NCBI GenBank assembly: GCA_001777915.1
Contig: MFFN01000003.1
Coordinates: 174,144 to 238,143, forward strand
DNA length: 64,000 nucleotides
Direction of reading: 5' to 3'
Origin: Candidatus Edwardsbacteria bacterium RifOxyA12_full_54_48
GTDB lineage: Bacteria; Edwardsbacteria; AC1; EtOH8
A program made the position numbers and the translations under genes. The notes beneath the pieces are model-generated. The model made no database searches. It saw nothing but the letters and a program-made list of their open reading frames with translations, and was not told where the DNA came from. Position 1 is the first letter of the stretch. Each line of letters starts with the position of its first letter. This document shows, piece by piece, positions 1 through 64,000 of this stretch.

Positions 1-170
1 CTCCCCTTGATCGGCTGGGCCTCGTCTATCAGCATTACCGGAATATCATCCTTGATATTGTAGCCCAGCTTGCAGGACCAGCACAACAGTTTCTGTTCTT
101 GGGGAAGGTACTCCAGCTGGCCCTTGCATTTGGGGCAGGCCAGAATATCCAGCAATTTCTGATCCAACAT
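1..170 (-). CDS. Trm112/YcaR-family small zinc-ribbon protein (3' end cut by window edge)
   Basis: The reading frame runs from an ATG at 170 off the left edge; 56 codons are visible, close to the whole 55-65 residues usual for the family. Four cysteines at residues 12, 15, 30 and 33 (ACPKC and CWSC) form a zinc ribbon, followed by the typical DIPVMLIDEA stretch. Trm112-like proteins are small scaffolds; in bacteria the role is poorly defined. A GGAG ribosome site lies five bases before the start. It follows the hydrogenase operon in the same direction, about 70 bases after hycI, and may only be read through from it. Confidence 0.75.
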   Translation of the reverse strand, partial: MLDQKLLDILACPKCKGQLEYLPQEQKLLCWSCKLGYNIKDDIPVMLIDEAQPIKG

Positions 171-242
171 AATCACTCCATCCTTTACTAGAATTGGGAG
201 GCCGTTATTTATTATACCTTTATTTTTTTTGTAAATCAACCT

Positions 243-767
243 TCAGGGGCGGCCTTCCGGCGGGGCCTTCATCTTATCCAGGATGGCCCGATGCAGAAAG
301 TGGGAGATGGTTTTGACGCTCTCTGCCACCGGCCGGCTCATGGGCACTTCCAGCTGGATCTGCCCGGCCTGGATGCCCAGGGCGATGATCCTGGCCCCGG
401 TTATCTTCTCCAGATAGTCGCCCAAAAAAGACAGCGGCATGGTATGGGTGGAGTGCATCATGGAGTGCATATCCTTATGGTTCAGAAAGGCCACCTCCCC
501 CACCGGCCGCCCCATATCGGCGGCATCTATGAATATCACCAGATCGGGTTTTGTGTTCCTGACCAGGCCGGAAAAATTCTCGGGATTGGTCCCGGCCACC
601 AGCACTTGGGCAAAACTTTCGTGATCGCAGTCCTGTAGCATCATCCGCAGTTCCCGGGCCACCAGCGAGCCGGCGGCATCGTCGCCCATCATCTCGTTGC
701 CGATGCCGAAGATCATCAGCCTGACGGAAGTTTCGACGGCCGAAGCCACCGGATCGGTCCATTCCAT
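243..767 (-). CDS. hycI: HycI-type [NiFe]-hydrogenase maturation endopeptidase
   Basis: Nickel-dependent protease that trims the C-terminal tail of the hydrogenase large subunit once the NiFe site is assembled. The family core GIGNEMMGDDAAG is near the N-terminus (residues 21-33). A second acidic residue follows in IFIDAADMG, and a histidine in MHSTHTMP matches the third nickel ligand known in HycI. Start chosen at the ATG at 767 because GGAG lies six bases upstream; an in-frame ATG at 842 would add 25 residues but has no ribosome site. It is the last gene of the hydrogenase operon. Its substrate is presumably the large subunit at 2357-3544, which retains a HycE-like tail. Confidence 0.88.
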   Translation of the reverse strand: MEWTDPVASAVETSVRLMIFGIGNEMMGDDAAGSLVARELRMMLQDCDHESFAQVLVAGTNPENFSGLVRNTKPDLVIFIDAADMGRPVGEVAFLNHKDMHSMMHSTHTMPLSFLGDYLEKITGARIIALGIQAGQIQLEVPMSRPVAESVKTISHFLHRAILDKMKAPPEGRP

Positions 768-834
768 ATTTCGCTCCAGTAAATAATTCCCGGGGAAACA
801 GCCGGTGCTCCCGAATTGCGCTGACTGATGTTGT

Positions 835-972
835 TCAGGCATCTGGCAGATCAGCTTGACTTAATGGGCTGATAAAATCCGGGCCTTGGTCTTTTTGGTG
901 TATTTCGCGGGGAAAGTTTTCTTCAGGCAATTGGTCATGCATAAAATGGCCGGACACGTAATGCCCGACCAT
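835..972 (-). CDS. Possible 45-residue ORF between the ferredoxin subunit and hycI
   Basis: The roughly 225-base gap between the operon's iron-sulfur subunit and hycI contains an ATG-started frame of 45 codons ending MVGHYV...ADLPDA. No ribosome site precedes it, and no domain, membrane span or metal motif is recognisable. Its stop overlaps the alternative upstream start of hycI. It may be chance. It is recorded because this is the longest gap in an otherwise tightly packed operon. Confidence 0.18.
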   Translation of the reverse strand: MVGHYVSGHFMHDQLPEENFPREIHQKDQGPDFISPLSQADLPDA

Positions 973-992
973 CGTTTAAACCGGCGCCGTAA

Positions 993-1373
993 TTATTTAT
1001 AAACGATCTTCAGCGCTCCGCGGTCGAAGGCGGCATCCTCGAACTCGGTATTCATGTGAATGGCCTTCTTGGGACAGACCTCGGCGCACTGGGCGCAGTG
1101 GGAACAACGGTCCAGGTAGAAGGTCATGGAGAATCTCTTGGAAACCTTGCCGGCCTCATCGGTGGTCTCGGATTCCTTGTGGATCTCCAGAGCCTCGGAG
1201 GGACAGTCCTTGACGCACATCTGGCAGCCGATGCACAGACTGGGGTCCATCACCGGATGGCCCCGAAAGCCCTTGGGCACCCCGATCTTTTGGAAAGGAT
1301 ACTGGACGGTGGCCGGTTTTTTGAACAGGTGCTTTAGCACCTCTGGCAGCATCGCTCCTAATCTTAAACTCAT
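993..1373 (-). CDS. Complex I NuoI-like / HycF-like 2x[4Fe-4S] subunit of membrane hydrogenase
   Basis: Electron-transfer subunit that would pass electrons from ferredoxin to the proximal cluster of the small subunit. It has 126 residues and two ferredoxin motifs, Cys47-50-53-57 (CIGCQMCVKDCP) and Cys90-93-96-100 (CSHCAQCAEVCP). Start set at 1373, where ATGA overlaps the stop of the NuoH-like gene; the longer frame reaching 1436 would run inside that gene. No NADH-binding NuoE/F/G-like subunits are encoded nearby, which favours ferredoxin as the donor. NuoI and the group 4 hydrogenase subunits MbhN/EchF belong to the same family. Confidence 0.87.
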   Translation of the reverse strand: MSLRLGAMLPEVLKHLFKKPATVQYPFQKIGVPKGFRGHPVMDPSLCIGCQMCVKDCPSEALEIHKESETTDEAGKVSKRFSMTFYLDRCSHCAQCAEVCPKKAIHMNTEFEDAAFDRGALKIVYK

Positions 1374-2341
1374 TGCAGATACCCCTTCAAGAATATTACG
1401 ATTACCAGCTGCAGCAGGGCCAGCGGGGCCAGCCATTTCCAGCTGAAGGAAATCATCTGGTCGATCCGGAGCCGGGCGGTCACCGCTCGCATGGCGGACA
1501 AGATGAAGACCACGATCAAGGTCTTGACAATGAACCAGATGAACCCGGGGATCAGCCCTCCCGGGAAGCCGCCCATGAACAGGGCGGCGATCATGCCTGC
1601 GCCCACCACCATCTGGATGTCGGCCAGCAGACGGAACATGGCCAGTTTGCGGCCGGAATATTCGGTAAAGGCGCCGCCCACCACCTCGGTCTCGGCATGA
1701 GGGATGTCGAACGGCACCCTCTCCAGTTTGGCCTGCAAGGTGATCACCGCCACGGCGAAGGCGAAGATGTTGATCAGCAGATGCCAGGGATTGGCCTGAT
1801 AGTAGGCGGCGATCTCAGCCATTCTCCAGCTGCCGGCCATCACCGCCGGGGACAGGATGGCCAGGAACATCGGTACTTCGTAGGCGAACAACAAGGTCAG
1901 CACCCGGACCCCGCCGATGGCGGCGTACATGCTGGCCGAGGCCCAGCCGGCCAGAAAATAGGCGAAGCTGGGAAGCGACAGCAGGTAGGCAATGACGATG
2001 ATATCCCCCTGGAAAGAGGTGGCCGACTGGAAGGTAGGGCTGAAATGCCACACCGGCAGCAGCAGCCCGGCGGTCAGCACCGAGGTCAGGGCCAGTATGG
2101 GAACGGCATTGAACAGCTTTTTATCGGCCTCCTTGGGAACGATATCCTCCTTGGCCATCAGCTTGACGAAGTCGGCGATGGGCTGCAGGATGCCGTGGCT
2201 CCCGGTATGCATGGGGCCCATCCGGTTCTGAAACTTGGCGTATAATTTCCGGTCCACCCACTCCACGAAAGTGGAATATAAGAACAGGAACAGCAGGCCA
2301 GGATAGACCAGCAGATAGAGAAATATTTTCAATATATCCAT
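1370..2341 (-). CDS. NuoH/HycD-like membrane anchor subunit of the hydrogenase
   Basis: 323-residue polytopic protein with about eight membrane spans. The family signature after the first helix is visible (EWVDRKLYAKFQNRMGP, equivalent to the ERK...RxGP segment of NuoH). So is the acidic-rich cytoplasmic loop (ERVPFDIPHAETEVVGG) that in complex I lines the quinone and first proton path. It would anchor the hydrogenase module and couple redox chemistry to ion movement. Overlaps the next gene by four bases and starts 16 bases after the large subunit stop. Confidence 0.88.
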   Translation of the reverse strand: MDILKIFLYLLVYPGLLFLFLYSTFVEWVDRKLYAKFQNRMGPMHTGSHGILQPIADFVKLMAKEDIVPKEADKKLFNAVPILALTSVLTAGLLLPVWHFSPTFQSATSFQGDIIVIAYLLSLPSFAYFLAGWASASMYAAIGGVRVLTLLFAYEVPMFLAILSPAVMAGSWRMAEIAAYYQANPWHLLINIFAFAVAVITLQAKLERVPFDIPHAETEVVGGAFTEYSGRKLAMFRLLADIQMVVGAGMIAALFMGGFPGGLIPGFIWFIVKTLIVVFILSAMRAVTARLRIDQMISFSWKWLAPLALLQLVIVIFLKGYLQ

Positions 2342-2356
2342 CTTTACCTCTTATTA

Positions 2357-3544
2357 TTATAGCTTGATTCCGCGTTTGCGGTAGAAATCTATCCCGTACT
2401 GGCGCAGGGTCTCCCAGTTCCAGACCTTCTGGTTGCCCTTGGGGTCGGTGATGATGGCCATCCGGTCGGTGCATGACAGGCAGGGATCGATGGCCGCCAT
2501 CACGATGGGGATATCGGCCACATAGCCGCCCCGAAGCATGTACAGGGTGGCCGGCCAGTTGGCCAGGGTGGGGGCCCTGACCTTCACCCGATCCGGCTTG
2601 TCGGTGCCGTTGGAGCGGATATAGTGAATGCACTCGCCCCGCTGGGCCTCGGCCCGGCTGACCACCTCGCCCTCGGGAACCTTGCGGGGGGCCTTGACCC
2701 GAATATCTCCCGCCGGAAGGTTATTGAGGATGTATTCGCAGATATTGTAAGATTCCATCAGTTCCTTGGCCCGAACCACCACCCTGGCCAGCACATCCCC
2801 GCCCTCGTCGGTGACGATATTGAAGGGAATATGCTCACCGAAACCGGCATAGGGATCATCCTGGCGGACGTCGAAATCGACCCCGGAAGCCCGGGTGGTA
2901 GGTCCGGCGGCGTTAAGCTCCAGAGCCTTGGCCTTGGGCAATAGGCCTACCCCGGCGATCCTGGCCACCAACGTCGGCTCGGTGGCGCCGATGTTCAGAT
3001 AATACGGGGTCCGGGCCTTGAGGGCGGCGATGCCGTCCAGGACCTTCTTGATCTGCATCTCGTCCAGGTCCCGGCGCACCCCGCCGAAGGTCTGCATGCC
3101 GTAGTTGACCCGGTTGCCCGAGATCATCTCCAGGATGTCCTCAACGATCTCGCGGTCCCGCCAGGTGTACATGAAGAAAGTGTCGAAGCCCACCTCGTGC
3201 CCGGCCACCCCCAGCCATAAAAGATGGGAATGGACCCGCTCCAGCTCGCCCATCAGACAGCGGATGAACAGCCCCCGTTTGGGCGGCTCGATGCCCATCA
3301 ATTTCTCCACCCCCTGGGCGAAGACGGTCATGTGGACGTTGGAGCAGATGCCGCAGACCCTTTCCAGCAGGAAAAGGTCCTGGATATACGTCCGCTCTTC
3401 GCAGCCCTTCTCTATGCCCCGGTGGTTATAGCCCAAGCGGAGATCGGCATCGACCACCGTCTCGCCATCCACCAGGAAGCGGAATGAAGTGGGCTCTTTT
3501 AAAGCCGGATGCTGCGGGCCTACTGGTAATATAAATGTGCTCAT
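2357..3544 (-). CDS. [NiFe]-hydrogenase large subunit, group 4 (NuoD/HycE C-terminal-like)
   Basis: Catalytic subunit, 395 residues. Unlike NuoD of respiratory complex I, it keeps both nickel-ligating pairs: Cys64/Cys67 in RVCGICSNVH and Cys355/Cys358 in DPCLSCTDR. Thirty-four residues follow Arg361; in E. coli HycE the protease HycI cuts at the equivalent Arg-Met bond. The 30-kDa NuoC-like domain that is fused to HycE is here a separate gene overlapping by four bases (ATGA). Expected reaction: 2 H+ + 2 reduced ferredoxin to H2, or the reverse. An Ehr-type complex without nickel is ruled out by the intact cysteines. Confidence 0.93.
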   Translation of the reverse strand: MSTFILPVGPQHPALKEPTSFRFLVDGETVVDADLRLGYNHRGIEKGCEERTYIQDLFLLERVCGICSNVHMTVFAQGVEKLMGIEPPKRGLFIRCLMGELERVHSHLLWLGVAGHEVGFDTFFMYTWRDREIVEDILEMISGNRVNYGMQTFGGVRRDLDEMQIKKVLDGIAALKARTPYYLNIGATEPTLVARIAGVGLLPKAKALELNAAGPTTRASGVDFDVRQDDPYAGFGEHIPFNIVTDEGGDVLARVVVRAKELMESYNICEYILNNLPAGDIRVKAPRKVPEGEVVSRAEAQRGECIHYIRSNGTDKPDRVKVRAPTLANWPATLYMLRGGYVADIPIVMAAIDPCLSCTDRMAIITDPKGNQKVWNWETLRQYGIDFYRKRGIKL

Positions 3545-4002
3545 TCTATGACTCCCTTCTCCCGGTTATAGTGCCAATCCTTACGCAAGGGGTAGATGCC
3601 CTGGGGCCAGTCATCGGGCAGGACCAGCGGGCGCATATCGGGATGGCCTTCAAAATTTATGCCCACCAGATCGTGGACCTCCCTTTCATAGAAAATCGCC
3701 CCGGGATAGACCGCTATGGTTGTGGGCAGCACCGGATTATTTCGATCGGTTTGGAGGCGAAGCATCAGGGCCATGCCGTTCTGGGCGAAGTGATACAGGG
3801 CCTCCAGCTTGTCCCCGGTGTCCCGGCCGGTGATGGTGGACAGATGGTAGAACCCGGCCTTCTCCTTTAGCACCCGGCAGGCCTCCACGGCATCGGCCCG
3901 GTCCACCCATAAGGTCATCCGGCGGGGGAAGGGATTGATCAGCTCTTTGATCTTGCCCTTCAGGTTTTCCTCCAGGATCTTTTTTATTTCCTCAAAGGTC
4001 AT
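3541..4002 (-). CDS. NuoC-like 30-kDa subunit of the hydrogenase
   Basis: 153 residues matching the complex I 30-kDa family. The signature ERE-x-HDLVGI-NFEGHPDMR, followed by LPDDWPQGIYPLRKD, is in the C-terminal third. It is a structural subunit that packs against the large subunit; in HycE and HyfG this domain is fused to the N-terminus of the large subunit. AGGAG lies six bases before the ATG. Upstream, in the gap to the small-subunit gene, lies a perfect five-copy heptanucleotide array. Confidence 0.9.
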   Translation of the reverse strand: MTFEEIKKILEENLKGKIKELINPFPRRMTLWVDRADAVEACRVLKEKAGFYHLSTITGRDTGDKLEALYHFAQNGMALMLRLQTDRNNPVLPTTIAVYPGAIFYEREVHDLVGINFEGHPDMRPLVLPDDWPQGIYPLRKDWHYNREKGVIE

Positions 4003-4011
4003 TTTTATCTC

Positions 4012-4046
4012 CTGTATTCTGTATTCTGTATTCTGTATTCTGTATT
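4012..4046. repeat. Five perfect tandem copies of CTGTATT (AATACAG on the coding strand)
   Basis: Direct reading gives five uninterrupted 7-base units plus a partial sixth (CTG). They lie between the small-subunit gene and the ribosome site of the NuoC-like gene. It is the most regular member of the short-period repeat family found at many places in the window. It is intergenic, so copy-number change would alter spacing in the operon mRNA rather than a protein. Confidence 0.9.
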
Positions 4047-4056
4047 CTGGGAAACG

Positions 4057-4488
4057 TCAGCCGTTCTTCAAAGCGCCCAGCAGCTTGGCCACCCCGTCGA
4101 TGATGGCATCGGGCTTGGCCGCGCAGCCGGGGATATAGGCATTGACCGGGATCACCTGGTCGACCCCCTCCAGCACGCTGTAACAACCCCGGAAAACGTT
4201 TCCGGAGCAGGCGCAGGCGCCCACCGCCACCACAAACTTGGGCTCGGCCATCTGCTCGTAGATCCTCTTCAAGCGGGCGGCCTGCTGCCTGGTCACCGCT
4301 CCGGTGCATACCAGCACGTCGGCGTGGCGGGGGGTGGATTTAAGCAGCGCCCCGAAGCGCTCCAGATCGAACCGGGGCATCAGGGCGGCCAGGGTTTCGA
4401 TGTCGCATCCGTTGCAGGCTCCGCTGTTGAAATGGAGCAGCCAGGGAGATGACACCCGGGACCATTTGACCAGTTTTTCTAAAGCCAT
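4057..4488 (-). CDS. [NiFe]-hydrogenase small subunit, group 4 (NuoB/HycG-like)
   Basis: 143 residues. It carries the proximal [4Fe-4S] cluster that delivers electrons to the NiFe site. Probable ligands are Cys25 and Cys28 (GACNGCDIE), Cys92 (VGAC) and Cys122 (IPGC). The CxxC first pair is the hydrogenase form; NuoB of respiratory complex I has adjacent cysteines at this place. It is a short version lacking the extra clusters of periplasmic hydrogenases, as expected for group 4. Confidence 0.91.
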   Translation of the reverse strand: MALEKLVKWSRVSSPWLLHFNSGACNGCDIETLAALMPRFDLERFGALLKSTPRHADVLVCTGAVTRQQAARLKRIYEQMAEPKFVVAVGACACSGNVFRGCYSVLEGVDQVIPVNAYIPGCAAKPDAIIDGVAKLLGALKNG

Positions 4489-4524
4489 AATTGTATCCTT
4501 AATATTGTAATATTACTTATTCTC

Positions 4525-4592
4525 AACCGCCAAGGCGCTAAGACACAATCACAATTATTTGGCGTCTTGGAGTCTTGGTGGTTCGGTTCACT
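4525..4592. repeat. Degenerate short-word repeat around the small-subunit / NuoA-like gap
   Basis: On the minus strand the gap reads as drifting copies of the words CCACCAAGACTCCAAGACGCCAA and, further on, CTTAGCGCCTTGGCGG. It runs to the stop codon of the NuoA-like gene. Its style (A/C-rich, period about 8-9) matches the other word repeats in the window. No gene or terminator is evident here. Confidence 0.5.
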
Positions 4593-4932
4593 TCAGGATC
4601 AGGGCGATGATGGAGAACCAGATCATCAGCAGATAGAAGATGCCCAGGATGGCGAAGGCCAGCGACCCGCCGGGGATGGTGGCGATCACCAGGGCCGCCA
4701 CGTGCATCATGGTGAAGAACAAGGCGGCATGGAAGAACTGGCGGTAGCCCACCTGAAGCTTTTTCCCCAGGAAATCCTCTCCGCAGGCATACTGGCAGAG
4801 CTTGGCGCCCTCGTCCTTCAGTTTGGGGGCCATCACGTCTCCCAGCTTGTAGATCAGGTAGGAGACCAAAGCGAAGAGGCCGAACCCGATGAACGGGGTG
4901 ATCAGTATATTCCACTGGCTGAAAATTGACAT
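4588..4932 (-). CDS. NuoA-like membrane subunit in the hydrogenase operon
   Basis: 114 residues with three predicted membrane helices (about 10-30, 65-85 and 90-112). Between helices 1 and 2 is the short cytoplasmic loop with CQYACGEDF, corresponding to the loop of NuoA that carries YxCG and, in complex I, reaches the quinone/redox interface. A full three-helix NuoA is a hallmark of complex I and is not part of the usual subunit list of Ech, Hyc or Mbh hydrogenases, which makes its presence here notable. Identification rests on topology, the loop motif and operon position. Confidence 0.75.
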   Translation of the reverse strand: MSIFSQWNILITPFIGFGLFALVSYLIYKLGDVMAPKLKDEGAKLCQYACGEDFLGKKLQVGYRQFFHAALFFTMMHVAALVIATIPGGSLAFAILGIFYLLMIWFSIIALILK

Positions 4933-4965
4933 GTTGATATCCTCGTTTATTTTTGCTTTAATATC

Positions 4966-5021
4966 TTCCCCACGAAAAACACGAAATTTTATTATTAGTT
5001 TATTTCGCGTGTTCAGCGGGT
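4966..5021. repeat. Short A-rich word repeat between NuoK-like and NuoA-like genes
   Basis: The plus strand reads CCCACGAAAAACACGAAATTTT, and its near-complement follows as TTTCGCGTGTTC, giving a loose inverted arrangement. The 96-base gap otherwise holds nothing recognisable. It belongs in style to the dispersed short-period repeats. Confidence 0.4.
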
Positions 5022-5028
5022 AAGGTTC

Positions 5029-5328
5029 CTACCCCTTCAGCCTGGTCAGGCTGCGGACGTCCAGATTCCCGGTGTTCTTATAGGCGTTGATCACCAGGGC
5101 CAGGGCCACCGCCACGATGGAGACCTCGATCACGATGAAGGTGATCACCAGGCTCTGGGAGAAGAAGGTCTCCCCCCGGGCATACCCGGCGGTGATGAAG
5201 GACAGCACCGCCGACTTGGCCATGATCTCCAGGCCGATCAGCAGTTTGATCATGTTGCGGCTGGTCAGCAGGCAGTACAGCCCGATGAAGAACAGCAGGC
5301 CGACGAATATCAGATTGATCATTACCAT
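5029..5328 (-). CDS. NuoK/MrpC-like membrane subunit
   Basis: 99 residues and three transmembrane helices. The second helix contains LIGLEIMAKS, with the buried glutamate conserved in NuoK and MrpC as part of the central proton pathway. It would link the NuoH-like anchor to the antiporter-like subunits. Its start overlaps the end of the NuoJ-like gene by seven bases. Confidence 0.86.
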   Translation of the reverse strand: MVMINLIFVGLLFFIGLYCLLTSRNMIKLLIGLEIMAKSAVLSFITAGYARGETFFSQSLVITFIVIEVSIVAVALALVINAYKNTGNLDVRSLTRLKG

Positions 5329-5855
5329 AGTTTGTGCCCTCCATCCTTGGCTTTTTCGGCCTCTATCTTATCCTGGGCGGTCAGCGGTTTCTCCCGGAAC
5401 AGGGCCAGCACCCCGAACACTCCTCCGAAGATCACCGCGATCTGCCCGATCAGGTCCATGGAGCGGATGCCCCACAGGGTGGCCCCGAAGCTTTTCTCGG
5501 CATTGCCGTATCCGGCCGGAATATTGGAGAACAGCCCCTTCATCACCAGCAGGTCGATGAGGCCGAACAGCACCAGAAACAGCGGGAACAGGTACATCGG
5601 CCAGCGTGATTCCTTCACCGCTTCCTCCGTCTTGGTCAGGGCGATGGTGGAGACGAACAGCACCGTGATCAGCCCGGCCACCACCGACAGTTCGAACACC
5701 GCGGCATAGGGCGAATCCATCCGGTACAGCACCACCGCCAGCACGGCGCTCATGAAGGCCAGGCTCAGGGCCGCCCGCAGCAGGTCCTTGAAGAACACCG
5801 CCATGCAGGCCAGACCGGCCAGCATTATCAGCAGTATAAGATTTATGACATCCAT
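5322..5855 (-). CDS. NuoJ-like membrane subunit
   Basis: 177 residues with about five hydrophobic segments. The segment ELSVVAGLITVLFVSTIAL matches the third-helix region of NuoJ and the related MbhD/MrpB modules. The C-terminal tail is charged (DKIEAEKAKDGG). Position between the NuoN-like and NuoK-like genes fits NuoJ. Whether it is closer to NuoJ or to a fused MbhD-E/MrpB cannot be settled by eye. Confidence 0.78.
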   Translation of the reverse strand: MDVINLILLIMLAGLACMAVFFKDLLRAALSLAFMSAVLAVVLYRMDSPYAAVFELSVVAGLITVLFVSTIALTKTEEAVKESRWPMYLFPLFLVLFGLIDLLVMKGLFSNIPAGYGNAEKSFGATLWGIRSMDLIGQIAVIFGGVFGVLALFREKPLTAQDKIEAEKAKDGGHKLW

Positions 5856-5908
5856 TTTGACTCCAATGTGTATATTTGAAGTTTACAATCGTCTATCAGT
5901 AACCCGAA

Positions 5909-7390
5909 CTATTGCCCGAACATTGAAAACCCGTTGGCCCCGATGGAATTGCTCAGGGCGATCATGCCCGGCTGGATCAGCTTGGCGGTGACCCAGGGGT
6001 AGAACAGGCCCACCAGCAGGCACAGGGCCGCCAGGCAGAAGGTGGCCAGGGCCATGTAGAAAGGCACTTCCTTGACCTTCTCCAAACCGGCCGCCAGCTT
6101 GCCGAAGAAGGCCTTCCGCTGCATCAGCAGGAAGTACCACAGGGTCAGGATGCTGGTGGCTATGGCGATGGCGGCCACCCCGACATGATTGGCCTCCACC
6201 AGGGCCACGATGATCAGCAGCTTGCTCCAGAAACCGTTGAAGGGCGGGATCCCGGCGATGGAGAAGGTCCCGATGGTGGTGGTCAGGCTGGTGATGGGCA
6301 TTTTATGGCCCACCCCGCCCAGCTTGGAGAGGTCCCTGGTGCCGGTGGCGTATTCGGTGGCCCCGGCGTCGAGGAACAGCAGGCTCTTGAAGGTGGCGTG
6401 GTTGAACAGGTGGAACAGGGCCCCCATGATCCCCAGCGGGGTTCCCAGCCCCAGGCCCACCACGATGTAGCCGATCTGGCTGATGGACGAATAGGCCAGC
6501 ATCCGCTTGAAATCGTTCTGGCCCAGGGCGATCAGTGCGCCGATGACCATCGAGGCCACCCCCAGCCAGATCATGGCCTGGGAGACCGAGGCCGGCAGGC
6601 CGAAGATGTCGTACACCACCCGGGTCAGGGCGTAGATGCCGGAGACCTTGATCAGCACCCCGGACAGCATGGCCGAGATGGGCGCCGGGGCCGAGGGATG
6701 GGCATCCGGCAGCCAGGCATGGAACGGCACCATGGCCGCCTTCAGGCCGAAGCCCATCAGGAACAGGGCCAGGCACAGGCCGATCAGCTTTAGGCTCATG
6801 CCGGTTCCCACCATCAGGCCCAGTTCCTTGAAGTTCATGGTGCCGGTCATCAGGTAGATGAAGGACATGGCCAGCAGGATGCCGGTGGTGGCGACTACCG
6901 ACAGCATCAGGTACTTGAAGGCCGCCTCCACCTCGTCGTGCTTCTGGCCGAAGGCCACCAAAGCGTACGAGGCCACCGCCGCCACCTCCAGGAAGACGTA
7001 CATGTTGAACAGATCGACGGTCAGCACCAGCCCGTTCATCCCGGCCACCATCAGCAGGAACAGGGCGTAGTACGATCCCTTGGCCCCGTAATGTTCCATG
7101 TAATTGATGGAATAGATGCAGGCGAACAGCGAGATCAGGCTGATGGTCAAAAGCAGCAGCAGCGAGAAGCCGTCCAGCATCAGGCCGGCCTTGAGGGGCA
7201 GGCCGATGGCCGCGGCATCCCACAGGATGCGGTGCCCGGCCGATATCAGGCGAATCTGGGACAGGCTCAGGGCCAGCAGGGCCGCCATGGTGAGCGTGCC
7301 CAGGATGTCGGGCAGTCCTTTCCACAGCCTGGAGACCAGCGGCATCAGGGCTGCCATGGCCAGGGGTATGACTATGAATAAAAGCAACAT
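5909..7390 (-). CDS. Antiporter-like subunit, NuoN/MrpD/MbhH type
   Basis: 493 residues, about 14 membrane helices. The TM5 glutamate is seen in YVFLEVAAVASYAL, the TM7-TM8 lysines in LKAAMVPFHAWLPDAHPSAP and GVLIKVSGIYAL. These are the charged residues that carry protons in the family, and the HPSAP form is typical of MrpD/MbhH. Third of three antiporter-like genes in the operon. Confidence 0.88.
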   Translation of the reverse strand: MLLLFIVIPLAMAALMPLVSRLWKGLPDILGTLTMAALLALSLSQIRLISAGHRILWDAAAIGLPLKAGLMLDGFSLLLLLTISLISLFACIYSINYMEHYGAKGSYYALFLLMVAGMNGLVLTVDLFNMYVFLEVAAVASYALVAFGQKHDEVEAAFKYLMLSVVATTGILLAMSFIYLMTGTMNFKELGLMVGTGMSLKLIGLCLALFLMGFGLKAAMVPFHAWLPDAHPSAPAPISAMLSGVLIKVSGIYALTRVVYDIFGLPASVSQAMIWLGVASMVIGALIALGQNDFKRMLAYSSISQIGYIVVGLGLGTPLGIMGALFHLFNHATFKSLLFLDAGATEYATGTRDLSKLGGVGHKMPITSLTTTIGTFSIAGIPPFNGFWSKLLIIVALVEANHVGVAAIAIATSILTLWYFLLMQRKAFFGKLAAGLEKVKEVPFYMALATFCLAALCLLVGLFYPWVTAKLIQPGMIALSNSIGANGFSMFGQ

Positions 7391-7429
7391 GTTTACAAGC
7401 TCCGCTATATTATATCAGTTGACGTATTT

Positions 7430-9310
7430 TTACTTGACCAGGACCGCCAGGTACAGCACCAGCAGGGCGAATCCGCCCACCACCCAGGCCAGATAATTGG
7501 CATACAGCCCGTTGTGGTATTCCTTGAGCACCCCGGTGGCCACCCCGCCGACGAATACGATCAGCCTCTCGTAGACGGCGTCGATCCCGCGGTCCACCAC
7601 CTTGAACACCGTCCAGGCGGCGCCTTTGAGCAGGCCGTTCACGAACCACTCGTAGATGTCGAACACCCGGGCCTCGGCCCAGTCATACAATGTATGCATC
7701 ACCGGCAGGTTGTGAATGGGCTCGGAAGCCAGGTAGGCCTGGCCCTGGCCCTTCTTGACGCCGTATTTATGAAGCAGGAAGGCTATCACCAGGCAGGCCA
7801 TGGAGACCCACACGATCCAGTTGAGGTGGAATGTCCAGAACTCCATATGCCCGGCGTGGCCCTCCAGGATGGCCCTTCCCTCCAGCACCGGCTGGATCAG
7901 GTATTTTAACGGCAGCTTGCTGTAGACCCCGAACAGGATGCAGCCCAGGGCGATCACCAGCATGGGAACGGTCATGGCTAGTCCGGGATCCTTGGGAGCC
8001 TTGTTGGGCATCTCGGGACTCTGCTGTCCGAAATAGGTGGCATGGCCCAGCTTTAAGAACGAAGCAAAGGTGAAGATGGCCCCGATCCAGGCGGCGATGG
8101 GAAATATCATGATGCCGGTCTCCACCGCCCCGTGGAACACCAGCTCCTTGGAGACGAACCCGTTGAAGGGCGGCACGCCGGAGATGGCGAAGGCCGCCAC
8201 CCAGAAGGCCACCCCGGTGATGGGCATCAATTTGAAAAGCCCGCCCAGTTTTTTCAGCTCGGTGGTGCCGGCCTGCTTCTCCACCGCCCCGCCGGTCAGG
8301 AACAGGGTGCACTTGTACATGGCGTGGTTGAGCATGTGGAACAGCCCGCCCACGATCCCGGCCGGCACCCCGGTGCCGATGCCCAGGATCATATAGCCCA
8401 CCTGGCTGATGGCGTGGAACGACAGCAGTTTCTTGTAATCCTTCTGGACCAGGGCCATCATCACCGCCAGAACGATGGTGACGGCGCCGATGGTCATCAA
8501 AAAGATGGACATGGTGCTGTTCATGTGGATGGTGAACATCTCAAGGCTGATCCGGCCCAGCATGTAGATGCCCAGCAGTTTCTCCAGGGCCGCCGGCAGG
8601 TAGGCCATGAACGGCAACGGGGCGTCGATGGCGGCATCCGGGATCCAGGTGTGGAACGGCATGGCGCCGGCCTTGGCCATGGCCCCCAGGCCCATCAGCA
8701 CGAAGGCGGCCGCCCCCAGGCCCATCGGCTCCAGGTGGATCTCGGACATGGTCAGGGTGCCGGACAGCTGCCAGGCGAAGATGATGCCCAGGATCATGGC
8801 GAAATCGGCGATGCCGGAGATCACCAAAGCCTTGGTGGCGGTCTTGAAGGCCTCCTTGTTGCCCACCGAGATCATGCCGTACAGGGTGGCCAGCAGCGAC
8901 TCCCAGAAGAACAACATCACCACGAAGTTGTTGGCCAGGATGGCCCCGTTGGCCAGTCCGGCGGTCAGCAGAAAGTAGGCGAAATATTCCTTGGAGCGGT
9001 TCTTCCCCTCCATGAAGGAGGCGGTGTACAGGGCCAGCAGGATCTCGAAGCCGGCCGCCGCCAAAAGGATGAAGCGCGGGAAATGGTAGGCCCACAGATC
9101 GAAGTTTATCCCAAAGCTGGTCCAGGGCACGAATAATCTTAAACCTTCTCCCCCGGCCTTGAAGATGACCGCCGCGTAATACATGGTGATGGCGGTGGCG
9201 ATCAGGGCCAGGATCTCCTTGCCCCATTTGACGGACTTGGGCAGGATGAAGGTCAGCACCCCGGCGATGATGGGGACCAGGATCGGTATCAGCAGAATGT
9301 TCGGATTCAT
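7430..9310 (-). CDS. Antiporter-like subunit, NuoL/HyfB-type (long form)
   Basis: 626 residues. The core transporter domain has FFWESLLATLYG (TM5 glutamate), AKAGAMPFHTWIPDAAIDAP (TM7 lysine) and AALEKLLGIYML (TM8 lysine). The C-terminal extension of about 130 residues contains further helices; in NuoL such an extension includes the lateral helix, but that cannot be confirmed here. The PFMAYLPAALEKLLGIY form resembles subunits of formate hydrogenlyase-type and other group 4 complexes. Its start overlaps the stop of the upstream gene by four bases. Confidence 0.87.
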   Translation of the reverse strand: MNPNILLIPILVPIIAGVLTFILPKSVKWGKEILALIATAITMYYAAVIFKAGGEGLRLFVPWTSFGINFDLWAYHFPRFILLAAAGFEILLALYTASFMEGKNRSKEYFAYFLLTAGLANGAILANNFVVMLFFWESLLATLYGMISVGNKEAFKTATKALVISGIADFAMILGIIFAWQLSGTLTMSEIHLEPMGLGAAAFVLMGLGAMAKAGAMPFHTWIPDAAIDAPLPFMAYLPAALEKLLGIYMLGRISLEMFTIHMNSTMSIFLMTIGAVTIVLAVMMALVQKDYKKLLSFHAISQVGYMILGIGTGVPAGIVGGLFHMLNHAMYKCTLFLTGGAVEKQAGTTELKKLGGLFKLMPITGVAFWVAAFAISGVPPFNGFVSKELVFHGAVETGIMIFPIAAWIGAIFTFASFLKLGHATYFGQQSPEMPNKAPKDPGLAMTVPMLVIALGCILFGVYSKLPLKYLIQPVLEGRAILEGHAGHMEFWTFHLNWIVWVSMACLVIAFLLHKYGVKKGQGQAYLASEPIHNLPVMHTLYDWAEARVFDIYEWFVNGLLKGAAWTVFKVVDRGIDAVYERLIVFVGGVATGVLKEYHNGLYANYLAWVVGGFALLVLYLAVLVK

Positions 9311-10776
9311 CTCAATACCCCCAATATATCATGAATGGCAGGATTTCCCAGAACGTCGCGGACGGCGATGTTGACCAGGTCCATGGGGTACTTGACCAGG
9401 ATCCCGGCGGCCAGCGAAAGGACGGCCAGCGAGGCCACCACCCACACCATGGTCGGAGTCCCCTCTTTATGGGCATGGATGCTGTGGTCCCGGGCCTCGC
9501 CCAGAAAGACCAGGGTGAACAGCCGCATCAGATAGACCAGGGTCAGCACCGCGGTGAAGATGGCCAGGGCGCCGATGGCGATGTGGTTGGACTTGATGAT
9601 GCCCTGGATCACCATGAATTTGGAGAAGAAGCCTCCGAAGGGCGGCACCCCCACGATGGAGAAGACGCACATGATGAAGGCCACCGCGGTGATGGGCATG
9701 GCCTTGATCAGCCCGCCCATCTTGGTGATGTCCTTGGTGCCGGTGCCGTGCTCGATGACCCCGGCGGCCAAAAAGAGGCCGCCCTTGGCCAGCCCGTGCA
9801 TCAGGATGAACAGCAGGGCCCCGGCCACCCCGATGGTGTTGAAGGCCGCCAGGCCCATGAAGATGTAGCCGATCTGGCTGACGGTGGACAGGGCCAGGAT
9901 CCTCTTGATGTTGGTTTCTATCAGGGCCGCGCTGGCCGAGACCATGGCCGAGATCAGGCCCAGGATCATCAGGTAGGTCTGCCAGTCGCCGGGGATGACG
10001 AAGGTGTAGTTGAATATCCGGGCGAAGGCGTAGACCCCGATCTTGACCAGCACCGCGGCGTGGAGCAGGGCGGTCACCGGGGTGGGCGCCACGCCGGCGT
10101 CAGGCAGCCAGGTGTGGAACGGCAGAGTGGCGCTCTTGGCGAAGATGCCCATGGTGATCAGGGCCACCGCCAGGCCGCCGATGGGGAAGCCCCGCATATC
10201 CAGCATGTTGAAGGTACCGGTCTTGGCGTAGACCAGGGCGAAACCCAGCAGCATGAACACCGCCCCCCCGGCCGTGACCAAAAAGGCCTTGTCGGCCTTG
10301 ATCACCACTTCCCTGTCGCGGAAGAAGCCGATCAGGCGCCAGGAGCAGATGCCGGTGATCTCCCAGAAGACGTACATCAGGATCATGTTGGCCGAGAACA
10401 CCAGGCCCATCATGGCCCCCAAAAACAAAACCACCATCAGAAAGTATTCCTGCTGATAGTGGTAATCCTTGATATAACCCAGCGAGTAGATGATGATCAG
10501 GGTGCTGATCAGGGACGAGGCGATGGCCATGAAGACCGACAGCCCGTCCACCACGAAGGTGGCATCCACTCCCAGACCGATGGCCCGCTGGAAGACGTGG
10601 GTCTCCCCCGAGAAGGCCGCCGGCAATAGTGTGACGGCAAAAAAAGTAGTGGCCAGCCCCAGAATCACCGCCCAGGCATTGCGCCCTGGCTTGGAGGCCA
10701 GCCCTATCAAAGGCAAGGTAAAGGCCCCGATGATAGGGACCAGTATCGTTGCCAGCAAAGAGAATTCCCACCCCAT
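9307..10776 (-). CDS. Antiporter-like subunit, NuoM/NuoL/MrpA-N type; first gene of hydrogenase operon
   Basis: 489 residues, about 14 membrane helices. It has YVFWEITGICSWRLIGF (TM5 glutamate), FAKSATLPFHTWLPDAGVAP (TM7 lysine) and LHAAVLVKIGVYAFAR (TM8 lysine), all intact. AGGAG sits five bases before the ATG. The preceding 170 bases hold palindromes rather than an obvious sigma-70 or sigma-54 promoter. Together with the genes at 7430 and 5909 this gives the complex three pumping modules, as in complex I; Ech and formate hydrogenlyase 1 have fewer. Confidence 0.88.
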   Translation of the reverse strand: MGWEFSLLATILVPIIGAFTLPLIGLASKPGRNAWAVILGLATTFFAVTLLPAAFSGETHVFQRAIGLGVDATFVVDGLSVFMAIASSLISTLIIIYSLGYIKDYHYQQEYFLMVVLFLGAMMGLVFSANMILMYVFWEITGICSWRLIGFFRDREVVIKADKAFLVTAGGAVFMLLGFALVYAKTGTFNMLDMRGFPIGGLAVALITMGIFAKSATLPFHTWLPDAGVAPTPVTALLHAAVLVKIGVYAFARIFNYTFVIPGDWQTYLMILGLISAMVSASAALIETNIKRILALSTVSQIGYIFMGLAAFNTIGVAGALLFILMHGLAKGGLFLAAGVIEHGTGTKDITKMGGLIKAMPITAVAFIMCVFSIVGVPPFGGFFSKFMVIQGIIKSNHIAIGALAIFTAVLTLVYLMRLFTLVFLGEARDHSIHAHKEGTPTMVWVVASLAVLSLAAGILVKYPMDLVNIAVRDVLGNPAIHDILGVLR

Positions 10777-10802
10777 AAAAACTCCTAATGCTGTATTAAA
10801 TT

Positions 10803-10924
10803 GCTAAACTTTGGCAAAGGCCATCTTATTTTTTGCGATGCCATAAATGACATCGCTGGTATTGCCAACAAGGCCGCAAAGCGGCCTTTGTGAAGATGCC
10901 CAGCGGTAGCCTTTAGGCTATCGC
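10803..10924. repeat. Cluster of palindromes upstream of the hydrogenase operon
   Basis: Four successive inverted repeats. 10809-10819 reads CTTT-GGC-AAAG. 10835-10856 has arms GCGATG..CAT and ATG..CATCGC with one mismatch. 10870-10888 is perfect, AAGGCCGC-AAA-GCGGCCTT. 10903-10924 has arms GCGGTAGCCT and AGGCTATCGC, which pair with one G-U in RNA. The left edge GCTAAACTTTGGCAAAGG resembles the palindrome beside the REP-type transposase at 55003-55035. It reads like a REP/BIME cluster lying in the presumed 5' region of the hydrogenase operon. Confidence 0.7.
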
Positions 10925-11221
10925 GCCCCAAGCAAGGCGCCTATAATGGGAATTTGCCAAAGAGTATTAAATTAAATGGAAACAAGATATTTTACAATAA
11001 ATGGCCCGGCATGTCAAGGGTAAATTATCCGGGCTGTTTAAGGGGTGGATAACAATTAGTGGTATTAATGCGGACCGGGTGGCACTATCTGTAGTGGCGG
11101 ACTTTGCTTTATAACCCAGCCTTTCGGCTAACTCACCCCGGTCATTCACTTTAGCTCCGAATATAGAGCAATGACCTTCCCCTCTCTTATAAAGAGAGGG
11201 GAATAAAAGGGGTGAGTCAAC
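10925..11221. other. Gene-free stretch with one strong hairpin
   Basis: No credible gene. A perfect 10-bp hairpin lies at 11179-11201 (CCCCTCTCTT-ATA-AAGAGAGGGG), followed on the plus strand by AATAAAA. The reading frame that crosses this region on the minus strand runs through that hairpin and the neighbouring terminator and is judged spurious. The rest shows no clear structure. Confidence 0.6.
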
Positions 11222-11248
11222 AAGAAACCCCGCCGTAAGGCGGGGCTT
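11222..11248 (-). terminator. Rho-independent terminator after the HEAT-like gene
   Basis: Minus-strand hairpin with CCCCGCC/GGCGGGG arms and a TTTCTTG tail, 27 bases after the stop codon at 11275. The tail runs directly into TTGACT, a copy of the terminator-promoter junction seen three more times nearby, here without a -10 box or gene behind it. Confidence 0.8.
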
Positions 11249-11274
11249 TACAAAAATCACTTTAATAATTGAAA

Positions 11275-11955
11275 TTATCTGTTTATTTCTTTTTTAAGCG
11301 TTTTTATCGACTCAGAAACAACTTCTCCCAATATCCCATCAGCCCATTTTTGTGTTGCACTTAAAACCGGCAATGCTTTATTATCCCCAAGTCTGCCTAA
11401 AAACGCAGCAGCATCTACACATGCTAATTGTTCTTCCGCATTCCTGTTGTAATAAAGTTCTTTATTTGAAACAATATCAATTAGATATTTAAAATTCTCA
11501 GAATAATTAATATCATTGTAACAATATATATACGACATTATCACTTTTTCCCGATCTGTAGAGCCAATATAATCTTTAATTACATCACTTGCCCCTTTTT
11601 CGGTAATATCTGATAATCCTAAAAGTATTGATATTTTCTTTTCATATGTACAAGAAGATAATATTTTTGATAGCAAGGGAATAGCCATTTCTTTATTTAT
11701 TAAAAACAAAGCGCACGAAGCTTCGCTTATTGCATTAATACTTTTATTGTTTTCTACTTCTATCGCTGCAATTTTAAAAGAATTTTTCGTTTTAATATTC
11801 TGCAGTTTAAGTAATGTCTCTTTCCTTTCACGTAATTTGCCACTTAACATTATTACCTTGTAAGTTGCTAAAGAACTATCTTGACAGGCCATTAAATCAG
11901 GTGCCATATTGATAAAGATAGCCGCAAAAAGTAATAGTATTACCATTGGTTTCAT
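11275..11955 (-). CDS. Secreted HEAT-repeat-like protein of unknown function
   Basis: 226 residues, not recognised. It starts with a signal peptide (hydrophobic residues about 4-22, then MACQ). The rest is alpha-helical with repeated short Ala/Leu helices, e.g. ACVDAAAFLGRLGDNKALPVL, resembling degenerate HEAT repeats. The gene is strongly AT-rich compared with the operons on either side, suggesting separate ancestry. It is a single-gene unit with its own promoter (12034-12063) and terminator. A role in envelope scaffolding is possible but unsupported. Confidence 0.6.
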   Translation of the reverse strand: MKPMVILLLFAAIFINMAPDLMACQDSSLATYKVIMLSGKLRERKETLLKLQNIKTKNSFKIAAIEVENNKSINAISEASCALFLINKEMAIPLLSKILSSCTYEKKISILLGLSDITEKGASDVIKDYIGSTDREKVIMSYIYCYNDINYSENFKYLIDIVSNKELYYNRNAEEQLACVDAAAFLGRLGDNKALPVLSATQKWADGILGEVVSESIKTLKKEINR

Positions 11956-12033
11956 TTATTATATCCTCAGTGGTATTTTATTAATAATATCGTTTTATTT
12001 ATAATAAACTTACCGGGAAATAACTGCATCGGA

Positions 12034-12063
12034 AGCATACCAAAATCCCTATCCCCCTGTCAA
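12034..12063 (-). promoter_or_regulatory. Sigma-70-type promoter for the HEAT-like gene
   Basis: -35 TTGACA (12058-12063), 18-base spacer, -10 TATGCT (12034-12039). The whole stretch from the preceding hairpin through the -10 is nearly identical to that at 13825-13885. Confidence 0.75.
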
Positions 12064-12127
12064 CAAGAAACCCCGCCTTTCGGCCCGCCTGCCATAGCAA
12101 GCTATGTGCGGCGGACAGGCGGGGTTC
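12064..12127 (-). terminator. Compound terminator after hicA
   Basis: Minus strand, outer arms CCCCGCC and GGCGGGG followed by TTTCTTG. Inside the loop is a second stem (GCCTGTCCGCC / GGCAGGCGGGC around CATAGCTTGCTATG), as if a second palindrome had inserted into a plain hairpin of the local type. It follows the hicA stop by about 70 bases and abuts the next promoter. Confidence 0.65.
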
Positions 12128-12196
12128 CTACTATAATCTCTCAATTGTATATTTAAGAGTTTAATTATCCAATCAGCCATTTGTATTTCAATTTAC

Positions 12197-12421
12197 TCAA
12201 GAAACAAGTCTGACGAACTCATCAACGCTTAACCCCGTTTGGCGGATTATGGCTCTCAATGTTCCCCGATCCAATACTTTGTGGTCGGGTACAACTACCT
12301 GGCAGAACGGATCGTCCCGCCGCACCACCATATGGCTTCCGTTTTGCCGCTTGAAGTAAAATCCGGCCTTCTGCAGTGCTTTCAGGCACTGTTGGCCGGA
12401 TACAACCGGCAGCCCGCTCAT
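12197..12421 (-). CDS. hicA: HicA-family toxin (mRNA interferase)
   Basis: 74 residues, a typical length. HicA toxins are small double-stranded-RNA-binding-fold ribonucleases. The family motif GSHMVVRRDDP with the catalytic histidine is at residues 28-38, preceded by LQKAGFYFKRQ. Overlaps hicB by four bases (ATGA), antitoxin gene first, which couples translation. No inactivating change visible. Confidence 0.9.
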   Translation of the reverse strand: MSGLPVVSGQQCLKALQKAGFYFKRQNGSHMVVRRDDPFCQVVVPDHKVLDRGTLRAIIRQTGLSVDEFVRLVS

Positions 12422-12624
12422 ACCGCCAGAAGCATGGCGTTGAATTTCTCTTTGGGTGCGGGAATATTGTCTTCCTGCAAAGCTGCCAGATAGACTTCTA
12501 TGGCTTCGCGGGCATTGGCTATGGCTTCTTCCTTGGTTTTACCCTGGGTAATACAACCGGGCAAACTGGGGCATTCGGCCACCCAAAAGCCGTCATCCCC
12601 GGCGTAAATAAAAACCTGGCGCAT
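12418..12624 (-). CDS. hicB: HicB-family antitoxin
   Basis: 68 residues from the ATG at 12624. It has the partial RNase-H-like HicB fold: GDDGFWVAECPSLPGCITQGKTKEEAIANAREAI is the classic sequence, split here as WVAECPSLPGC and TKEEAIANAREAIEVYL. Start chosen because AAGGAGG lies nine bases upstream; a longer frame from 12663 would begin inside the promoter. It has no visible C-terminal DNA-binding domain, so autoregulation would need another mechanism. Confidence 0.9.
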   Translation of the reverse strand: MRQVFIYAGDDGFWVAECPSLPGCITQGKTKEEAIANAREAIEVYLAALQEDNIPAPKEKFNAMLLAV

Positions 12625-12653
12625 ATTATACGGCCTCCTTAAAATCCATGGAA

Positions 12654-12682
12654 ATAATAACACGTTAAATATGAATTGTCAA
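12654..12682 (-). promoter_or_regulatory. Sigma-70-type promoter of hicBA
   Basis: -35 TTGACA (12677-12682), 17-base spacer, -10 TATTAT (12654-12659), about 30 bases upstream of hicB. The -35 directly follows the T-rich tail of the terminator at 12683-12710. Confidence 0.8.
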
Positions 12683-12710
12683 GAAAGAAACCCCGCCTTT
12701 CGGCGGGGTT
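12683..12710 (-). terminator. Terminator after the TolB-like gene
   Basis: Minus-strand ACCCCGCC/GGCGGGGT hairpin with a GAAA loop and TTTCTTTCTT tail, about 25 bases after the stop at 12736. Confidence 0.8.
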
Positions 12711-12735
12711 AGAATTTATTATATTCAGTATTTAG

Positions 12736-13788
12736 CTATCGCCAATCCAATGAACCGTCGTCGCTCCATTTTTTATATTTTCCTTGTTTCTTACCATCTC
12801 TTATATCCGATACCTGCACCGTTGTGGTTATACTTCTTTCCATTGTGCCATCAACCGTCGTCACCCATATTTCATGACCTTGCGCAGGACTAATTGCGGA
12901 ACGGCAGTACGCAATAAGCTTGCCGTCTGGCGACCACACTGGCGAATTGCAATGAAATCTGCCAGACGTTACCTGCCGCACATTGCCACCGTCCGCGTCC
13001 ATTATAAAAACATGATCGCCACCGCTCCGCCCGGAAATAAAAGCGATTTGTTTCCCATCAGGTGAAAAGGCAGGATCGGCATCACGTGCCGGATGGCTTG
13101 TCAGCTTTTGCAGGTTTGTGCCGTCGTTGTCAATCGTAAAAATATCATGGTTTGCTTGTATACCACGGCCACTAAACCCAAAAAAGACTACTTTCTTGCC
13201 ATCAGATGCCCATCGGGGTTTGCCGAAATACTCACCTAGAGCTATTGTTTCATACCTTGTTTCAGCGTAGATATCCTTGATCAATAACAATGGCCTTGGT
13301 CCCCTCATACTGAGGAGTCGTGCTACTATAGTGGAACCATCTGGCGACAACGACATATCACCCAGGGAATATATTGTGTCGCAATAGTAATTAACCAAGC
13401 ATTTACGGTCATCACCATCAATGTTCATCATCCAATATGATTGCTTATATTGCGATGGCTTGATATATGTTTCTTGAAGGTAGATTATTTTTTTACCATC
13501 CGGCGTCCAGCAGGGGTACATATCTCTGATTACCTTAGCTTCACCGCTATCCATTGTTAAATGCGATGCACTTAACGCTTTTAGCCCAATTCCATTTGCG
13601 TCAACCATATAGATTCGTTCTTTTGTTGCGTAGCCTTCCTCACGATCAGAAGAAAATACAATTTTCCCTTTTAGTTCATCAAGTGGTATTAATGGCTTTT
13701 TAGGAGTGGGATCCACCATGAACGAGCCACAGCCCGTAGAAATCATTATCAGCAATATTACAACAAATCCGAATTTAATTCTTTTCAT
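12736..13788 (-). CDS. TolB-like beta-propeller lipoprotein
   Basis: 350 residues. Signal peptide with lipobox (ISTGCGS, Cys about residue 20), then repeated PD40/WD40-like blades. These include WTPDGKKIIYL, SPDGSTIVARL, ASDGKKVVFFG, FSPDGKQIAFISGRSGG and WSPDGKLIAYCRS. Such proteins are periplasmic or surface propellers; this is not TolB itself because the TolB N-terminal domain and tol-pal neighbours are absent. Start set at 13788, which has AAAGG upstream and gives a normal signal peptide; 13806 is an alternative. A single-gene unit with its own promoter. Confidence 0.75.
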   Translation of the reverse strand: MKRIKFGFVVILLIMISTGCGSFMVDPTPKKPLIPLDELKGKIVFSSDREEGYATKERIYMVDANGIGLKALSASHLTMDSGEAKVIRDMYPCWTPDGKKIIYLQETYIKPSQYKQSYWMMNIDGDDRKCLVNYYCDTIYSLGDMSLSPDGSTIVARLLSMRGPRPLLLIKDIYAETRYETIALGEYFGKPRWASDGKKVVFFGFSGRGIQANHDIFTIDNDGTNLQKLTSHPARDADPAFSPDGKQIAFISGRSGGDHVFIMDADGGNVRQVTSGRFHCNSPVWSPDGKLIAYCRSAISPAQGHEIWVTTVDGTMERSITTTVQVSDIRDGKKQGKYKKWSDDGSLDWR

Positions 13789-13824
13789 GTTTTTACCTTT
13801 ATCCATAAATATTTATTTGTAAGA

Positions 13825-13854
13825 AGCATATCAAAATCTTCATCCACCTGTCAA
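13825..13854 (-). promoter_or_regulatory. Sigma-70-type promoter of the TolB-like gene
   Basis: -35 TTGACA (13849-13854), 18-base spacer, -10 TATGCT (13825-13830). Spacer and flanks are nearly the same as at 12034-12063, upstream of an unrelated gene. Confidence 0.78.
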
Positions 13855-13855
13855 C

Positions 13856-13885
13856 AAGAAACCCCGCCTTTCGGCGGGGTTTCTT
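13856..13885 (-). terminator. Terminator after groL
   Basis: Perfect 13-bp arms (AAGAAACCCCGCC / GGCGGGGTTTCTT) around a four-base loop. The stem is symmetrical, so it could stop transcription from either side. A second weaker hairpin (CCCTCTCCT/AGGAGAGGG, 13900-13930) lies between it and the groL stop. Confidence 0.85.
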
Positions 13886-13943
13886 CTATCATCTCTTCCT
13901 TGTCCCTCTCCTAATGCTTTAGGAGAGGGTAGGGTGAGGTCGT

Positions 13944-15593
<1,650 letters not shown>

Positions 15594-15637
15594 TTATTCC
15601 TCTATATGATTTTTATTTTTTGGCTTTAAGATGCTCT

Positions 15638-15692
15638 GTCATACCCGCGCAGGCGGGTATCCAGTCTGGATTCCCGTTTTCACGGGAATGAC
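15638..15692. repeat. Palindromic intergenic element (GTCAT...ATGAC) between groES and groL
   Basis: 55 bases starting GTCATACCCGCG and ending CACGGGAATGAC. It contains two stems (TACCCGC/GCGGGTA and ATTCCCGT/ACGGGAAT). Its ends GTCAT/ATGAC are shared with the elements at 29943, 30019 and 62628. It sits inside the groESL operon and would fold in the mRNA. Confidence 0.8.
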
Positions 15693-15706
15693 AAAAAGCG
15701 TTCTAT

Positions 15707-16012
15707 TTATTTCTCGTGGATGATGGCCATGACGTCGTCGGATGACATGATCAGGTATTCCACATCGTCGATCTTGACCTCGGTGCCGGAGTACTTGCCG
15801 TAAAGGACCTTGTCGCCCTTCTTGATGTCCATCTCCATCCTGGTTCCGGAATCGGATATCTTGCCCGGGCCCGCCGCCACCACTTCGCCCTCCATGGGCT
15901 TTTCCTTGGCGGTGTCGGGAATGATGATCCCGCCCTTTTTGGTCTCCTTGGCCTCTGCCGGCTTAACCAACACCCTGTCGCCTAATGGCTTGATTTTGGT
16001 AACCGTTGACAT
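15707..16012 (-). CDS. groES: Co-chaperonin GroES (10 kDa)
   Basis: 101 residues, typical. N-terminal IKPLGDRVLVKPAE, mobile loop KKGGIIIPDTAKEKP, and C-terminal YLIMSSDDVMAI. It caps the GroEL ring. First gene of the operon, with a ribosome site and a strong promoter upstream. Confidence 0.97.
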   Translation of the reverse strand: MSTVTKIKPLGDRVLVKPAEAKETKKGGIIIPDTAKEKPMEGEVVAAGPGKISDSGTRMEMDIKKGDKVLYGKYSGTEVKIDDVEYLIMSSDDVMAIIHEK

Positions 16013-16078
16013 ACCGTCCCTCCTGAATTGTTATGGTTTCTATTATTTTTTTGAATTTGTGAAATTGAACAGCTTATA

Positions 16079-16107
16079 ATTATAATCAAAAATAGACCAA
16101 ATTTCAA
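16079..16107 (-). promoter_or_regulatory. Promoter of groES-groL
   Basis: -35 TTGAAA (16102-16107), 17-base spacer, -10 TATAAT (16079-16084), 67 bases upstream of groES. No inverted repeat resembling CIRCE is present between it and the gene. Confidence 0.75.
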
Positions 16108-16177
16108 GCCCTATTATCTTTGCCACAGACATCTTTGTGCGATTTTGCAGACTTTATTATTGGCGATGACGGTTCCG

Positions 16178-18703
16178 TCAGCCGTCAGCGATGGATCTAA
16201 CATTTTGTTTTGCAAGGGAATACAGATCGATCCTCTCAATATCCACCCGCCCCTTTTCAATGTCCTGGCCGGTAAGGGCATTGACTATCTGCCCGATCTT
16301 GGCCCCGCTGACGTTCATTTTTAGCCGGACGATAAAGCCTCCTTCCGCCATAATGACATCCATCACCTGTTTTCTGATATCGGCCTCGATCAGCAGGCTT
16401 TTTTTCATTATTTTGACCGGCCAGGCAGGCAGGCCTTCAAGTTTCGACCTTATGGCCGCGGCATCGCCCTGCCATTTGACCATATAATCGGCCGCTTCGG
16501 CCAGCTCGGAGATGGACCGGGCGTTGCTCATGATGGGCTTGACGGCCGATATCTCCATTCCCCGGGGCAGATGCGCCTGCAGGGAGCCGATGGCCTCGGA
16601 GGCCGCCGGGCGGTCCAGCTGGATGTCCATATACTCCCCCCGGCTGGTGATGCCCAGCGGCAGCGGCGGCCCGAAGGAGACCTTGGGATGGGGGGAAAAA
16701 CCCTGGGAATAGGCGATGGGCAACCTTGCCCGGCTGATGGCCCTCAGCCAGACCCGGCTTATGTCCAGGTGCGAGATGAATCTTATCTCCGGCCCCTTGC
16801 TGTATTTCAAGCGGAAGCGGGTCTTGGCCAGGGGGGCGGCCTGGGGCAGCATCTTCCGCGCCCGCCCGAACCCGTCATCCTCAATATTCCTTTCAACTTT
16901 TTGAACCTTTTCAGCCTCTTCAACCTTTCCAACCTCTTGAACCTTTTGATCCTTCACTTGTCCGGCAACCCGGCAACCCACCCCGCACCCGGTGCACTCC
17001 CCTGTCCGGCAATCCGGAGTGACTGAACTTTGATAGGCCAGCTCCCTCTCGGCCAGCAGGAATTTTTGATCGACCCCGTAATCGATATGGGCCCAGGCCG
17101 GCGGCTGTTTTGGGTCCCTGGCTCCGGTATAAGCAGGGATATCGGTGCCCGATTCGGCCAGGGCCTCCTGCCACTTGGGCCAGGAGAAATGCTCGCTCCA
17201 CTGGTCGAACTTGCAGCCCTTGCGCCAGGCGGCTTCTATGACCTCCGATAGTTTCCGGTCGCCCCGCGACAATATGCCCTCCAGGGCCGACGATTCGGGA
17301 TCGTGCCACTTGAATTGCACCCGGGCGCTTTTGAGCCCTTTGTTCAGATGGCCGATCTTGTCTTTGATGGTCTGCAGGTCGTTCTGGGCCTCCCACTGGA
17401 AGGGGGTCTGCGGCTTGGGCACGAACGGCGAGACCGCCACCTTGATGCTGATGCCCAACCCGGCCGCCTTCCGGCACAGGGCGATCATGGCGTCCAGGTC
17501 TTCATAGGTCTCGGTGGGCAGGCCGATCATGAAATACAGCTTGACCAGCTTCCAGCCGTTTTCTCTGGCCATCTTGATGACATTCAAGAGATCATCGTCC
17601 GACAGCCCCTTGTTGATGACATCCCGCAGACGCTGGCTGCCGGCCTCCGGAGCGAAGGTCAGCCCGGATTTCTTGATCTTTTTCAGGGCCAAGGCCATCT
17701 CCCGGCTGAAGGAATCCAGCCGCAATGACGGCACCGAGATGGAGACCCGCCGGCTGGCAAAACAGCCGTTGAGCTTGTTGAGCAACCCCGGAAAATCGGG
17801 ATAATCGTTGGTGGACAGCGACAGCAGGGAGATGTCGTCCCAGCCGCTGGCGGCAATGCCCTCCTTGGCCAGCTTGACAATGTCCTCCTGGGAGCGGGAG
17901 CGCACCGGGCGGTAGATCATCCCGGCCTGGCAGAAGCGGCAGCCCCGGGTGCAGCCCCGGGTGATCTCCACCGTCAGGCGGTCGTGGGTCACCTCCACCA
18001 GCGGGACTATGGGGGGATGCGGGGCATCCTCCAGCTTCAGGCTTGGGATGGTGCGTTTTTTTATCGTGTCATTTGATGCGTGAACGGCCGGAACATATAC
18101 CCCCGATATCCTGGCCAGTCTCACGATTATCGATTTTCGATTCTCGTTTTTTTGCTTGGCTTCTCTGACCTGCTCCAATATCTCAACTATGACCTCCTCC
18201 CCGTCGCCGATGACCAGACAGTCGAAGAACGGGGCCATGGGCTCGGGATTGGCACAGCAGGAGCCGCCGCCGATGACGATGGGGTGGCCCTCCTGCCGGT
18301 CAGCCGATTTGATCGATATCTGCGCCAGGTCGAGCATATTGAGGACATTGGTATAGCCCAGCTCGGTCTGCAGGGTGATGCCCAAAATGTCGAAATCCTT
18401 TAACGGGCGCTGGCTCTCCCAGGCCCACAGGGGAATGTTCTGCTCCCGGAGTTTGGCCTCCAGGTCGATATCGGCCGAATAGGAACGCTCGGCCAAGGCA
18501 TAAGGCAGTTTGTTGACGACGGCGTACAGGATGGCCAGCCCCAGCCCGGACATGCCGATCTCGTACAGGTCGGGAAAGGCCAGCGCCAGGCGCACCTCGG
18601 CCCCATCCCAGTCCTTGTGAACGGCGTTGAGCTCGTTGTCGGTATACCGTCCCGGCTTGTTTATCTGGGGCAGGATGCCCTCTATGTGACTTGAATTCTG
18701 CAT
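16178..18703 (-). CDS. Radical SAM protein fused to DUF2344 (TIGR03960 + TIGR03936 type)
   Basis: 841 residues. An N-terminal B12-binding-like region (FPDLYEIGMSGLGLAIL, DILGITLQTELGYTN) is followed by the radical SAM core with CTRGCRFC at residues 251-258. Next come a cysteine cluster (CRTGECTGCGVGC, about 565-577) and a C-terminal DUF2344 domain (SKGPEIRFISHLDISR). Its reaction is unknown; the family is often next to RNase E/G, which is absent here. Two short-period repeat tracts run in frame: residues about 181-191 and about 583-604, the latter a run of nonamers giving KVQEVGKVEEAEKVQKVE. The second lies between domains and should be a tolerated linker. Confidence 0.85.
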   Translation of the reverse strand: MQNSSHIEGILPQINKPGRYTDNELNAVHKDWDGAEVRLALAFPDLYEIGMSGLGLAILYAVVNKLPYALAERSYSADIDLEAKLREQNIPLWAWESQRPLKDFDILGITLQTELGYTNVLNMLDLAQISIKSADRQEGHPIVIGGGSCCANPEPMAPFFDCLVIGDGEEVIVEILEQVREAKQKNENRKSIIVRLARISGVYVPAVHASNDTIKKRTIPSLKLEDAPHPPIVPLVEVTHDRLTVEITRGCTRGCRFCQAGMIYRPVRSRSQEDIVKLAKEGIAASGWDDISLLSLSTNDYPDFPGLLNKLNGCFASRRVSISVPSLRLDSFSREMALALKKIKKSGLTFAPEAGSQRLRDVINKGLSDDDLLNVIKMARENGWKLVKLYFMIGLPTETYEDLDAMIALCRKAAGLGISIKVAVSPFVPKPQTPFQWEAQNDLQTIKDKIGHLNKGLKSARVQFKWHDPESSALEGILSRGDRKLSEVIEAAWRKGCKFDQWSEHFSWPKWQEALAESGTDIPAYTGARDPKQPPAWAHIDYGVDQKFLLAERELAYQSSVTPDCRTGECTGCGVGCRVAGQVKDQKVQEVGKVEEAEKVQKVERNIEDDGFGRARKMLPQAAPLAKTRFRLKYSKGPEIRFISHLDISRVWLRAISRARLPIAYSQGFSPHPKVSFGPPLPLGITSRGEYMDIQLDRPAASEAIGSLQAHLPRGMEISAVKPIMSNARSISELAEAADYMVKWQGDAAAIRSKLEGLPAWPVKIMKKSLLIEADIRKQVMDVIMAEGGFIVRLKMNVSGAKIGQIVNALTGQDIEKGRVDIERIDLYSLAKQNVRSIADG
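16890..16957. repeat. In-frame nonamer repeat inside the radical SAM gene
   Basis: Minus strand reads about seven units of the type AAGGTTCAA / GAGGTTGGA / AAGGTTGAA. Period 9 keeps the reading frame and encodes a Lys-Val-Glu/Gln linker between the radical SAM part and DUF2344. Confidence 0.8.
18123..18155. repeat. In-frame A-rich short-period repeat inside the radical SAM gene
   Basis: Minus strand AAAAACGAGAATCGAAAATC then GATAATCG; units of about 7-8 bases built on the word AAATCG. It encodes KQKNENRKSII at residues about 183-193, between the B12-like region and the radical SAM core. Confidence 0.6.
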
Positions 18704-18749
18704 GTTAAGTCGTTATTGTATCACATATAATATGATTATGCAAATGCAT

Positions 18750-18777
18750 TAAAAAACCCGGGCGTTAATGCCCGGGA
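18750..18777 (-). terminator. Terminator after the TPR gene
   Basis: Minus-strand hairpin CCCGGGC-ATTAAC-GCCCGGG followed by TTTTTT, 20 bases after the stop at 18798. Confidence 0.88.
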
Positions 18778-18797
18778 ATTATAAAAAGCTGATCGAT

Positions 18798-20069
18798 CTA
18801 TGTTTCCAGCTCCTCCATCTTTCTCTTATGATCGATATCCGGGGTCTTTTCGTAAAGCCGGGCATATAATTCCAGGGCCGCCTTCCGGCATTGGCCGTCC
18901 TGGGTCAATTTGAACAGCTCATAATTAATGACCGCCTGCTGATCCGGCTGTCCGGACCCGGCCAAAAGCTCCCGGATAAGCCGGACGCCCTCCGCCCGGT
19001 CCTTGACTGCGGCCAGCTTGGCCTGGAGCAGGCGGCATTTGAAAATGGTATCCTGCCTGTTTATCGCCCGGGATATCTCCAGCGATTCCCGGCACAGCTC
19101 CCCGGCCTCCTGGTATTCTCCCAGCTCGAAATGCGCCTCGCCGGCCTCCTGCAGATACATGGTCAGATAATATTTCAGTCCGACCTCCCGGGCCAGGCCG
19201 ATGGCCCGGCCATAAGCCTCAATGGCCCGGGGGTAGTCCCGGTTGATGGAGTGAATGCCGGCCAGGTGGCTGTAGCTGAGGCTCAGGCCCTTTTTGTCGC
19301 CCAGCTCCCCGGCTATTTTAAGCCGGGCCCGGATGCCCTTCATCCCTTCCTGATGCTGCCCCAGCATCACCTGGACCGCCGCCATGTTGCCCAGGGCGAT
19401 GCTCAGCGAATGCTTGTCGCCGAAATGTTCCGCCCATCTGGTCAGGTGCTCCCAGCATTCCAGGGCCCGGCGGTGGTCCCCCAGGGACAGGTACACCCAC
19501 CCCATATTGCCCCTGTCTATGCTGGCGCTCAGCCGGTCGCCGGCCTGCTCGTCGGCTTGGCAGGCTCTTTGGTAATACTCCAGGGATTTGCGGCTGTCGC
19601 CCATATCGCCGTGGATATTTCCCAGGTTGTTCATGGCGATGGACATCCCGGCCCGGTCCCGGCAACCCGTCGCCAGCTCCAGGGATCTTTCAAAGCACTC
19701 CAGGGCCAATCCGTAATTTCCCTGCTGGCTGTGGCTGTTGCCCATCTTGTTGAGAACCTCGGACAGGCTCCGGGAATCCCCGGTCGACTGGTAATGATCG
19801 CGGGCCGCGCCCAGCAGCTCCCTGGCCCGGCCCGATTCGCCCCGGTTGTGCAGCACCTTGCCCAATTTGCTCTGGCTCCGGGCCAGACGATCGGAATCCC
19901 CGGCGGAACGGGCCTGCTCCAGGCTCCGGCCGTAGATCGACTCCGCCTCGGCCCAGCGGCCGGTCAGCTCCAGCACCTCCGCCTTCCTCAGGTGGACCTC
20001 GAAGGCGTAGTATCCGGCCCGGTTCCCGCCGGACCCCAGCCATAACAGTTTGGTCAGATATTTGCCCAT
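18798..20069 (-). CDS. Tetratricopeptide-repeat protein (signal-transduction type)
   Basis: 423 residues made almost wholly of TPR units of 36-40 residues (about nine), with characteristic blocks such as LNKMGNSHSQQGNYGLALECFERSLEL and MNNLGNIHGDMGDSRKSLEYY. No signal peptide, membrane span or enzymatic domain, so it is probably a cytoplasmic scaffold. It lies between the mglBA-like GTPase pair and the radical SAM gene with terminators on both sides, so it is its own unit. Confidence 0.8.
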   Translation of the reverse strand: MGKYLTKLLWLGSGGNRAGYYAFEVHLRKAEVLELTGRWAEAESIYGRSLEQARSAGDSDRLARSQSKLGKVLHNRGESGRARELLGAARDHYQSTGDSRSLSEVLNKMGNSHSQQGNYGLALECFERSLELATGCRDRAGMSIAMNNLGNIHGDMGDSRKSLEYYQRACQADEQAGDRLSASIDRGNMGWVYLSLGDHRRALECWEHLTRWAEHFGDKHSLSIALGNMAAVQVMLGQHQEGMKGIRARLKIAGELGDKKGLSLSYSHLAGIHSINRDYPRAIEAYGRAIGLAREVGLKYYLTMYLQEAGEAHFELGEYQEAGELCRESLEISRAINRQDTIFKCRLLQAKLAAVKDRAEGVRLIRELLAGSGQPDQQAVINYELFKLTQDGQCRKAALELYARLYEKTPDIDHKRKMEELET

Positions 20070-20096
20070 CGCTAAAATATAAATTCAGATCAGAAT

Positions 20097-20134
20097 AAAA
20101 AAGCCGTTGGGGATACCCAACGGCTTTTTATTTT
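20097..20134 (-). terminator. Terminator after mglA
   Basis: Hairpin arms AAAGCCGTTGGG and CCCAACGGCTTT with T/A-rich flanks on both sides (bidirectional in form), directly after the mglA stop and before the TPR gene. Confidence 0.9.
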
Positions 20135-20142
20135 ATCCCGGA

Positions 20143-20721
20143 TCATCCCAGGTTCTTCAATACCTTCTTGGCCACTTCCTTCAGGGTCTCGAACACCCCA
20201 TATCCCTGATGGGCCACCGTCTCGAAATCCGGCACCCCCCATTTGTTGAGCTGGGCCCGCAGCTCGTCCACCGAGGCGATGTTGGGCAGGTCCCGCTTGT
20301 TGTACTGGATGACGAAGGGGATGTTCTCGATGTTGAATCCGTTCTCGGCCAGGTTGTCCTGCAGGTTGGCTATGGATTCCAGGTTGGCGTCCAGCCGCTC
20401 CACCTGGGAGTCGGCCACGAACACCACCCCGTCCACCCCTTTCAGGATCAGCTTGCGGCTGGCATTGTAGAACACCTGCCCCGGAACGGTGTAAAGATGG
20501 AACCGGGTCTTGAAGCCCTTGATGCTGCCCAGGTCCAGCGGCATGAAGTCGAAGAACAACGTGCGGTCCAGCTCGGTGGCCAGGGAGATCAGCTTGCCCT
20601 TGGCCTCCGGAGACACCTTGGAGTAGATATATTTGATGTTGGTGGTCTTGCCGCACAGCCCGCATCCGTAGTACACGACCTTGCAGTTGATCTCGCGGGA
20701 TGAGTAGTTGATTAAAGACAC
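20143..20721 (-). CDS. mglA: MglA-like small Ras-family GTPase
   Basis: 192 residues. P-loop [11 protein letters not shown] (residues 19-29, the bacterial MglA form), G4 IQYNKRDLP. MglA-type GTPases set cell polarity or control motility and surface processes. GTG start with GGGAGG upstream. Directly after its Roadblock partner gene (15 bases), the usual mglB-mglA arrangement. The target process is not indicated by neighbours. Confidence 0.9.
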
Positions 20722-20736
20722 GAATTTTCCTCCCGC

Positions 20737-21234
20737 TCACTTGAAAAGGTTATCAAGCTCGGACTCGGCCTCCGAGGCGAAGTCGCTGCCCAGGGGGGAC
20801 GGCCCGCCGGATCCCGGTCCGCCATCCAGTTTGGAGAATATGGCCTGGAAAAGCTTGATCAGCTCGGCCACCGTCTGCTTGACCCGTACCCGGACCAGGC
20901 CCAAAGTGGTCCGCTGGTCGAACACCACCGCCAGCATCACCCGGGCCTCGATGGAGGCCACGTAGATGTTCTGCTTCTCGCCCTGGTGGAACAGGGTGGC
21001 GAATTCCTTCTCCCCCACCAGCATGGCCAGCTGGCTGGTGGCGGCGAAGTCCGCCGCCGACAGCGAGGCGAAGGAGGTGGTGTCCAGCTGGCTGATGTCC
21101 CCGGCGGTGGTGATCAGCTGGCCGGCCTTGTCGATCAGCAGCACCGACAGGGCATTGGTGTTCTTGAGAAGCTCGTTCAGCTTCTCGCTGATCGTCCAAA
21201 AATCGTCTTCGAAGACATTTACATTTTCCGACAC
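20737..21234 (-). CDS. mglB: Roadblock/LC7 domain protein, MglB-like GTPase-activating partner
   Basis: 165 residues. Roadblock fold about residues 12-125: ALSVLLIDKAGQLITTAGD, then LDTTSFASLSAADFAATSQLA. A low-complexity tail rich in Gly, Ser and Asp/Glu follows. MglB is the GAP of MglA. GTG start preceded by GAGG. It begins 31 bases after porB and may be cotranscribed with the por operon. Confidence 0.87.
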   Translation of the reverse strand: MSENVNVFEDDFWTISEKLNELLKNTNALSVLLIDKAGQLITTAGDISQLDTTSFASLSAADFAATSQLAMLVGEKEFATLFHQGEKQNIYVASIEARVMLAVVFDQRTTLGLVRVRVKQTVAELIKLFQAIFSKLDGGPGSGGPSPLGSDFASEAESELDNLFK

Positions 21235-21265
21235 TTTTTAATACCTCATTATAAAAGGTAAATTT

Positions 21266-22189
21266 TTACAGGGAACATTTCTTGTTCAGGTGATCCCACC
21301 GGGCGTCGATGTCCTGCTGGATCTGGGCGATGAGGGCCTGGTGTTCGGGCCTCTTTAAATGGCGGAAGCGCTCCTGCTGGAACATCCATTCATCAATGGG
21401 CTTGCGTTCCTTGGGGGTATAGTTCAGCTTGTATTTGCCGTCCTCCACCTCGTACAGCGGCCAGAAATTGGTCTCCACCGCCAGGCGGCCCATTTCGGCG
21501 GTCAGCTCCGGCGGATAGCCCCAGCCCAGCCGGCAGGGCTGCAGCACGGCGATGAAAGCCGGGCCGCCCTTGGCCAGGGCCTTCTCCACCTTTTTGGTGA
21601 AGTCCGACCAGTTGCCCACCACGCTCTGGGCCACATAGGGTATGCCGTGGGCCGCCATGATCTCGGTCAGGTTCTTGCGGAACTGGACCTTGCCGGGGAT
21701 CTTCTTGCCGTTGGGGCTGGTGGTGGTGGAGCTGCCCTTGGGGGTGGCCGAGGAGCGCTGGATCCCGGTGTTCATGTAGGCCTGGTTGTCGTAGCAGATG
21801 TAGAGCATGTTGTGGCCCCGCTCCATGGCTCCGGACAGGGCCTGCAGCCCGATGTCATAGGTGCCGCCGTCGCCGCCGAAGGCTATGAAACGGATGTCTT
21901 CCGTAACGGTGCCCTGGCGCTTCAGCGACTGGTAGGCCGCCTCCACCCCGGAGATGGTGGCCGCCGAGTTCTCGAAGGCGCTGTGGATGAAGGGAACGTC
22001 CCAGGCGGTGTAGGGATAGATGGTGGAGACCACCTCCAGACAGCCGGTGGCGCAGGTGGCCACCACCGGCTTGTCGCCGGCCGCCAGCAGTGCCTGGCGG
22101 GCCACGATGGTGGCCCCGCACCCGGCGCAGGCCCGGTGCCCGCCGGTGAACTTGTCGCCCCGGGCGGCCAATTCTTTAAGATTTGCCAT
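21266..22189 (-). CDS. porB: Pyruvate:ferredoxin oxidoreductase beta subunit
   Basis: 307 residues. Thiamine-diphosphate-binding subunit: [11 protein letters not shown] supplies cluster cysteines, and [10 protein letters not shown]...[10 protein letters not shown] is the ThDP/Mg site. Together with porA it cleaves pyruvate to acetyl-CoA, CO2 and reduced ferredoxin. Length and order (G, D, A, B) match four-subunit enzymes of archaea and deep-branching bacteria. Substrate is taken as pyruvate from overall resemblance; a 2-oxoisovalerate enzyme is less likely. Confidence 0.93.
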
Positions 22190-22239
22190 TTTTATATTCC
22201 TTGAATAAATAGTTCTGTATTACTGATAAGCAAAACCAG

Positions 22240-22276
22240 GATTTTTGATCTTTGATTTTTGCTTTTTAATTTTTGT
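22240..22276. repeat. Heptamer-like repeat between porA and porB
   Basis: Minus strand: drifting copies of CAAAAATT / AAAAAG / CAAAAAT / CAAAGAT, same words as the in-frame tract in thiL (53081-53117). It abuts the porA stop codon and fills half the gap to porB. Confidence 0.7.
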
Positions 22277-23452
22277 CTATTCCCTGACCCCCAGATAGCT
22301 GACCGAATCGGCCTTGAATTTTCCGTCCTTGAGATCCATGAACAGTTTCTCTATCTGCTCCATGTCTATCTCGCGGCCGCCCAGTCCGTAGACCACGCCC
22401 GCGATCTGGGGCTTGTGGGCCGAGCCGTAGAGGGCCGAGCGGACCTCGGTGAACACCGGGCCGCCGAAGCCACCCACCGAATCGGAGCGGTCCAGCACCG
22501 CCACCGTCTTGATGTTCTCCAGCGCTTTTACGATCTCTTCGGCGGGGAAGGGCCGGAAGACCCGGATCTTCATCAGTCCGGCCTTGACGCCTTTTCCCCG
22601 CAGCTGGTCGATGACCACCTTGGCGGTGCCGCAGGTGGATCCCAGGGCCACGATGGCCACCTCGGCGTCGTCCAATTGATATTTCTCGATCAGGCCGTAA
22701 TTGGTGTCGAACTTCTGGCCGAACTCGGCCCCCACCTCCTTGATGACCTTGAGGGCATTGTTCTGGGCGTCCACCATGGCCCGGCGGTGCTCGAAGTAAT
22801 AATCGGTCAGGTTGATGGCCCCGATGGTGAAGGGCTTCTTGACGTCCAGCAGGTGCATCAGGGGATCGTACTTCCCGATGAAGCCCTGGACCTCGGCGTC
22901 GGGCAGGGTGTCGATCCGCTCCATGCCGTGGGAGATGATGAAGCCGTCGGTGGTGACCATCACCGGCAGACGGACGTCCTGGTGCTCTGCTATCCGCATC
23001 GCCTGGATCATGTTGTCGTAGGCCTCCTGGGCGTTCTCGGAGAAGATGTGGATCCAGCCGGCATCCCGGCAGCCCATGGAGTCGGAGTGGTCGCAATGGA
23101 TGTTGATGGGGGCCGAAAGGGCCCGGTTGACATTGGCCATCACGATGGGCAGGCGCAGGCCGGCCGCGATGTAGACCATCTCGTACATCAAGGCCAGGCC
23201 CTGGGAGCTGGTGCCGGTCATGGTCCGGGCCCCGGCCGCGGCCGATCCGATGCAGGCCGACATGGCCGAATGCTCGGACTCCACCGCCACAAACTCGGTC
23301 TTGACCTCGCCGTCGGCCACGTACTGGGAGAATATCTGGACGATCTCGGTGGCCGGGGTGATGGGGTAGGCCGCCACCACGTCGGGGTTGACCTGCTTCA
23401 TGGCCAGAGCCATGGCCTCGTTTCCGGTCTTGGCCAGAATGATCTTCTGCAT
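22277..23452 (-). CDS. porA: Pyruvate:ferredoxin oxidoreductase alpha subunit
   Basis: 391 residues. N-terminal pyrimidine-binding domain with AAYPITPATEIVQ and EFVAVESEHSAMSACIGSAAAGART. The middle has APINIHCDHSDSMGCRDAGW. The C-terminal domain contains ALGSTCGTAKVVID. One base separates it from porD. Complete, no defects seen. Confidence 0.94.
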   Translation of the reverse strand: MQKIILAKTGNEAMALAMKQVNPDVVAAYPITPATEIVQIFSQYVADGEVKTEFVAVESEHSAMSACIGSAAAGARTMTGTSSQGLALMYEMVYIAAGLRLPIVMANVNRALSAPINIHCDHSDSMGCRDAGWIHIFSENAQEAYDNMIQAMRIAEHQDVRLPVMVTTDGFIISHGMERIDTLPDAEVQGFIGKYDPLMHLLDVKKPFTIGAINLTDYYFEHRRAMVDAQNNALKVIKEVGAEFGQKFDTNYGLIEKYQLDDAEVAIVALGSTCGTAKVVIDQLRGKGVKAGLMKIRVFRPFPAEEIVKALENIKTVAVLDRSDSVGGFGGPVFTEVRSALYGSAHKPQIAGVVYGLGGREIDMEQIEKLFMDLKDGKFKADSVSYLGVRE

Positions 23453-23453
23453 G

Positions 23454-23750
23454 CTACTTGACCTCCTCTTCCATGGTGATGGCCTTGACCTTCTTCTTGC
23501 CCGGGCACTCGTGGGCGCAGATTCCGCAGCCCTTGCAGTGCTCCAGGTTGAACCCGGCGACCTGGCCGTCCTTCAGGATCACGGCCGAATCCGGACAGTA
23601 GGCCCAGCAGAACAGGCACTGGATGCAGTTCTCGGGATGGTAGATCGGCCGGGAGCTTCTCCAGTCCCCGGTCTTGAAATCGACGGCGGTGCCGCCTTTT
23701 TCTATATTGCCGCCCAGGGCCAGTTCCTGGTATTTCTTCAGTTCGCTCAT
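23454..23750 (-). CDS. porD: Pyruvate:ferredoxin oxidoreductase delta (ferredoxin-type) subunit
   Basis: 98 residues with two [4Fe-4S] motifs: CIQCLFCWAYCP and CKGCGICAHECP. It carries electrons from the ThDP centre to external ferredoxin. Overlaps porG by four bases (ATGA). Confidence 0.93.
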   Translation of the reverse strand: MSELKKYQELALGGNIEKGGTAVDFKTGDWRSSRPIYHPENCIQCLFCWAYCPDSAVILKDGQVAGFNLEHCKGCGICAHECPGKKKVKAITMEEEVK

Positions 23751-24313
23751 GCCGATTTCACCTCCTGTGCCGCCCGTTTCATGGATTGGATGTTGCCCTC
23801 GATCACCTCCGGCCGGTGGGCGAATTTCTTGGCCAGCTTCTTCTGGGTGTCCTCCAGCATGCTGTCAAAATCCAGCATTCCGGTGACCTTGACCAGGGCC
23901 GCCAGCATCGGGGTGTTGGGTATCTTCCGGCCGATGGTCTCCTCGGAGATCTTGGAGGCGTCCACCGTGAATATCTTGCCGTCGAATTTGACGCTTTTTT
24001 TGATCTCCGCCGCGTCCAGTCCGGTGTTGATGATCAGGGTCCCCTCTTTGCCCAGGCCGGCGGTGACGTTGATCGAGGCCATCAGGGTGGGGTCCAGCAC
24101 CACCACCACGCTGGGAGATTTGACCGGGCAATGCATCAATATGGGTTTGTCGTCTATTCGGTTGAAGGATTGCACCGGAGCCCCCATCCTCTCCGGTCCG
24201 TACTCTGGGAAGGCCTGCACATACTTGCCTACCGCCAGGGCGGCATCGGCAAATAGCAATGCGGCGGTCTTGGCGCCCTGTCCTCCCCGACCGTGCCATC
24301 TGATCTCTACCAT
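23747..24313 (-). CDS. porG: Pyruvate:ferredoxin oxidoreductase gamma subunit
   Basis: 188 residues beginning MVEIRWHGRGGQGAKTAA, the family signature. EYGPERMGAPVQSFNRI follows. Start set at 24313 because the promoter's transcription start is predicted near 24369, so the longer frame (to 24367) would begin at the RNA end. AGGAG lies 14 bases upstream, rather distant. First gene of porGDAB. Confidence 0.92.
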   Translation of the reverse strand: MVEIRWHGRGGQGAKTAALLFADAALAVGKYVQAFPEYGPERMGAPVQSFNRIDDKPILMHCPVKSPSVVVVLDPTLMASINVTAGLGKEGTLIINTGLDAAEIKKSVKFDGKIFTVDASKISEETIGRKIPNTPMLAALVKVTGMLDFDSMLEDTQKKLAKKFAHRPEVIEGNIQSMKRAAQEVKSA

Positions 24314-24375
24314 TGTCGTATATCTAACTCCTGTAATAAGTTTCCAATACCGGGGGCATTTTTTCAAGAATTATT

Positions 24376-24404
24376 AGTATATTCCAAAACCGGTCAAATG
24401 TCAA
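24376..24404 (-). promoter_or_regulatory. Promoter of porGDAB
   Basis: -35 TTGACA (24399-24404), 17-base spacer, -10 TATACT (24376-24381): a near-consensus sigma-70 promoter 63 bases upstream of porG. Confidence 0.85.
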
Positions 24405-24479
24405 TAAATTTCAGCAGGGGCAATCGGGATTCTGTAGTAGTGGCGTGTCTTAGGCCCGCCTTTATAACATTTAAAAATG

Positions 24480-26261
24480 TTACAGATCCAATCTGATATG
24501 CAGGTCCTTCAACTGCCTCTGGTCCACCTCCGAGGGGCTGCCCTCCATCAGGCCGCTGCCCGAGGTGGTCTTGGGAAAGGCGATCACGTCGCGGATGCTG
24601 TCCCCGCCGGTGATCATGGCCAAGATCCGGTCCACCCCGGGAGCGATGCCGCCGTGGGGCGGGGCCCCGTACTCGAAGGCCTCCAGCAGAAAGCCGAATT
24701 TTTTGGCGGCCTCTGCGGGGGAGAGCCCCAACACCTTCATCACCTTTTCCTGGATGTCGCGGCGGTGGATACGGATGGAGCCCGAGGCCAACTCGGAGCC
24801 GTTGGCCACCAGATCGTACAACTGCCCCAGCACTTTCCCCGGATCGCTGTCCAGGTATTCCAGGTGCTCTTCCTTGGGCATGCTGAACATGTGGTGCTCG
24901 GCCTCCCAGCGTTTCTCCTCCTGGTTGTAATGGAACAGCGGGAAATCGGTGATCCAGGCGAAGGCGAACTTGCCCTGGGGGATCAGGTCCATCCGCTTGG
25001 CGCACTCGATGCGCAGCGCTCCCAATGCGGCCGCCACCACGGATGGCTGGTCGGCCACGAACAGCATGATATCGCCGTCCTTGGCGGACATGGTCTGCAT
25101 CAATTCCTGGTCCAGCTCCCCGGCAAAGAACTTGGCGATGGAGCCCTCCAAAGATTCCCCGGAAACTTTGGCCCAGGCCAGCCCCTTGGCCCCGTATATT
25201 TTGGCCAACTCGGTCAGCCCATCGATGTCCTTGCGGGACCACTTGCCCCCGCCCGGCACGCAGATGCCCTTCACCTGACCATGGTTCTCCAAGGCCTGCT
25301 TGAAGACGGTGAATTCCGACTTGGCGGCCACCGCTGCGATTTCGCACAGCTCCAGACCGAAACGCATGTCCGGCTTGTCCGAGCCGAAGCGGTTCATGGC
25401 CTCGGCGTAGGGCAGGCGCGGGAACGGGGTCTGCAAATCTATCTCGGCCACTTCCTTGAATACCTGCTGGAACATCCCCTCGGCCAGGGAGAAGATCTGG
25501 TCTTGGGTGGCGAAGCTCATCTCGATGTCTATCTGGGTGTGCTCCGGCTGGCGGTCGGCCCGCAGGTCCTCGTCGCGCAGACAGCGGGCGATCTGGAAAT
25601 ACTTGTCGAATCCGGCCACCATCAGTATCTGCTTGTATATCTGGGGGGACTGGGGCAGGGCATAGAATTTTCCCGGCTGGACCCGGCAGGGTACCAGATA
25701 ATCCCGGGCCCCTTCAGGCGTGCTGCGGGTCAGCAGCGGGGTCTCGATCTCCAGAAAGTTCTGGGCGCTAAGATAATTGCGCACCGCCAGGATGAAATTG
25801 TGGCGCAGGATGATGTTCTGGGCCAGGGCCGGGCGACGCAGGTCCAGATAGCGGAATTTCAGGCGCAGGTCCTCCGAGGCGGTGGTCTGGTCCTCGATCA
25901 CGAAGGGCGGGACAGCCGAGCTGTTGAGCAGTTTGACCTCGTCGGCCAGCACCTCTATCACCCCGGTGACCATGCCGGGGTTGGTCTGGCCCTGGGGCCG
26001 GTTCCGCACCGCGCCCTTGACCGCGATCACGTATTCGGATCTCAGGTCCTTGGCGGCCTCGGTCAGTTCGGCGTTCTGGGCCGGGTCGAACACCACCTGG
26101 GTGATGCCGTAGCGGTCCCGCAGGTTGATGAAGATCAGCCCGCCGTGATTGCGGCTGCGGTGCACCCATCCGCAGAGGACGGTCGGTTGGCCGATGTGTT
26201 CGGAACGAAGCTCCCCGCAGGTGTGGCTGCGTTCCCAGGCGCCTAAGGTTTCGAGTTTCAT
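24480..26261 (-). CDS. aspS: Aspartyl-tRNA synthetase
   Basis: 593 residues, the long bacterial type. Anticodon-binding OB fold (GWVHRSRNHGGLIFINLRDRYG), class II motif 2 (FRDEDLRADRQPEHTQIDIEMSF), bacterial GAD insertion, and motif 3 (GGIAPGVDRILAMITG). It charges tRNA-Asp; whether it also charges tRNA-Asn cannot be told by eye, and no gatCAB is in the window. Its start overlaps the stop of an AT-rich orphan gene by four bases. Confidence 0.97.
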   Translation of the reverse strand: MKLETLGAWERSHTCGELRSEHIGQPTVLCGWVHRSRNHGGLIFINLRDRYGITQVVFDPAQNAELTEAAKDLRSEYVIAVKGAVRNRPQGQTNPGMVTGVIEVLADEVKLLNSSAVPPFVIEDQTTASEDLRLKFRYLDLRRPALAQNIILRHNFILAVRNYLSAQNFLEIETPLLTRSTPEGARDYLVPCRVQPGKFYALPQSPQIYKQILMVAGFDKYFQIARCLRDEDLRADRQPEHTQIDIEMSFATQDQIFSLAEGMFQQVFKEVAEIDLQTPFPRLPYAEAMNRFGSDKPDMRFGLELCEIAAVAAKSEFTVFKQALENHGQVKGICVPGGGKWSRKDIDGLTELAKIYGAKGLAWAKVSGESLEGSIAKFFAGELDQELMQTMSAKDGDIMLFVADQPSVVAAALGALRIECAKRMDLIPQGKFAFAWITDFPLFHYNQEEKRWEAEHHMFSMPKEEHLEYLDSDPGKVLGQLYDLVANGSELASGSIRIHRRDIQEKVMKVLGLSPAEAAKKFGFLLEAFEYGAPPHGGIAPGVDRILAMITGGDSIRDVIAFPKTTSGSGLMEGSPSEVDQRQLKDLHIRLDL

Positions 26262-27628
26262 AATGCCTTTATTTTATTCAATGGAAATTTATAATCAAGA
26301 TGTCTATATCTAAATATGTCATCAGGCATAATACAAGACATAGCCCCACGACGAACCATATCTATTTTACCTGTACTAAGGTTAAGTTCTCCGTTATCCC
26401 ATTTTATTGCCAGATTGCCATCAGGTAGTATTTTTATATAAGCCTCTTTTTTTGTAAATAAGTTTTTACTTTGAGAAAAATTCCCTTGGTATATACTTTT
26501 TAATTTTTCCATTTCTTTGAATTTTATTTGACCATACATATTATTAATTGAAGTACCGACACGAATCATCTCAAAGCTATCCTCTTTAGTATAATATGTA
26601 AAATATAAGCATATTAACAAACCATTGCCTTTGAAATCATCAATGCACCTTATCCCCGTTTCCCATTTAAATACACATCTTCCCCATAATGTTGAATTAT
26701 TATTATAATGACCATTTACATATTTATAACTTAATCGTTTTATAGCTTTTGCCTGAACTAAATTGAAATTAGATCTCAAATAACTTTCTCGCAAACCACA
26801 CACTACCAATTTATTTAGAACTTTATTTTCCAAAAAATCAATGTCGAAAGTATCGATATTAGGCAACCAATTATGAGATATTGTCACCCTGTCATCACAG
26901 TTGGTCTCAAGTAATCCCTCTTTGCAGTCAGAAATTAAAAATTTATATTTATAAATATTATGATAAGGGTAACAATCAGCCCTAAGGATCGTATCGTTAG
27001 ACGACAAGACGATAGAAGTATCTTTTAAAGCCGTTAAACTGTTCGAATGGCCCGGTAAATATCTATAATCTTTCCATGGCAAATTGGATATAAATAATTG
27101 TTTCTTATCAATATCCCATATTAAGTTATCCCCATATTTAACAGCATTCAAGCGTCTTTCTTGATTCAATGTTAATAAGCCTAATTGGGCTGTTTTAATA
27201 TTGTTTTTCTTTACTATCTCAGCAACTGCATCGCAGGATTCTGCTTTTTCGATCAATTTATATATTCTTTTAATTAAAGGAGTGTGGCCTTGTGAACAAT
27301 TTTCTTTCCGTTTTCCATATCCATCTATTGCGAATGTGAAATTGTAGGTTATGCCGATCTCTGAAGATGCTTTATTTTCACAATTGAAAATCATTTCCTT
27401 TACATTACCCATCAATAACCCGATTATATCATTCCTGCCCCTAAATCCTTCCATATCATATTCTATAGATTTTACTTTGCAGTCATATAAACGCCAGGAT
27501 ATTGCAGGGTTTAAATATATCGAATATCTCAATAAAAAAGGTTGCCATAATACTTTAGTAACAATCAAAACAAACGCGAATGACAAACAAAGCAACGCAA
27601 CACTTTTATATTTATTAATAATTTTCAT
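26258..27628 (-). CDS. AT-rich membrane-anchored protein of unknown function
   Basis: 456 residues, not recognised. One N-terminal hydrophobic segment (residues about 9-28) suggests a signal anchor. The rest is a soluble extracytoplasmic domain rich in Lys, Asn, Ile and Tyr, with scattered cysteines that could form disulfides. A few motifs such as LPDGNLAIKWDNGELNLSTG hint at beta structure. Much more AT-rich than aspS and hisS around it, so probably acquired, yet it overlaps aspS by four bases (ATGA) as if fixed into the operon. Confidence 0.6.
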   Translation of the reverse strand: MKIINKYKSVALLCLSFAFVLIVTKVLWQPFLLRYSIYLNPAISWRLYDCKVKSIEYDMEGFRGRNDIIGLLMGNVKEMIFNCENKASSEIGITYNFTFAIDGYGKRKENCSQGHTPLIKRIYKLIEKAESCDAVAEIVKKNNIKTAQLGLLTLNQERRLNAVKYGDNLIWDIDKKQLFISNLPWKDYRYLPGHSNSLTALKDTSIVLSSNDTILRADCYPYHNIYKYKFLISDCKEGLLETNCDDRVTISHNWLPNIDTFDIDFLENKVLNKLVVCGLRESYLRSNFNLVQAKAIKRLSYKYVNGHYNNNSTLWGRCVFKWETGIRCIDDFKGNGLLICLYFTYYTKEDSFEMIRVGTSINNMYGQIKFKEMEKLKSIYQGNFSQSKNLFTKKEAYIKILPDGNLAIKWDNGELNLSTGKIDMVRRGAMSCIMPDDIFRYRHLDYKFPLNKIKAL

Positions 27629-27665
27629 TCAGCGATTTTGCGCTTTTTGTATATTTCGTGTGTAG

Positions 27666-28004
27666 TTATTCTCCCTCATCCCACATCTCGTACGCCTTGC
27701 GGATATGCGGTATGGTGATGGACCCTCCCACCACCAGCGAGATGTTCATGATCTCGTCAAACTCCGCCTGGGTGACCCCCAGCTTCTTGCACTGGATGAC
27801 GTGATAGCTGATGCAGTCGTTGCAGCGCAACACGGTGGAGGCGCACAGCCCCAGCATCTCCTTGGTCTTGCCCGGCAGCGCCCCGTCCTGGTAGGCGGCG
27901 GTATCCAGGTTGAAGAACCGCTTGATGCCGGTGTGCTCGGCCGCCAGTATCCGGTCGTTCATCTTGGACCGGTAGGCGTTGAATTGTTTTATTTTTTCGG
28001 ACAT
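27666..28004 (-). CDS. Carboxymuconolactone decarboxylase / AhpD-family protein
   Basis: 112 residues from the ATG at 28004, which has AAAGG upstream; the frame could extend to 28028 without a ribosome site. CMD domain with the CxxC-x-x-H motif CNDCISYH, the redox-active pair of AhpD-like enzymes. Likely a thiol-dependent peroxide-detoxifying or related redox protein; substrate unknown. It lies between hisS and the AT-rich orphan. Confidence 0.87.
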   Translation of the reverse strand: MSEKIKQFNAYRSKMNDRILAAEHTGIKRFFNLDTAAYQDGALPGKTKEMLGLCASTVLRCNDCISYHVIQCKKLGVTQAEFDEIMNISLVVGGSITIPHIRKAYEMWDEGE

Positions 28005-28028
28005 AGGAACCTTTCCCGCTAAAAACAT

Positions 28029-28178
28029 TAGAGTGATTACAGTTCTTTTAAACCCATCCCCCGTCCCCTTCCCTCGAGAGCCTGCCCTGAGCTTTGCCTA
28101 TATATTGACTGCGAAAGGGGGAGGGGTGCAGGGGTTAGGTTTATCCCCCTCCGCATCGGAGGGGGTTGGGGGCGGTCT
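28029..28178. repeat. G/C-rich intergenic repeat with strong hairpin after hisS
   Basis: Contains a perfect hairpin at 28145-28165 (CCCCCTCCG-CAT-CGGAGGGGG) and several C-rich/G-rich partner tracts (CCCCGTCCCCTTCCC and GGGGGAGGGG). No T-tract follows, so termination is uncertain. It looks like a dispersed intergenic repeat. No gene is seen in the stretch. Confidence 0.6.
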
Positions 28179-29441
28179 TCACTCGCACTGGCAGTACTTC
28201 GGCACATTGTTCACCAATTCATCGAAAGCCACTTCTGTCTGGCTATGCCCGTCCATGTCCTTCAGGGTCACCACGCCCTTCCTGATCTCGTCCTCGCCGA
28301 TCAGAGCCACGTAGCGGGCATTGAGCCGGCCGGCCTCGCGCAACTGGGCCTTTAAACTGCGGCCCAAGAGCTCCTGCTCGCAAGCCAAACCCTTTTGCCG
28401 CAGCTGGGCGCAAAGCAGGCTTCCCTTCTTCACCGCCTCATCGCCTAATGTTGCGATGTAAACATCGGGCCGCTTTTCCGGGGGCAGATTGACGCCCTGA
28501 TTTTTGAGCGCCAGAACATAACGTTCCAAACCTGACCCGAAGCCCACCCCCGGGGCCGGATCTCCCCCCAGCTCCTCCATCAGGCCGTCGTAGCGCCCGC
28601 CGCCGCCCAGGGCATCCTGGGCCCCCAGATGCTGTGAGACCACCTCAAATGCCGTCCGGGTGTAGTAGTCCAGTCCGCGCACCAGGTTCTTGTCCAGGGT
28701 GAACGGGATATCCAGATCCTTAAGCCGGTCCTGAACTGTTTGAAAATGCGTCTTACAGTCGCCGCACAAAAAGTCCTTCATCTCCGGGACATCCTTGAAC
28801 TTTGCCTGGTCCACCTTGCAGTCCAGTATCCTTAAAGGATTGCGGCCATAGCGGTCCTGGCAGTTGTCGCAGAGCTCCGGCAGCAGGGGCTTGAAATGGT
28901 CCATCAGCTTCTGGCGGTAAAGCGGCCGGCATTGGGAACAGCCCAGGCTGTTGAGCCTTAAGCTTAAGCCGCCCAGACCCAGCTTCTGCAGGGTGAAGAA
29001 CAACAGCGCGATCGCCTCTACATCAGCCACCGGGCTGTCCGTTCCGACGATCTCGGCCCCGAACTGGGTGTGCTGGCGCATCCGGCCGGCCTGGGGCCGC
29101 TCGTAGCGGAACATGGGGGCCAGATAAAAGACCTTGACGCAGGGCTGTTCCTTCAGCGAATTATGTTCTATCAATGCCCGTAAAACCGGCGGCGTACCCT
29201 CGGGCCGCAGGGTGATGGAACGCTGGCCCTTGTCGGTGAAAGTGTACATCTCCTTCTGGACGATGTCGGTGGTGTCGCCGGTTCCCTTGACGAACAGCGC
29301 GGTATCCTCGAAGACCGGGGTCCGGATCTCCTTGAATCCGTATAACCGGGCCTGTTCCCTGATCACCGTTTCGATGTGCTGCCAGATATGGACCTGGTCC
29401 GGCATCACGTCATAGGTGCCCTTGCTGGCCTGGAACTTCAT
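28179..29441 (-). CDS. hisS: Histidyl-tRNA synthetase
   Basis: 420 residues. Starts MKFQASKGTYDVMPD. Class II motif 2 in FRYERPQAGRMRQHTQFGAE, histidine-specific LVRGLDYYTRTAFEV and GGGGRYDGL. Start at 29441 overlaps the EIIA-like gene by four bases (ATGA); the frame is open further upstream but only inside that gene. C-terminal anticodon-binding domain present. Confidence 0.97.
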   Translation of the reverse strand: MKFQASKGTYDVMPDQVHIWQHIETVIREQARLYGFKEIRTPVFEDTALFVKGTGDTTDIVQKEMYTFTDKGQRSITLRPEGTPPVLRALIEHNSLKEQPCVKVFYLAPMFRYERPQAGRMRQHTQFGAEIVGTDSPVADVEAIALLFFTLQKLGLGGLSLRLNSLGCSQCRPLYRQKLMDHFKPLLPELCDNCQDRYGRNPLRILDCKVDQAKFKDVPEMKDFLCGDCKTHFQTVQDRLKDLDIPFTLDKNLVRGLDYYTRTAFEVVSQHLGAQDALGGGGRYDGLMEELGGDPAPGVGFGSGLERYVLALKNQGVNLPPEKRPDVYIATLGDEAVKKGSLLCAQLRQKGLACEQELLGRSLKAQLREAGRLNARYVALIGEDEIRKGVVTLKDMDGHSQTEVAFDELVNNVPKYCQCE

Positions 29442-29908
29442 GTTTTGACCTCGCCCTTTTCGGCTTCCGTGAAGATATCCATCACCTTCTGGGGATCGTC
29501 CGCCGCCAGCAGCCTGGCCCGGATCTCCTCCCGGTTCAGCAGGCGCGACACCAGGGCCAGCGCCTTGACGTGGTCGGCGATGATGCTCTGGGGGGTGGCG
29601 ATGAAGAAGAATATCTGCACCGGCTGGCCGTCCAGCGAGCCGAAATCTATCTTGCTCCGGCAAAGGCCGAAGGCCCCGGCCATTTTCTTGAGCCCCTTAG
29701 CGCGCCCGTGGGGAATGGCCACCCCCTTGCCGATGCCGGTGGACATCAGTCCCTCCCGCTCCATGGCCGAGTCCAGCAGTTCCCGGCCGTCGCTTATCAA
29801 CCCGTCCTTGACCATCAGGCCGATAAGTTCGGCGATGATGTCATTTTTGTTCTGGCCGGACAGGAAAACGCAGGTGCGCTGTTTGTTTAAGATATCTTCG
29901 ATCTTCAT
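29438..29908 (-). CDS. PTS EIIA (PtsN/EIIA-Ntr-like) domain protein
   Basis: 156 residues. The phosphorylatable histidine lies in GKGVAIPHGRAKG, with the flanking fold typical of EIIA of the fructose/nitrogen family (LMSTGIGKG, FFFIATP). Start chosen at 29908 with AAGGAG seven bases upstream; the open frame up to 29989 is made by a palindromic repeat. No other PTS components are nearby, so a regulatory role is more likely than sugar uptake. Confidence 0.86.
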   Translation of the reverse strand: MKIEDILNKQRTCVFLSGQNKNDIIAELIGLMVKDGLISDGRELLDSAMEREGLMSTGIGKGVAIPHGRAKGLKKMAGAFGLCRSKIDFGSLDGQPVQIFFFIATPQSIIADHVKALALVSRLLNREEIRARLLAADDPQKVMDIFTEAEKGEVKT

Positions 29909-29942
29909 GACAAAACTCCTTGAACCTGATGTCTTTTTGTTG

Positions 29943-29985
29943 TTGTCATCCTGAGAAGTTATCGTGCCCTGCTGGCTGAAGGATG
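29943..29985. repeat. Palindromic intergenic element GTCATCC...GGATGAC (copy 1)
   Basis: 43 bases with outer arms GTCATCCT / AGGATGAC. It lies directly upstream of the EIIA-like gene, beside a second copy at 30019-30063. Same terminal GTCAT/ATGAC as the elements at 15638 and 62628. Confidence 0.75.
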
Positions 29986-30018
29986 ACAACCAATTTTAAA
30001 TATCTATTTTTATCAACC

Positions 30019-30063
30019 GTCATCCATTCGGCTTGTCAAGCAAGATGCCTGGTTCAGGATGAC
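30019..30063. repeat. Palindromic intergenic element GTCATCC...GGATGAC (copy 2)
   Basis: 45 bases, outer arms GTCATCC / GGATGAC, just after the hypE stop. With copy 1 it fills nearly the whole hypE to EIIA gap. Confidence 0.72.
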
Positions 30064-30069
30064 AAACTT

Positions 30070-31083
30070 TCAGCAGATCCGCGGCAGGGCCTCTCCCTCC
30101 AGCATCATCAGCGGGCGCCTGCTGCCCAGAAAGGTCTTCAGCAGCACCTGGGGCTTGCCGGATTCGACCTGGCCGATGATGGCCGCCTCCCTGCCCAGCG
30201 GGTCCTGGCGCATGGCCTTCAGGATGCCTTCGGCCTCCCCGCCGGGCACGATGGCGATCAGCTTGCCCTCGTTGGCCACGTACAGCGGATCCAGCCCCAG
30301 CATCTCGCAGGCGCCTTTGACCTCCGGTTTGACCGGTATCTTTTCCTCTTCTATGGCAATGGCAACCTTTGATTGCCGAGAGATCTCATTGAGGGTGGTG
30401 GCCAGGCCGCCCCGGGTGGGGTCGCGCAGAACGTGGATGCTCCCCGCCTTCAGCAACGATGACACCAGTCCATTAAGGGAAGCCACGTCGCTAAAAAGAT
30501 CGCCGCTCAGGCCGAAATTATTCCGGGCGTTTATCACCGCCGTACCGTGATCGCCCACCGAACCGCTGATGATCACCGCGTCCCCCGGTGCGGCTAAAGC
30601 TCCGGAGACATTGACGCCCTCCGGTATCTCCCCCACCCCGGAGGTATTGATGAACAGACCGTCGCAGGCGCCCTTGTCCACTACTTTGGTATCCCCGGTG
30701 ACTATGGATACCCCTGCCTCTTTGGCGGCAAGGGCCATGGAATCGACCACCTTCTCCAGGGTTTCCAGGGAAAGGCCCTCTTCGATGATGAAGCCAACTG
30801 AAAGATACAATGGCCTGGCGCCCTTCATGGCCAAGTCGTTGACGGTGCCGCACACCGCCAGCCGCCCGATGTCCCCGCCGGGAAAGAACAGCGGTTTGAC
30901 CACATAGGTATCGGTAGTGAATGCAATTCTGCATTTTTCATTTTGCAGTTTGCATTCCGCCGCATCATCCCCCTGGTCCAGCATCGGATTGGAGAACCGG
31001 GACTTGAAGACCTTCTCTATCAATTCGTGTGAAAGCCGCCCGCCGGAGCCGTGGGCCAGCAGTATTTTATTTGATGTTTCCAT
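30070..31083 (-). CDS. hypE: Hydrogenase maturation factor HypE
   Basis: 337 residues. HypE dehydrates the carbamoyl group on its C-terminal cysteine to make the cyanide ligand of the NiFe site. The C-terminus is PRIC, with the required last cysteine. N-terminal LLAHGSGGRLSHELI and the ATP-binding VLRDPTRGGLATTLNEI are present. Residues about 43-52 (ECKLQNEKCR) are encoded by a short-period repeat in frame, in a surface-loop position. Confidence 0.96.
   Translation of the reverse strand: METSNKILLAHGSGGRLSHELIEKVFKSRFSNPMLDQGDDAAECKLQNEKCRIAFTTDTYVVKPLFFPGGDIGRLAVCGTVNDLAMKGARPLYLSVGFIIEEGLSLETLEKVVDSMALAAKEAGVSIVTGDTKVVDKGACDGLFINTSGVGEIPEGVNVSGALAAPGDAVIISGSVGDHGTAVINARNNFGLSGDLFSDVASLNGLVSSLLKAGSIHVLRDPTRGGLATTLNEISRQSKVAIAIEEEKIPVKPEVKGACEMLGLDPLYVANEGKLIAIVPGGEAEGILKAMRQDPLGREAAIIGQVESGKPQVLLKTFLGSRRPLMMLEGEALPRIC
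30922..30960. repeat. In-frame heptamer repeat inside hypE
   Basis: Minus strand reads GCAAACT, GCAAAAT, GAAAAAT, GCAGAAT in succession (period 7). It encodes ECKLQNEKCR and slightly lengthens the loop before IAFTTDTYVV compared with the usual HypE spacing. Confidence 0.65.
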
Positions 31084-31169
31084 AATATTCTATTTATTAT
31101 CAGCGGGCATTATAAATTGTCAGATGCCTTGTACTATTATCCCAAAAATGGCCACATACCGCACATAAA

Positions 31170-31544
31170 TCACAAGATGAGCTTTTTGGTCTGGATTTTT
31201 TGTGTGCCGAAGTTGATCAACAACGCATGCCTGTGCTTAGAGGCACGTAAATAACCCAATACCTGGGCAATATGCTCGTCAGCAATTGATCTGCATGCTT
31301 TAAGTTCGATGATCAGTTCCGATTCAACCAGCAAATCCGCAAAGTAATCGCCTAAAACCGTGCCGTCCTCATCATAAACCTTGAGCGGGTATTGTTGTTC
31401 AACTTTCAGTCCGGCCATGCGCAAGCGGTGCGCCAACCCGTTTTCGTAAACTTTCTCCAAATGTCCGGATCGCAAGAAGGCATGCAGACCGAAAGCTGAT
31501 TGTCTTACTTTGCCGCACAGATCCAATATCTCTTTCTCGTCCAT
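31170..31544 (-). CDS. GxxExxY-family small protein
   Basis: 124 residues. The defining motif is here as SGHLEKVYENGLAHRL, followed by LKVEQQYPLKVYDEDGTVLGDYFADLLVE and ELKACRSI, a nuclease-like acidic-lysine arrangement (family TIGR04256, function unknown). It interrupts the hypD-hypE order. The flanks contain short repeated words (CCACAAAAGGCACAGAATAC upstream), suggesting the gene was inserted as a unit. Confidence 0.83.
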   Translation of the reverse strand: MDEKEILDLCGKVRQSAFGLHAFLRSGHLEKVYENGLAHRLRMAGLKVEQQYPLKVYDEDGTVLGDYFADLLVESELIIELKACRSIADEHIAQVLGYLRASKHRHALLINFGTQKIQTKKLIL

Positions 31545-31585
31545 TTTGTGTATTCTGTGCCTTTTGTGGCTGAATAGTTTCGATT
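31545..31585. repeat. Short-word repeat upstream of the GxxExxY gene
   Basis: Minus strand: ATTAAAATCGAAACTATTC then CCACAAAAGGCACAGAATAC. Drifting A-rich units of about 7-9 bases fill the hypD to GxxExxY gap. Confidence 0.45.
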
Positions 31586-32689
31586 TTAATTCCCCGTCCC
31601 ATACTTGTACCAGGCAGCGCAGGCCCCCTCAGAGGACACCATGCAGGGCCCCACCGGGCTTTCCGGCGTGCATTTCTTCCCGAACATCGGACATTCATCC
31701 GGCTGATTTAACCCCATCATCACCTGCCCGCAGATGCACCCTTGGGGTTCTATGGCCGGAGGAACTTCGACCTCAAATCGTTTTGAGGCGTCGAAGGAAC
31801 TGTATTCATCCCTGAAGCAAAGCCCGGTCTCCGGTATGTTTCCAATGGCCCGCCATTCGGCGGTGCAGGGCATCATGACTTTATCTATCATCGATAGGGC
31901 ATGGGGATTCCCTGCATCGGGCACTCCCCGCCGGTATTCGGTCTGCACGGAGAAAGCCGAGCCGTCTTTTTTATGCGCTTTGATCTGTTCCAACAGCATC
32001 ACGATCGACTCCAGTATGTCCAGCGGCTCGAACCCGGCGATGACGCAGGGGATCTGGTATTGAGTCGGGATGAATTGATACGGATGGACGCCGATGATGG
32101 CCGAAACATGGCCAGGGCAGAGGAACCCGTCTATCCTGGTCTGACCCGATTCCAGTATGGCTTTCAGGGCATGGGGCACGGTTTTGAAGGCCGGATAGAC
32201 CGAAAAATTCCCAATGCCCTTCTCTTTTGCATCCAGCACCGTGGCTATGATGGTGGGCGATGTGGTCTCGAAACCCACCCCGGCGAAGACCACCTGTTTT
32301 TGCGGGTTTTCAACCGCTATCTGCAGGGCGTCCAGCGGGGAATACAGTATCCTGACATCGGCACCCTGGGACTTGGCTTCCCTTAGACTGGAATGTGAAC
32401 CGGGAACCCGGATCATGTCGCCGAAGGTGGTGAAGATCACGTCCTTCTGTTCGGCGATGGCGATCATCCTGTCTATATCGGACAAGGCGGTGACGCATAC
32501 CGGACAGCCCGGCCCGGAAAGCAACTTTATGGATTTGGGGATCAGTCCCCTGATGCCGAACTGGGAGATGGCCATGGTATGGGTGCCGCAGACCTCCATG
32601 AAGGCCGCCGGGCCGTCGCAAAGGGCTTCGATCCTCTTGACCAGCTTGGCGGCCACCGCCGGATCGCGGAATTTATCGAGATCGATCAT
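31586..32689 (-). CDS. hypD: Hydrogenase maturation factor HypD
   Basis: 367 residues. Iron-sulfur scaffold that, with HypC, assembles Fe(CN)2CO. Contains MEVCGTHTMAISQFGIRGL, LLSGPGCPVCVT (active-site cysteines) and the C-terminal cluster-binding cysteines (CICGQVMMG...CPMFGKKC...GPCMVSSEGAC). Starts 12 bases after hypC. Confidence 0.97.
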   Translation of the reverse strand: MIDLDKFRDPAVAAKLVKRIEALCDGPAAFMEVCGTHTMAISQFGIRGLIPKSIKLLSGPGCPVCVTALSDIDRMIAIAEQKDVIFTTFGDMIRVPGSHSSLREAKSQGADVRILYSPLDALQIAVENPQKQVVFAGVGFETTSPTIIATVLDAKEKGIGNFSVYPAFKTVPHALKAILESGQTRIDGFLCPGHVSAIIGVHPYQFIPTQYQIPCVIAGFEPLDILESIVMLLEQIKAHKKDGSAFSVQTEYRRGVPDAGNPHALSMIDKVMMPCTAEWRAIGNIPETGLCFRDEYSSFDASKRFEVEVPPAIEPQGCICGQVMMGLNQPDECPMFGKKCTPESPVGPCMVSSEGACAAWYKYGTGN

Positions 32690-32701
32690 TGCCGGCGTCC
32701 G

Positions 32702-32923
32702 TCAGGATATGGTGATGCCGGTGTCTTCCAGCAGCTGGTAGGTTTCCTCGGCCTCCTCCGGATCGATCCGCTGGATGGCGAACCCGGCGTGGACCAGCAC
32801 GAATTCGCCCACCTTGGCGTCGGGCATCAGTTGCAGGCCGATCTTTCTTTTAAGGCCCCGGATGTCCACCTCGGCCTTGGTGCCTTCGATGGTTTCGATC
32901 TTTGCTGGTATGGCTAAACACAT
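32702..32923 (-). CDS. hypC: Hydrogenase maturation chaperone HypC
   Basis: 73 residues starting MCLAIPAKI. The conserved N-terminal Cys2 binds the iron precursor and the large subunit. VGEFVLVHAGFAIQRID is the family core. It would serve the hydrogenase large subunit at 2357-3544, the only hydrogenase in the window. Confidence 0.96.
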   Translation of the reverse strand: MCLAIPAKIETIEGTKAEVDIRGLKRKIGLQLMPDAKVGEFVLVHAGFAIQRIDPEEAEETYQLLEDTGITIS

Positions 32924-32928
32924 ATTTT

Positions 32929-32961
32929 AAAATCGCAATTTGTTAATCGTTAATCGTTTTG
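32929..32961. repeat. Heptamer repeat at the end of the four-helix-bundle gene
   Basis: Minus strand CGATTAA, CGATTAA, CAAATTG, CGATTTT: period 7, covering the last codons and the gap before hypC. Confidence 0.65.
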
Positions 32962-33362
32962 GCCTTCTGTTTATTGAGAAAATTTATATACCCATTAACA
33001 ACTTTAAGAGCATTTTCTATCAATTTCACTCCCTTATTATATTCTTCCTCAGTAATATAATTAAAGTGCAAGCAAGAGATCAGATGGTCCCAAAGTTCAT
33101 ATAATGAGCCCCTTGATTGTCGGCAATATTGGATGTTCTCTTGAAAGTGAAACTGACCATAGCCTTCTGCAATATTGGCCGTTATGGAAATAGCCACTCT
33201 TCTTATATCTTCAGTGATGATGAATTTTTCATCCCTTGGTAGCTTCCTTGTAATTTCAAAGAAAAACATCTTCACATCAAAACATCGTTGCCAAGCATCC
33301 AAGTCACGGAAACTCACTATCTTTCGGCCTGCATTCTTTTCAGCGAAAGAACCACTTTCCAC
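32943..33362 (-). CDS. Four-helix bundle protein (23S rRNA intervening-sequence protein family)
   Basis: 139 residues. Family features: DLDAWQRCFDVKMFFFEITRKLP, then SITANIAEGYGQFHFQE and LYELWDHL. These proteins are best known from intervening sequences in 23S rRNA genes and also occur as free genes; function unknown. GTG start with GAGGAGG seven bases upstream. It sits between hypF and hypC, bounded on both sides by period-7 repeats, as if inserted. Confidence 0.85.
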   Translation of the reverse strand: MESGSFAEKNAGRKIVSFRDLDAWQRCFDVKMFFFEITRKLPRDEKFIITEDIRRVAISITANIAEGYGQFHFQENIQYCRQSRGSLYELWDHLISCLHFNYITEEEYNKGVKLIENALKVVNGYINFLNKQKAKTIND

Positions 33363-33384
33363 CGTGTTCCTCCTCTATTCCAAA

Positions 33385-33432
33385 TTTACTTCTATCATTT
33401 TCAATCCACTATTTTCGATTTCCTGTTTTCTA
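33385..33432. repeat. Heptamer repeat between hypF and the four-helix-bundle gene
   Basis: Minus strand units AAAATAG, AAAACAG, GAAATCG, AAAATAG, TGGATTG, AAAATGA (period 7). The hypF stop codon TAG is formed by the first unit, so the repeat defines the end of HypF. Confidence 0.72.
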
Positions 33433-35730
33433 TTTTAAAAAGGAGGCAAGCACCTGTCCCAATGCAATTCCCCCGTCATTTGCCGGGACCTGCCGGTGCG
33501 CCAGAACATCATATCCTTTCCGCTGCAAGCCCTGTGAAATCGCCGTTAAAAGGAAGCGGTTCTGGAATACCCCGCCGGAAAGGGCCACTGTTTTGATGCC
33601 GGTTTTTGACCTCAAATTATCGCACATCAGCAAAGTAAAGTCAACGATTGTATTATGGAACTTGGCCGAGCAAACCCCGGCATTTTTTCCCGCCAGGATA
33701 TCGTCAGACAGCTGTTTCCACAGGTTTTTCACCGACACTAAGGTCATCCCATTTATTTCAGCCAAATCAAACCCATATCTTTCTTTGATCCCTGAAGCCA
33801 GGCAGTTCTCCAGTGCCATGGCCGCCTGGGCCTCGAAAGTAATGCTCCGGCAGACGCCTAAAAGAGCGCTGACCGCATCGAACAGTCGCCCCAGGCTGGA
33901 CGTCCAGGCCAGATTAAAGCCGTTCTCCAGTTGTTTGGCTATCACCTCCAGCTCCGCTGGGCTATCTTTGGGCATCAGTTTTACGGGAATCTGGTTGAGA
34001 AGATATTTGCTATAGGCGGCGGCGATCCGGTAGGGTTTTTTTATTGAAATCTCCCCGCCCGGCAGGGGCAGATATTCCAAATGTCCCGCCCTTTCGATGT
34101 TTATGCCGTCGAAGACAAAGAACTCCCCGCCCCAGATCTTTCCGTCCTGGCCGTAGCCGGTCCCGTCGAAGGCCACGCCGATGGCCGGTATGACCTTCCC
34201 GTTATCGGCCAGGGTGCTTAAGATATGGGCCTTTTGATGCTGAATGGCACGCACAGACACCCCGGCTTGCTCCTTGGCCCATTTGGTGGTCAGGTAATCG
34301 GGGTGCAGGTCGTGGACGATAATTCCCGGTTTTATCTTGAACCACCTCTGGTATTTATCCACCATTTCTTCGAAGAATTCCAGGGTGGCAGCGTTGTCCA
34401 TCTCGCCGATATGCTGGCTGACATAGGCCTTATCGCCAGAGGCCAGGCAAAAGACATTCTTCATCTCCCCTCCCACCGCCAGGGTGGGCGGCACCGGGAC
34501 CGGGAGATTGATGGGATTGGGGGCGTAGCCCCTGGAATGCCGGACTATCTGGAAATTCCCGGCCTGGGTGTCCCCGGCCGCGGTCCAGAAAACTATGGAA
34601 TCGTCGTTTCGATTCTCGATCTCCCGATCATTTAACAAAAAATGATCCGCGATCTCCGCCAGTTGGTCCAAAGCCTCCCGATTGCCGATAACGACCGGTT
34701 CATCCTGGATATTGCCAGAGGTCATCACTAATGCCACGAATCCGGGGGATATTTTTTTCAGATCTTTGAATAAAAGATGATGAACCGGGGCATAGGGCAG
34801 CATCACCCCCAGATAATCATTTCCCGGGGCCACTTTATCCGATAGTCTTCCCGGTTTCCTGTTTCCCATTTCCGATTTTCTAAGCAGGGTTATCGGCGCC
34901 TGGCTTGACATCAGCACCTTCGCCTCCTGGTTGTTCACTTCGCAGATGGCCCGCACATCATCCAATGACCCGCACATCAGGGCCAGCGGTTTGTCCGGCC
35001 GGTTCTTTCCGTCTCGAAGTTTTTTGACGGCCGAATCACTTCCGGCATCGCAGGCCAGATGAAGCCCGCCGATCCCCTTGATGGCCAGGATCTCCCCGGC
35101 TAACAGCAGCCTGGCCGTTTTGTCAACGGCCCCATCCGCTTCGGCAATCATACTTCCATCGCTGCCGCACAGCCGTACTTTAGGCCCGCAGTCCGGGCAG
35201 GCATTGGGTTGAGCATGAAACCTGCGGTTCTCGGGGTCATCATATTCCTTTAGACATTTGGGGCACATAACAAAGGCCGACATGGTTGTAAAAGGCCGGT
35301 CGTAGGGAGTGTTCTTTATGATGGAGAACCTGGGGCCGCAGTTGGTGCAGTTGATGAAGGGGTATTCGTGGCGGCGATCGGTCGGATCCAGCATCTCCCT
35401 CCGGCAGTCGTCGCATAAGGAAATGTCCGGGGAGAGCCGGGTATTGCCTCCGCCGCCAAGGCTCTCCCGGATGGTGAAGTCGGAATAGTCCCCCGGAACT
35501 GCCTCGGTAACGGAAATTTGATCGATGGAGGCCTGAGGCGGCAGTTCCCGCGGGATGTCCGTCAAAAAAGCATCGACCCCGGACGATTGGCCCTGGGTCA
35601 ATATCTCCACCCCCCGGCTGGAATTGAGCACCCAGCCAGAAAGACGGTGGCGTTTTGCCAGCCGGTAGATATAGGGCCGGAATCCCACCCCCTGGACTAT
35701 GCCGTTGATTATTACTTTTACTGTTCTCAT
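33430..35730 (-). CDS. hypF: Carbamoyltransferase HypF
   Basis: 766 residues, full length. N-terminal acylphosphatase domain (VIINGIVQGVGFRPYIYRLA), two zinc fingers (CDDCRREML...CTNCG; CPKCLKEY...CPDCG), YrdC-like ATP domain, and Kae1-like C-terminal domain (VALSGGVFQNRFLL). It uses carbamoyl phosphate to load HypE. First gene of the hyp cluster. No ribosome site is obvious before the ATG at 35730. Residues about 285-291 (SEMGNRK) come from an in-frame repeat tract. Confidence 0.96.
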   Translation of the reverse strand: MRTVKVIINGIVQGVGFRPYIYRLAKRHRLSGWVLNSSRGVEILTQGQSSGVDAFLTDIPRELPPQASIDQISVTEAVPGDYSDFTIRESLGGGGNTRLSPDISLCDDCRREMLDPTDRRHEYPFINCTNCGPRFSIIKNTPYDRPFTTMSAFVMCPKCLKEYDDPENRRFHAQPNACPDCGPKVRLCGSDGSMIAEADGAVDKTARLLLAGEILAIKGIGGLHLACDAGSDSAVKKLRDGKNRPDKPLALMCGSLDDVRAICEVNNQEAKVLMSSQAPITLLRKSEMGNRKPGRLSDKVAPGNDYLGVMLPYAPVHHLLFKDLKKISPGFVALVMTSGNIQDEPVVIGNREALDQLAEIADHFLLNDREIENRNDDSIVFWTAAGDTQAGNFQIVRHSRGYAPNPINLPVPVPPTLAVGGEMKNVFCLASGDKAYVSQHIGEMDNAATLEFFEEMVDKYQRWFKIKPGIIVHDLHPDYLTTKWAKEQAGVSVRAIQHQKAHILSTLADNGKVIPAIGVAFDGTGYGQDGKIWGGEFFVFDGINIERAGHLEYLPLPGGEISIKKPYRIAAAYSKYLLNQIPVKLMPKDSPAELEVIAKQLENGFNLAWTSSLGRLFDAVSALLGVCRSITFEAQAAMALENCLASGIKERYGFDLAEINGMTLVSVKNLWKQLSDDILAGKNAGVCSAKFHNTIVDFTLLMCDNLRSKTGIKTVALSGGVFQNRFLLTAISQGLQRKGYDVLAHRQVPANDGGIALGQVLASFLK
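34849..34882. repeat. In-frame repeat tract inside hypF
   Basis: Minus strand GAAAATCGGAAATGGGAAAC then AGGAAACC; units of about 7 bases built on GGAAAnn. It encodes KSEMGNRKPG between the conserved ITLLR and VAPGNDYLGVMLPY blocks of the YrdC-like region. Confidence 0.6.
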
Positions 35731-35743
35731 TTTGATAAAACTT

Positions 35744-35776
35744 TTTAAAAAGGCCGCCCCTGCAGGGACAGCCTTA
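35744..35776 (-). terminator. Terminator after the coiled-coil gene
   Basis: Minus-strand hairpin AAGGC...CCCTGCAGGG...GCCTT followed by TTTTT, about 45 bases after the stop at 35820 and immediately before hypF. Confidence 0.75.
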
Positions 35777-35819
35777 AGGTATTAACAGGAACTGATATTT
35801 GGTTGATCGATGGTTCCCC

Positions 35820-38800
35820 TCAAGTGAACAGGCCGGATTTTTTATCTATCTGGAGTTCCAGGTCCTCCAGTATCCGTTTCTGCTCGTCGATCTTACGGGA
35901 CAGTTCGCGCGATTCTTTCTTCAGGTTTTCCATCTCGGACATCTCCATGGAGAGCATCTGGAAACGCTTGAGCAGGGACGCTTCCTCGCTGGTTTTGGCG
36001 GCAATGGCCTCCTGCACCGATTTTAGTTTGGCCTGGGCAGACTCGGCCTCTGAAGCCAGATCCCTTATCTCCAGCTGCAGGCTCTCCTTCCTGGTGCTGA
36101 TGCCGGCCATCTCCATATCGGCCTGGGCGTTCAATTGCTGGTTCCGGTTCTTCAGGTCGGCCAGGGTCTTCTCCAATTCCTCCCGCTGGCGCTCCTTGCT
36201 CTCCACCTCCGACACCACTCCTCGCAGTTGATCGCTGATGCCCTCCAGCTTGCGGCTCTTCTCCTCCATTTCCCGCTGGATCTTGTCGACCTGTTCATTG
36301 AGCCGCAGTTTCGCGGCTTCGGTATCCTGGGACAGACTCTCCAGTTCGCGGTTCTGCTGCTGCACCTGGTCCTCTAATTCCTTCCGGGTCGCCTCCAGCT
36401 GGGCATCCAGATTCTCCTTCTGGGTTCTGATATCGGCCACAGCGGTTGCTAATTCCTCCCGATGGGACTTCAAATCGTCCATTTCCTCCTGCAGGCCGCT
36501 TATCCGGCCCGCCACGGCTTGGGATTCATCCCGGCCGGTCTCGATCTGCTGCCTGATCTTATCCAGCTGGCCGCTCAGATCAGCCAGTTCAGATTCGGCG
36601 GTCTGGGCGCTTCGGGCCCTTTCCTGCATCAGGCGCTGGTTCTCGGAGTCGATCTCGTCCAGTTCTTTCCTTCCGCGTTCCAGCTGCCGGGACAGTTCCT
36701 CCTCCCGGGTGCTCAAACCTTCGACAGCTTCCTTCAGTTTCCTGGACTTGGCCAGCTGTTCCTCAATGGAACTGCCCTGCTGGGTGCGGAAATCCATAGC
36801 TTCCTTGATCCACCGTTCCAGACCGGCCCGTTTTTTCTGCAGGGCATCAAGCTGATCATCCAGTTCTTCCTTTTCGGCTGTCAGCCGTCCGATCATCTCC
36901 TCTTTTTCAGCCTTTAACTTGCCTGCCAGTATTTTCTGTTGTTCGATATTTTCCGCCAAAAGCTGGTTCTCCCTGCTGTTGGCGTCCAACTGCTCCTGGA
37001 CATGGTCGTGTTGGCTTTGAACCGATTTGACTTTTGATTCCCAATCCGATAATTCGTTCCGCCTTCTGCCGACTTCGGAGTCCAGATTGGCTTGTTCCTC
37101 AAGCATGGCGGAATATCGCTGACGGGCCTCTTCTATCTGCCGGGCGGTCTGGGCCAGCAGTTCGGCCTGGTTATGCTGTTCCTGTTTGGCGCTGGCCAGC
37201 CGCTTCTCCAGTTCCTCCTGGCTGGACATGGCCAGGCTGATGGATTCGGATAGATGAAGGTGTTCCTGCTCCCGGCCTTCGATCCGTTCCGACAGCCCTT
37301 TCAGCTCGCCCTGCCGGGAGGCAAGTTTCTCCTCCAGTTGGCTGATCTCGGCCTGCCGGGCCTTGATGGTGTTTTCGGCGGAGACGATCTGGGCCTTGTT
37401 GGACTCCACCGCCCCGGCGGTATCGTTCTTTTGCTTGCTGAGCTCATCTATCTTCTGGGCCATGGCCAGACCGTTCTGCCGGAGCGATTCTATCTTCTGC
37501 TGCAGCTGGATGATTATCTCCTGCTTTTTCTCTATGCTCCCTTTAAGCTCGGCCAGCCCGGCATCCAGGGCGGACACCTGACGGTTCCTTTCCACCAGCA
37601 GACTGTTGGAACTGGTCAATTCTATATTCAGGCGGTCCAATTCAGATTCATTCTTCCGGCGCTGTTCCTCGGTCTTCTCCAGCTCCAGCCTGGCCTGGTA
37701 GGTCTGCTGATTGAGCTGCACCTTCTGGCTCTCCAGTTCGGAAAGCTCCTGGGCGGTTGAATCCACCCGGGCCTGGTTCTGCTCCACCGTCTGACTCAGC
37801 GTTTCTATCTGGCCGGGAAGCTCCTGCAGGGAGGCCTGCTTGGCGGAGAGGTCCTTCTGCAGTTCGGCCGCCACCGTCTCCAACACCGCCACCTGGTGCC
37901 GTTTTCCCTCCAGGTTTTTTTCCACCTTGGCGGTGGCCTCCGAGGCCATCACCCCCTGCTGAAGTTTGTCCTGTTTATTCTGTTCGGCATGAATTATCTG
38001 GGAGTTCAGGTCCAGCAGGGTATTCTCGTTCTCGGTCCGGCGTTTATCCAGGTCCGCCACTTCGGAGGCAAGGCCATCCACCCTTTGCTGGGACTTCTCC
38101 ATCAGCTCGTCAAGGGCCTGCTGTTCGTTCTGACGCAGGGCGTAATCGGACGCCGCCCGTTGCAGGCTCTGCTCGGTGTCGGAGATCTCCTGCCGCAGCC
38201 GATCCAGCTCCGCCTGGGAGGCCAGGTTGTCCTGGCTCAGTTTTCCCTGGCGAATCGAATCTTTCTCGATCTCCCCCTGCAGCGACAGGCTCTGCTTCTC
38301 CAGGGTCTTGACGTCGGCCTCACGGGCCTTCATGGTGGCAATGGTCTCTTTCAGCCGGCCCCGGTATTTGTCCAGGGAATCCAGGATTGATTTGCGTTCC
38401 TTTTTACTGCGCCTTATTTTCCTGAGTAATTTGGCCTGGTCCTTGCGGCGCTGTTTTATCTGGCTGTCCAGGAAATTCTTCTCCAGCTTTTTTATCTCCA
38501 GCACCTGGTCGATCGGTTTCTCCTGCCGGTGAAATATGCGGGACAGGAGCCCTGGAGAGGGGATGGCGGAATCGGCCGGCGGCTCCTGGCTGGAAATGGG
38601 CTCCGGAAGTGTCTCCGGGGATATGGCTGCTCCCTGTTCCCCCTCGGCCCCGGGCTCCAGATATTCCTGCGAATCTTCGTCAGCGGAAGCTGGTTCATGG
38701 TTTTCCGGTTCTATTGGTTGCTCCTGGCCGGCGATATTCTCCTCTTCATCACCATCCTCATTCCCGGCCGGTTCCGGGGAGGCCTGATCCGGGGCGGGCG

Positions 38801-39254
38801 GGGAGGCTTTTTTGAACAAACTGCCCAGCAGCCGGCCGATGACGCCCTCCTTGGGCTCCCGGTCCGGTTCGTCATCCCGGGCCGGGCTCTCATCCTCCGG
38901 CTCCGCCCGGGAAGATCCCTCCTGCTCCGGCAGTGCCCCGGGCTCCATGGAGGAGAGAGGTTCTTCCGGAGCCGCGGTTTCCGGTCCGGAAGCCGATTCC
39001 TCTTGGAAATGGGCTTCGCTTTCTTCGGAGGATATTGTCTGGGCGAGGCTTTCCGCAGGAGTTTCGTCATCGGCCACCCGGAACTCGTCCTTCACCGACA
39101 GGGCCCGGCTGATCCTCTGGGCGGATCGGGCCAATTTTCCGAAAAAGCCGCCCCGGGAAGCTTCCGCGCTACCCGCAGGATGGCCTCCCCCGGACTGCTG
39201 GTTGTCCGTCACCCGGCTGCCGTTCTCCTGCTGGTGAAAACCTTTCTGGTCCAT
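35820..39254 (-). CDS. Giant coiled-coil protein with acidic disordered head (unknown)
   Basis: 1144 residues. Residues 1-250 are low-complexity, rich in Glu, Pro and Ser. Three short hydrophobic-basic motifs interrupt this head: 36-50 (GFFGKLARSAQRISR), 137-149 (GVIGRLLGSLFKK) and 235-243 (GLLSRIFHR). From about 250 to the end is nearly continuous heptad coiled coil with runs of Gln, Glu, Lys and Leu. No ATP-binding head or hinge, so it is not SMC, and no signal peptide. It starts three bases after mutS. A structural or scaffolding filament protein is plausible; the motifs may bind membrane or a partner. Confidence 0.72.
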   Translation of the reverse strand: MDQKGFHQQENGSRVTDNQQSGGGHPAGSAEASRGGFFGKLARSAQRISRALSVKDEFRVADDETPAESLAQTISSEESEAHFQEESASGPETAAPEEPLSSMEPGALPEQEGSSRAEPEDESPARDDEPDREPKEGVIGRLLGSLFKKASPPAPDQASPEPAGNEDGDEEENIAGQEQPIEPENHEPASADEDSQEYLEPGAEGEQGAAISPETLPEPISSQEPPADSAIPSPGLLSRIFHRQEKPIDQVLEIKKLEKNFLDSQIKQRRKDQAKLLRKIRRSKKERKSILDSLDKYRGRLKETIATMKAREADVKTLEKQSLSLQGEIEKDSIRQGKLSQDNLASQAELDRLRQEISDTEQSLQRAASDYALRQNEQQALDELMEKSQQRVDGLASEVADLDKRRTENENTLLDLNSQIIHAEQNKQDKLQQGVMASEATAKVEKNLEGKRHQVAVLETVAAELQKDLSAKQASLQELPGQIETLSQTVEQNQARVDSTAQELSELESQKVQLNQQTYQARLELEKTEEQRRKNESELDRLNIELTSSNSLLVERNRQVSALDAGLAELKGSIEKKQEIIIQLQQKIESLRQNGLAMAQKIDELSKQKNDTAGAVESNKAQIVSAENTIKARQAEISQLEEKLASRQGELKGLSERIEGREQEHLHLSESISLAMSSQEELEKRLASAKQEQHNQAELLAQTARQIEEARQRYSAMLEEQANLDSEVGRRRNELSDWESKVKSVQSQHDHVQEQLDANSRENQLLAENIEQQKILAGKLKAEKEEMIGRLTAEKEELDDQLDALQKKRAGLERWIKEAMDFRTQQGSSIEEQLAKSRKLKEAVEGLSTREEELSRQLERGRKELDEIDSENQRLMQERARSAQTAESELADLSGQLDKIRQQIETGRDESQAVAGRISGLQEEMDDLKSHREELATAVADIRTQKENLDAQLEATRKELEDQVQQQNRELESLSQDTEAAKLRLNEQVDKIQREMEEKSRKLEGISDQLRGVVSEVESKERQREELEKTLADLKNRNQQLNAQADMEMAGISTRKESLQLEIRDLASEAESAQAKLKSVQEAIAAKTSEEASLLKRFQMLSMEMSEMENLKKESRELSRKIDEQKRILEDLELQIDKKSGLFT

Positions 39255-39257
39255 AAG

Positions 39258-41837
39258 TTATTCCTCTCCCGACATTTCTTTTAATTTGGCCAGCCTGTTA
39301 AGGGCCTCAATGGGGGTCATGGTCTCGGGCTGCAGATGTTTGATCTCCCGCAGGAGCTCCTGCTCCTCACGGCTGAAAAGCTCCAATCGGTCTTCCTCCT
39401 GGCGGATCTGCCCATGCCGGGCCAGGCGGGGCGTGGAATCGGACAGCAGGGCATCCTGTTCCAGGTTTTCTAGGATCTCCCGGGCCCGGGAGATCACTTG
39501 GGCCGGAATGCCGGCCAACCGGGCCACCTGCACCCCGTAGCTCTGCCCAGCGCTGCCCTTGACCACCTGCCGCAGGAAGATTATCTCATCGCCCCATTCC
39601 TTGACCGCCATGGAATAATTCTGCACCCCCGGCAGCTGGGCGGCCAGCTCGGTCAGCTCATGATAATGGGTGGCGAACAGGGTCCGGCAGCCGATCTGAT
39701 CGTGCAGATATTCGCTGACCGCCCAGGCGATGGCCAGCCCGTCGAAGGTGCTGGTGCCCCGCCCGATCTCGTCCAGCAGCACCAGGCTCCGGACGGTGGC
39801 GTTGTTCAGGATATTTCCGGTCTCGTTCATCTCGGCCATAAAGGTGCTGATTCCCTTGGCCAGGTCGTCGGAGGCCCCGATCCGGGTGAAGACCCGGTCG
39901 GTGATCCCGATATGGGCCTCCTTGGCCGGCACGAACGATCCCATCTGGGCCATGATGGTCACCAGTGCTATCTGTCTGAGGTAGGTGGATTTCCCGGCCA
40001 TGTTGGGGCCGGTCAGGATGATCAGCCTGTGGTCGCTGTCGTTCAGCAGGGCGTCGTTGGCCACGAACTGTCCCAGCTGGAAATTCCGCTCCACCACCGG
40101 ATGCCGGCCATGGATGATGTGGATCCGGGGAGATTCGTCCACCACCGGTCGGACGTAGCGATTGTTGATGGCAGCCAGGGCCAGGCCGCAAATAACATCG
40201 ATGGCCGCCACCGACTCGGCGGTCTGCTTGATCCGCTGGCACCAGGATGATATCTCCTGGTGCAGGCCGGCGAAGATCTCCATCTCCAGGGCCTTGATCT
40301 TTTCCTCGGCCCCCAGCACCTTGTCCTCGTAGGCCTTCAATTCCGGGGTGACGAACCTCTCGGCATTGCTCAGGGTCTGCTTTCTGATGTAGTCATCAGG
40401 GGCCAATGCCAGATTGGTCTTGCTGATCTCGATATGATATCCGAAGACCGAATTATATTTGACCTTCAGCGACTGGATCCCGGTGCGCTCCCGTTCGCTG
40501 TTCTGGTAATCGGCGATCCAACTCTTGCTGTCGCGGGCCAGAGAGCGAAGCTCGTCCAGGTCGCCGTTGAACCCATCCCGGATGACCCCGCCTTTGGATA
40601 ACGACAGCGGAGGGTCATCAGCCAGGGCTTTGGCCAACAGGTCGGTCAAACCACCGAAATCATGCAGGACAGCGGACAGATCCTTCCAGTAGCGCCCCGG
40701 CGGCAATCCGGTTTTTATCTGGGGAATTTCGGCCAGTGATTGTCCCAGGGCCAGCAGGTCCCGGGGCCCGGCCCTCTGGCAGGCGATCCGCCCCAGCAGC
40801 CTTTCCAGGTCCTGCACCTTCCCGAGATGTCTCCCAAGTTCGTCCCTGGCGGCCCGGCCCTCCAGCAGGCTCTGGACGGCATCCTGCCGCAAGGTTATTT
40901 CATTCAGATCCAGCAGCGGGGCCGCCAGCCAGCGTCTTATCAGCCTCCCGCCCATGGCCGTCACCGTATGGTCTATGGTGTTCAGCAGGCTGATGCCCTG
41001 GGGATGCCCCTCGGGAAAAAGGTTCAGGTTTCTGATGGTGGCGTTGTCCAGCAGCATCTGACCCTGCAGGGAGTAGGGCACCATTTTTGCTAGGTGGCTG
41101 ATGGCCGTCTTCTGGTTTTCCTCCAAATAGCCGATGGCCGCCCCGGCCGCCCCGACGGCCAATGTCAGGTCCTGGCAGCCGAAGCCGGCCAGCGAGGCCG
41201 TTTTGAAATGCCCCAGCAATTTCTTCAGCGCCGAGCCCTGTTCGAAGTGATGGTCCTCCCGATCGGTCAAAGTGAACCCGGCCAGGGCCGGCCCGATCTT
41301 CGGACGGTCGGAGCCGGACACCAGTATCTCGGAAGGCTGGTTGCGCAGCAGCTCGTCGGAAAGTTCCGCCAGGGACATCTCGGCCACCCTTAAATTCCCC
41401 GCCGACAGGTCGCACAGGGCCAGCCCGCACCGGTCCTGATGGCAGTTGACCGTGGCCAGCAGGTTCTCCCTTTTCTCATCCAGCAGGGAGGACCGCATCA
41501 CCGTCCCGGGGGTGATCACCTCGGTGACCTCGCGCCGAACGATGCCCTTGGCCAGCTTGGGGTCCTCCACCTGGTCGCAGATGGCCACCTTGTGCCCGGC
41601 CTTGATCAGCCTGGTGACGTAGCGCTCCAAGGCATGGTGCGGGATCCCGGCCAGCGGGACATCGTTTCCCTTGCCGTGATTGCGGGAGGTCAGCACGATC
41701 CCCAGCACCTTGGAGGTCAGTACCGCATCCTCGAAAAATGTTTCGTAGAAATCGCCCACCCTGAAAAGTAGGATGGCCTCGGGCTGTTCCTGTTTGATCC
41801 GGTGGTACTGGGCGATCATAGGGGTCACTTTCTCCAT
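39258..41837 (-). CDS. mutS: DNA mismatch repair protein MutS
   Basis: 859 residues, normal MutS1 length. Mismatch-reading Phe-x-Glu in RVGDFYETFFEDA (N-terminal domain), connector, clamp, and the C-terminal ATPase with Walker A GPNMAGKSTYLRQ, Walker B LVLLDEIGRGTSTFDG and ATHYHEL. AAAGG precedes the ATG; one base separates it from the SPOR-protein gene. No mutL is in the window. Confidence 0.97.
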   Translation of the reverse strand: MEKVTPMIAQYHRIKQEQPEAILLFRVGDFYETFFEDAVLTSKVLGIVLTSRNHGKGNDVPLAGIPHHALERYVTRLIKAGHKVAICDQVEDPKLAKGIVRREVTEVITPGTVMRSSLLDEKRENLLATVNCHQDRCGLALCDLSAGNLRVAEMSLAELSDELLRNQPSEILVSGSDRPKIGPALAGFTLTDREDHHFEQGSALKKLLGHFKTASLAGFGCQDLTLAVGAAGAAIGYLEENQKTAISHLAKMVPYSLQGQMLLDNATIRNLNLFPEGHPQGISLLNTIDHTVTAMGGRLIRRWLAAPLLDLNEITLRQDAVQSLLEGRAARDELGRHLGKVQDLERLLGRIACQRAGPRDLLALGQSLAEIPQIKTGLPPGRYWKDLSAVLHDFGGLTDLLAKALADDPPLSLSKGGVIRDGFNGDLDELRSLARDSKSWIADYQNSERERTGIQSLKVKYNSVFGYHIEISKTNLALAPDDYIRKQTLSNAERFVTPELKAYEDKVLGAEEKIKALEMEIFAGLHQEISSWCQRIKQTAESVAAIDVICGLALAAINNRYVRPVVDESPRIHIIHGRHPVVERNFQLGQFVANDALLNDSDHRLIILTGPNMAGKSTYLRQIALVTIMAQMGSFVPAKEAHIGITDRVFTRIGASDDLAKGISTFMAEMNETGNILNNATVRSLVLLDEIGRGTSTFDGLAIAWAVSEYLHDQIGCRTLFATHYHELTELAAQLPGVQNYSMAVKEWGDEIIFLRQVVKGSAGQSYGVQVARLAGIPAQVISRAREILENLEQDALLSDSTPRLARHGQIRQEEDRLELFSREEQELLREIKHLQPETMTPIEALNRLAKLKEMSGEE

Positions 41838-41838
41838 A

Positions 41839-42900
41839 TCACCTTTCGACCACCATCGTTTTCAGCCCGAATTTGTCCTTCAGGGACTGCTGGGCCTTTT
41901 TCAGTTCGGACGAATTCTCGTAGGGGCCGGCCTGCAATTTGTATATCGTGCCCCTGCCTTCCTTGACCTCCTCCACTACGGTATCAAAACCTTCGGCCCG
42001 CACCTTCTTGGCCCAGCCGTCCATGATCGCCTTGTTATTGTAGGCTCCTATCTGCAGATAATAAAAACTGAGGGGAGCAGGCTCCTCCGGGGCCGGCGGC
42101 TGATCGACATTTGGGGGTTGGGTCATTTCGGCCTGGCGGGACAGATCATTATCGGGTCCGGCCTCCGAAAGGCTCCCGTCATCCTGACTGCCATCCTGAT
42201 TTTCCTGGGTCAGGGCGGCTATCAAATATTCCCGGGCGCTGCCGGATTCCGGAGTCCCCGGGAAAAGATCCATGATCCTCCTCCAGTGCTCCTTGGCCCT
42301 GGCATTATCGCCTTTTTGCTGCCAGTACCCGGCCAGGACGTTCAACAGGGCCGCCCCTCCCGGGGCCCGGGGATACTGGTCCAGATAGGCGTTGACATAG
42401 GCCTCGGCTTTGCTCAGGCTGTCGCTGCCCAAGGCCATCAAAGCCAGCTTGGAAAGGCTTTCCCTGCCGGCCGGGGCGCTGCCGTACCTGGAATAGGTGT
42501 AGAGGTACCGCTCCCGGGCCTGGGCGGCCGATCCCACGTTATGCAGGTACTGGGCCGTGGCGTAGGACGCCTGGGAGGCCAAAGAATGTGCCGGGTAATT
42601 GTCCAAGATGAACTGGTAATGGCCGAAGGCGTTGTTCCCGCTGGTCTCGATACGGGCCAGGGTGAACCTGGCCTCGGGGATGAATTTCCCCCGGGGATGG
42701 CGGGAAAGGTATTTTTTATAAGCCTCGGCGGCCTGGGGATATTTTCCGGTTTGGCACAACTGCCAGGCCGCTTCATATTCCTTCTCCTCGCTGATCCCGA
42801 AACAAAAAGAACCTTTCAACAGCAGGAGCACGATCAATGGCCGGGCCGATCTCACTGCCGGACCAAATATTCTCTTTATGTCATGACCTTTATAGTGCAT
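41839..42900 (-). CDS. TPR and SPOR-domain envelope protein
   Basis: 353 residues. N-terminal signal segment (about residues 19-35, RPLIVLLLLKGSFCFG). Then TPR-like repeats of the YbgF/outer-membrane-assembly type (YEAAWQLCQTGKYPQAAEAYKKYLSRHP), an acidic linker, and a C-terminal SPOR domain (LSFYYLQIGAYNNKAIMDGWAKKV...YKLQAGPY). SPOR domains bind peptidoglycan at division sites, so it probably acts in the periplasm on the cell wall. Confidence 0.83.
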   Translation of the reverse strand: MHYKGHDIKRIFGPAVRSARPLIVLLLLKGSFCFGISEEKEYEAAWQLCQTGKYPQAAEAYKKYLSRHPRGKFIPEARFTLARIETSGNNAFGHYQFILDNYPAHSLASQASYATAQYLHNVGSAAQARERYLYTYSRYGSAPAGRESLSKLALMALGSDSLSKAEAYVNAYLDQYPRAPGGAALLNVLAGYWQQKGDNARAKEHWRRIMDLFPGTPESGSAREYLIAALTQENQDGSQDDGSLSEAGPDNDLSRQAEMTQPPNVDQPPAPEEPAPLSFYYLQIGAYNNKAIMDGWAKKVRAEGFDTVVEEVKEGRGTIYKLQAGPYENSSELKKAQQSLKDKFGLKTMVVER

Positions 42901-42906
42901 TTAACT

Positions 42907-43374
42907 TTAATATAGGTTCCGGTTATTGGCCACGGTCTGCAGCACCCATTGGAAGCCGATGGTCACATACCCTGCGCTCTCGCTTCTAGAGACCGCAGTT
43001 ACTCTGGCGTAGTGTACCACGTTATCGGTTTTGACAAAATAGCTGTAGCCATCGGTCACCGTCGATGAAGTGCTGTATCCGGTGTCTGGCGCTGTGGTCC
43101 CAGAGCCCTGCACGATACCGTTGGCTTCGAAATTTACCGCCGGGTAAGCATAACAGACAAGGGCAATCTTGCCGTAATTGATCCCGCCGCTGACAAAGGA
43201 GTATGAATCCCGGTTATCCCCGGAGGAAACGGACAGTTGGGCGGTCCCGGTGATCACCGTGGTGGTCGGAGCCTCGGTCGGTTTGGGGGTGCAGCCTTCA
43301 AAAGACATGATGAAGGCCAGGGTTATCGCCAGTAATGGCAACAACCATAAAAGGGTGTATTTTCTTTTATCCAT
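42907..43374 (-). CDS. Putative lipoprotein of unknown function
   Basis: 155 residues. Signal peptide with lipobox-like SFEGC (Cys28), then a Thr/Pro-rich linker and a domain of about 110 residues predicted beta-rich (GTAQLSVSSGDNRDSYSFVSGG, ITYARVTAV-like strands). Not recognised. Precedes the SPOR gene by six bases. Its ATG lies eight bases after a -10 box, so the mRNA is probably leaderless. Confidence 0.6.
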   Translation of the reverse strand: MDKRKYTLLWLLPLLAITLAFIMSFEGCTPKPTEAPTTTVITGTAQLSVSSGDNRDSYSFVSGGINYGKIALVCYAYPAVNFEANGIVQGSGTTAPDTGYSTSSTVTDGYSYFVKTDNVVHYARVTAVSRSESAGYVTIGFQWVLQTVANNRNLY

Positions 43375-43382
43375 AACTGTTC

Positions 43383-43411
43383 ATTCTATCGCATTAAGAG
43401 AATAAATTCAA
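43383..43411 (-). promoter_or_regulatory. Promoter giving a probably leaderless mRNA for the lipoprotein gene
   Basis: -35 TTGAAT (43406-43411), 17-base spacer, -10 TAGAAT (43383-43388), then eight bases to the ATG at 43374. No Shine-Dalgarno sequence fits in between. The -35 continues the T-tract of the miaB terminator. Confidence 0.72.
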
Positions 43412-43415
43412 CAAA

Positions 43416-43450
43416 AAACTGTCCTTAAATATTTAATTCAAGGACAGTTA
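43416..43450 (-). terminator. Terminator overlapping the 3' end of miaB
   Basis: Minus-strand arms AACTGTCCTT and AAGGACAGTT followed by TTTT. The first arm lies in the last codons of miaB. Confidence 0.85.
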
Positions 43451-44754
43451 CGGCGTGAGCCGGTCAGGGTGGACTGGGTGGCCTTATTTACTGTTACTTT
43501 GACGATATCTCCGGGGCTGACGCCCGATGCGCAGTCAAAGGCCACCGGTTTGTTCCCGGGGCTGCGCCCCATCATCTGCCCCCTTTTGGGAACGGCTTTT
43601 TCCACCAGCACGATAAAAGTTTTTCCGATATCGGCCTGGTTGGATTCCTGCGAAATTTTCTGCTGAAGCGATATCATTCTCGCCAGGCGATCCTGCCTGA
43701 CATCTTCGGCCAGCTGCCCCGGCATCTGGGCCGCCTTGGTGCCAGGCCGGATGGAATACTTATAGGTGAAGGCCGAGTCGAACCTGATGTCCTGCATGAC
43801 ATCCAGGGTCATCTTAAAATCCTCTTCGGACTCTCCGGGGAACCCGGCTATCAGGTCGCTGGTCAGCACCAGATCGGGCATCAGTTTCCGGGCGGTGGAT
43901 ACGATCTCCCGGTATTGCCCCAGGGTATATTTGCGGTTCATCTGGGCCAACACCCGGTCGCTGCCCGACTGCAGGGGCAGATGCAGGTGCCGACAGATCT
44001 TTTGATTCCCGGCCATGGTCTCCAGCAGTTTAATGCCGCAATCCTTGGGATGGGAGGTGATGAAGCGCAGCCTCTCCAGTCCCGGCACATCGGCCGCTTG
44101 GGCCAGCAGACCGGGGAAATCCGTGCCAGCGGAGAGGTAGGAGTTCACGTTCTGGCCCACTAAAGTGATCTCCTTGATGCCCCTCTCGGCCAGGCATTTT
44201 ATTTCGCCCAGGATGTCACCGGACGTTCGGGAATACTCCCGCCCCCGGACATAGGGAACTATGCAGTAACTGCAGAAATTGTCGCAGCCCCGCATCACCG
44301 CCAAAAAGGCGCCGACCTGCTTTTCGAACCTCGGGATGATGCTTAAATCAGGGCCGGCTTTCTCCAATCCGGTGATGGCGGCCCTGGCCCCTGTTTTCAG
44401 AAGACTCTGGAGATGCGGCACGATCTCCCGATACCTCTCGGTTCCCAGGACCAGATCCAACTGGCGAAAGCGGTCCAATAAATTCTGGCCATTCTCCTGG
44501 CCCACGCAGCCCATCAGTATCATCAGACGGCCGGGGCTTCTCCTCTTCCAGGATTTCAATTCGCCCACCCGCCCCAGCACCCGCTCCTCGGCATGCCCCC
44601 GGACCGCACAGCTGTTGATCACCACCAGCTGGGCCTGCTCCGGATCTTCCGTTTCCCGGCAGCCGGCCTGGTCCAGCAGGGTCCTTACCGCCGCCGAGTC
44701 ATACAGGTTCATCTGGCAGCCGTAGGTCTCCATGTAATATATCAGGTTCAGCAT
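43438..44754 (-). CDS. miaB: tRNA-2-methylthio-N6-dimethylallyladenosine synthase MiaB
   Basis: 438 residues. N-terminal methylthiotransferase domain with three cluster cysteines (YGCQMN, NSCAVRG, GCVGQ), radical SAM motif GCDNFCSYCIVPYVRG, and a C-terminal TRAM domain. It adds the methylthio group to i6A37 of tRNAs. Overlaps mtaB by seven bases. Confidence 0.94.
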   Translation of the reverse strand: MLNLIYYMETYGCQMNLYDSAAVRTLLDQAGCRETEDPEQAQLVVINSCAVRGHAEERVLGRVGELKSWKRRSPGRLMILMGCVGQENGQNLLDRFRQLDLVLGTERYREIVPHLQSLLKTGARAAITGLEKAGPDLSIIPRFEKQVGAFLAVMRGCDNFCSYCIVPYVRGREYSRTSGDILGEIKCLAERGIKEITLVGQNVNSYLSAGTDFPGLLAQAADVPGLERLRFITSHPKDCGIKLLETMAGNQKICRHLHLPLQSGSDRVLAQMNRKYTLGQYREIVSTARKLMPDLVLTSDLIAGFPGESEEDFKMTLDVMQDIRFDSAFTYKYSIRPGTKAAQMPGQLAEDVRQDRLARMISLQQKISQESNQADIGKTFIVLVEKAVPKRGQMMGRSPGNKPVAFDCASGVSPGDIVKVTVNKATQSTLTGSRRNCP

Positions 44755-46013
44755 TGTTTAGGCTGGTCCAAATTGTCGGTCAGCTCCCCCAGGATCCCCT
44801 GTTCATAAGGCTGGGATAATTTTACCCGGACCATCTGGTTCTTCAAGTTTTGCTCCGAGCGGAAATAGACCTTATAGTAATGCTCGCCAAACCCGGACCA
44901 GAGGCCTCTGTCGGCGGATTCCGCCAGCACCAGCTCGGTCTTCCCCGTCAGAGCACTAAAATATTCCTGCTGCAGTTTTTCGTGGATGTCCTTCAGGCGG
45001 TGCAGCCGCTCTTTCTTGATCTCCTCCGGGATCTGTCCGGCCATCAGGGCGGCCTTGGTGCCCGGCCTTTTTGAATAGGTGAAGACGTGCAGGTGGGTGA
45101 ACCCCAGCTCCCGGATGTTCCTGACGCCCTGGCCGAAATGCTCCTCGGTCTCGCCGGGGAATCCCGCGATGATGTCCGATCCGATGGTGATGTCCGGCAT
45201 GGCCACTCTTAATTTTCCCAGCAGTTCCCGGTAGTAGGCGACGCTGTATGGCCGGTTCATTTTTTTAAGGATGCCGTCGCAGCCGCTCTGCAGCGGCAGG
45301 TGAAGGTGCCTGGCCAGCTGGGGGATGCCCTGCATGGTCTCCATCAGGTCGTCGCTCAGGTCGTCTGGCTCCAGGGAGCTCAGGCGTATCCGGTCCAGGC
45401 CGGGAATATCCTTCAATGATCTCAACAGAATGCCCAGAGAAGGCTTGAAATCCCCCAGCCGGATCCCGGTGACCACCAGTTCGCGGTGTCCAGAGGCGGC
45501 CAGATTTTGGGCTTCGGACAGTATCTCGTCCAGCGGACGGCTGCGGGAAGCCCCCCGGGCCAGCGGCACTATGCAATAGCTGCAGCGGTGGTTGCAGCCG
45601 TCCTGGACCTTGATGAAGGCCCGGGTGTGCCCGTGGAACGTCTTGATCCCGCGGGGCAGTTTATCCTGGCTGATGCCCAGCCAGCTGAGTAATTGTCCAG
45701 CGGCCTCACTGCTGTGCCGCCCCAGCACCAAACCCACCCCGTCTATTTTAGTCAGGGGCTCTGCCGCCAGCTGCCCGTAACAGCCGATGATGATGATCTT
45801 GCCTGACGGATTGTTGCGGATGATCTTCCTGACCGTCTGCCGGGCCTGCTGTTCGGCCGCCGAGGTCACCGAGCAGGTGTTGACCAGAAAAATATCCGCT
45901 GTGCCTTCGTTATGGCGCAGGCCGGCGTTCTCCAGGGTGGTCCGCCACAGCTGGGAATCGTACTGGTTGGCCTTGCAGCCGAAGGTGGTCATTTGGAACA
46001 AAATATCTGACAT
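44748..46013 (-). CDS. mtaB: tRNA-t6A37 methylthiotransferase MtaB
   Basis: 421 residues. Same architecture as MiaB with FGCKANQYDSQ, NTCSVTSAAEQQARQ and GCYGQ, plus radical SAM GCNHRCSYCIVPLARG. The N-terminal form TFGCKANQ and the overall sequence favour the t6A enzyme over MiaB or RimO. ATG lies eight bases after the -10 box; no ribosome site. Confidence 0.9.
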   Translation of the reverse strand: MSDILFQMTTFGCKANQYDSQLWRTTLENAGLRHNEGTADIFLVNTCSVTSAAEQQARQTVRKIIRNNPSGKIIIIGCYGQLAAEPLTKIDGVGLVLGRHSSEAAGQLLSWLGISQDKLPRGIKTFHGHTRAFIKVQDGCNHRCSYCIVPLARGASRSRPLDEILSEAQNLAASGHRELVVTGIRLGDFKPSLGILLRSLKDIPGLDRIRLSSLEPDDLSDDLMETMQGIPQLARHLHLPLQSGCDGILKKMNRPYSVAYYRELLGKLRVAMPDITIGSDIIAGFPGETEEHFGQGVRNIRELGFTHLHVFTYSKRPGTKAALMAGQIPEEIKKERLHRLKDIHEKLQQEYFSALTGKTELVLAESADRGLWSGFGEHYYKVYFRSEQNLKNQMVRVKLSQPYEQGILGELTDNLDQPKQC

Positions 46014-46021
46014 AGAGATGA

Positions 46022-46050
46022 ATTATATTACATCGGCCGGATAAATGCAA
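46022..46050 (-). promoter_or_regulatory. Promoter of mtaB-miaB, probably leaderless
   Basis: -35 TTGCAT (46045-46050), 17-base spacer, -10 TATAAT (46022-46027), then TCATCTCT and the mtaB ATG. Predicted start of transcription is within 1-3 bases of the start codon. Confidence 0.75.
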
Positions 46051-46056
46051 ATAACT

Positions 46057-46086
46057 AAAAAAGGCGGCCACCAGCCGCCCTTTTTC
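46057..46086 (-). terminator. Terminator downstream of the sorting-tail remnant
   Basis: Minus-strand hairpin GGGCGGC-TGGT-GGCCGCC followed by TTTTTT. A-rich on the other side too, so possibly bidirectional. Confidence 0.85.
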
Positions 46087-46099
46087 GAGCATCCTTGTA

Positions 46100-46174
46100 T
46101 TATTTAAGTACCACCGTCTTCTTGGTTGCCTTAAAATCGCGAGCTTCCATAAGATAAAAACAAACAACTGTTAA
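46100..46174 (-). pseudogene. Remnant of a type IX-style C-terminal sorting tail
   Basis: A 24-codon open stretch bounded by TAG (46175-46177) and TAA (46100-46102). It reads ...FYLMEARDFKATKKTVVLK in its last part. The end FKATKKTVVLK is almost the same as the real tail FDATKKMVILK of the protein at 63085-64000. The body of the gene is gone; a good terminator still follows. It lies 25 bases after the stop of the YCF48-like gene, whose protein ends without such a tail. Confidence 0.68.
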
Positions 46175-46199
46175 CTATCCTTTCTCCATTCTTCTTTTT

Positions 46200-47522
46200 T
46201 TATTTATATATTAATATTTTCTTTGAAGTCCCGCTGTAACTGGCGAAAGCCCAACCCATACGAGGGCTGAGAAATTGTACAGTGGTTATTTGATAATCCG
46301 GAAAATCAAGTTTAACCCAAGTCTTTCCGCTGTCCACTGTGTGTATCATAAAAGTAAAACCGCTCATCCAGCCGTAGGCCGGGTCGGCAAATGATGCATC
46401 GCTTAAAGCCCCGTAAGCATCGCTCGTTTGAGTTACCCAGGTCGCACCATTATCACGGCTGAACTTGCCTTCAACCCAAACATATCCGGGATAAAGACAT
46501 TCCAAGGCAACCGTAGGCCAGTCTAAATTATAAAAAATAGGCGGAAAAGCGTTTAAAGCAAGAATCCAACTTATTCCTCCATCCACGGATTTGAACAATT
46601 CTCTTGTGGTTCGTGCCCAACAGGTATTTAAATTGAGATATTTAATTTTACGCACACTTTCATCTAAGCTTGTGTCCATTGGTATTCCACCTACGTATGT
46701 GATCGCGTCACCGCCATTTATTGTTTTATAAACATACCGTACCGGAACAAGGAAACCAATGTTTCTATCTATAAAATCAATGGGGCCAGTATCGTAGGTA
46801 TAAATACTTATCCACGAATTACCGCCGTCGGTTGTCCGCATAATACCATCTATACCTCCGGTCCAACCATATTGATTATCCACAAAGTCAATGTATGTAA
46901 TACTTTCATTAATATTTGGACAGCCGTACTGCATTTGCCAGGTATATCCGCCATCAGATGTATGTATGATTATTCCGAAACCTCCATTCATTCCCATAAA
47001 ATCCGAATAACCCACTGCCCAACCCTCCAGTTCATTGACAAAGCACATGTCCTTAATGTGTGTCACAGAAATATCCCACGGGGCAGGCAAGGGAACCGCC
47101 ACTGTTTCCCACTGGCAGGGATAAATCTTTAAATCCAGCGTGGCACTGTCATTTGCCACAACGTTTGCTTTTCCATTATTCAACCGATAATCGGGCTTGT
47201 CGGCAACCAGGTTAAAAGCGCCGCCGCCCATGCCAATTAATCTGTAATTACCGTTGTTGTCGGTGGTCGCAGACAAGCCGGTACTCAAGCTTACAACCGT
47301 ACCAGCCAATGGTTGTCCGGTCAGGCTGTCGGTTATCGTTCCCTTTATCAATGTTTTATCTGCTGGCGGCTGGGTAGGGTTTTTACAGCTGCAACCGGTA
47401 AATAATAAAACAACAAACATAAAAAGCCCCGGCCCGCAGCTATTAAAACTACGAACAAAGGCTTTTAAATTATGGACCTCGATGCAAGCAAGCTTAAAGT
47501 GTAAGATTTTCTTGCTTTTCAT
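46200..47522 (-). CDS. Lipoprotein with carboxypeptidase-regulatory-like domain and YCF48/BNR-like propeller
   Basis: 440 residues from the ATG at 47522. Lipobox LLFTGCS (Cys about 44, after an unusually long N-region). A CarboxypepD_reg-like beta domain follows at about 55-130 (GTITDSLTGQPLAGTVV...TTDNNGNYRL). Then come repeated propeller motifs (TSDGGYTWQ, TTDGGNSWIS, SVDGGISWIL, DNGATWVTQ, TVDSGKTWVKL). Probably a surface beta-propeller; ligand unknown. A TTG at 47558 is in frame but is the -35 box, so it is not the start. More AT-rich than neighbours. Confidence 0.75.
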   Translation of the reverse strand: MKSKKILHFKLACIEVHNLKAFVRSFNSCGPGLFMFVVLLFTGCSCKNPTQPPADKTLIKGTITDSLTGQPLAGTVVSLSTGLSATTDNNGNYRLIGMGGGAFNLVADKPDYRLNNGKANVVANDSATLDLKIYPCQWETVAVPLPAPWDISVTHIKDMCFVNELEGWAVGYSDFMGMNGGFGIIIHTSDGGYTWQMQYGCPNINESITYIDFVDNQYGWTGGIDGIMRTTDGGNSWISIYTYDTGPIDFIDRNIGFLVPVRYVYKTINGGDAITYVGGIPMDTSLDESVRKIKYLNLNTCWARTTRELFKSVDGGISWILALNAFPPIFYNLDWPTVALECLYPGYVWVEGKFSRDNGATWVTQTSDAYGALSDASFADPAYGWMSGFTFMIHTVDSGKTWVKLDFPDYQITTVQFLSPRMGWAFASYSGTSKKILIYK

Positions 47523-47528
47523 GGTGGA

Positions 47529-47558
47529 ACTGTAGCACAATATAGGGTAAGTTGTCAA
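47529..47558 (-). promoter_or_regulatory. Promoter of the YCF48-like lipoprotein gene, probably leaderless
   Basis: -35 TTGACA (47553-47558), 18-base spacer, -10 TACAGT (47529-47534), six bases before the ATG at 47522; no ribosome site. Confidence 0.6.
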
Positions 47559-47650
47559 TCAAATGATTTATGGGGTTTTTATTTAGGGGTGTGTGTTCCA
47601 TGTCACAGAATCAATATATAAATTAGCTTGAATTTTCCATGTCATATCAC

Positions 47651-47679
47651 TTGCATTTACAACCAAAATAAATTATCCT
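47651..47679 (+). promoter_or_regulatory. Possible promoter of the MFS gene
   Basis: TTGCAT (47651-47656), 17-base spacer, TATCCT (47674-47679), ten bases before the ATG at 47690; no Shine-Dalgarno sequence is visible. Weaker match than the others. Confidence 0.4.
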
Positions 47680-47689
47680 TATTTTCGTT

Positions 47690-49096
47690 ATGCCTGAAGA
47701 TAAATATTTAAAAAACCAATCGACAGCACTGCCGGATAAAGAACCGGCCCGCAGCCTGAGGATATCCATCATCGAGGGCTCCTTTGCCTCGGTCCACATC
47801 GCCATCACCATCGGGGCGCTGGTGACCGGATATGCCCTGATGCTGGGAGCCAACGATTTCCATCTGGGCCTGCTGGCCGCCCTCAGCGCCCTATCCAACG
47901 TGGGGGCGATATTCAGCGCCTATCTGGTCGGCCTTCTGGGGCATCGCAAGAAACTCACCATCTGGGCGGCCACCCTGGGGCGCCTGCTGTGGGCGGCCCT
48001 GTGCATACTGCCCTTCCTCAATGTCCTGGCCGGATGGAAATTATTGATATTCTTTCTGGTGATCTTCATCGCCAATACCTCGGTCAATATGGCAAACAAT
48101 GCCTGGCTTTCCTGGATGACCGACCTGGTGCCGCTGAAGCGCCGGGGTTCATATTTCGGTCTGCGGAGCACCATTCTGGGCGCGGTGACCATGGCCGCCA
48201 ATTTCGGGGCCGGAAAACTGTACGATGTCATGAAAAGCCAGGCCCTGCAGCAGCAGGCTTTTGCCATCATCTTCGGAGCGGCCGCCTTTACGGCAGTGAT
48301 CGCCGGGATCATTCTCTCCAAGCAATGGGAGCCACCCCTTACCGGTGAAAAACCCCTGCCCATTTCGCAGCTGTTCCGGCTGCCCTTTGCCAACCGGGAT
48401 TTCCGCCGCCTGCTGCTGTTCTTCGTCCTGTGGTCCATGGCCACCGCAGTGGCCGGGCCCTTCTTCGCCGCCCACATGATCAAGAATCTCCACATGCCAT
48501 TCGCAGTGATCGCCTATTACTCCATCATCGCCGGGATCCTTAACTTCGCCTTCCAGCCGTTATGGGGCCGGATCATAGACCGCCTGGGCAACAAGCCGGT
48601 GATGATCTTCAATATGCTGGGCATCTTCTCCCTGCCCCTGTTCTGGCTGTTCACCACCCCCGATTTCTACCTGCCGATATGGATCGACGCCTTCATCAGC
48701 GGCCTGGTGTGGCCCGGCTTCGCCCTGGCCACCTTCAACCTGCTGCTGGTGACCGCCCCCGAGGAGAACCGCACCGCTTATCTGGCGGTCCAGAGCATGG
48801 TCACCGGGCTGGCCATCTTCGCCGCCTCGCTGGTCGGAGGCTGGCTGGCCGACAGCCTGCGCGATTTCAAATTTATCATCTTGGGGCAGACCATCATCAA
48901 CTTCCACCTGCTGTTCGTGCTGTCCTCCATCTGCCGGATCTCCCTGCTGCCCTTGGCCCTTAAATTGAGGGAGGACCAAGCCCAGTCGGTGGGAACCCTG
49001 CTGGACATGGTGGGGGACAAATCCTCCCAGCGTTTCAGCAAGATCCTGGACTCGGGCATAATGGTAATAAGAAGGGTCAGGAGCCAGCTGCAGTGA
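47690..49096 (+). CDS. Major facilitator superfamily transporter
   Basis: 468 residues with about 12 membrane helices and a central cytoplasmic loop around residue 220. MFS-type loop motif in LVGLLGHRKKLTIWAATLGR (between helices 2 and 3) and again in LWGRIIDRLGNKPVMIFN in the second half. Substrate not predictable. The only plus-strand gene in the window, in a divergent/convergent pocket between two secreted-protein genes. Confidence 0.85.
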   Translation: MPEDKYLKNQSTALPDKEPARSLRISIIEGSFASVHIAITIGALVTGYALMLGANDFHLGLLAALSALSNVGAIFSAYLVGLLGHRKKLTIWAATLGRLLWAALCILPFLNVLAGWKLLIFFLVIFIANTSVNMANNAWLSWMTDLVPLKRRGSYFGLRSTILGAVTMAANFGAGKLYDVMKSQALQQQAFAIIFGAAAFTAVIAGIILSKQWEPPLTGEKPLPISQLFRLPFANRDFRRLLLFFVLWSMATAVAGPFFAAHMIKNLHMPFAVIAYYSIIAGILNFAFQPLWGRIIDRLGNKPVMIFNMLGIFSLPLFWLFTTPDFYLPIWIDAFISGLVWPGFALATFNLLLVTAPEENRTAYLAVQSMVTGLAIFAASLVGGWLADSLRDFKFIILGQTIINFHLLFVLSSICRISLLPLALKLREDQAQSVGTLLDMVGDKSSQRFSKILDSGIMVIRRVRSQLQ

Positions 49097-49100
49097 ATAT

Positions 49101-49129
49101 GAAGGGCCCGGCGTTCCGCCGGGCCCTTC
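49101..49129. terminator. Bidirectional terminator between the MFS gene and the Omp28-like gene
   Basis: Perfect 13-bp arms GAAGGGCCCGGCG / CGCCGGGCCCTTC with a three-base loop, placed between two convergent genes. The T-run is short (AAGTTT), so strength is uncertain. Confidence 0.75.
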
Positions 49130-49166
49130 AAGTTTGATCGTCCTTTCCGGTCCGGTCCCCCGGCCC

Positions 49167-51065
49167 CTATCTTATAAGTGTCAGCCTGCCGGTGGCCTTC
49201 TGGCTGCCGGTATCCAGCTGGTAGAAATAAACGCCGCTGGGCATCGCCCGGTTCCGGCCGTCCCGGCCGTCCCACCTCAGATCGTAGTCCCCGCTTGACA
49301 GACGGGAATCCACCAGGCTCCGGACCAGCTCTCCGGCGATATTGTAGATCTTCAAGGAGGTTCTGGCCCCGGCCCGGAGCTGGAACCGGATGTTGGCCCT
49401 GCCGGTGGCGGGATTGGGGTATGATCCCTTCAGCAGACTGGTGGCCGGCAATGATGGGGCCTCCGGCTTCCCGGCCACGCCGGTCTTGTTGTAGGCCATG
49501 ATCAGCACATCGTCCACATACCACCCGTCGGCGGTGACGCTGCTGTTGCTGTTCATCCGGAAGCGGATCCTCAGGTCGGAAGCGGTCCCGCAGAAGCTGT
49601 TGAGGCTTACCGCCCGCTGGCTCCAGGCTGCCTGGGTGCCGCTATAGGAGACCACCAGGGTGGACCAGTTCAAGCCGCCGTTGGTTGAATATTGGGGCTG
49701 GCAGTAATCGCCGCCGTTGTCGACAAAATATTTCTCCCACCAATACAGGGTGGCCGAGCCGTATCCGGTCATGTCCAGGCCGGAGGCCATGTGCAGCCAG
49801 TGTCCGCTGGAGTTGGGATAGTCCCCCCCCTTGCTGTCGGTGACGCAGTGGTCCGTGGAATAGTGGTCGGCATCGGTGGTGTCCCATTGTGCAAAAGCCC
49901 CCACATACCCGGTGTCCCAGTTGCCCAAGCCGCTCTCGAAATCGTCGAAGAAGATGGTGTTGGGCGAACCCACCATGAATCTGACCGAATCGATCACCGT
50001 CAGGGTGTCGTTGTACAGCGGACTGTACACCTTCTTGTGGATGTAGACGCTCACCCAATGGCCGTCCGGCATGTTGGCCGACGGCTTGATCCCTATCAGG
50101 AAAGGCGATGCCTGATTGTTGAGGGTATCCCCCGCCGCCATGCTGCCGATGTCCCATTGGCCGTTGGTGATGGTGACGAAGGTATCGGGCGAAACGGCGG
50201 ACACCGCCGCCCCGCTTCCGGGGGCATAGCTGTTCTTCACCTTCACCCACAGGTTCAGCGATTCGTTCGGCTCGTAGAATCCGTCGCCGTCGCCCACCTC
50301 GGTAAGGCTGTAGTTTTCCTGGGCCAGGCAGGGGCCGTAAAGATGGCTCCCCTGGATTATCTGCTTATCGGCCCTCTGTATGAAGGCCGCGAACTGGCAC
50401 TTGCCCAGCACCCAGCCCGGGTCGATGCTGAAGTTCTTCTGGGCCAGCAGGCTGTCCCCGGCCGGTATGTTGATGGCCTGGCCGTTCTCATCCGGCACCA
50501 TGTCCCGCACCACGAAATCTATCTCCTCCATGCCCTGCCAGACCTCCGGGATGTTCCTTTCCAGCACCACAAAATGCAGGGTGCCAGCCTCCGAAACGGA
50601 ATTGGTGTTCTTGATCTTTACCTCCACCGTACCGGTGCCGGCGGGAAGGTCATGGGCGGCCATTCCCATGGTCAGCTCGAACGGGCTGGATACTGTTTTA
50701 TGAGCGTCGAACACCGGCCGGTAATAATCATAGTTGTTGTATGCGGCGCCGGATCCCGCACTGCCGACGATCGAATCCAGGCCATCAAAGATTACCGTCG
50801 GATACCCCGGGATCATGTCGCCGTACCAGACGATGCGGTTGTAGGTCTCGGTGGTCTGGTAGGGATCGCCGTAATGGAAGGCCAGCACCACCAGGGAATC
50901 GCCAACCTCACTATGCAGCTGGTCCAATCCGTTGGCGGCCGCCGGGCAATATTGGCACCAGGTGCCGGTGAAATCCTCGGCCACCACCACCCTTTGGGAG
51001 GCGTATGACGCGCCGGCAAGGGCCGTGATCAGGGCCACTAATCCGAACATTCTCAACCTATCCAT
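49167..51065 (-). CDS. Secreted thioredoxin-fold/Omp28-like protein with type IX-style sorting tail
   Basis: 632 residues. Signal peptide (1-22), then a thioredoxin-like domain with EDFTGTWCQYCPAAANG (CxxC). A CARDB-like or Ig-like middle follows (GFYEPNESLNLWVKVKN). Next is a jelly-roll region (FFDDFESGLGNWDTG, DLRIRFRMNSNSSVTADGWYVDDV). The C-terminal FlgD-like tail (GSYPNPATGRANIRFQL...IYNIAGELVRSL...SGVYFYQL) ends TGRLTLIR. Probably exported and anchored at the cell surface, with a possible disulfide-linked role. Confidence 0.82.
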   Translation of the reverse strand: MDRLRMFGLVALITALAGASYASQRVVVAEDFTGTWCQYCPAAANGLDQLHSEVGDSLVVLAFHYGDPYQTTETYNRIVWYGDMIPGYPTVIFDGLDSIVGSAGSGAAYNNYDYYRPVFDAHKTVSSPFELTMGMAAHDLPAGTGTVEVKIKNTNSVSEAGTLHFVVLERNIPEVWQGMEEIDFVVRDMVPDENGQAINIPAGDSLLAQKNFSIDPGWVLGKCQFAAFIQRADKQIIQGSHLYGPCLAQENYSLTEVGDGDGFYEPNESLNLWVKVKNSYAPGSGAAVSAVSPDTFVTITNGQWDIGSMAAGDTLNNQASPFLIGIKPSANMPDGHWVSVYIHKKVYSPLYNDTLTVIDSVRFMVGSPNTIFFDDFESGLGNWDTGYVGAFAQWDTTDADHYSTDHCVTDSKGGDYPNSSGHWLHMASGLDMTGYGSATLYWWEKYFVDNGGDYCQPQYSTNGGLNWSTLVVSYSGTQAAWSQRAVSLNSFCGTASDLRIRFRMNSNSSVTADGWYVDDVLIMAYNKTGVAGKPEAPSLPATSLLKGSYPNPATGRANIRFQLRAGARTSLKIYNIAGELVRSLVDSRLSSGDYDLRWDGRDGRNRAMPSGVYFYQLDTGSQKATGRLTLIR

Positions 51066-51155
51066 AGTACCTTCCTTTTTTATGGTTTACCGTCTAATTC
51101 TATATCACTTTGCCCGGTATATCAAGGGGAGCCGGATAATTATTTTATTGACAGC

Positions 51156-51182
51156 AGAGCCCCGCTGTTCCGGCGGGGCTCT
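51156..51182 (-). terminator. Hairpin after glnA
   Basis: Arms AGAGCCCCGC and GCGGGGCTCT, 10 bases after the glnA stop. No long T-tract follows on the minus strand, so termination is likely but not certain. Confidence 0.7.
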
Positions 51183-51191
51183 TTCTTCATT

Positions 51192-52610
51192 TCAACAATC
51201 GTAATACAGCTCGAATTCGAAGGGATGGGGCCGCAGGTTGAGGGCCGCCACCTCTTTGGATTTCAGGCCGATCCAGGTCTCGATCAGATCCTTGGTGAAT
51301 ACCCCGCCCTCCAGCAGGAACTTGTGGTCCTTTTCCAGGGACTCCAGGGCGTCGGATAGCGAGGTGGGCAGGGTGGGGATCTTCTCCAGCTCGGCCTTGG
51401 GTAGGCTGAAAAGATCCTTGTTCAGCGGCTGTCCGGGATCGATCTTGTGTTTGACCCCGTCCAGTCCGGCCATCAGCATGGCGGCGAAGGCCAGGTAGGG
51501 GTTGCAGGTGGCGTCCGGCGGGCGGAACTCGTAACGCATGGTCTTGGGATCTGTCAGGTAGCCGGGGATGCGCACCGCCGCGGTGCGGTTGCCCACCGAA
51601 TAGCTGGCCCGGACGGGAGCTTCGTATCCCGGAACCAAACGGCGGTAGGAATTGGTGGAGGGGTTGGTGAAGGCCAGCAAAGCCGGGGCATGTTTTAAAA
51701 GCCCGCCCAGATAATGCATCGCCAACTGGGACATGTGGGCCAGGCCGTCTTTTTTATAAAATAACGAGTGTCCGTCCTTGGCCAGGTACTGGTGGACATG
51801 CATCCCGTTGCCGGGCTCCCCCACCATCGGCTTGGGCATGAAGGTGGCCGTCAGCCCCGCCTTGAAGGCCGCATTATGAACCAAGTATTTCACCAGCATG
51901 CTGCGGTCGGCCATCTTGGTCAGGGTGTCGAACATCACCTCTATCTCCAGCTGGCCGGCCCCGCCCACCTCATGATGGTGGTATTTGACCGGCACCCCGC
52001 ATTTTTCCATGGTCAGGCACAGGGCTGAACGAAAGTCAAACGAGGAGTCGTGGGGAGGTGCGGCGTGATATCCGCCCTTGTGGGGCAGCTTGTATCCCAG
52101 GTTGGGATCCTCATCCCGTCCGGTGTTCCAGTCGGCCTCCCGGGAGTCGACCTGGTAGAAGCTGTTCTGGGGAAGATTGGCGTAACGCACCGAATCGAAC
52201 AGGTAGAACTCGAACTCCGGCCCCCAGTAGCTTTCGGGCGCGGCGCCGGAGGATTTCAGGTATTTCTCGGCCTTCTCGGCCACATACCGGGGGTTGCGTT
52301 CGAACTTCTGCCCGGTGGCCACGTCTATCACATCGCCGATGAAGGTCATGGTCGGCAGTTCGGTGAAGGGATCCATGAATCCGGTCTCGGCAATGGGGAT
52401 CACTATCATGTCCCCGGCCTTGACCTGGGTGAATCCGGCCACGCTGGAACCGTCAAAGCCGATGCCCTTGCCCCTTTCGAAAAGGGATGGGTTAAGCTGG
52501 TGGGCCGGAACCGTTATCTGGTGCCACTTCCCCAGCAGATCTACGAACTTTACCGAAACGAACGCCACCTTGTTCTTTTTGGCGAACTCCAATACCTGTT
52601 TCATGTTCAT
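51192..52610 (-). CDS. glnA: Glutamine synthetase, type I
   Basis: 472 residues. It assimilates ammonia into glutamine. GSI signatures: FDGSSVAGF near the N-terminus, KPMVGEPGNGMHVHQ (ATP site), and NRTAAVRIPGY plus EFRPPDATCNPYLAFAAM toward the C-terminus. The position of the adenylylated tyrosine of E. coli (NLYDLPPE) reads KDLFSLPKA, with Phe401, so adenylylation control by GlnE is not possible at that site. Lies 44 bases after thiL, probably cotranscribed. Confidence 0.96.
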   Translation of the reverse strand: MNMKQVLEFAKKNKVAFVSVKFVDLLGKWHQITVPAHQLNPSLFERGKGIGFDGSSVAGFTQVKAGDMIVIPIAETGFMDPFTELPTMTFIGDVIDVATGQKFERNPRYVAEKAEKYLKSSGAAPESYWGPEFEFYLFDSVRYANLPQNSFYQVDSREADWNTGRDEDPNLGYKLPHKGGYHAAPPHDSSFDFRSALCLTMEKCGVPVKYHHHEVGGAGQLEIEVMFDTLTKMADRSMLVKYLVHNAAFKAGLTATFMPKPMVGEPGNGMHVHQYLAKDGHSLFYKKDGLAHMSQLAMHYLGGLLKHAPALLAFTNPSTNSYRRLVPGYEAPVRASYSVGNRTAAVRIPGYLTDPKTMRYEFRPPDATCNPYLAFAAMLMAGLDGVKHKIDPGQPLNKDLFSLPKAELEKIPTLPTSLSDALESLEKDHKFLLEGGVFTKDLIETWIGLKSKEVAALNLRPHPFEFELYYDC

Positions 52611-52654
52611 GGCCTGTTCTCCAGTTTATTGATTACAAATTTAAATCGGTAATT

Positions 52655-53647
52655 CTAAAAATGTTTATATCCCTTATCGGGGATCTTGACGTTCTTGAGG
52701 TCGGATCCTATCATTCTTACTCCGTTACCTTTGACGACCTGGCCGATGATGGAGCAGGTCGTTCCGGCCCGGCTTAAAATGATCCTGGCCTCTACCGCCT
52801 GCCTGGCCGGCAGGGTGAAGAGCAGTTCGTATTCCTCCCCGCCGTACAGACAATGTTCCAGGGGGTCTTTTTTGAGAATATTGGCCGCAGTGACGGCCTC
52901 CTCGGCCACCGGCAGGGCCCCCTGGTCTATGATCATGCCCACCCGGCTCTCCCGGGCGATATGATGCAGTTCCGAGGCCAGCCCGTCGGAGATGTCTATC
53001 ATGCCGTGCAGTTTGAACTTTGATGCCAGCAGCCGGGCTTCTTTGACCCTGGGTTCGGGCCACAGATGCTTCTGAAATATTTTTGATTTTTGATTTTTAA
53101 TCTTTGATTTTAATATCTCCAGCCCCGCCTGGGACGACCCCAGAGTTCCAGTGACCAGGATCGCGTCTCCGGCTTTGGCCCCGGAGCGGAGCCCGATATT
53201 ATTTTTCCGGGCTTCGCCGTAAACCGCTATGGTCAATGACAGTTCCCGGCCGGCCACAGTATCCCCGCCGCATACCGCCACCCCGTGTTTTTTCGCCAGC
53301 CTACCCATTCCGGCGTATACCTTTGCGATATCTTTACATCCCAGGCCCCGGGGGATGGTGATTGACACCACCGCCAATACCGGCCGGCCGCCCATGGCCG
53401 CTATGTCGGAAAGATTGGCCGCCAGGGCCTTGTGGCCCAAGGCCTCAAATGGTGTATAGGCCAGATCGAAATGTATTTTATCCACCAGGGTGTCGATGGT
53501 CAAAAGGCCGGACCTGGTTTTATCGACGGCAAATACCGCGGCATCATCCCCAATTCCGACAATCAGGCCTTTGTTGGCGGTTTGATATCGCCTTTTTATG
53601 ATATCGATCAGCCCGAACTCGCTGATCCCGGCCTTTTGGTCTTTCAT
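52655..53647 (-). CDS. thiL: Thiamine-monophosphate kinase ThiL
   Basis: 330 residues. Starts GISEFGLIDIIKRR. VGIGDDAAVF is the metal/nucleotide motif, and GHKALAANLSDIAAMGGRP and DISDGLASELHHIA are typical. It phosphorylates thiamine monophosphate to the diphosphate, the cofactor of PorB in this window. Residues 178-192 (ILKSKIKNQKSKIFQ) are encoded by an in-frame short-period repeat. No TPP riboswitch seen upstream. Confidence 0.93.
   Translation of the reverse strand: MKDQKAGISEFGLIDIIKRRYQTANKGLIVGIGDDAAVFAVDKTRSGLLTIDTLVDKIHFDLAYTPFEALGHKALAANLSDIAAMGGRPVLAVVSITIPRGLGCKDIAKVYAGMGRLAKKHGVAVCGGDTVAGRELSLTIAVYGEARKNNIGLRSGAKAGDAILVTGTLGSSQAGLEILKSKIKNQKSKIFQKHLWPEPRVKEARLLASKFKLHGMIDISDGLASELHHIARESRVGMIIDQGALPVAEEAVTAANILKKDPLEHCLYGGEEYELLFTLPARQAVEARIILSRAGTTCSIIGQVVKGNGVRMIGSDLKNVKIPDKGYKHF
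53081..53117. repeat. In-frame heptamer repeat inside thiL
   Basis: Minus strand: AAAATCAAAGATTAAAAATC then AAAAATCAAAAAT, units of 7 bases based on AAAAATC. It encodes KSKIKNQKSKIF. Same words as at 22240-22276. The tract is AT-rich in an otherwise GC-rich gene, consistent with insertion. Confidence 0.85.
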
Positions 53648-54441
53648 TTTTTCACCAGCCGCTCATAATATTCTGGACGACGGTCTTTGAACAGGTCATT
53701 CTCCGGGGTGATCCTTTTATTGCCTGCCTCTGCGGTATCTATTTCCACGATGCCCACGCTCTCCTTATCGGCCGGCGCCCGGCTGAGCACCCGGGAATCC
53801 GGCCCGGCGATGATGCTCTGTCCGATGAATTTAAGATCGTTGCCGCCCCGGTTCTCCCGGCCGGTGCGGTTGGCGGTGACGGTGAACACCCGGTTCTCCA
53901 GGGCCCTTACCGGCATGGAGTCGGGACAGTACGGCAACACCAGGTTGGCCGGATGGCAGATCACCTGCGCCCCCTGCAGGGCCAGGATACGGGCTGCCTC
54001 GGGGAAGATCCAGTCGAAGCAGATCATCATTCCGATCTTGACCCGTCCGGCGGCAAAGACCTTGAAGCCGGTATTGCCGGGGGTGAAATATTTTTTCTCG
54101 CTGCCGAACAGATGGGTCTTGCGGTAGACATCCGTTTTGCCGTTGGGCCTGACCAATACTGCCGAGTTGTATAACCTGCCGCCGTTCTTTTCGGCAAATC
54201 CGGCCACGATATTCATTTTGGTTCGCTGGGATATTTCCCTGAAATGATTGACGGTTTTGCCCTGGGTTGTCTCGGATAAGGCCATGACCTCTTTTTTTGA
54301 GATGAAATTATATCCGGTAGTGCACAATTCAGGCAGGACCAGTAGGTCTGCCTTTCTGCTACCTATCAGTCTTTCAATCAGGGACAGGTTTTTATCCACC
54401 TGGCCGAAAATGGGATTGAATTGTACGAAGCCGATTTTCAT
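53644..54441 (-). CDS. Nitrilase-superfamily carbon-nitrogen hydrolase
   Basis: 265 residues. Catalytic triad visible: Glu in LLVLPELCTTGYN, Lys in YRKTHLFGSEKKYF and Cys in MMICFDWIFPEA. Members hydrolyse amides, nitriles or carbamoyl groups; FDWIFPE suggests an amidase-like branch but the substrate cannot be named. Overlaps thiL by four bases. Confidence 0.9.
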   Translation of the reverse strand: MKIGFVQFNPIFGQVDKNLSLIERLIGSRKADLLVLPELCTTGYNFISKKEVMALSETTQGKTVNHFREISQRTKMNIVAGFAEKNGGRLYNSAVLVRPNGKTDVYRKTHLFGSEKKYFTPGNTGFKVFAAGRVKIGMMICFDWIFPEAARILALQGAQVICHPANLVLPYCPDSMPVRALENRVFTVTANRTGRENRGGNDLKFIGQSIIAGPDSRVLSRAPADKESVGIVEIDTAEAGNKRITPENDLFKDRRPEYYERLVKK

Positions 54442-54453
54442 GGCATCCCCGTT

Positions 54454-54474
54454 GCAAAGGCTCCCAGCCTTTGC
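54454..54474. repeat. Perfect palindrome left of the REP-type transposase
   Basis: Arms GCAAAGGCT and AGCCTTTGC around CCC, 20 bases before the transposase stop codon. It resembles the REP-like boundary of RAYT genes. Confidence 0.75.
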
Positions 54475-54493
54475 CTATGTTCAAAGAAATCAC

Positions 54494-54970
54494 TTACCAT
54501 TGCTTGTCAATCAAATCATCTTTGATAAGATCTTCATAATATTGCCAACTTGAAAACTTATAATCTTCAATATTATCAACCAACCCTGCTTTCAATGGGT
54601 TATTATGAATATATCTTAATTCATTATTTAATTCTTCATGACTGCGTATTAATCTATCATTAAAACCTTTATGCCAAAAGCTACCCTTTTGTTTTAACTC
54701 AATATTTATTATTTGAGCAGTGTAGCTTTTATAATCATGTAAAATTGTATTTATTGCATTATGCCCCTGAGGATATATAATCAAATGGACATGATCTGGC
54801 ATAATGACAAAACCTATAAGTTTAAAATCATGCAGTTTGCGATAAAAAGCCAGATTTTCTATCAAAATAGTCGGAATATTTCCCGTTAACAATATTTTTC
54901 TTCGAGCACTGGACACTATTGTAATAAAATGTGGATGTTCTTTATCCTTAGATATTTCTTTGTTGTTCAT
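54494..54970 (-). CDS. REP-associated tyrosine transposase (IS200-like, RAYT)
   Basis: 158 residues. HUH single-strand transposase fold: FVIMPDHVHLIIYP supplies the His-x-His metal site, and a tyrosine in ILHDYKSYTAQ is the likely nucleophile. The C-terminal ELRYIHNNPLKAGLVDN...YKFSSWQYY is typical of RAYTs. Very AT-rich compared with ychF and the nitrilase gene. It is flanked by two different palindromes and no terminal repeats of a classical IS, as expected for RAYTs, which act on REP sequences. Confidence 0.87.
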   Translation of the reverse strand: MNNKEISKDKEHPHFITIVSSARRKILLTGNIPTILIENLAFYRKLHDFKLIGFVIMPDHVHLIIYPQGHNAINTILHDYKSYTAQIINIELKQKGSFWHKGFNDRLIRSHEELNNELRYIHNNPLKAGLVDNIEDYKFSSWQYYEDLIKDDLIDKQW

Positions 54971-55002
54971 ATTTAAAAAAGTTATAGTGCCTTTATTCGA
55001 CC

Positions 55003-55035
55003 GCTAAACTTGGGCAAGGTGCCCAAGTTTACGGC
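55003..55035. repeat. REP-like palindrome right of the transposase
   Basis: Arms CCGCTAAACTTGGGC and GCCCAAGTTTACGG around AAGGT (with CCG/CGG outer pairing). The left arm shares GCTAAACTT.GGCAA.G with 10803-10820. It is next to the transposase start, in the gap before ychF. Confidence 0.8.
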
Positions 55036-55043
55036 ATCACTTT

Positions 55044-56102
55044 CTACACGTTGAATTTTATATTCAGGATATCCCCGTCCTTGACGATATACTCCTTGCC
55101 CTCCAGCCGGACGTACCCCTTCTCCCTGGCCCCGGCATAGCCGCCGGTCTCGATCAGGTGGTCGTAGCTTACCGCCTCCGCCCGGATGAATCCCCGCTCC
55201 AGGTCGGAGTGGATGGCCCCGGCCGCCTGGGGGGCCTTGGTATGGGCCGGTATGGTCCAGGCCCGGCATTCGTCCTCGCCCACCGTAAAGAAATTTATCT
55301 TGCCCAGCAGACGGAAGGAGGTCCGGATCATCTTGTTCAGGGCCGGCTCCTCTATCTTGAGCTCGCCGAGAAACTCCTTGGCCTCGTCATCGGACATCTG
55401 GGCGATGTCCATCTCGATGGATCCGCATAGCGGCGTGATGGTCTCCCCAGTCTGTTTCTCAAACTCAGCGGCCACCGCGGAAGGACCCGCTCCCTCCGGA
55501 TAATTCAGCACCAGCAGGATCGGCTTTTCGGTCAGCAGCTGAAAACTGCGCAGAGCCTTTGATTCCTCGGAGCTGAGGCCCAGCATCCGGATGGGTTTCT
55601 CCCCTTCCAGGTGGACCCGGCATTTATCCAGCAGGGCCAGTTCCTTCTCCAGTTCCGGTTTTTTTATCTTTCCCAGGTCCTTCTTCACCTTCTCTATCCG
55701 GCGTTCGATCATGGCCATGTCGGAAAGCAGCAGCTCGGTGGCGATGGTGGTATAATCGTCCAACGGATTGGCTTTGCCCTCGGCTCCGTCAAAGCCCCGC
55801 AGGACCAGAATGACCGCCTCCATGCCATGCATCTGGGTCAGGAATTCCGTGCCCAACCCGCCGTGCCCGGAGGCCCCCTTGGACATGCCCCCGATGTCCA
55901 CATAGGTGATGGTGGCCGGGACCTTTTTCTTGGGATTGAACATGGCGGTCAGCTTTTCCAATCGTGGGTCAGGCATTTTGACCACGCCAATGTGCACCTC
56001 GCACCCGGTGGAGTATTCGCCCACCTTGACGCAGGATTTGGTCAGAGCGTTGAAGATGGTGGTCTTGCCCGACTGAGGCAGTCCGATTATTCCTAATTGC
56101 AT
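55044..56102 (-). CDS. ychF: Ribosome-binding ATPase/GTPase YchF (Obg family)
   Basis: 352 residues. P-loop GLPQSGKTTIFNAL at the N-terminus. The base-specificity motif reads NYPE (N-x-x-E) instead of NKxD, which in YchF favours ATP. C-terminal TGS domain (GYVRLEGKEYIVKDGDILNIKFNV). A ribosome-associated translation or stress factor. Its gene is followed by the transposase unit. Confidence 0.94.
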   Translation of the reverse strand: MQLGIIGLPQSGKTTIFNALTKSCVKVGEYSTGCEVHIGVVKMPDPRLEKLTAMFNPKKKVPATITYVDIGGMSKGASGHGGLGTEFLTQMHGMEAVILVLRGFDGAEGKANPLDDYTTIATELLLSDMAMIERRIEKVKKDLGKIKKPELEKELALLDKCRVHLEGEKPIRMLGLSSEESKALRSFQLLTEKPILLVLNYPEGAGPSAVAAEFEKQTGETITPLCGSIEMDIAQMSDDEAKEFLGELKIEEPALNKMIRTSFRLLGKINFFTVGEDECRAWTIPAHTKAPQAAGAIHSDLERGFIRAEAVSYDHLIETGGYAGAREKGYVRLEGKEYIVKDGDILNIKFNV

Positions 56103-56127
56103 TATTCCCCTTAAATAAACTGATCTA

Positions 56128-56892
56128 TTACTTTAACAGCTTCTTAAATATTTTTTTTGTTGCCTCTTTTATCCGGTCATCTTCAAAGATATTCTCTCCG
56201 GTTGTCCTTCGATTCAACACTCTCATACCGTATCTCCCGGTCCAAAGGGTATCCCCCTCACGTCCAAACATAATTCCAACCATCGAGAAGGCCGGAGTGT
56301 TGCCATCCCATTTACCCATTGCAGATATATCATAATTCTCAGAATAGCTGTCCCACTTTGCGATAGAATTGTTTACTTCTGCAGTCGTCATCTGGTAGGA
56401 AATGCAAAGGATAGCATCAGTCGATAAGCTGTCAAACAGGCTCTTAATAAAATCTTTTTTGTTTATTGTTTTCTTAATTGTGGTGATGGGATTCAATTCT
56501 TTCGGAATTTTCATTATTGAAAGCGCAACATCCTTTTTCTCGCTCATATCCAATGAGCTGATTATAGAGTACTTCTTTGAATCATCAAGCTTATGATAAA
56601 CCAAAGCATCGGTTATCAATGCGATGCTGTCAATGAAAGTTTTATCTTTCAAGATCAGGAATCCTTTGGGGTTGAACATCCCGTATCCGGCCAAACGTTG
56701 AAAATCGTAAGAGTTTGCATAGGCATCATTTACTGTTTCGTATATGATATTTTCCGTTGGCATGATAGCCAACGCTTTTACTTTATTGTTTATTTCTTCT
56801 TTTGAAATATAGAATTTTTCTTCAGCCCATACTGTTGATGAGAATGAAATTAATAGAACAAAACCAGCAATAATAAACTTACTTTCTTTCAT
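56128..56892 (-). CDS. Periplasmic protein of unknown function
   Basis: 254 residues. Signal peptide (about residues 1-23, ending TVWAEE). A mixed alpha/beta domain follows, with VKALAIMPTENIIY near its start and DAILCISYQM in the middle; the pattern faintly resembles lipoproteins of curli/outer-membrane assembly type but is not convincing. AT-rich relative to ychF and hppA. GAGG ribosome site present. Confidence 0.6.
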   Translation of the reverse strand: MKESKFIIAGFVLLISFSSTVWAEEKFYISKEEINNKVKALAIMPTENIIYETVNDAYANSYDFQRLAGYGMFNPKGFLILKDKTFIDSIALITDALVYHKLDDSKKYSIISSLDMSEKKDVALSIMKIPKELNPITTIKKTINKKDFIKSLFDSLSTDAILCISYQMTTAEVNNSIAKWDSYSENYDISAMGKWDGNTPAFSMVGIMFGREGDTLWTGRYGMRVLNRRTTGENIFEDDRIKEATKKIFKKLLK

Positions 56893-56909
56893 TTTATTAT
56901 CCTCTTTAA

Positions 56910-57149
56910 TTATTCATCTTCCATGTCGTCGTACAAATGCCGGCCCCGCCAGAAATACAGGACGAACCGGAACAGCCCGTATCCCAGCAGCAGCCCGGTG
57001 ATCATCCAGAACTTTTCCTGCATGGGGTTGAAATCGTAGAAATATCGCATAACCAAAAATGCCAGGCCCAAAAGAATGATGATGGCGCTGGAGGTGATAT
57101 TGAACCACCAGCGGATCCTTCGCCTTTTTTTTTCTACATCGTTTATCAT
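56910..57149 (-). CDS. Small two-helix membrane protein
   Basis: 79 residues from the ATG at 57149. A basic N-terminus (KKRRRIRWWF) and two hydrophobic helices (about 13-32 and 44-64) with a short loop, similar in shape to AtpI/AtpZ-type or DUF-type small membrane proteins. Start uncertain: no ribosome site at 57149, and a GTG at 57188 lies inside repeat sequence. It follows hppA in the same direction. Confidence 0.55.
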   Translation of the reverse strand: MINDVEKKRRRIRWWFNITSSAIIILLGLAFLVMRYFYDFNPMQEKFWMITGLLLGYGLFRFVLYFWRGRHLYDDMEDE

Positions 57150-57169
57150 GGAAAATATCGTTACGTAAT

Positions 57170-57330
57170 TTCTGTCATTTTTTACCACGGAAACACCGAA
57201 ATTTGGGATAATAATTATGAGGAAGATCTCTTTTTGTATTTTCAGTAGTTCCGTGTTTCAGTGGTTGGTTTCTCAGGGGTTTCGTTCTTTTTATTGGCTG
57301 TAATAGAGTTTTCTCGCTACGGCCCTGTTT
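57170..57330. repeat. Short-word repeat region between hppA and the small membrane protein gene
   Basis: About 160 bases with drifting words such as TTTTACCACGGAAACACCGA and GTTCCGTGTTTCAGTGG, inverted relative to each other. No gene is credible here; frames crossing it on either strand are repeat-derived. Confidence 0.45.
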
Positions 57331-57413
57331 GTGGCTCTGTGTGAAATTTTGGGAAACAAGAGAAATCAGGTCGTGGCCCATTTGGGACCACGACCTTTGA
57401 CTGTTCTATCGTG

Positions 57414-59498
57414 TTATCTGGCCAGCGATTTCAGGAACGGCGCTATCACCAGGGCCACCACGCTCATCAGCTTGATCAGGATGTTCAGCGACGGGCCGGC
57501 GGTGTCCTTGAAGGGATCGCCCACCGTGTCGCCCACCACCGCCGCCATATGGGCGCTGGAGCCCTTGCCCCCGTGCTGTCCGCCCTCGATGTGCTTCTTG
57601 GCGTTGTCCCAGGCTCCGCCCGAGTTGGACATGAAGATGGCCAGCAGCACTCCGCTGACCGTCACCCCGGCCAGCAGGCCGCCCAGGGCCTCGATGTTCC
57701 ACAGCCCGAAGATCACCGGAGAGACCACTGCCAGCAGTCCCGGCAGGATCATCCGCTTGATGGCCGCCGCGGTGGAGATGTCCACGCATTTGGCATAATC
57801 GGCTTCGGCCCCCGGCTTTCCTTCCAGCAGGCCGGGTATCTCCTTGAACTGGCGGCGCACCTCGGCCACCATCTCGAAGGCGGCCGCGCCCACCGCCTTT
57901 AGCGCCATGGAGCTGAACAGGAAAGGCAGCATGCCGCCCATGAACAGCCCGGCGATGACCTTGGGCTGGGAGATATCGATCTTGTCGATCCCGACCGCCG
58001 CCTGAAAGGCCGAGAACAGGGCCAGAGCGGTCAGGGCCGCCGAGCCGATGGCAAAGCCCTTGCCTATGGCAGCGGTGGTGTTGCCCACCGCGTCCAGCTT
58101 GTCGGTGCGCTCCCGGACCTCGCCGGGCTGGCAGCTCATCTGGGCGATGCCCCCGGCATTATCGGCTATCGGGCCGTAGGCATCGACCGCCAGCTGAATA
58201 CCGGTGGTGGAAAGCATTCCCACTGCGGCGATGGCGATGCCGTACAGGCCGGCAAACTGGTAGGCGGCCACTATGGCTATGGAGATGCAGGTCATCGGCA
58301 AAGCGGTGGACATCATCCCCAGGGCCAGACCGCCGATGATGGTGGTGGCCGGACCGGTCAAAGCCTGCTTGGCAATATTCCTGGCCGGGCTTCTGGATTC
58401 CGAAGTGTAATATTCGGTCAGCAAGCCGATGGCGATGCCGGACACCAGCCCGACCACCACCGCTCCGAAGATCCCCCCGGCGGTCAGGGTGATCAGGGTG
58501 CCGGTGGGGTTGACGCTGAAATTGACGGCCTCCGGCACCAGCCATTTTATTACCGGATACATCAAAAGGATGGCCAGCCCTCCGGCCCCGAAGGTTCCCA
58601 GATTCAGGGCCTTCTGAGGATCGCCGTTGTCCTTCATTCGGACCACAAAGGTTCCCAGGATGGATACTCCGATGCCCAGGGCGGCCAGCACCAAGGGCAG
58701 CATCACCAAATTGATGCTGTAGAAAACCCCCAGCACCATGGCCCCCACGATGGCCCCCACGTAGGACTCGAAAAGGTCTGCCCCCATGCCGGCCACGTCG
58801 CCCACGTTGTCGCCCACATTGTCGGCGATCACCGCCGGATTGCGGGGGTCGTCCTCCGGGATCCCGGCCTCCACCTTGCCCACCAGATCGGCCCCCACGT
58901 CGGCCGCCTTGGTGTAGATGCCCCCGCCCACCCGGGCGAACAGGGCGATGGACGAGGCGCCCAGCGAAAATCCCGAGATCACCGAAAGCAGCCGGGCCAG
59001 TTGAAATTCGTCGCCGGTGCCGAAACCCAAGACCTTGGTATACAGCAGAAAAAGGATCGTCAAACCGGCCAGGCCCAGGCCCACCACCGACATGCCCATC
59101 ACCGTTCCGCCGGAGAAGGCAACCATCAGTGCTTTGGGCAGCCCGGTCTTGGCGCCCTGGGTGGTGCGGACGTTGGCCTTGGTGGCCACCTTCATTCCGA
59201 AGTAGCCGGCCAATCCGCTGCAGAAGGCGCCCACCACGAAGGACAGCGCCACCAGGATACTGGAGCCCTCCTGCTTCATATTGATCAGCCCCAGAATGAT
59301 GGCCACCACCACCACAAAAATGGCCAGCACCTTGTATTCGCGGTTGAGAAAGGCCATGGCCCCCTCGCGGATATGCCCGGCTATCACTTTCATTTTATCA
59401 TCCCCGGGATCCTGGCGGTTCACCCAGGAAGCCTTGAAAAATGCAAATACCAGGGCGGCCGCCCCGCCCGCCAGTGAAAGGATCAAGAATTTATCCAT
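57414..59498 (-). CDS. hppA: Membrane-bound (ion-pumping) pyrophosphatase
   Basis: 694 residues, about 16 membrane helices. PPi/Mg-binding motifs [29 protein letters not shown] and the late [16 protein letters not shown] are all present. The segment [10 protein letters not shown] has the alanine typical of potassium-dependent enzymes (potassium-independent ones carry lysine). Whether it pumps H+ or Na+ cannot be fixed by eye. It would add to the ion gradient made by the hydrogenase. Own promoter at 59572-59601. Confidence 0.96.
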
Positions 59499-59571
59499 AT
59501 GAAAACACCCTTCGCTGTTGTTAATTGCCGAGCCGTATTATTGCGGCCCCAGTTTAATGATTGGACCTGTT

Positions 59572-59601
59572 ATTTTACCAAAGAACCGGCCCTTTTTTCA
59601 A
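59572..59601 (-). promoter_or_regulatory. Promoter of hppA
   Basis: -35 TTGAAA (59596-59601), 18-base spacer, -10 TAAAAT (59572-59577), 73 bases upstream of the start codon. Confidence 0.65.
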
Positions 59602-59654
59602 TGTTTTTATTGCCTGCCTCCAGGCTTTGACATTCCCAGACCATCTGCGCAATA

Positions 59655-59682
59655 AAACCCGGGTGCCTGGGCACCCGGGTTA
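59655..59682 (-). terminator. Terminator after pyrC
   Basis: Hairpin AACCCGGGTGCC-CAG..GGCACCCGGGTT form, 12-bp arms, followed by TTTATT, directly after the pyrC stop. Confidence 0.88.
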
Positions 59683-59685
59683 CCG

Positions 59686-60978
59686 CTAGATTTTTATTAG
59701 CTGCCCGTCCACTATGGTCATGACCGCTTTGCCCTTAATCTTCCATCCCTTGAACGGAGTGTTCCGGCTTTTGGATCTGAACTTTGACGGATCCACTTCC
59801 CATTCGGCCTTGGGATCAAATATGGTCAGATTAGCCGGGGCTTTAGGCTCTATTGAGTTTTGGATCTTTAATATCCTGGCCGGATTGACGGCCATCTTCT
59901 CCACCAGTTGCGAGACCGTCAGGATATTCTTCTCCACCAGGTGGGTCCAGCACAGTCCCAATGATGTCTCCAGCCCCAGCATCCCGCAGGGGGCTTGGTC
60001 GAACTCCACCTCCTTCTCCTCGGACGAATGGGGGGCATGGTCGGTGGCTATGCAGTCGATGGTGCCGTCCTTGAGAGCGTCGATGATGGTCATCAGGTCG
60101 GCCTTGCTGCGCAGCGGGGGATTGACCCGCATCATGGAATCGTAGCCGATCACCGCCTCTTGGCTTAGCATGAAGTACTGGGGGCAGGTCTCGGCGGTCA
60201 CTTTGATCCCCGCCCGCTTGGCCCGGCGGATGATGTCCACCGTCTCGGCGCAGGAGACATGGGCGATATGGACCCGGCCCCCGGTCAGGTCAGCCAGCAT
60301 CACGTCCCGGGCGGCCATGGCGGCCTCGGCGGCATTGGGGATCCCCCGCAGCCCCAGTTTGGTGGCCAGGGCTCCCTCGTTCATGGCGCCGTCGGCCGAC
60401 AAGAACTTGTCCTCGCAGTGGGAGATCACCGGGATGTCGAACATCCGGCAGTAATCCAGGGCCCGGCGCATCAGATTGGAATTGGTAACCGGCTTGCCGT
60501 CGTCGGATATGCCTACGATGCCGGATTGATACATATCGCCGATCTCGGCCAGCTCCTCGCCCAGCGATCCCTTGGTGATGGCGCCCACCGGATAGATCCG
60601 GCATTCGGGGATCTGCCGGGATTTTATGAACTGCACCAGTCCCTGGCTGTCTATCACCGGCTGGGTGTTGGGCATGCAGGCGATGGCGGTAAAACCGCCG
60701 GCTGCCGCTGCCCGGGAACCGGAGGTGATGGTCTCCTCGTCCTCCCGCCCGGGTTCGCGCAGGTGGACATGCATGTCCACCAGGCCGGGAAAGACATACT
60801 GGCCGTTAATGTCGATGACTTCGGCCTTGGGGTTGTCTATCTTGGCCTCCAGCCCTGCGATCCGGCCGTCCTCGATCAGGATGTCCAGAACCTCGTCCCG
60901 GTGGTTCTGGGGGTCGATCACCCGGCCGCCTTTGATAATAATTCTTAATTCTGAATTATGAATTCTGGAATTGCTCAT
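59686..60978 (-). CDS. pyrC: Dihydroorotase, class I
   Basis: 430 residues. Zinc-binding DMHVHLREPGREDEET, the metal-binding VISHCEDKFL, and CIATDHAPHS near the C-terminus. It closes carbamoyl-aspartate to dihydroorotate. The first 12 residues (MSNSRIHNSELR) come from a heptamer repeat tract, so the start codon itself lies in repeat sequence. The conserved domain begins at IIIKGGRVIDP. AAGGAGG eight bases before the ATG is inside the pyrB end. Confidence 0.94.
   Translation of the reverse strand: MSNSRIHNSELRIIIKGGRVIDPQNHRDEVLDILIEDGRIAGLEAKIDNPKAEVIDINGQYVFPGLVDMHVHLREPGREDEETITSGSRAAAAGGFTAIACMPNTQPVIDSQGLVQFIKSRQIPECRIYPVGAITKGSLGEELAEIGDMYQSGIVGISDDGKPVTNSNLMRRALDYCRMFDIPVISHCEDKFLSADGAMNEGALATKLGLRGIPNAAEAAMAARDVMLADLTGGRVHIAHVSCAETVDIIRRAKRAGIKVTAETCPQYFMLSQEAVIGYDSMMRVNPPLRSKADLMTIIDALKDGTIDCIATDHAPHSSEEKEVEFDQAPCGMLGLETSLGLCWTHLVEKNILTVSQLVEKMAVNPARILKIQNSIEPKAPANLTIFDPKAEWEVDPSKFRSKSRNTPFKGWKIKGKAVMTIVDGQLIKI
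60936..60974. repeat. Heptamer repeat forming the N-terminus of PyrC
   Basis: Minus strand AATTCCAG, AATTCAT, AATTCAG, AATTAAG, AATTATT (period 7 after the first unit). Starts in codon 3. Confidence 0.8.
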
Positions 60979-60980
60979 TG

Positions 60981-61934
60981 TTATGCCTCCTTCTTTATGG
61001 CTTCGGCCAGGGGTGCATCGCCGCCCGACAGCAAGTAGAGCACCGCCATCCTGACGGCCACCCCGTTGGTCACCTGGTCCAGTATCACCGAACGTTCACC
61101 GTCGGCCACATCAGGGTCTATCTCTATGCCCCGGTTCATCGGCCCGGGGTGCATGATGGTCACATCCCCCTTGGCCTTGGCCATCCGTTCCTTGTCCAAA
61201 CAGAAGTGCAGTGAATATTCCCGCAGCGAAGGCAGCAGGCCCTTCTTCTGTCTCTCCAGCTGAAGGCGGAGGACGTTGATGACGTCAGCCTGGGGGATGG
61301 CCTCATCCAGGTTGTAATACACCTTGACCCCCAGCTGTTCGATCCCGATTGGGATCAGGGTGGATGGACCGCATACCGAGACCTGGGCCCCCAGCTTCAG
61401 CAGTCCGTTGATGTTGGAGCGGGCCACCCGGGAATGGGTAACGTCGCCCACTATCAGCACCTTCAGCCCCTCGAAACCGCCGCGTTTTTCCTTGATGGTG
61501 AACATGTCCAGCAGGCCCTGGGTGGGGTGGGCGTGCTGTCCGTCGCCGGCGTTGATCACTCCGGCCTTGATGCGGCTGGCCAGAAAATGCGGGGCGCCCG
61601 AGGAGGCGTGCCGCATCACCACCAGATCGATCTTCATGGCCTCCAGGTTGCGGGCGGTATCCAGCAGGGTCTCCCCTTTTTGGACGGCTGAGGTCTTGGG
61701 CGAAATGTTGACGGTGTCGGCCATCAGCCGTTTGGCGGCCATGTCGAAGGAGGCCGAGGTGCGGGTGGAGGGTTCGAAGAACATATTGACGATGGTCTTG
61801 CCCCTGAGGATGGGCACCTTCTTGATGGGCCGGTTGAGCACCTCCCGGAAGCTTTTGGCGGTGTCCAGGATCATGTTCATCTCCTCGGCCGAAAGCGATT
61901 CCAGGTCCAGCAGGTCCTTTTTATTCCACTTCAT
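60981..61934 (-). CDS. pyrB: Aspartate carbamoyltransferase catalytic subunit
   Basis: 317 residues. Carbamoyl-phosphate site [29 protein letters not shown] and the aspartate site [11 protein letters not shown]. It condenses carbamoyl phosphate with aspartate. Starts 14 bases inside the end of pyrR and ends two bases before pyrC. No pyrI regulatory subunit in the window. Confidence 0.97.
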
Positions 61935-62475
61935 CGCTCAGCTCCTTTATGATCACCTTCTCCTCACCGTCCTCCTCCTGGGTGCGGACCGCGATTATCT
62001 CCTTGTGCGAGGTGGGGACGTTCTTGCCCACGTAGTTGGCCCTGATGGGCAGCTCCCGGTGGCCCCGGTCTATCAGCACCGCCAGTTCGATGCTCCTGGG
62101 ACGCCCGAAATCAAGGATCTCGTCTATGGCCGCCCGGACCGTGCGCCCGGTATATAATACATCGTCCACCAAGATCACTGTCTTGCCGGTGACGTCCAGG
62201 TGCAGGTCGGTCTGATTGACCACCGGCTGGTGGGCGATGGTCTGCAGGTCATCCCGGTAGAAGGTGATGTCGATGGCCCCGTAGGGGATCTCCACTTTTT
62301 CGATGTCGCTTATCAGCTTGGCTATCCGCTTGCCCAGGGTGTCGCCCCGCCGCTTGATGCCGATGATGATCAGGTCCTTGGTGCCCATATTCTGCTCCAC
62401 GATCTCATGGGCGATCCTGACCATGGCCCGTTCCACCTGCTTGGCGTCCATTATGACTGCTTTCTGTTTGGTCAT
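61921..62475 (-). CDS. pyrR: PyrR bifunctional attenuator / uracil phosphoribosyltransferase
   Basis: 184 residues. PRPP-binding loop [18 protein letters not shown]-terminal ARxxHEIVEQN-type start, and C-terminal [11 protein letters not shown]. PyrR binds a specific RNA hairpin when UMP is plentiful and causes termination. GGAGG precedes the ATG. A matching RNA target lies upstream at 62836-62928, which strongly suggests that the protein regulates its own operon. Confidence 0.94.
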
Positions 62476-62514
62476 ACTGCCTCCGTATATATTATTGATA
62501 TTTTGTCCATTTAA

Positions 62515-62580
62515 CAGGATATACCGAACACGGATTACACAGATTTTTTACTGATTGCACAGATAATTTTACAGATTTTA
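62515..62580. repeat. Short-word repeat upstream of pyrR
   Basis: Minus strand drifting words AAAATTATCTGTGCAATCAG, AAAAAATCTGTGTAATCCG and GTGTTCGG. Part of about 360 bases without a gene between the attenuator and pyrR. Confidence 0.5.
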
Positions 62581-62627
62581 TTCGTGCTGTTTTCTTTTCG
62601 CCAGAACAGCGTTTATCATGCCTCTTC

Positions 62628-62743
62628 GTCATTACGAGGCTTGCTTTCTGCAATGCAGACGAAGTAATCTCCGAACCGTATACCTTTTTATAAGCCTGAC
62701 AGAGATCGCTTCGGATGCTGAATAAGAGCCGTCTCGCGATGAC
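62628..62743. repeat. Palindromic element GTCATTACGAGG...CTCGCGATGAC in the pyr leader
   Basis: 116 bases with outer arms GTCAT(T/C)(A/G)CGAG and CTCGCGATGAC and an inner pair GAAGTAATCTC / GAGATCGCTTC. It looks like a small non-autonomous insertion (MITE-like) in the leader between attenuator and pyrR. Confidence 0.72.
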
Positions 62744-62835
62744 ACTGCATAAGTTGCTAATAGTCCTATAGGATAGCATATCAGCCAAAAGGCCAAAGTC
62801 TTGATGTGCCCTGAAAATGATCGACAAACAGGCAT

Positions 62836-62928
62836 AAAAAAACCTCCATCCCTGTCATCCAGGGCTGGAGGCTGAAAATTCTTTTGGGATTTTCATAAAT
62901 AATTCCTTTCTGACCTCACGGGATCAGT
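62836..62928 (-). promoter_or_regulatory. PyrR-responsive attenuator (PyrR-binding loop plus terminator)
   Basis: The transcript first meets CUGA-UCCCGUGAGG-UCAG (62911-62928), matching the PyrR-binding consensus UCCNGNGAGGY with closing stem. About 40 bases further is a hairpin with outer arms CCTCCA/TGGAGG and TTTTTTT (62836-62871), a rho-independent terminator. The arrangement matches the pyr attenuators of Bacillus and other bacteria. The terminator is about 360 bases from pyrR, an unusually long leader. Confidence 0.78.
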
Positions 62929-62956
62929 TTAAAGGGTAAGCTTAATCTATGGTGTA

Positions 62957-62985
62957 ATGATACATCATTTCCGGATAAAAGTCAA
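62957..62985 (-). promoter_or_regulatory. Promoter of the pyrRBC operon
   Basis: -35 TTGACT (62980-62985), 17-base spacer, -10 TATCAT (62957-62962). Transcription would begin near 62950, about 22 bases before the PyrR-binding loop. Two direct copies of GGGGTAAAAGCGA (62986-62998 and 63001-63013) adjoin the -35. Confidence 0.78.
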
Positions 62986-63013
62986 GGGGTAAAAGCGACA
63001 GGGGTAAAAGCGA
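62986..63013. repeat. 13-base direct repeat next to the pyr promoter
   Basis: GGGGTAAAAGCGA occurs twice with a 15-base period immediately upstream of the -35. Spacing is not a full helix turn; it may be an activator site or chance. Confidence 0.6.
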
Positions 63014-63029
63014 TACGGTACGTGCAAAA

Positions 63030-63056
63030 AGAAGGCCGGTTACTAAACCGGCCTTT
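63030..63056 (-). terminator. Terminator after the sorting-tail protein gene
   Basis: Hairpin AAAGGCCGGTT / AACCGGCCTT with TTTTTG on the minus-strand side, about 25 bases after the stop at 63085. Confidence 0.85.
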
Positions 63057-63084
63057 GTTGTTTGAATAACGAGTTTTGGGTTGG

Positions 63085-64000
63085 TTATTTCAATATCACC
63101 ATTTTCTTGGTGGCGTCAAACTCTCCGGAATTAATGCGGTAGAAATAAACGCCATTGGACACTTTTTTGCCTTGCGTATCCTTGCCGTCCCAGTTGACGC
63201 TGTATACGCCCGGCTGTTGGTAAGCGTCCACGATGGTCTTTACCGCCTGCCCCAAAGTATTGTAAACCTTAAATGTGGTCTTGCCAGATTGGGCTAATTG
63301 ATACCTGAAAGTGGTTTGGCCCCTGGCGGGATTGGGCGAATTCGGCATAAGTTCATAATGGTAAGGAACCGGTTTGGTTTCGCTTAAAGCAGCCTGTGCC
63401 CCGCCATCCTTGGCGTTGTCGCAGTCCTTCTCGTATTCCTCGATGGATAAAATCGCACAGACGGCATATTCGCCCTTCTGCTTGTCTATTGTGATGTCAA
63501 TCTGCCCGTCGCTGTAAAGTTTGGGCATCAGCCAGCGTTTGAACTCGACCTTTTCCTCGGGCTTGAGGTTGGCCACATCGAACTGCTGGCCGTCAATCTT
63601 CATCTTCTGCTGAATGCGGTCATAAGATTCGTGGTAGTACACGGCCTTCAACATGTAGGTCCTGGATGGATCAAGCCCGGAGAAAGAGTATTTAAGCTGG
63701 TTGGGATGGTAATCAACCGTCAAGTCCGGGGTTTGGCCGTAGGTTAAAGTTCCCGCTTTCTGAGTGGTGTAAACCGCGGCTTCCTCGGTGCCAAGATCGG
63801 CGTAGTAATAGGGCACCGGCTCGATTGATTGGGCATAGATTTTTACCGGTTTTTGAATGATGGCTTTGGCGTCCGGCAAGTCTTCGGTCCAAAGTATATA
63901 CAGCTTGGATTTGGGCCATAATTGTCTGACGCAAGCCGATGGATATTTTGACAACCCGCCGGAAGCGTAGGAAATATTCCGTTCGTATTGCGTCCAGCCG
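63085..64000 (-). CDS. Secreted protein with type IX-style C-terminal sorting tail (5' end cut)
   Basis: The frame is open to the right edge with no start in view; 304 codons remain. The visible part is a largely beta domain with a module at about residues 65-180 (PNQLKYSFSGLDPSRTYMLKAVYYHE). It ends in a FlgD-like Ig tail: SPNPARGQTTFRYQL, KVYNTLGQAVKTIVD, GVYSVNWDGKD, NGVYFYRINSGEF, ending DATKKMVILK. Such tails direct export by the type IX system in Bacteroidota-like and related lineages. Function of the missing N-terminal part unknown. Confidence 0.8.
   Translation of the reverse strand, partial: GWTQYERNISYASGGLSKYPSACVRQLWPKSKLYILWTEDLPDAKAIIQKPVKIYAQSIEPVPYYYADLGTEEAAVYTTQKAGTLTYGQTPDLTVDYHPNQLKYSFSGLDPSRTYMLKAVYYHESYDRIQQKMKIDGQQFDVANLKPEEKVEFKRWLMPKLYSDGQIDITIDKQKGEYAVCAILSIEEYEKDCDNAKDGGAQAALSETKPVPYHYELMPNSPNPARGQTTFRYQLAQSGKTTFKVYNTLGQAVKTIVDAYQQPGVYSVNWDGKDTQGKKVSNGVYFYRINSGEFDATKKMVILK

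Follow-up and report, generated by a model that had tools for sequence, protein, structure and literature searches.

A 12-gene operon on the minus strand of Candidatus Edwardsbacteria (positions 243-10776 of the window, that is, of the whole 64,000-nucleotide stretch that was analysed) probably encodes a bacterial, Hfo-like energy-converting [NiFe] hydrogenase of complex I-like build, which would be fed by ferredoxin, evolve H2 and pump ions. The kind of machine itself is not new, having already been proposed in some archaea; what is new here, judging from the sequences, is a bacterial family of this hydrogenase with a conserved gene order, which the comparison of the relatives' loci extends to at least seven phyla and for which no report as a complex I-like set was found in the open-access literature. 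Since the same gene order is kept across many phyla, the operon is not a product of chance.

The open reading frames and the family matches bear out the first-pass annotation in its reading of collinear NuoA, B, C, D, H, I, J and K homologues, joined by three antiporter-like subunits and by a protease of HycI type. The order is antiporter-antiporter-antiporter-J-K-A-B-C-D-H-I-HycI, with short gaps or overlaps between the genes, and the features of the operon, together with the maturation genes lying outside it in the same window, are the following:

9307..10776, minus strand: AntM, antiporter-like subunit 1, 489 aa (Pfam Proton_antipo_M/N; tree; pump residues)
7430..9310, minus strand: AntL, antiporter-like subunit 2, 626 aa (Proton_antipo_M; tree; AlphaFold2 model; Foldseek)
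5909..7390, minus strand: AntN, antiporter-like subunit 3, 493 aa, MbhH/MrpD-like (Proton_antipo_M; phmmer; tree)
5322..5855, minus strand: NuoJ-like subunit, 177 aa (Oxidored_q3; profile search)
5029..5328, minus strand: NuoK-like subunit, 99 aa (Oxidored_q2, 1.8e-22)
4588..4932, minus strand: NuoA-like subunit, 114 aa (family profile search)
4057..4488, minus strand: NuoB-like small subunit, 143 aa (Oxidored_q6; above the NCBIfam NuoB subfamily cut-offs)
3541..4002, minus strand: NuoC-like subunit, 153 aa (Complex1_30kDa, 2.3e-33)
2357..3544, minus strand: NuoD-like [NiFe] large subunit, 395 aa (Complex1_49kDa and NiFeSe_Hases)
1370..2341, minus strand: NuoH-like subunit, 323 aa (NADHdh, 9.2e-89)
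993..1436, minus strand: NuoI-like subunit with two 4Fe-4S motifs (Fer4 matches)
243..842, minus strand: HycI-type maturation protease (PF01750, 2e-13)
30070..31083, minus strand, outside the operon: HypE-like, AIRS domains (domain matches)
31586..32689, minus strand, outside the operon: HypD (PF01924, 4.2e-146)
32702..32923, minus strand, outside the operon: HypC (PF01455, 3.5e-27)
33430..35730, minus strand, outside the operon: HypF

By a reading of the sequence, I and HycI probably start further downstream than annotated, near 1373 and near 716, respectively. Among the operon's 12 genes there is none for NuoE, NuoF or NuoG and, by Pfam and the list of open reading frames, none for an MbhABC(F) Na+ module (MrpEFG-like), and the operon holds neither a formate dehydrogenase nor a fused C-D. 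A membrane pyrophosphatase gene is also found in the window.

The large subunit D keeps the four Ni-binding cysteines, C64, C67, C355 and C358, the two CxxC pairs standing where they had initially been placed, within the motifs L1 (RVCGICSNVH) and L2 (DPCLSCTDR), and it continues for 34 residues beyond DPCLSCTDR; across the family, all four ligands and a tail after the second motif are retained. A genuine [NiFe] site, as first read, is supported. Such L1 and L2 motifs, joined to homologues of NuoH and of the antiporters, place the predicted complex among the group 4 [NiFe] hydrogenases. E17 of D is invariant in the family and aligns with MbhL E21, while the quinone-site residues are absent, H38 and Y87 of Nqo4 aligning with K16 and G65. 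The small subunit B has C25xxC28 (the CxxC pair noticed at the outset), C92 and C122, and I has the motif CxxCxxCxxxCP at 68 and at 111. The best single match of D in the PDB is the Mbh of Pyrococcus furiosus (6cfw, 302 bits), with HycE at 297 bits, and its top NCBIfam models are NuoD and FpoD; a plasmid search returned only relatives of at most 46% identity, most of those listed being annotated as HycE/HyfG or as a hydrogenase large subunit.

When B, C, D and H are combined in one tree, the family and complex I stand together against the other hydrogenases sampled (100/98), these being of the Mbh and Hyc types; the pairing of complex I with the Mbh-like enzymes is rejected (p 1e-4), as is that of complex I with Hyc (p 7e-4). 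The tree of the large subunit alone is weaker (92/88) and does not reject complex I with Hyc (p 0.11). A catalytic core nearer to complex I than to the Mbh- and Hyc-type hydrogenases sampled is thereby supported, in agreement with the original suggestion that the pump lies near the supposed link between hydrogenases and complex I.

The membrane arm is more mixed. The single sequence of A has no Pfam or NCBIfam match at the default cut-off, but the matches of its family profile are, within the best 25, ND3/NuoA chains, MbhI being absent from them, and PF00507 matches 17 of the 20 family members, the window copy staying under the cut-off (E 0.0024). The E. coli NuoA as query retrieves the A family, ranked after the true NuoAs, and the AlphaFold2 model, although poor (pTM 0.40), has four non-significant Foldseek matches, all of them NuoA/ND3/NdhC chains. 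The assignment of A as NuoA-like, present throughout the family, thus holds up by the family profile. It carries His77 and Ala79 in place of Asp79 and Glu81 of NuoA, so that both acidic membrane residues are lost, an observation that counts against the reading of the complex preferred here. In J, Oxidored_q3 is above the Pfam cut-off and MbhD slightly below it, whereas its profile gives MbhD at 4e-10 versus NuoJ at 3e-5, with MbhE/MrpB matching at the C-terminus; by sequence, J resembles a fused MbhD and MbhE, and is nearer to MbhD than to NuoJ. K retains Glu34 and Glu68, the latter read by eye since the automatic alignment is shifted there.

Proton_antipo_M matches all three antiporter-like genes, and each retains its pump residues (E139, K214 and K386 in AntM; E137, K213 and K388 in AntL; E135, K217 and K390 in AntN). 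In the antiporter tree, AntM groups with NuoL, MrpA and HyfD (95/93), AntL forms a clade of its own on the NuoL/MrpA side (98/94), and AntN groups with MrpD (95/80), its best phmmer match being MbhH (261 bits) and its grouping with NuoN being rejected (AU test, p = 0.03). The AlphaFold2 model of AntL (pLDDT 78) has, as in NuoL, a long C-terminal helix (552-598) followed by a last TM helix (603-625), and Foldseek matches it to NdhF/NuoL over its full length. Naming by the best HMM had given a misleading mix of Nuo, Hyf and Mrp names, which the tree supersedes. The window antiporters are accordingly two of the NuoL/MrpA type and one of the MrpD type, not one-to-one orthologues of NuoL, NuoM and NuoN. 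The labels L/M, L and N first attached to them do not express orthology, and of the full membrane arm of complex I then proposed, the A-, J- and K-like genes and the three antiporter-like subunits remain, without NuoL/M/N orthologues and with a J nearest to MbhD and MbhE. Orthologues of NuoL, NuoM and NuoN are present in relatives of a Symbiobacterium-like class; the tree shows them in the relative L051, and by best match they occur in L179 and partly in L180.

The subunit set is not unprecedented, having been described in archaea, although not inside the Mbh or Hyf groups. Hfo, an 11-subunit Fpo-like [NiFe] hydrogenase of Bathyarchaeia, and the Pyrodictium and Methanomethylicus complexes of type 4g-6 (Loh, Herve and Brune 2021; PMC7886697) share with the present complex the 11 subunits homologous to Fpo/Nuo A-D and H-N, the lack of a donor module and of an MbhABCF module, an intact L1/L2 and a large subunit near the respiratory complexes. 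The host here, however, is bacterial, the antiporters are not L/M/N orthologues, and the Hfo order, which is that of Fpo (A-B-C-D-H-I-J-K-antiporters), is permuted, with the antiporters, J and K ahead of A-B-C-D-H-I and HycI last; for this reason the complex is named Hfo-like and not Hfo, the likeness being to the published description. In Asgard archaea (Freyarchaeia, Atabeyarchaeia), a group 4 [NiFe] hydrogenase resembling complex I was reported in 2024 (PMC11291895, where group 4g is reported as polyphyletic). It too joins a [NiFe] core to a membrane arm of complex I type and has an L-like subunit that carries a lateral helix; but that paper counts at most eight Nuo-like genes and a pair of antiporters, which share their block with genes for Hdr and ATP synthase, whereas the operon here has 12 genes, three antiporters and no Hdr or ATP synthase neighbours. 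The D subunit and its tail resemble HycE of formate hydrogenlyase/Hyf (group 4a), which differs in that here there are A, J and K genes. With complex I, Fpo and NDH-1 the complex shares the A-D and H-K homologues, the number of antiporter-like subunits and the grouping of the core, and departs from them in its Ni ligands, the loss of the quinone and NuoA acidic residues, its non-orthologous antiporters and the want of an N-module.

The genome itself contains five POR_N genes, of the ferredoxin-dependent 2-oxoacid oxidoreductase type, and no NuoD (the P0001 search finds only the operon D and one HycE-like protein), CdhC or [FeFe] hydrogenase was found in it, for which reasons a ferredoxin-fed, H2-evolving pump is the best reading. 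The oxidation of 2-oxoacids would reduce ferredoxin, which would hand its electrons to the NuoI-like subunit with its two clusters; by way of the cluster of the NuoB-like subunit they would reach the Ni-Fe centre of the NuoD-like one and there reduce protons to H2. At the membrane face, this reaction would be coupled, with the H-, A-, J- and K-like subunits as intermediaries, to the three antiporter-like subunits, which would move H+ or Na+ outward. That the subunits assemble in this manner, that ferredoxin is the donor, and which ion is moved and in what number, we infer, and the ferredoxin-oxidising, H2-evolving direction may reasonably be supposed.

The same enzyme could instead work mainly as an H2-oxidising ferredoxin reductase that consumes the ion gradient, which seems unlikely. 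The arithmetic would favour this if the pumping ratio were as high as in complex I, as at 4 ions per 2 electrons (three pump units and the E-channel) the enzyme would stall above about 60-120 mV from ferredoxin to H2 at low H2, a point against the preferred reading, so that either fewer ions would be moved or it may run in reverse; there is also a precedent in the proposal for Hfo in acetogenic Bathyarchaeia (PMC7886697), and the membrane pyrophosphatase could energise the membrane. However, the absence of CdhC leaves, by that marker, no Wood-Ljungdahl sink for ferredoxin, and the five ferredoxin-reducing oxidoreductase-type genes require an outlet.

The gene order of Mbh includes B-C-D-H-I. 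This order, the AntN nearest to MbhH/MrpD and the J nearest to MbhD and MbhE would agree with a conventional Mbh-type hydrogenase (group 4d, as 6cfw, from which the operon differs in its three antiporter-like subunits) whose extra genes would be an Mrp-like module, the likeness to the membrane arm of complex I being convergent or trivial; but this is very improbable, given the operon without further Mrp genes, a NuoA-like gene found family-wide whose profile leaves MbhI aside, and a core that the combined tree sets with complex I. Poorer still are the prospects of a hydrogenase-related complex of the Ehr/Mbx type, its hydrogenase activity lost, as the top NuoD/FpoD models of D might suggest, since the family retains the tail and every one of the four Ni ligands, and HycI and the Hyp genes are present.

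The transition from hydrogenase to complex I is a long-standing question, for which natural intermediates are offered by a bacterial family that is widespread, bears a Ni-Fe site and a NuoA-like subunit, and varies in its antiporter sets. Tentatively, and at rather less than even chances, the family could be, of all lineages now living, the nearest sister to the complex I-type enzymes as a whole, having retained the H2-evolving precursor state, with a membrane arm built by antiporter swaps: two (L and N) in Thermoplasmatota, orthologous L, M and N in the Symbiobacterium-like class, and three of the Mrp type in Edwardsbacteria and in the majority of the other bacteria. The family would allow us to ask whether nickel was lost only once the L-M-N arm had arisen or earlier than that, and whether the number of pumps follows how little energy is released between ferredoxin and H2.

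The operon consists of twelve genes read in one direction on the minus strand, from 10776 down to 243, in the order of three antiporter-like genes, J, K, A, B, C, D, H, I and a HycI-type protease; gene calls and family matches confirm the extent proposed in the first-pass annotation, and its cysteine positions in the operon proteins are also correct. The large subunit D, 96–98% identical to those of the nearest named contigs, has all four nickel ligands (RVCGICSNVH and DPCLSCTDR), its E17 is aligned with MbhL E21, and the quinone-site residues H38 and Y87 of Nqo4 are aligned with K16 and G65. HycI cleaves the tail of HycE, and the tail of D C-terminal to the second motif resembles it. B has cysteines C25xxC28, C92 and C122, and I carries CxxCxxCxxxCP twice. 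HypC, HypD, HypF and a HypE-like gene lie within the window, some 20–25 kb from the operon. Inside the hyp cluster a small protein gene (32943-33362; F..L..WQ) looks by eye to be of four-helix-bundle type, and two small overlapping genes at 12197-12663 resemble, again by eye, a HicA/HicB toxin-antitoxin pair.

With D as the only subunit, the family comes out as the sister group of NuoD/FpoD/NdhH/MBS (92/88); a grouping of complex I with Mbh is rejected (p 0.023), and one with Hyc is not (p 0.11). In the joint B-C-D-H tree (1024 columns, fewer rows), the family and complex I are separated from the other hydrogenases (100/98), and groupings of complex I with Mbh-like enzymes (p 1e-4) and with Hyc (p 7e-4) are both rejected. 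These trees are unrooted, with long complex I branches, the groups tested were chosen once the first tree was known, and the sampling did not include archaeal Hfo, Ech, Eha/Ehb or CooH by name.

The first-pass annotation inferred the full membrane arm of complex I, and the count of parts is indeed the same; however, the antiporters are not complex I orthologues. When they are placed in one tree together with subunits of NuoL/M/N, Fpo, Hyc/Hyf, Mrp and Mbh type, the first two branch on the NuoL/MrpA side, whereas the third groups with MrpD, its forced grouping with NuoN being rejected (p 0.03). All three retain the Glu/Lys/Lys pumping residues, and the predicted model of the 626-residue antiporter, which matches whole NuoL/NdhF chains, has a 47-residue helix followed by the last TM helix. 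The K-like label is clear from family matches, whereas J, although a NuoJ homologue, is closer to MbhD and has a C-terminus like MbhE. The A-like assignment holds at the family level: A of the window alone gave no match at the default level, but PF00507 is matched by 17 of 20 members, the best 25 PDB matches of the family profile are NuoA/ND3 chains, and E. coli NuoA retrieves the family directly after genuine NuoA proteins. NuoA Asp79 and Glu81 are both missing from this subunit (4588-4932), their positions being occupied in the sampled members of the family alignment by an invariant His and by Ala/Val/Thr/Gly.

At a threshold of at least 51% identity, the family large subunit is found in 10/10 Edwardsbacteria genomes (one copy a contig-end fragment), in 27/297 of the Aminicenantes/Acidobacteria phylum, 34/149 of the Elusimicrobia phylum, 3/61 of the Symbiobacterium-like class and 5/243 of the Methanomassiliicoccus phylum (Thermoplasmatota), as well as in named WOR-3, Riflebacteria and Bipolaricaulota contigs. 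Most bacterial loci share the gene order of the window. The Symbiobacterium-like variant is J-K-L-M-N-A-B-C-D-H-I-HycI, and in one of its loci (L051) the antiporters group with NuoL (100/98), NuoM (100/97) and NuoN (100/98); by best match those of L179, and partly those of L180, resemble this set. Thermoplasmatota loci have antiporters of L- and N-type only.

Loh et al. (2021; PMC7886697) described the Hfo of Bathyarchaeia, which has the same eleven subunits, and considered it to be linked to complex I more closely than Mbh is. In Asgard archaea, a group 4 hydrogenase that resembles complex I and has two antiporters and a lateral helix was reported in 2024, together with the polyphyly of HydDB 4g (PMC11291895). 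Group 4g enzymes are reported from Elusimicrobiota, Omnitrophota and Cloacimonadota (PMC11257099; PMC8542988), the parts of these last two reports available to us containing no such subunit analysis. The hydrogenase of the window is thus a bacterial variant of a kind already described, and not a new one.

The same 2.7 Mb genome, of Candidatus Edwardsbacteria, has a second, formate hydrogenlyase-like group 4 cluster (L147 4611-20000; G000:C4:536001-556000) with HycI, HyfB-like, fused HycE-like (42% to D), HycD-like and HyfF-like genes and, after these, a molybdopterin oxidoreductase that has an Fe4S4 domain; small proteins at L147 9671-10081 and 12970-13368 look similar to that of the hyp cluster. 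A third [NiFe] hydrogenase, like the group 3c Mvh/Hdr set (L146 9039-17694; G000:C4:118001-138000), adjoins HdrA-like and CCG-domain (HdrB-like) genes. The window also encodes a membrane-bound H+ (or Na+) pyrophosphatase (57414-59498; PF03030, E 6e-275) and, at 21266-23404, genes of 2-oxoacid:ferredoxin oxidoreductase type:

21266-22189, TPP-binding subunit of 2-oxoacid:ferredoxin oxidoreductase type
about 22733-23404, POR_N match

Searches of the genome returned five POR_N-type genes, one RnfC-like and one NuoF-like protein (both names deduced from protein length and a partial match), no CdhC, no [FeFe] hydrogenase and, for NuoD, only D of the operon and one HycE-like protein. We infer the electron donor, direction, ion and stoichiometry of the hydrogenase. 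The energy drop from ferredoxin to H2 is small: at 4 ions per 2 electrons, equilibrium is calculated at about 60–120 mV (ferredoxin at -420 to -500 mV, 1–10 Pa H2), so that the enzyme may well move fewer ions or run in reverse. The gene content returned by these searches fits a fermentative life in which ferredoxin is disposed of as H2.
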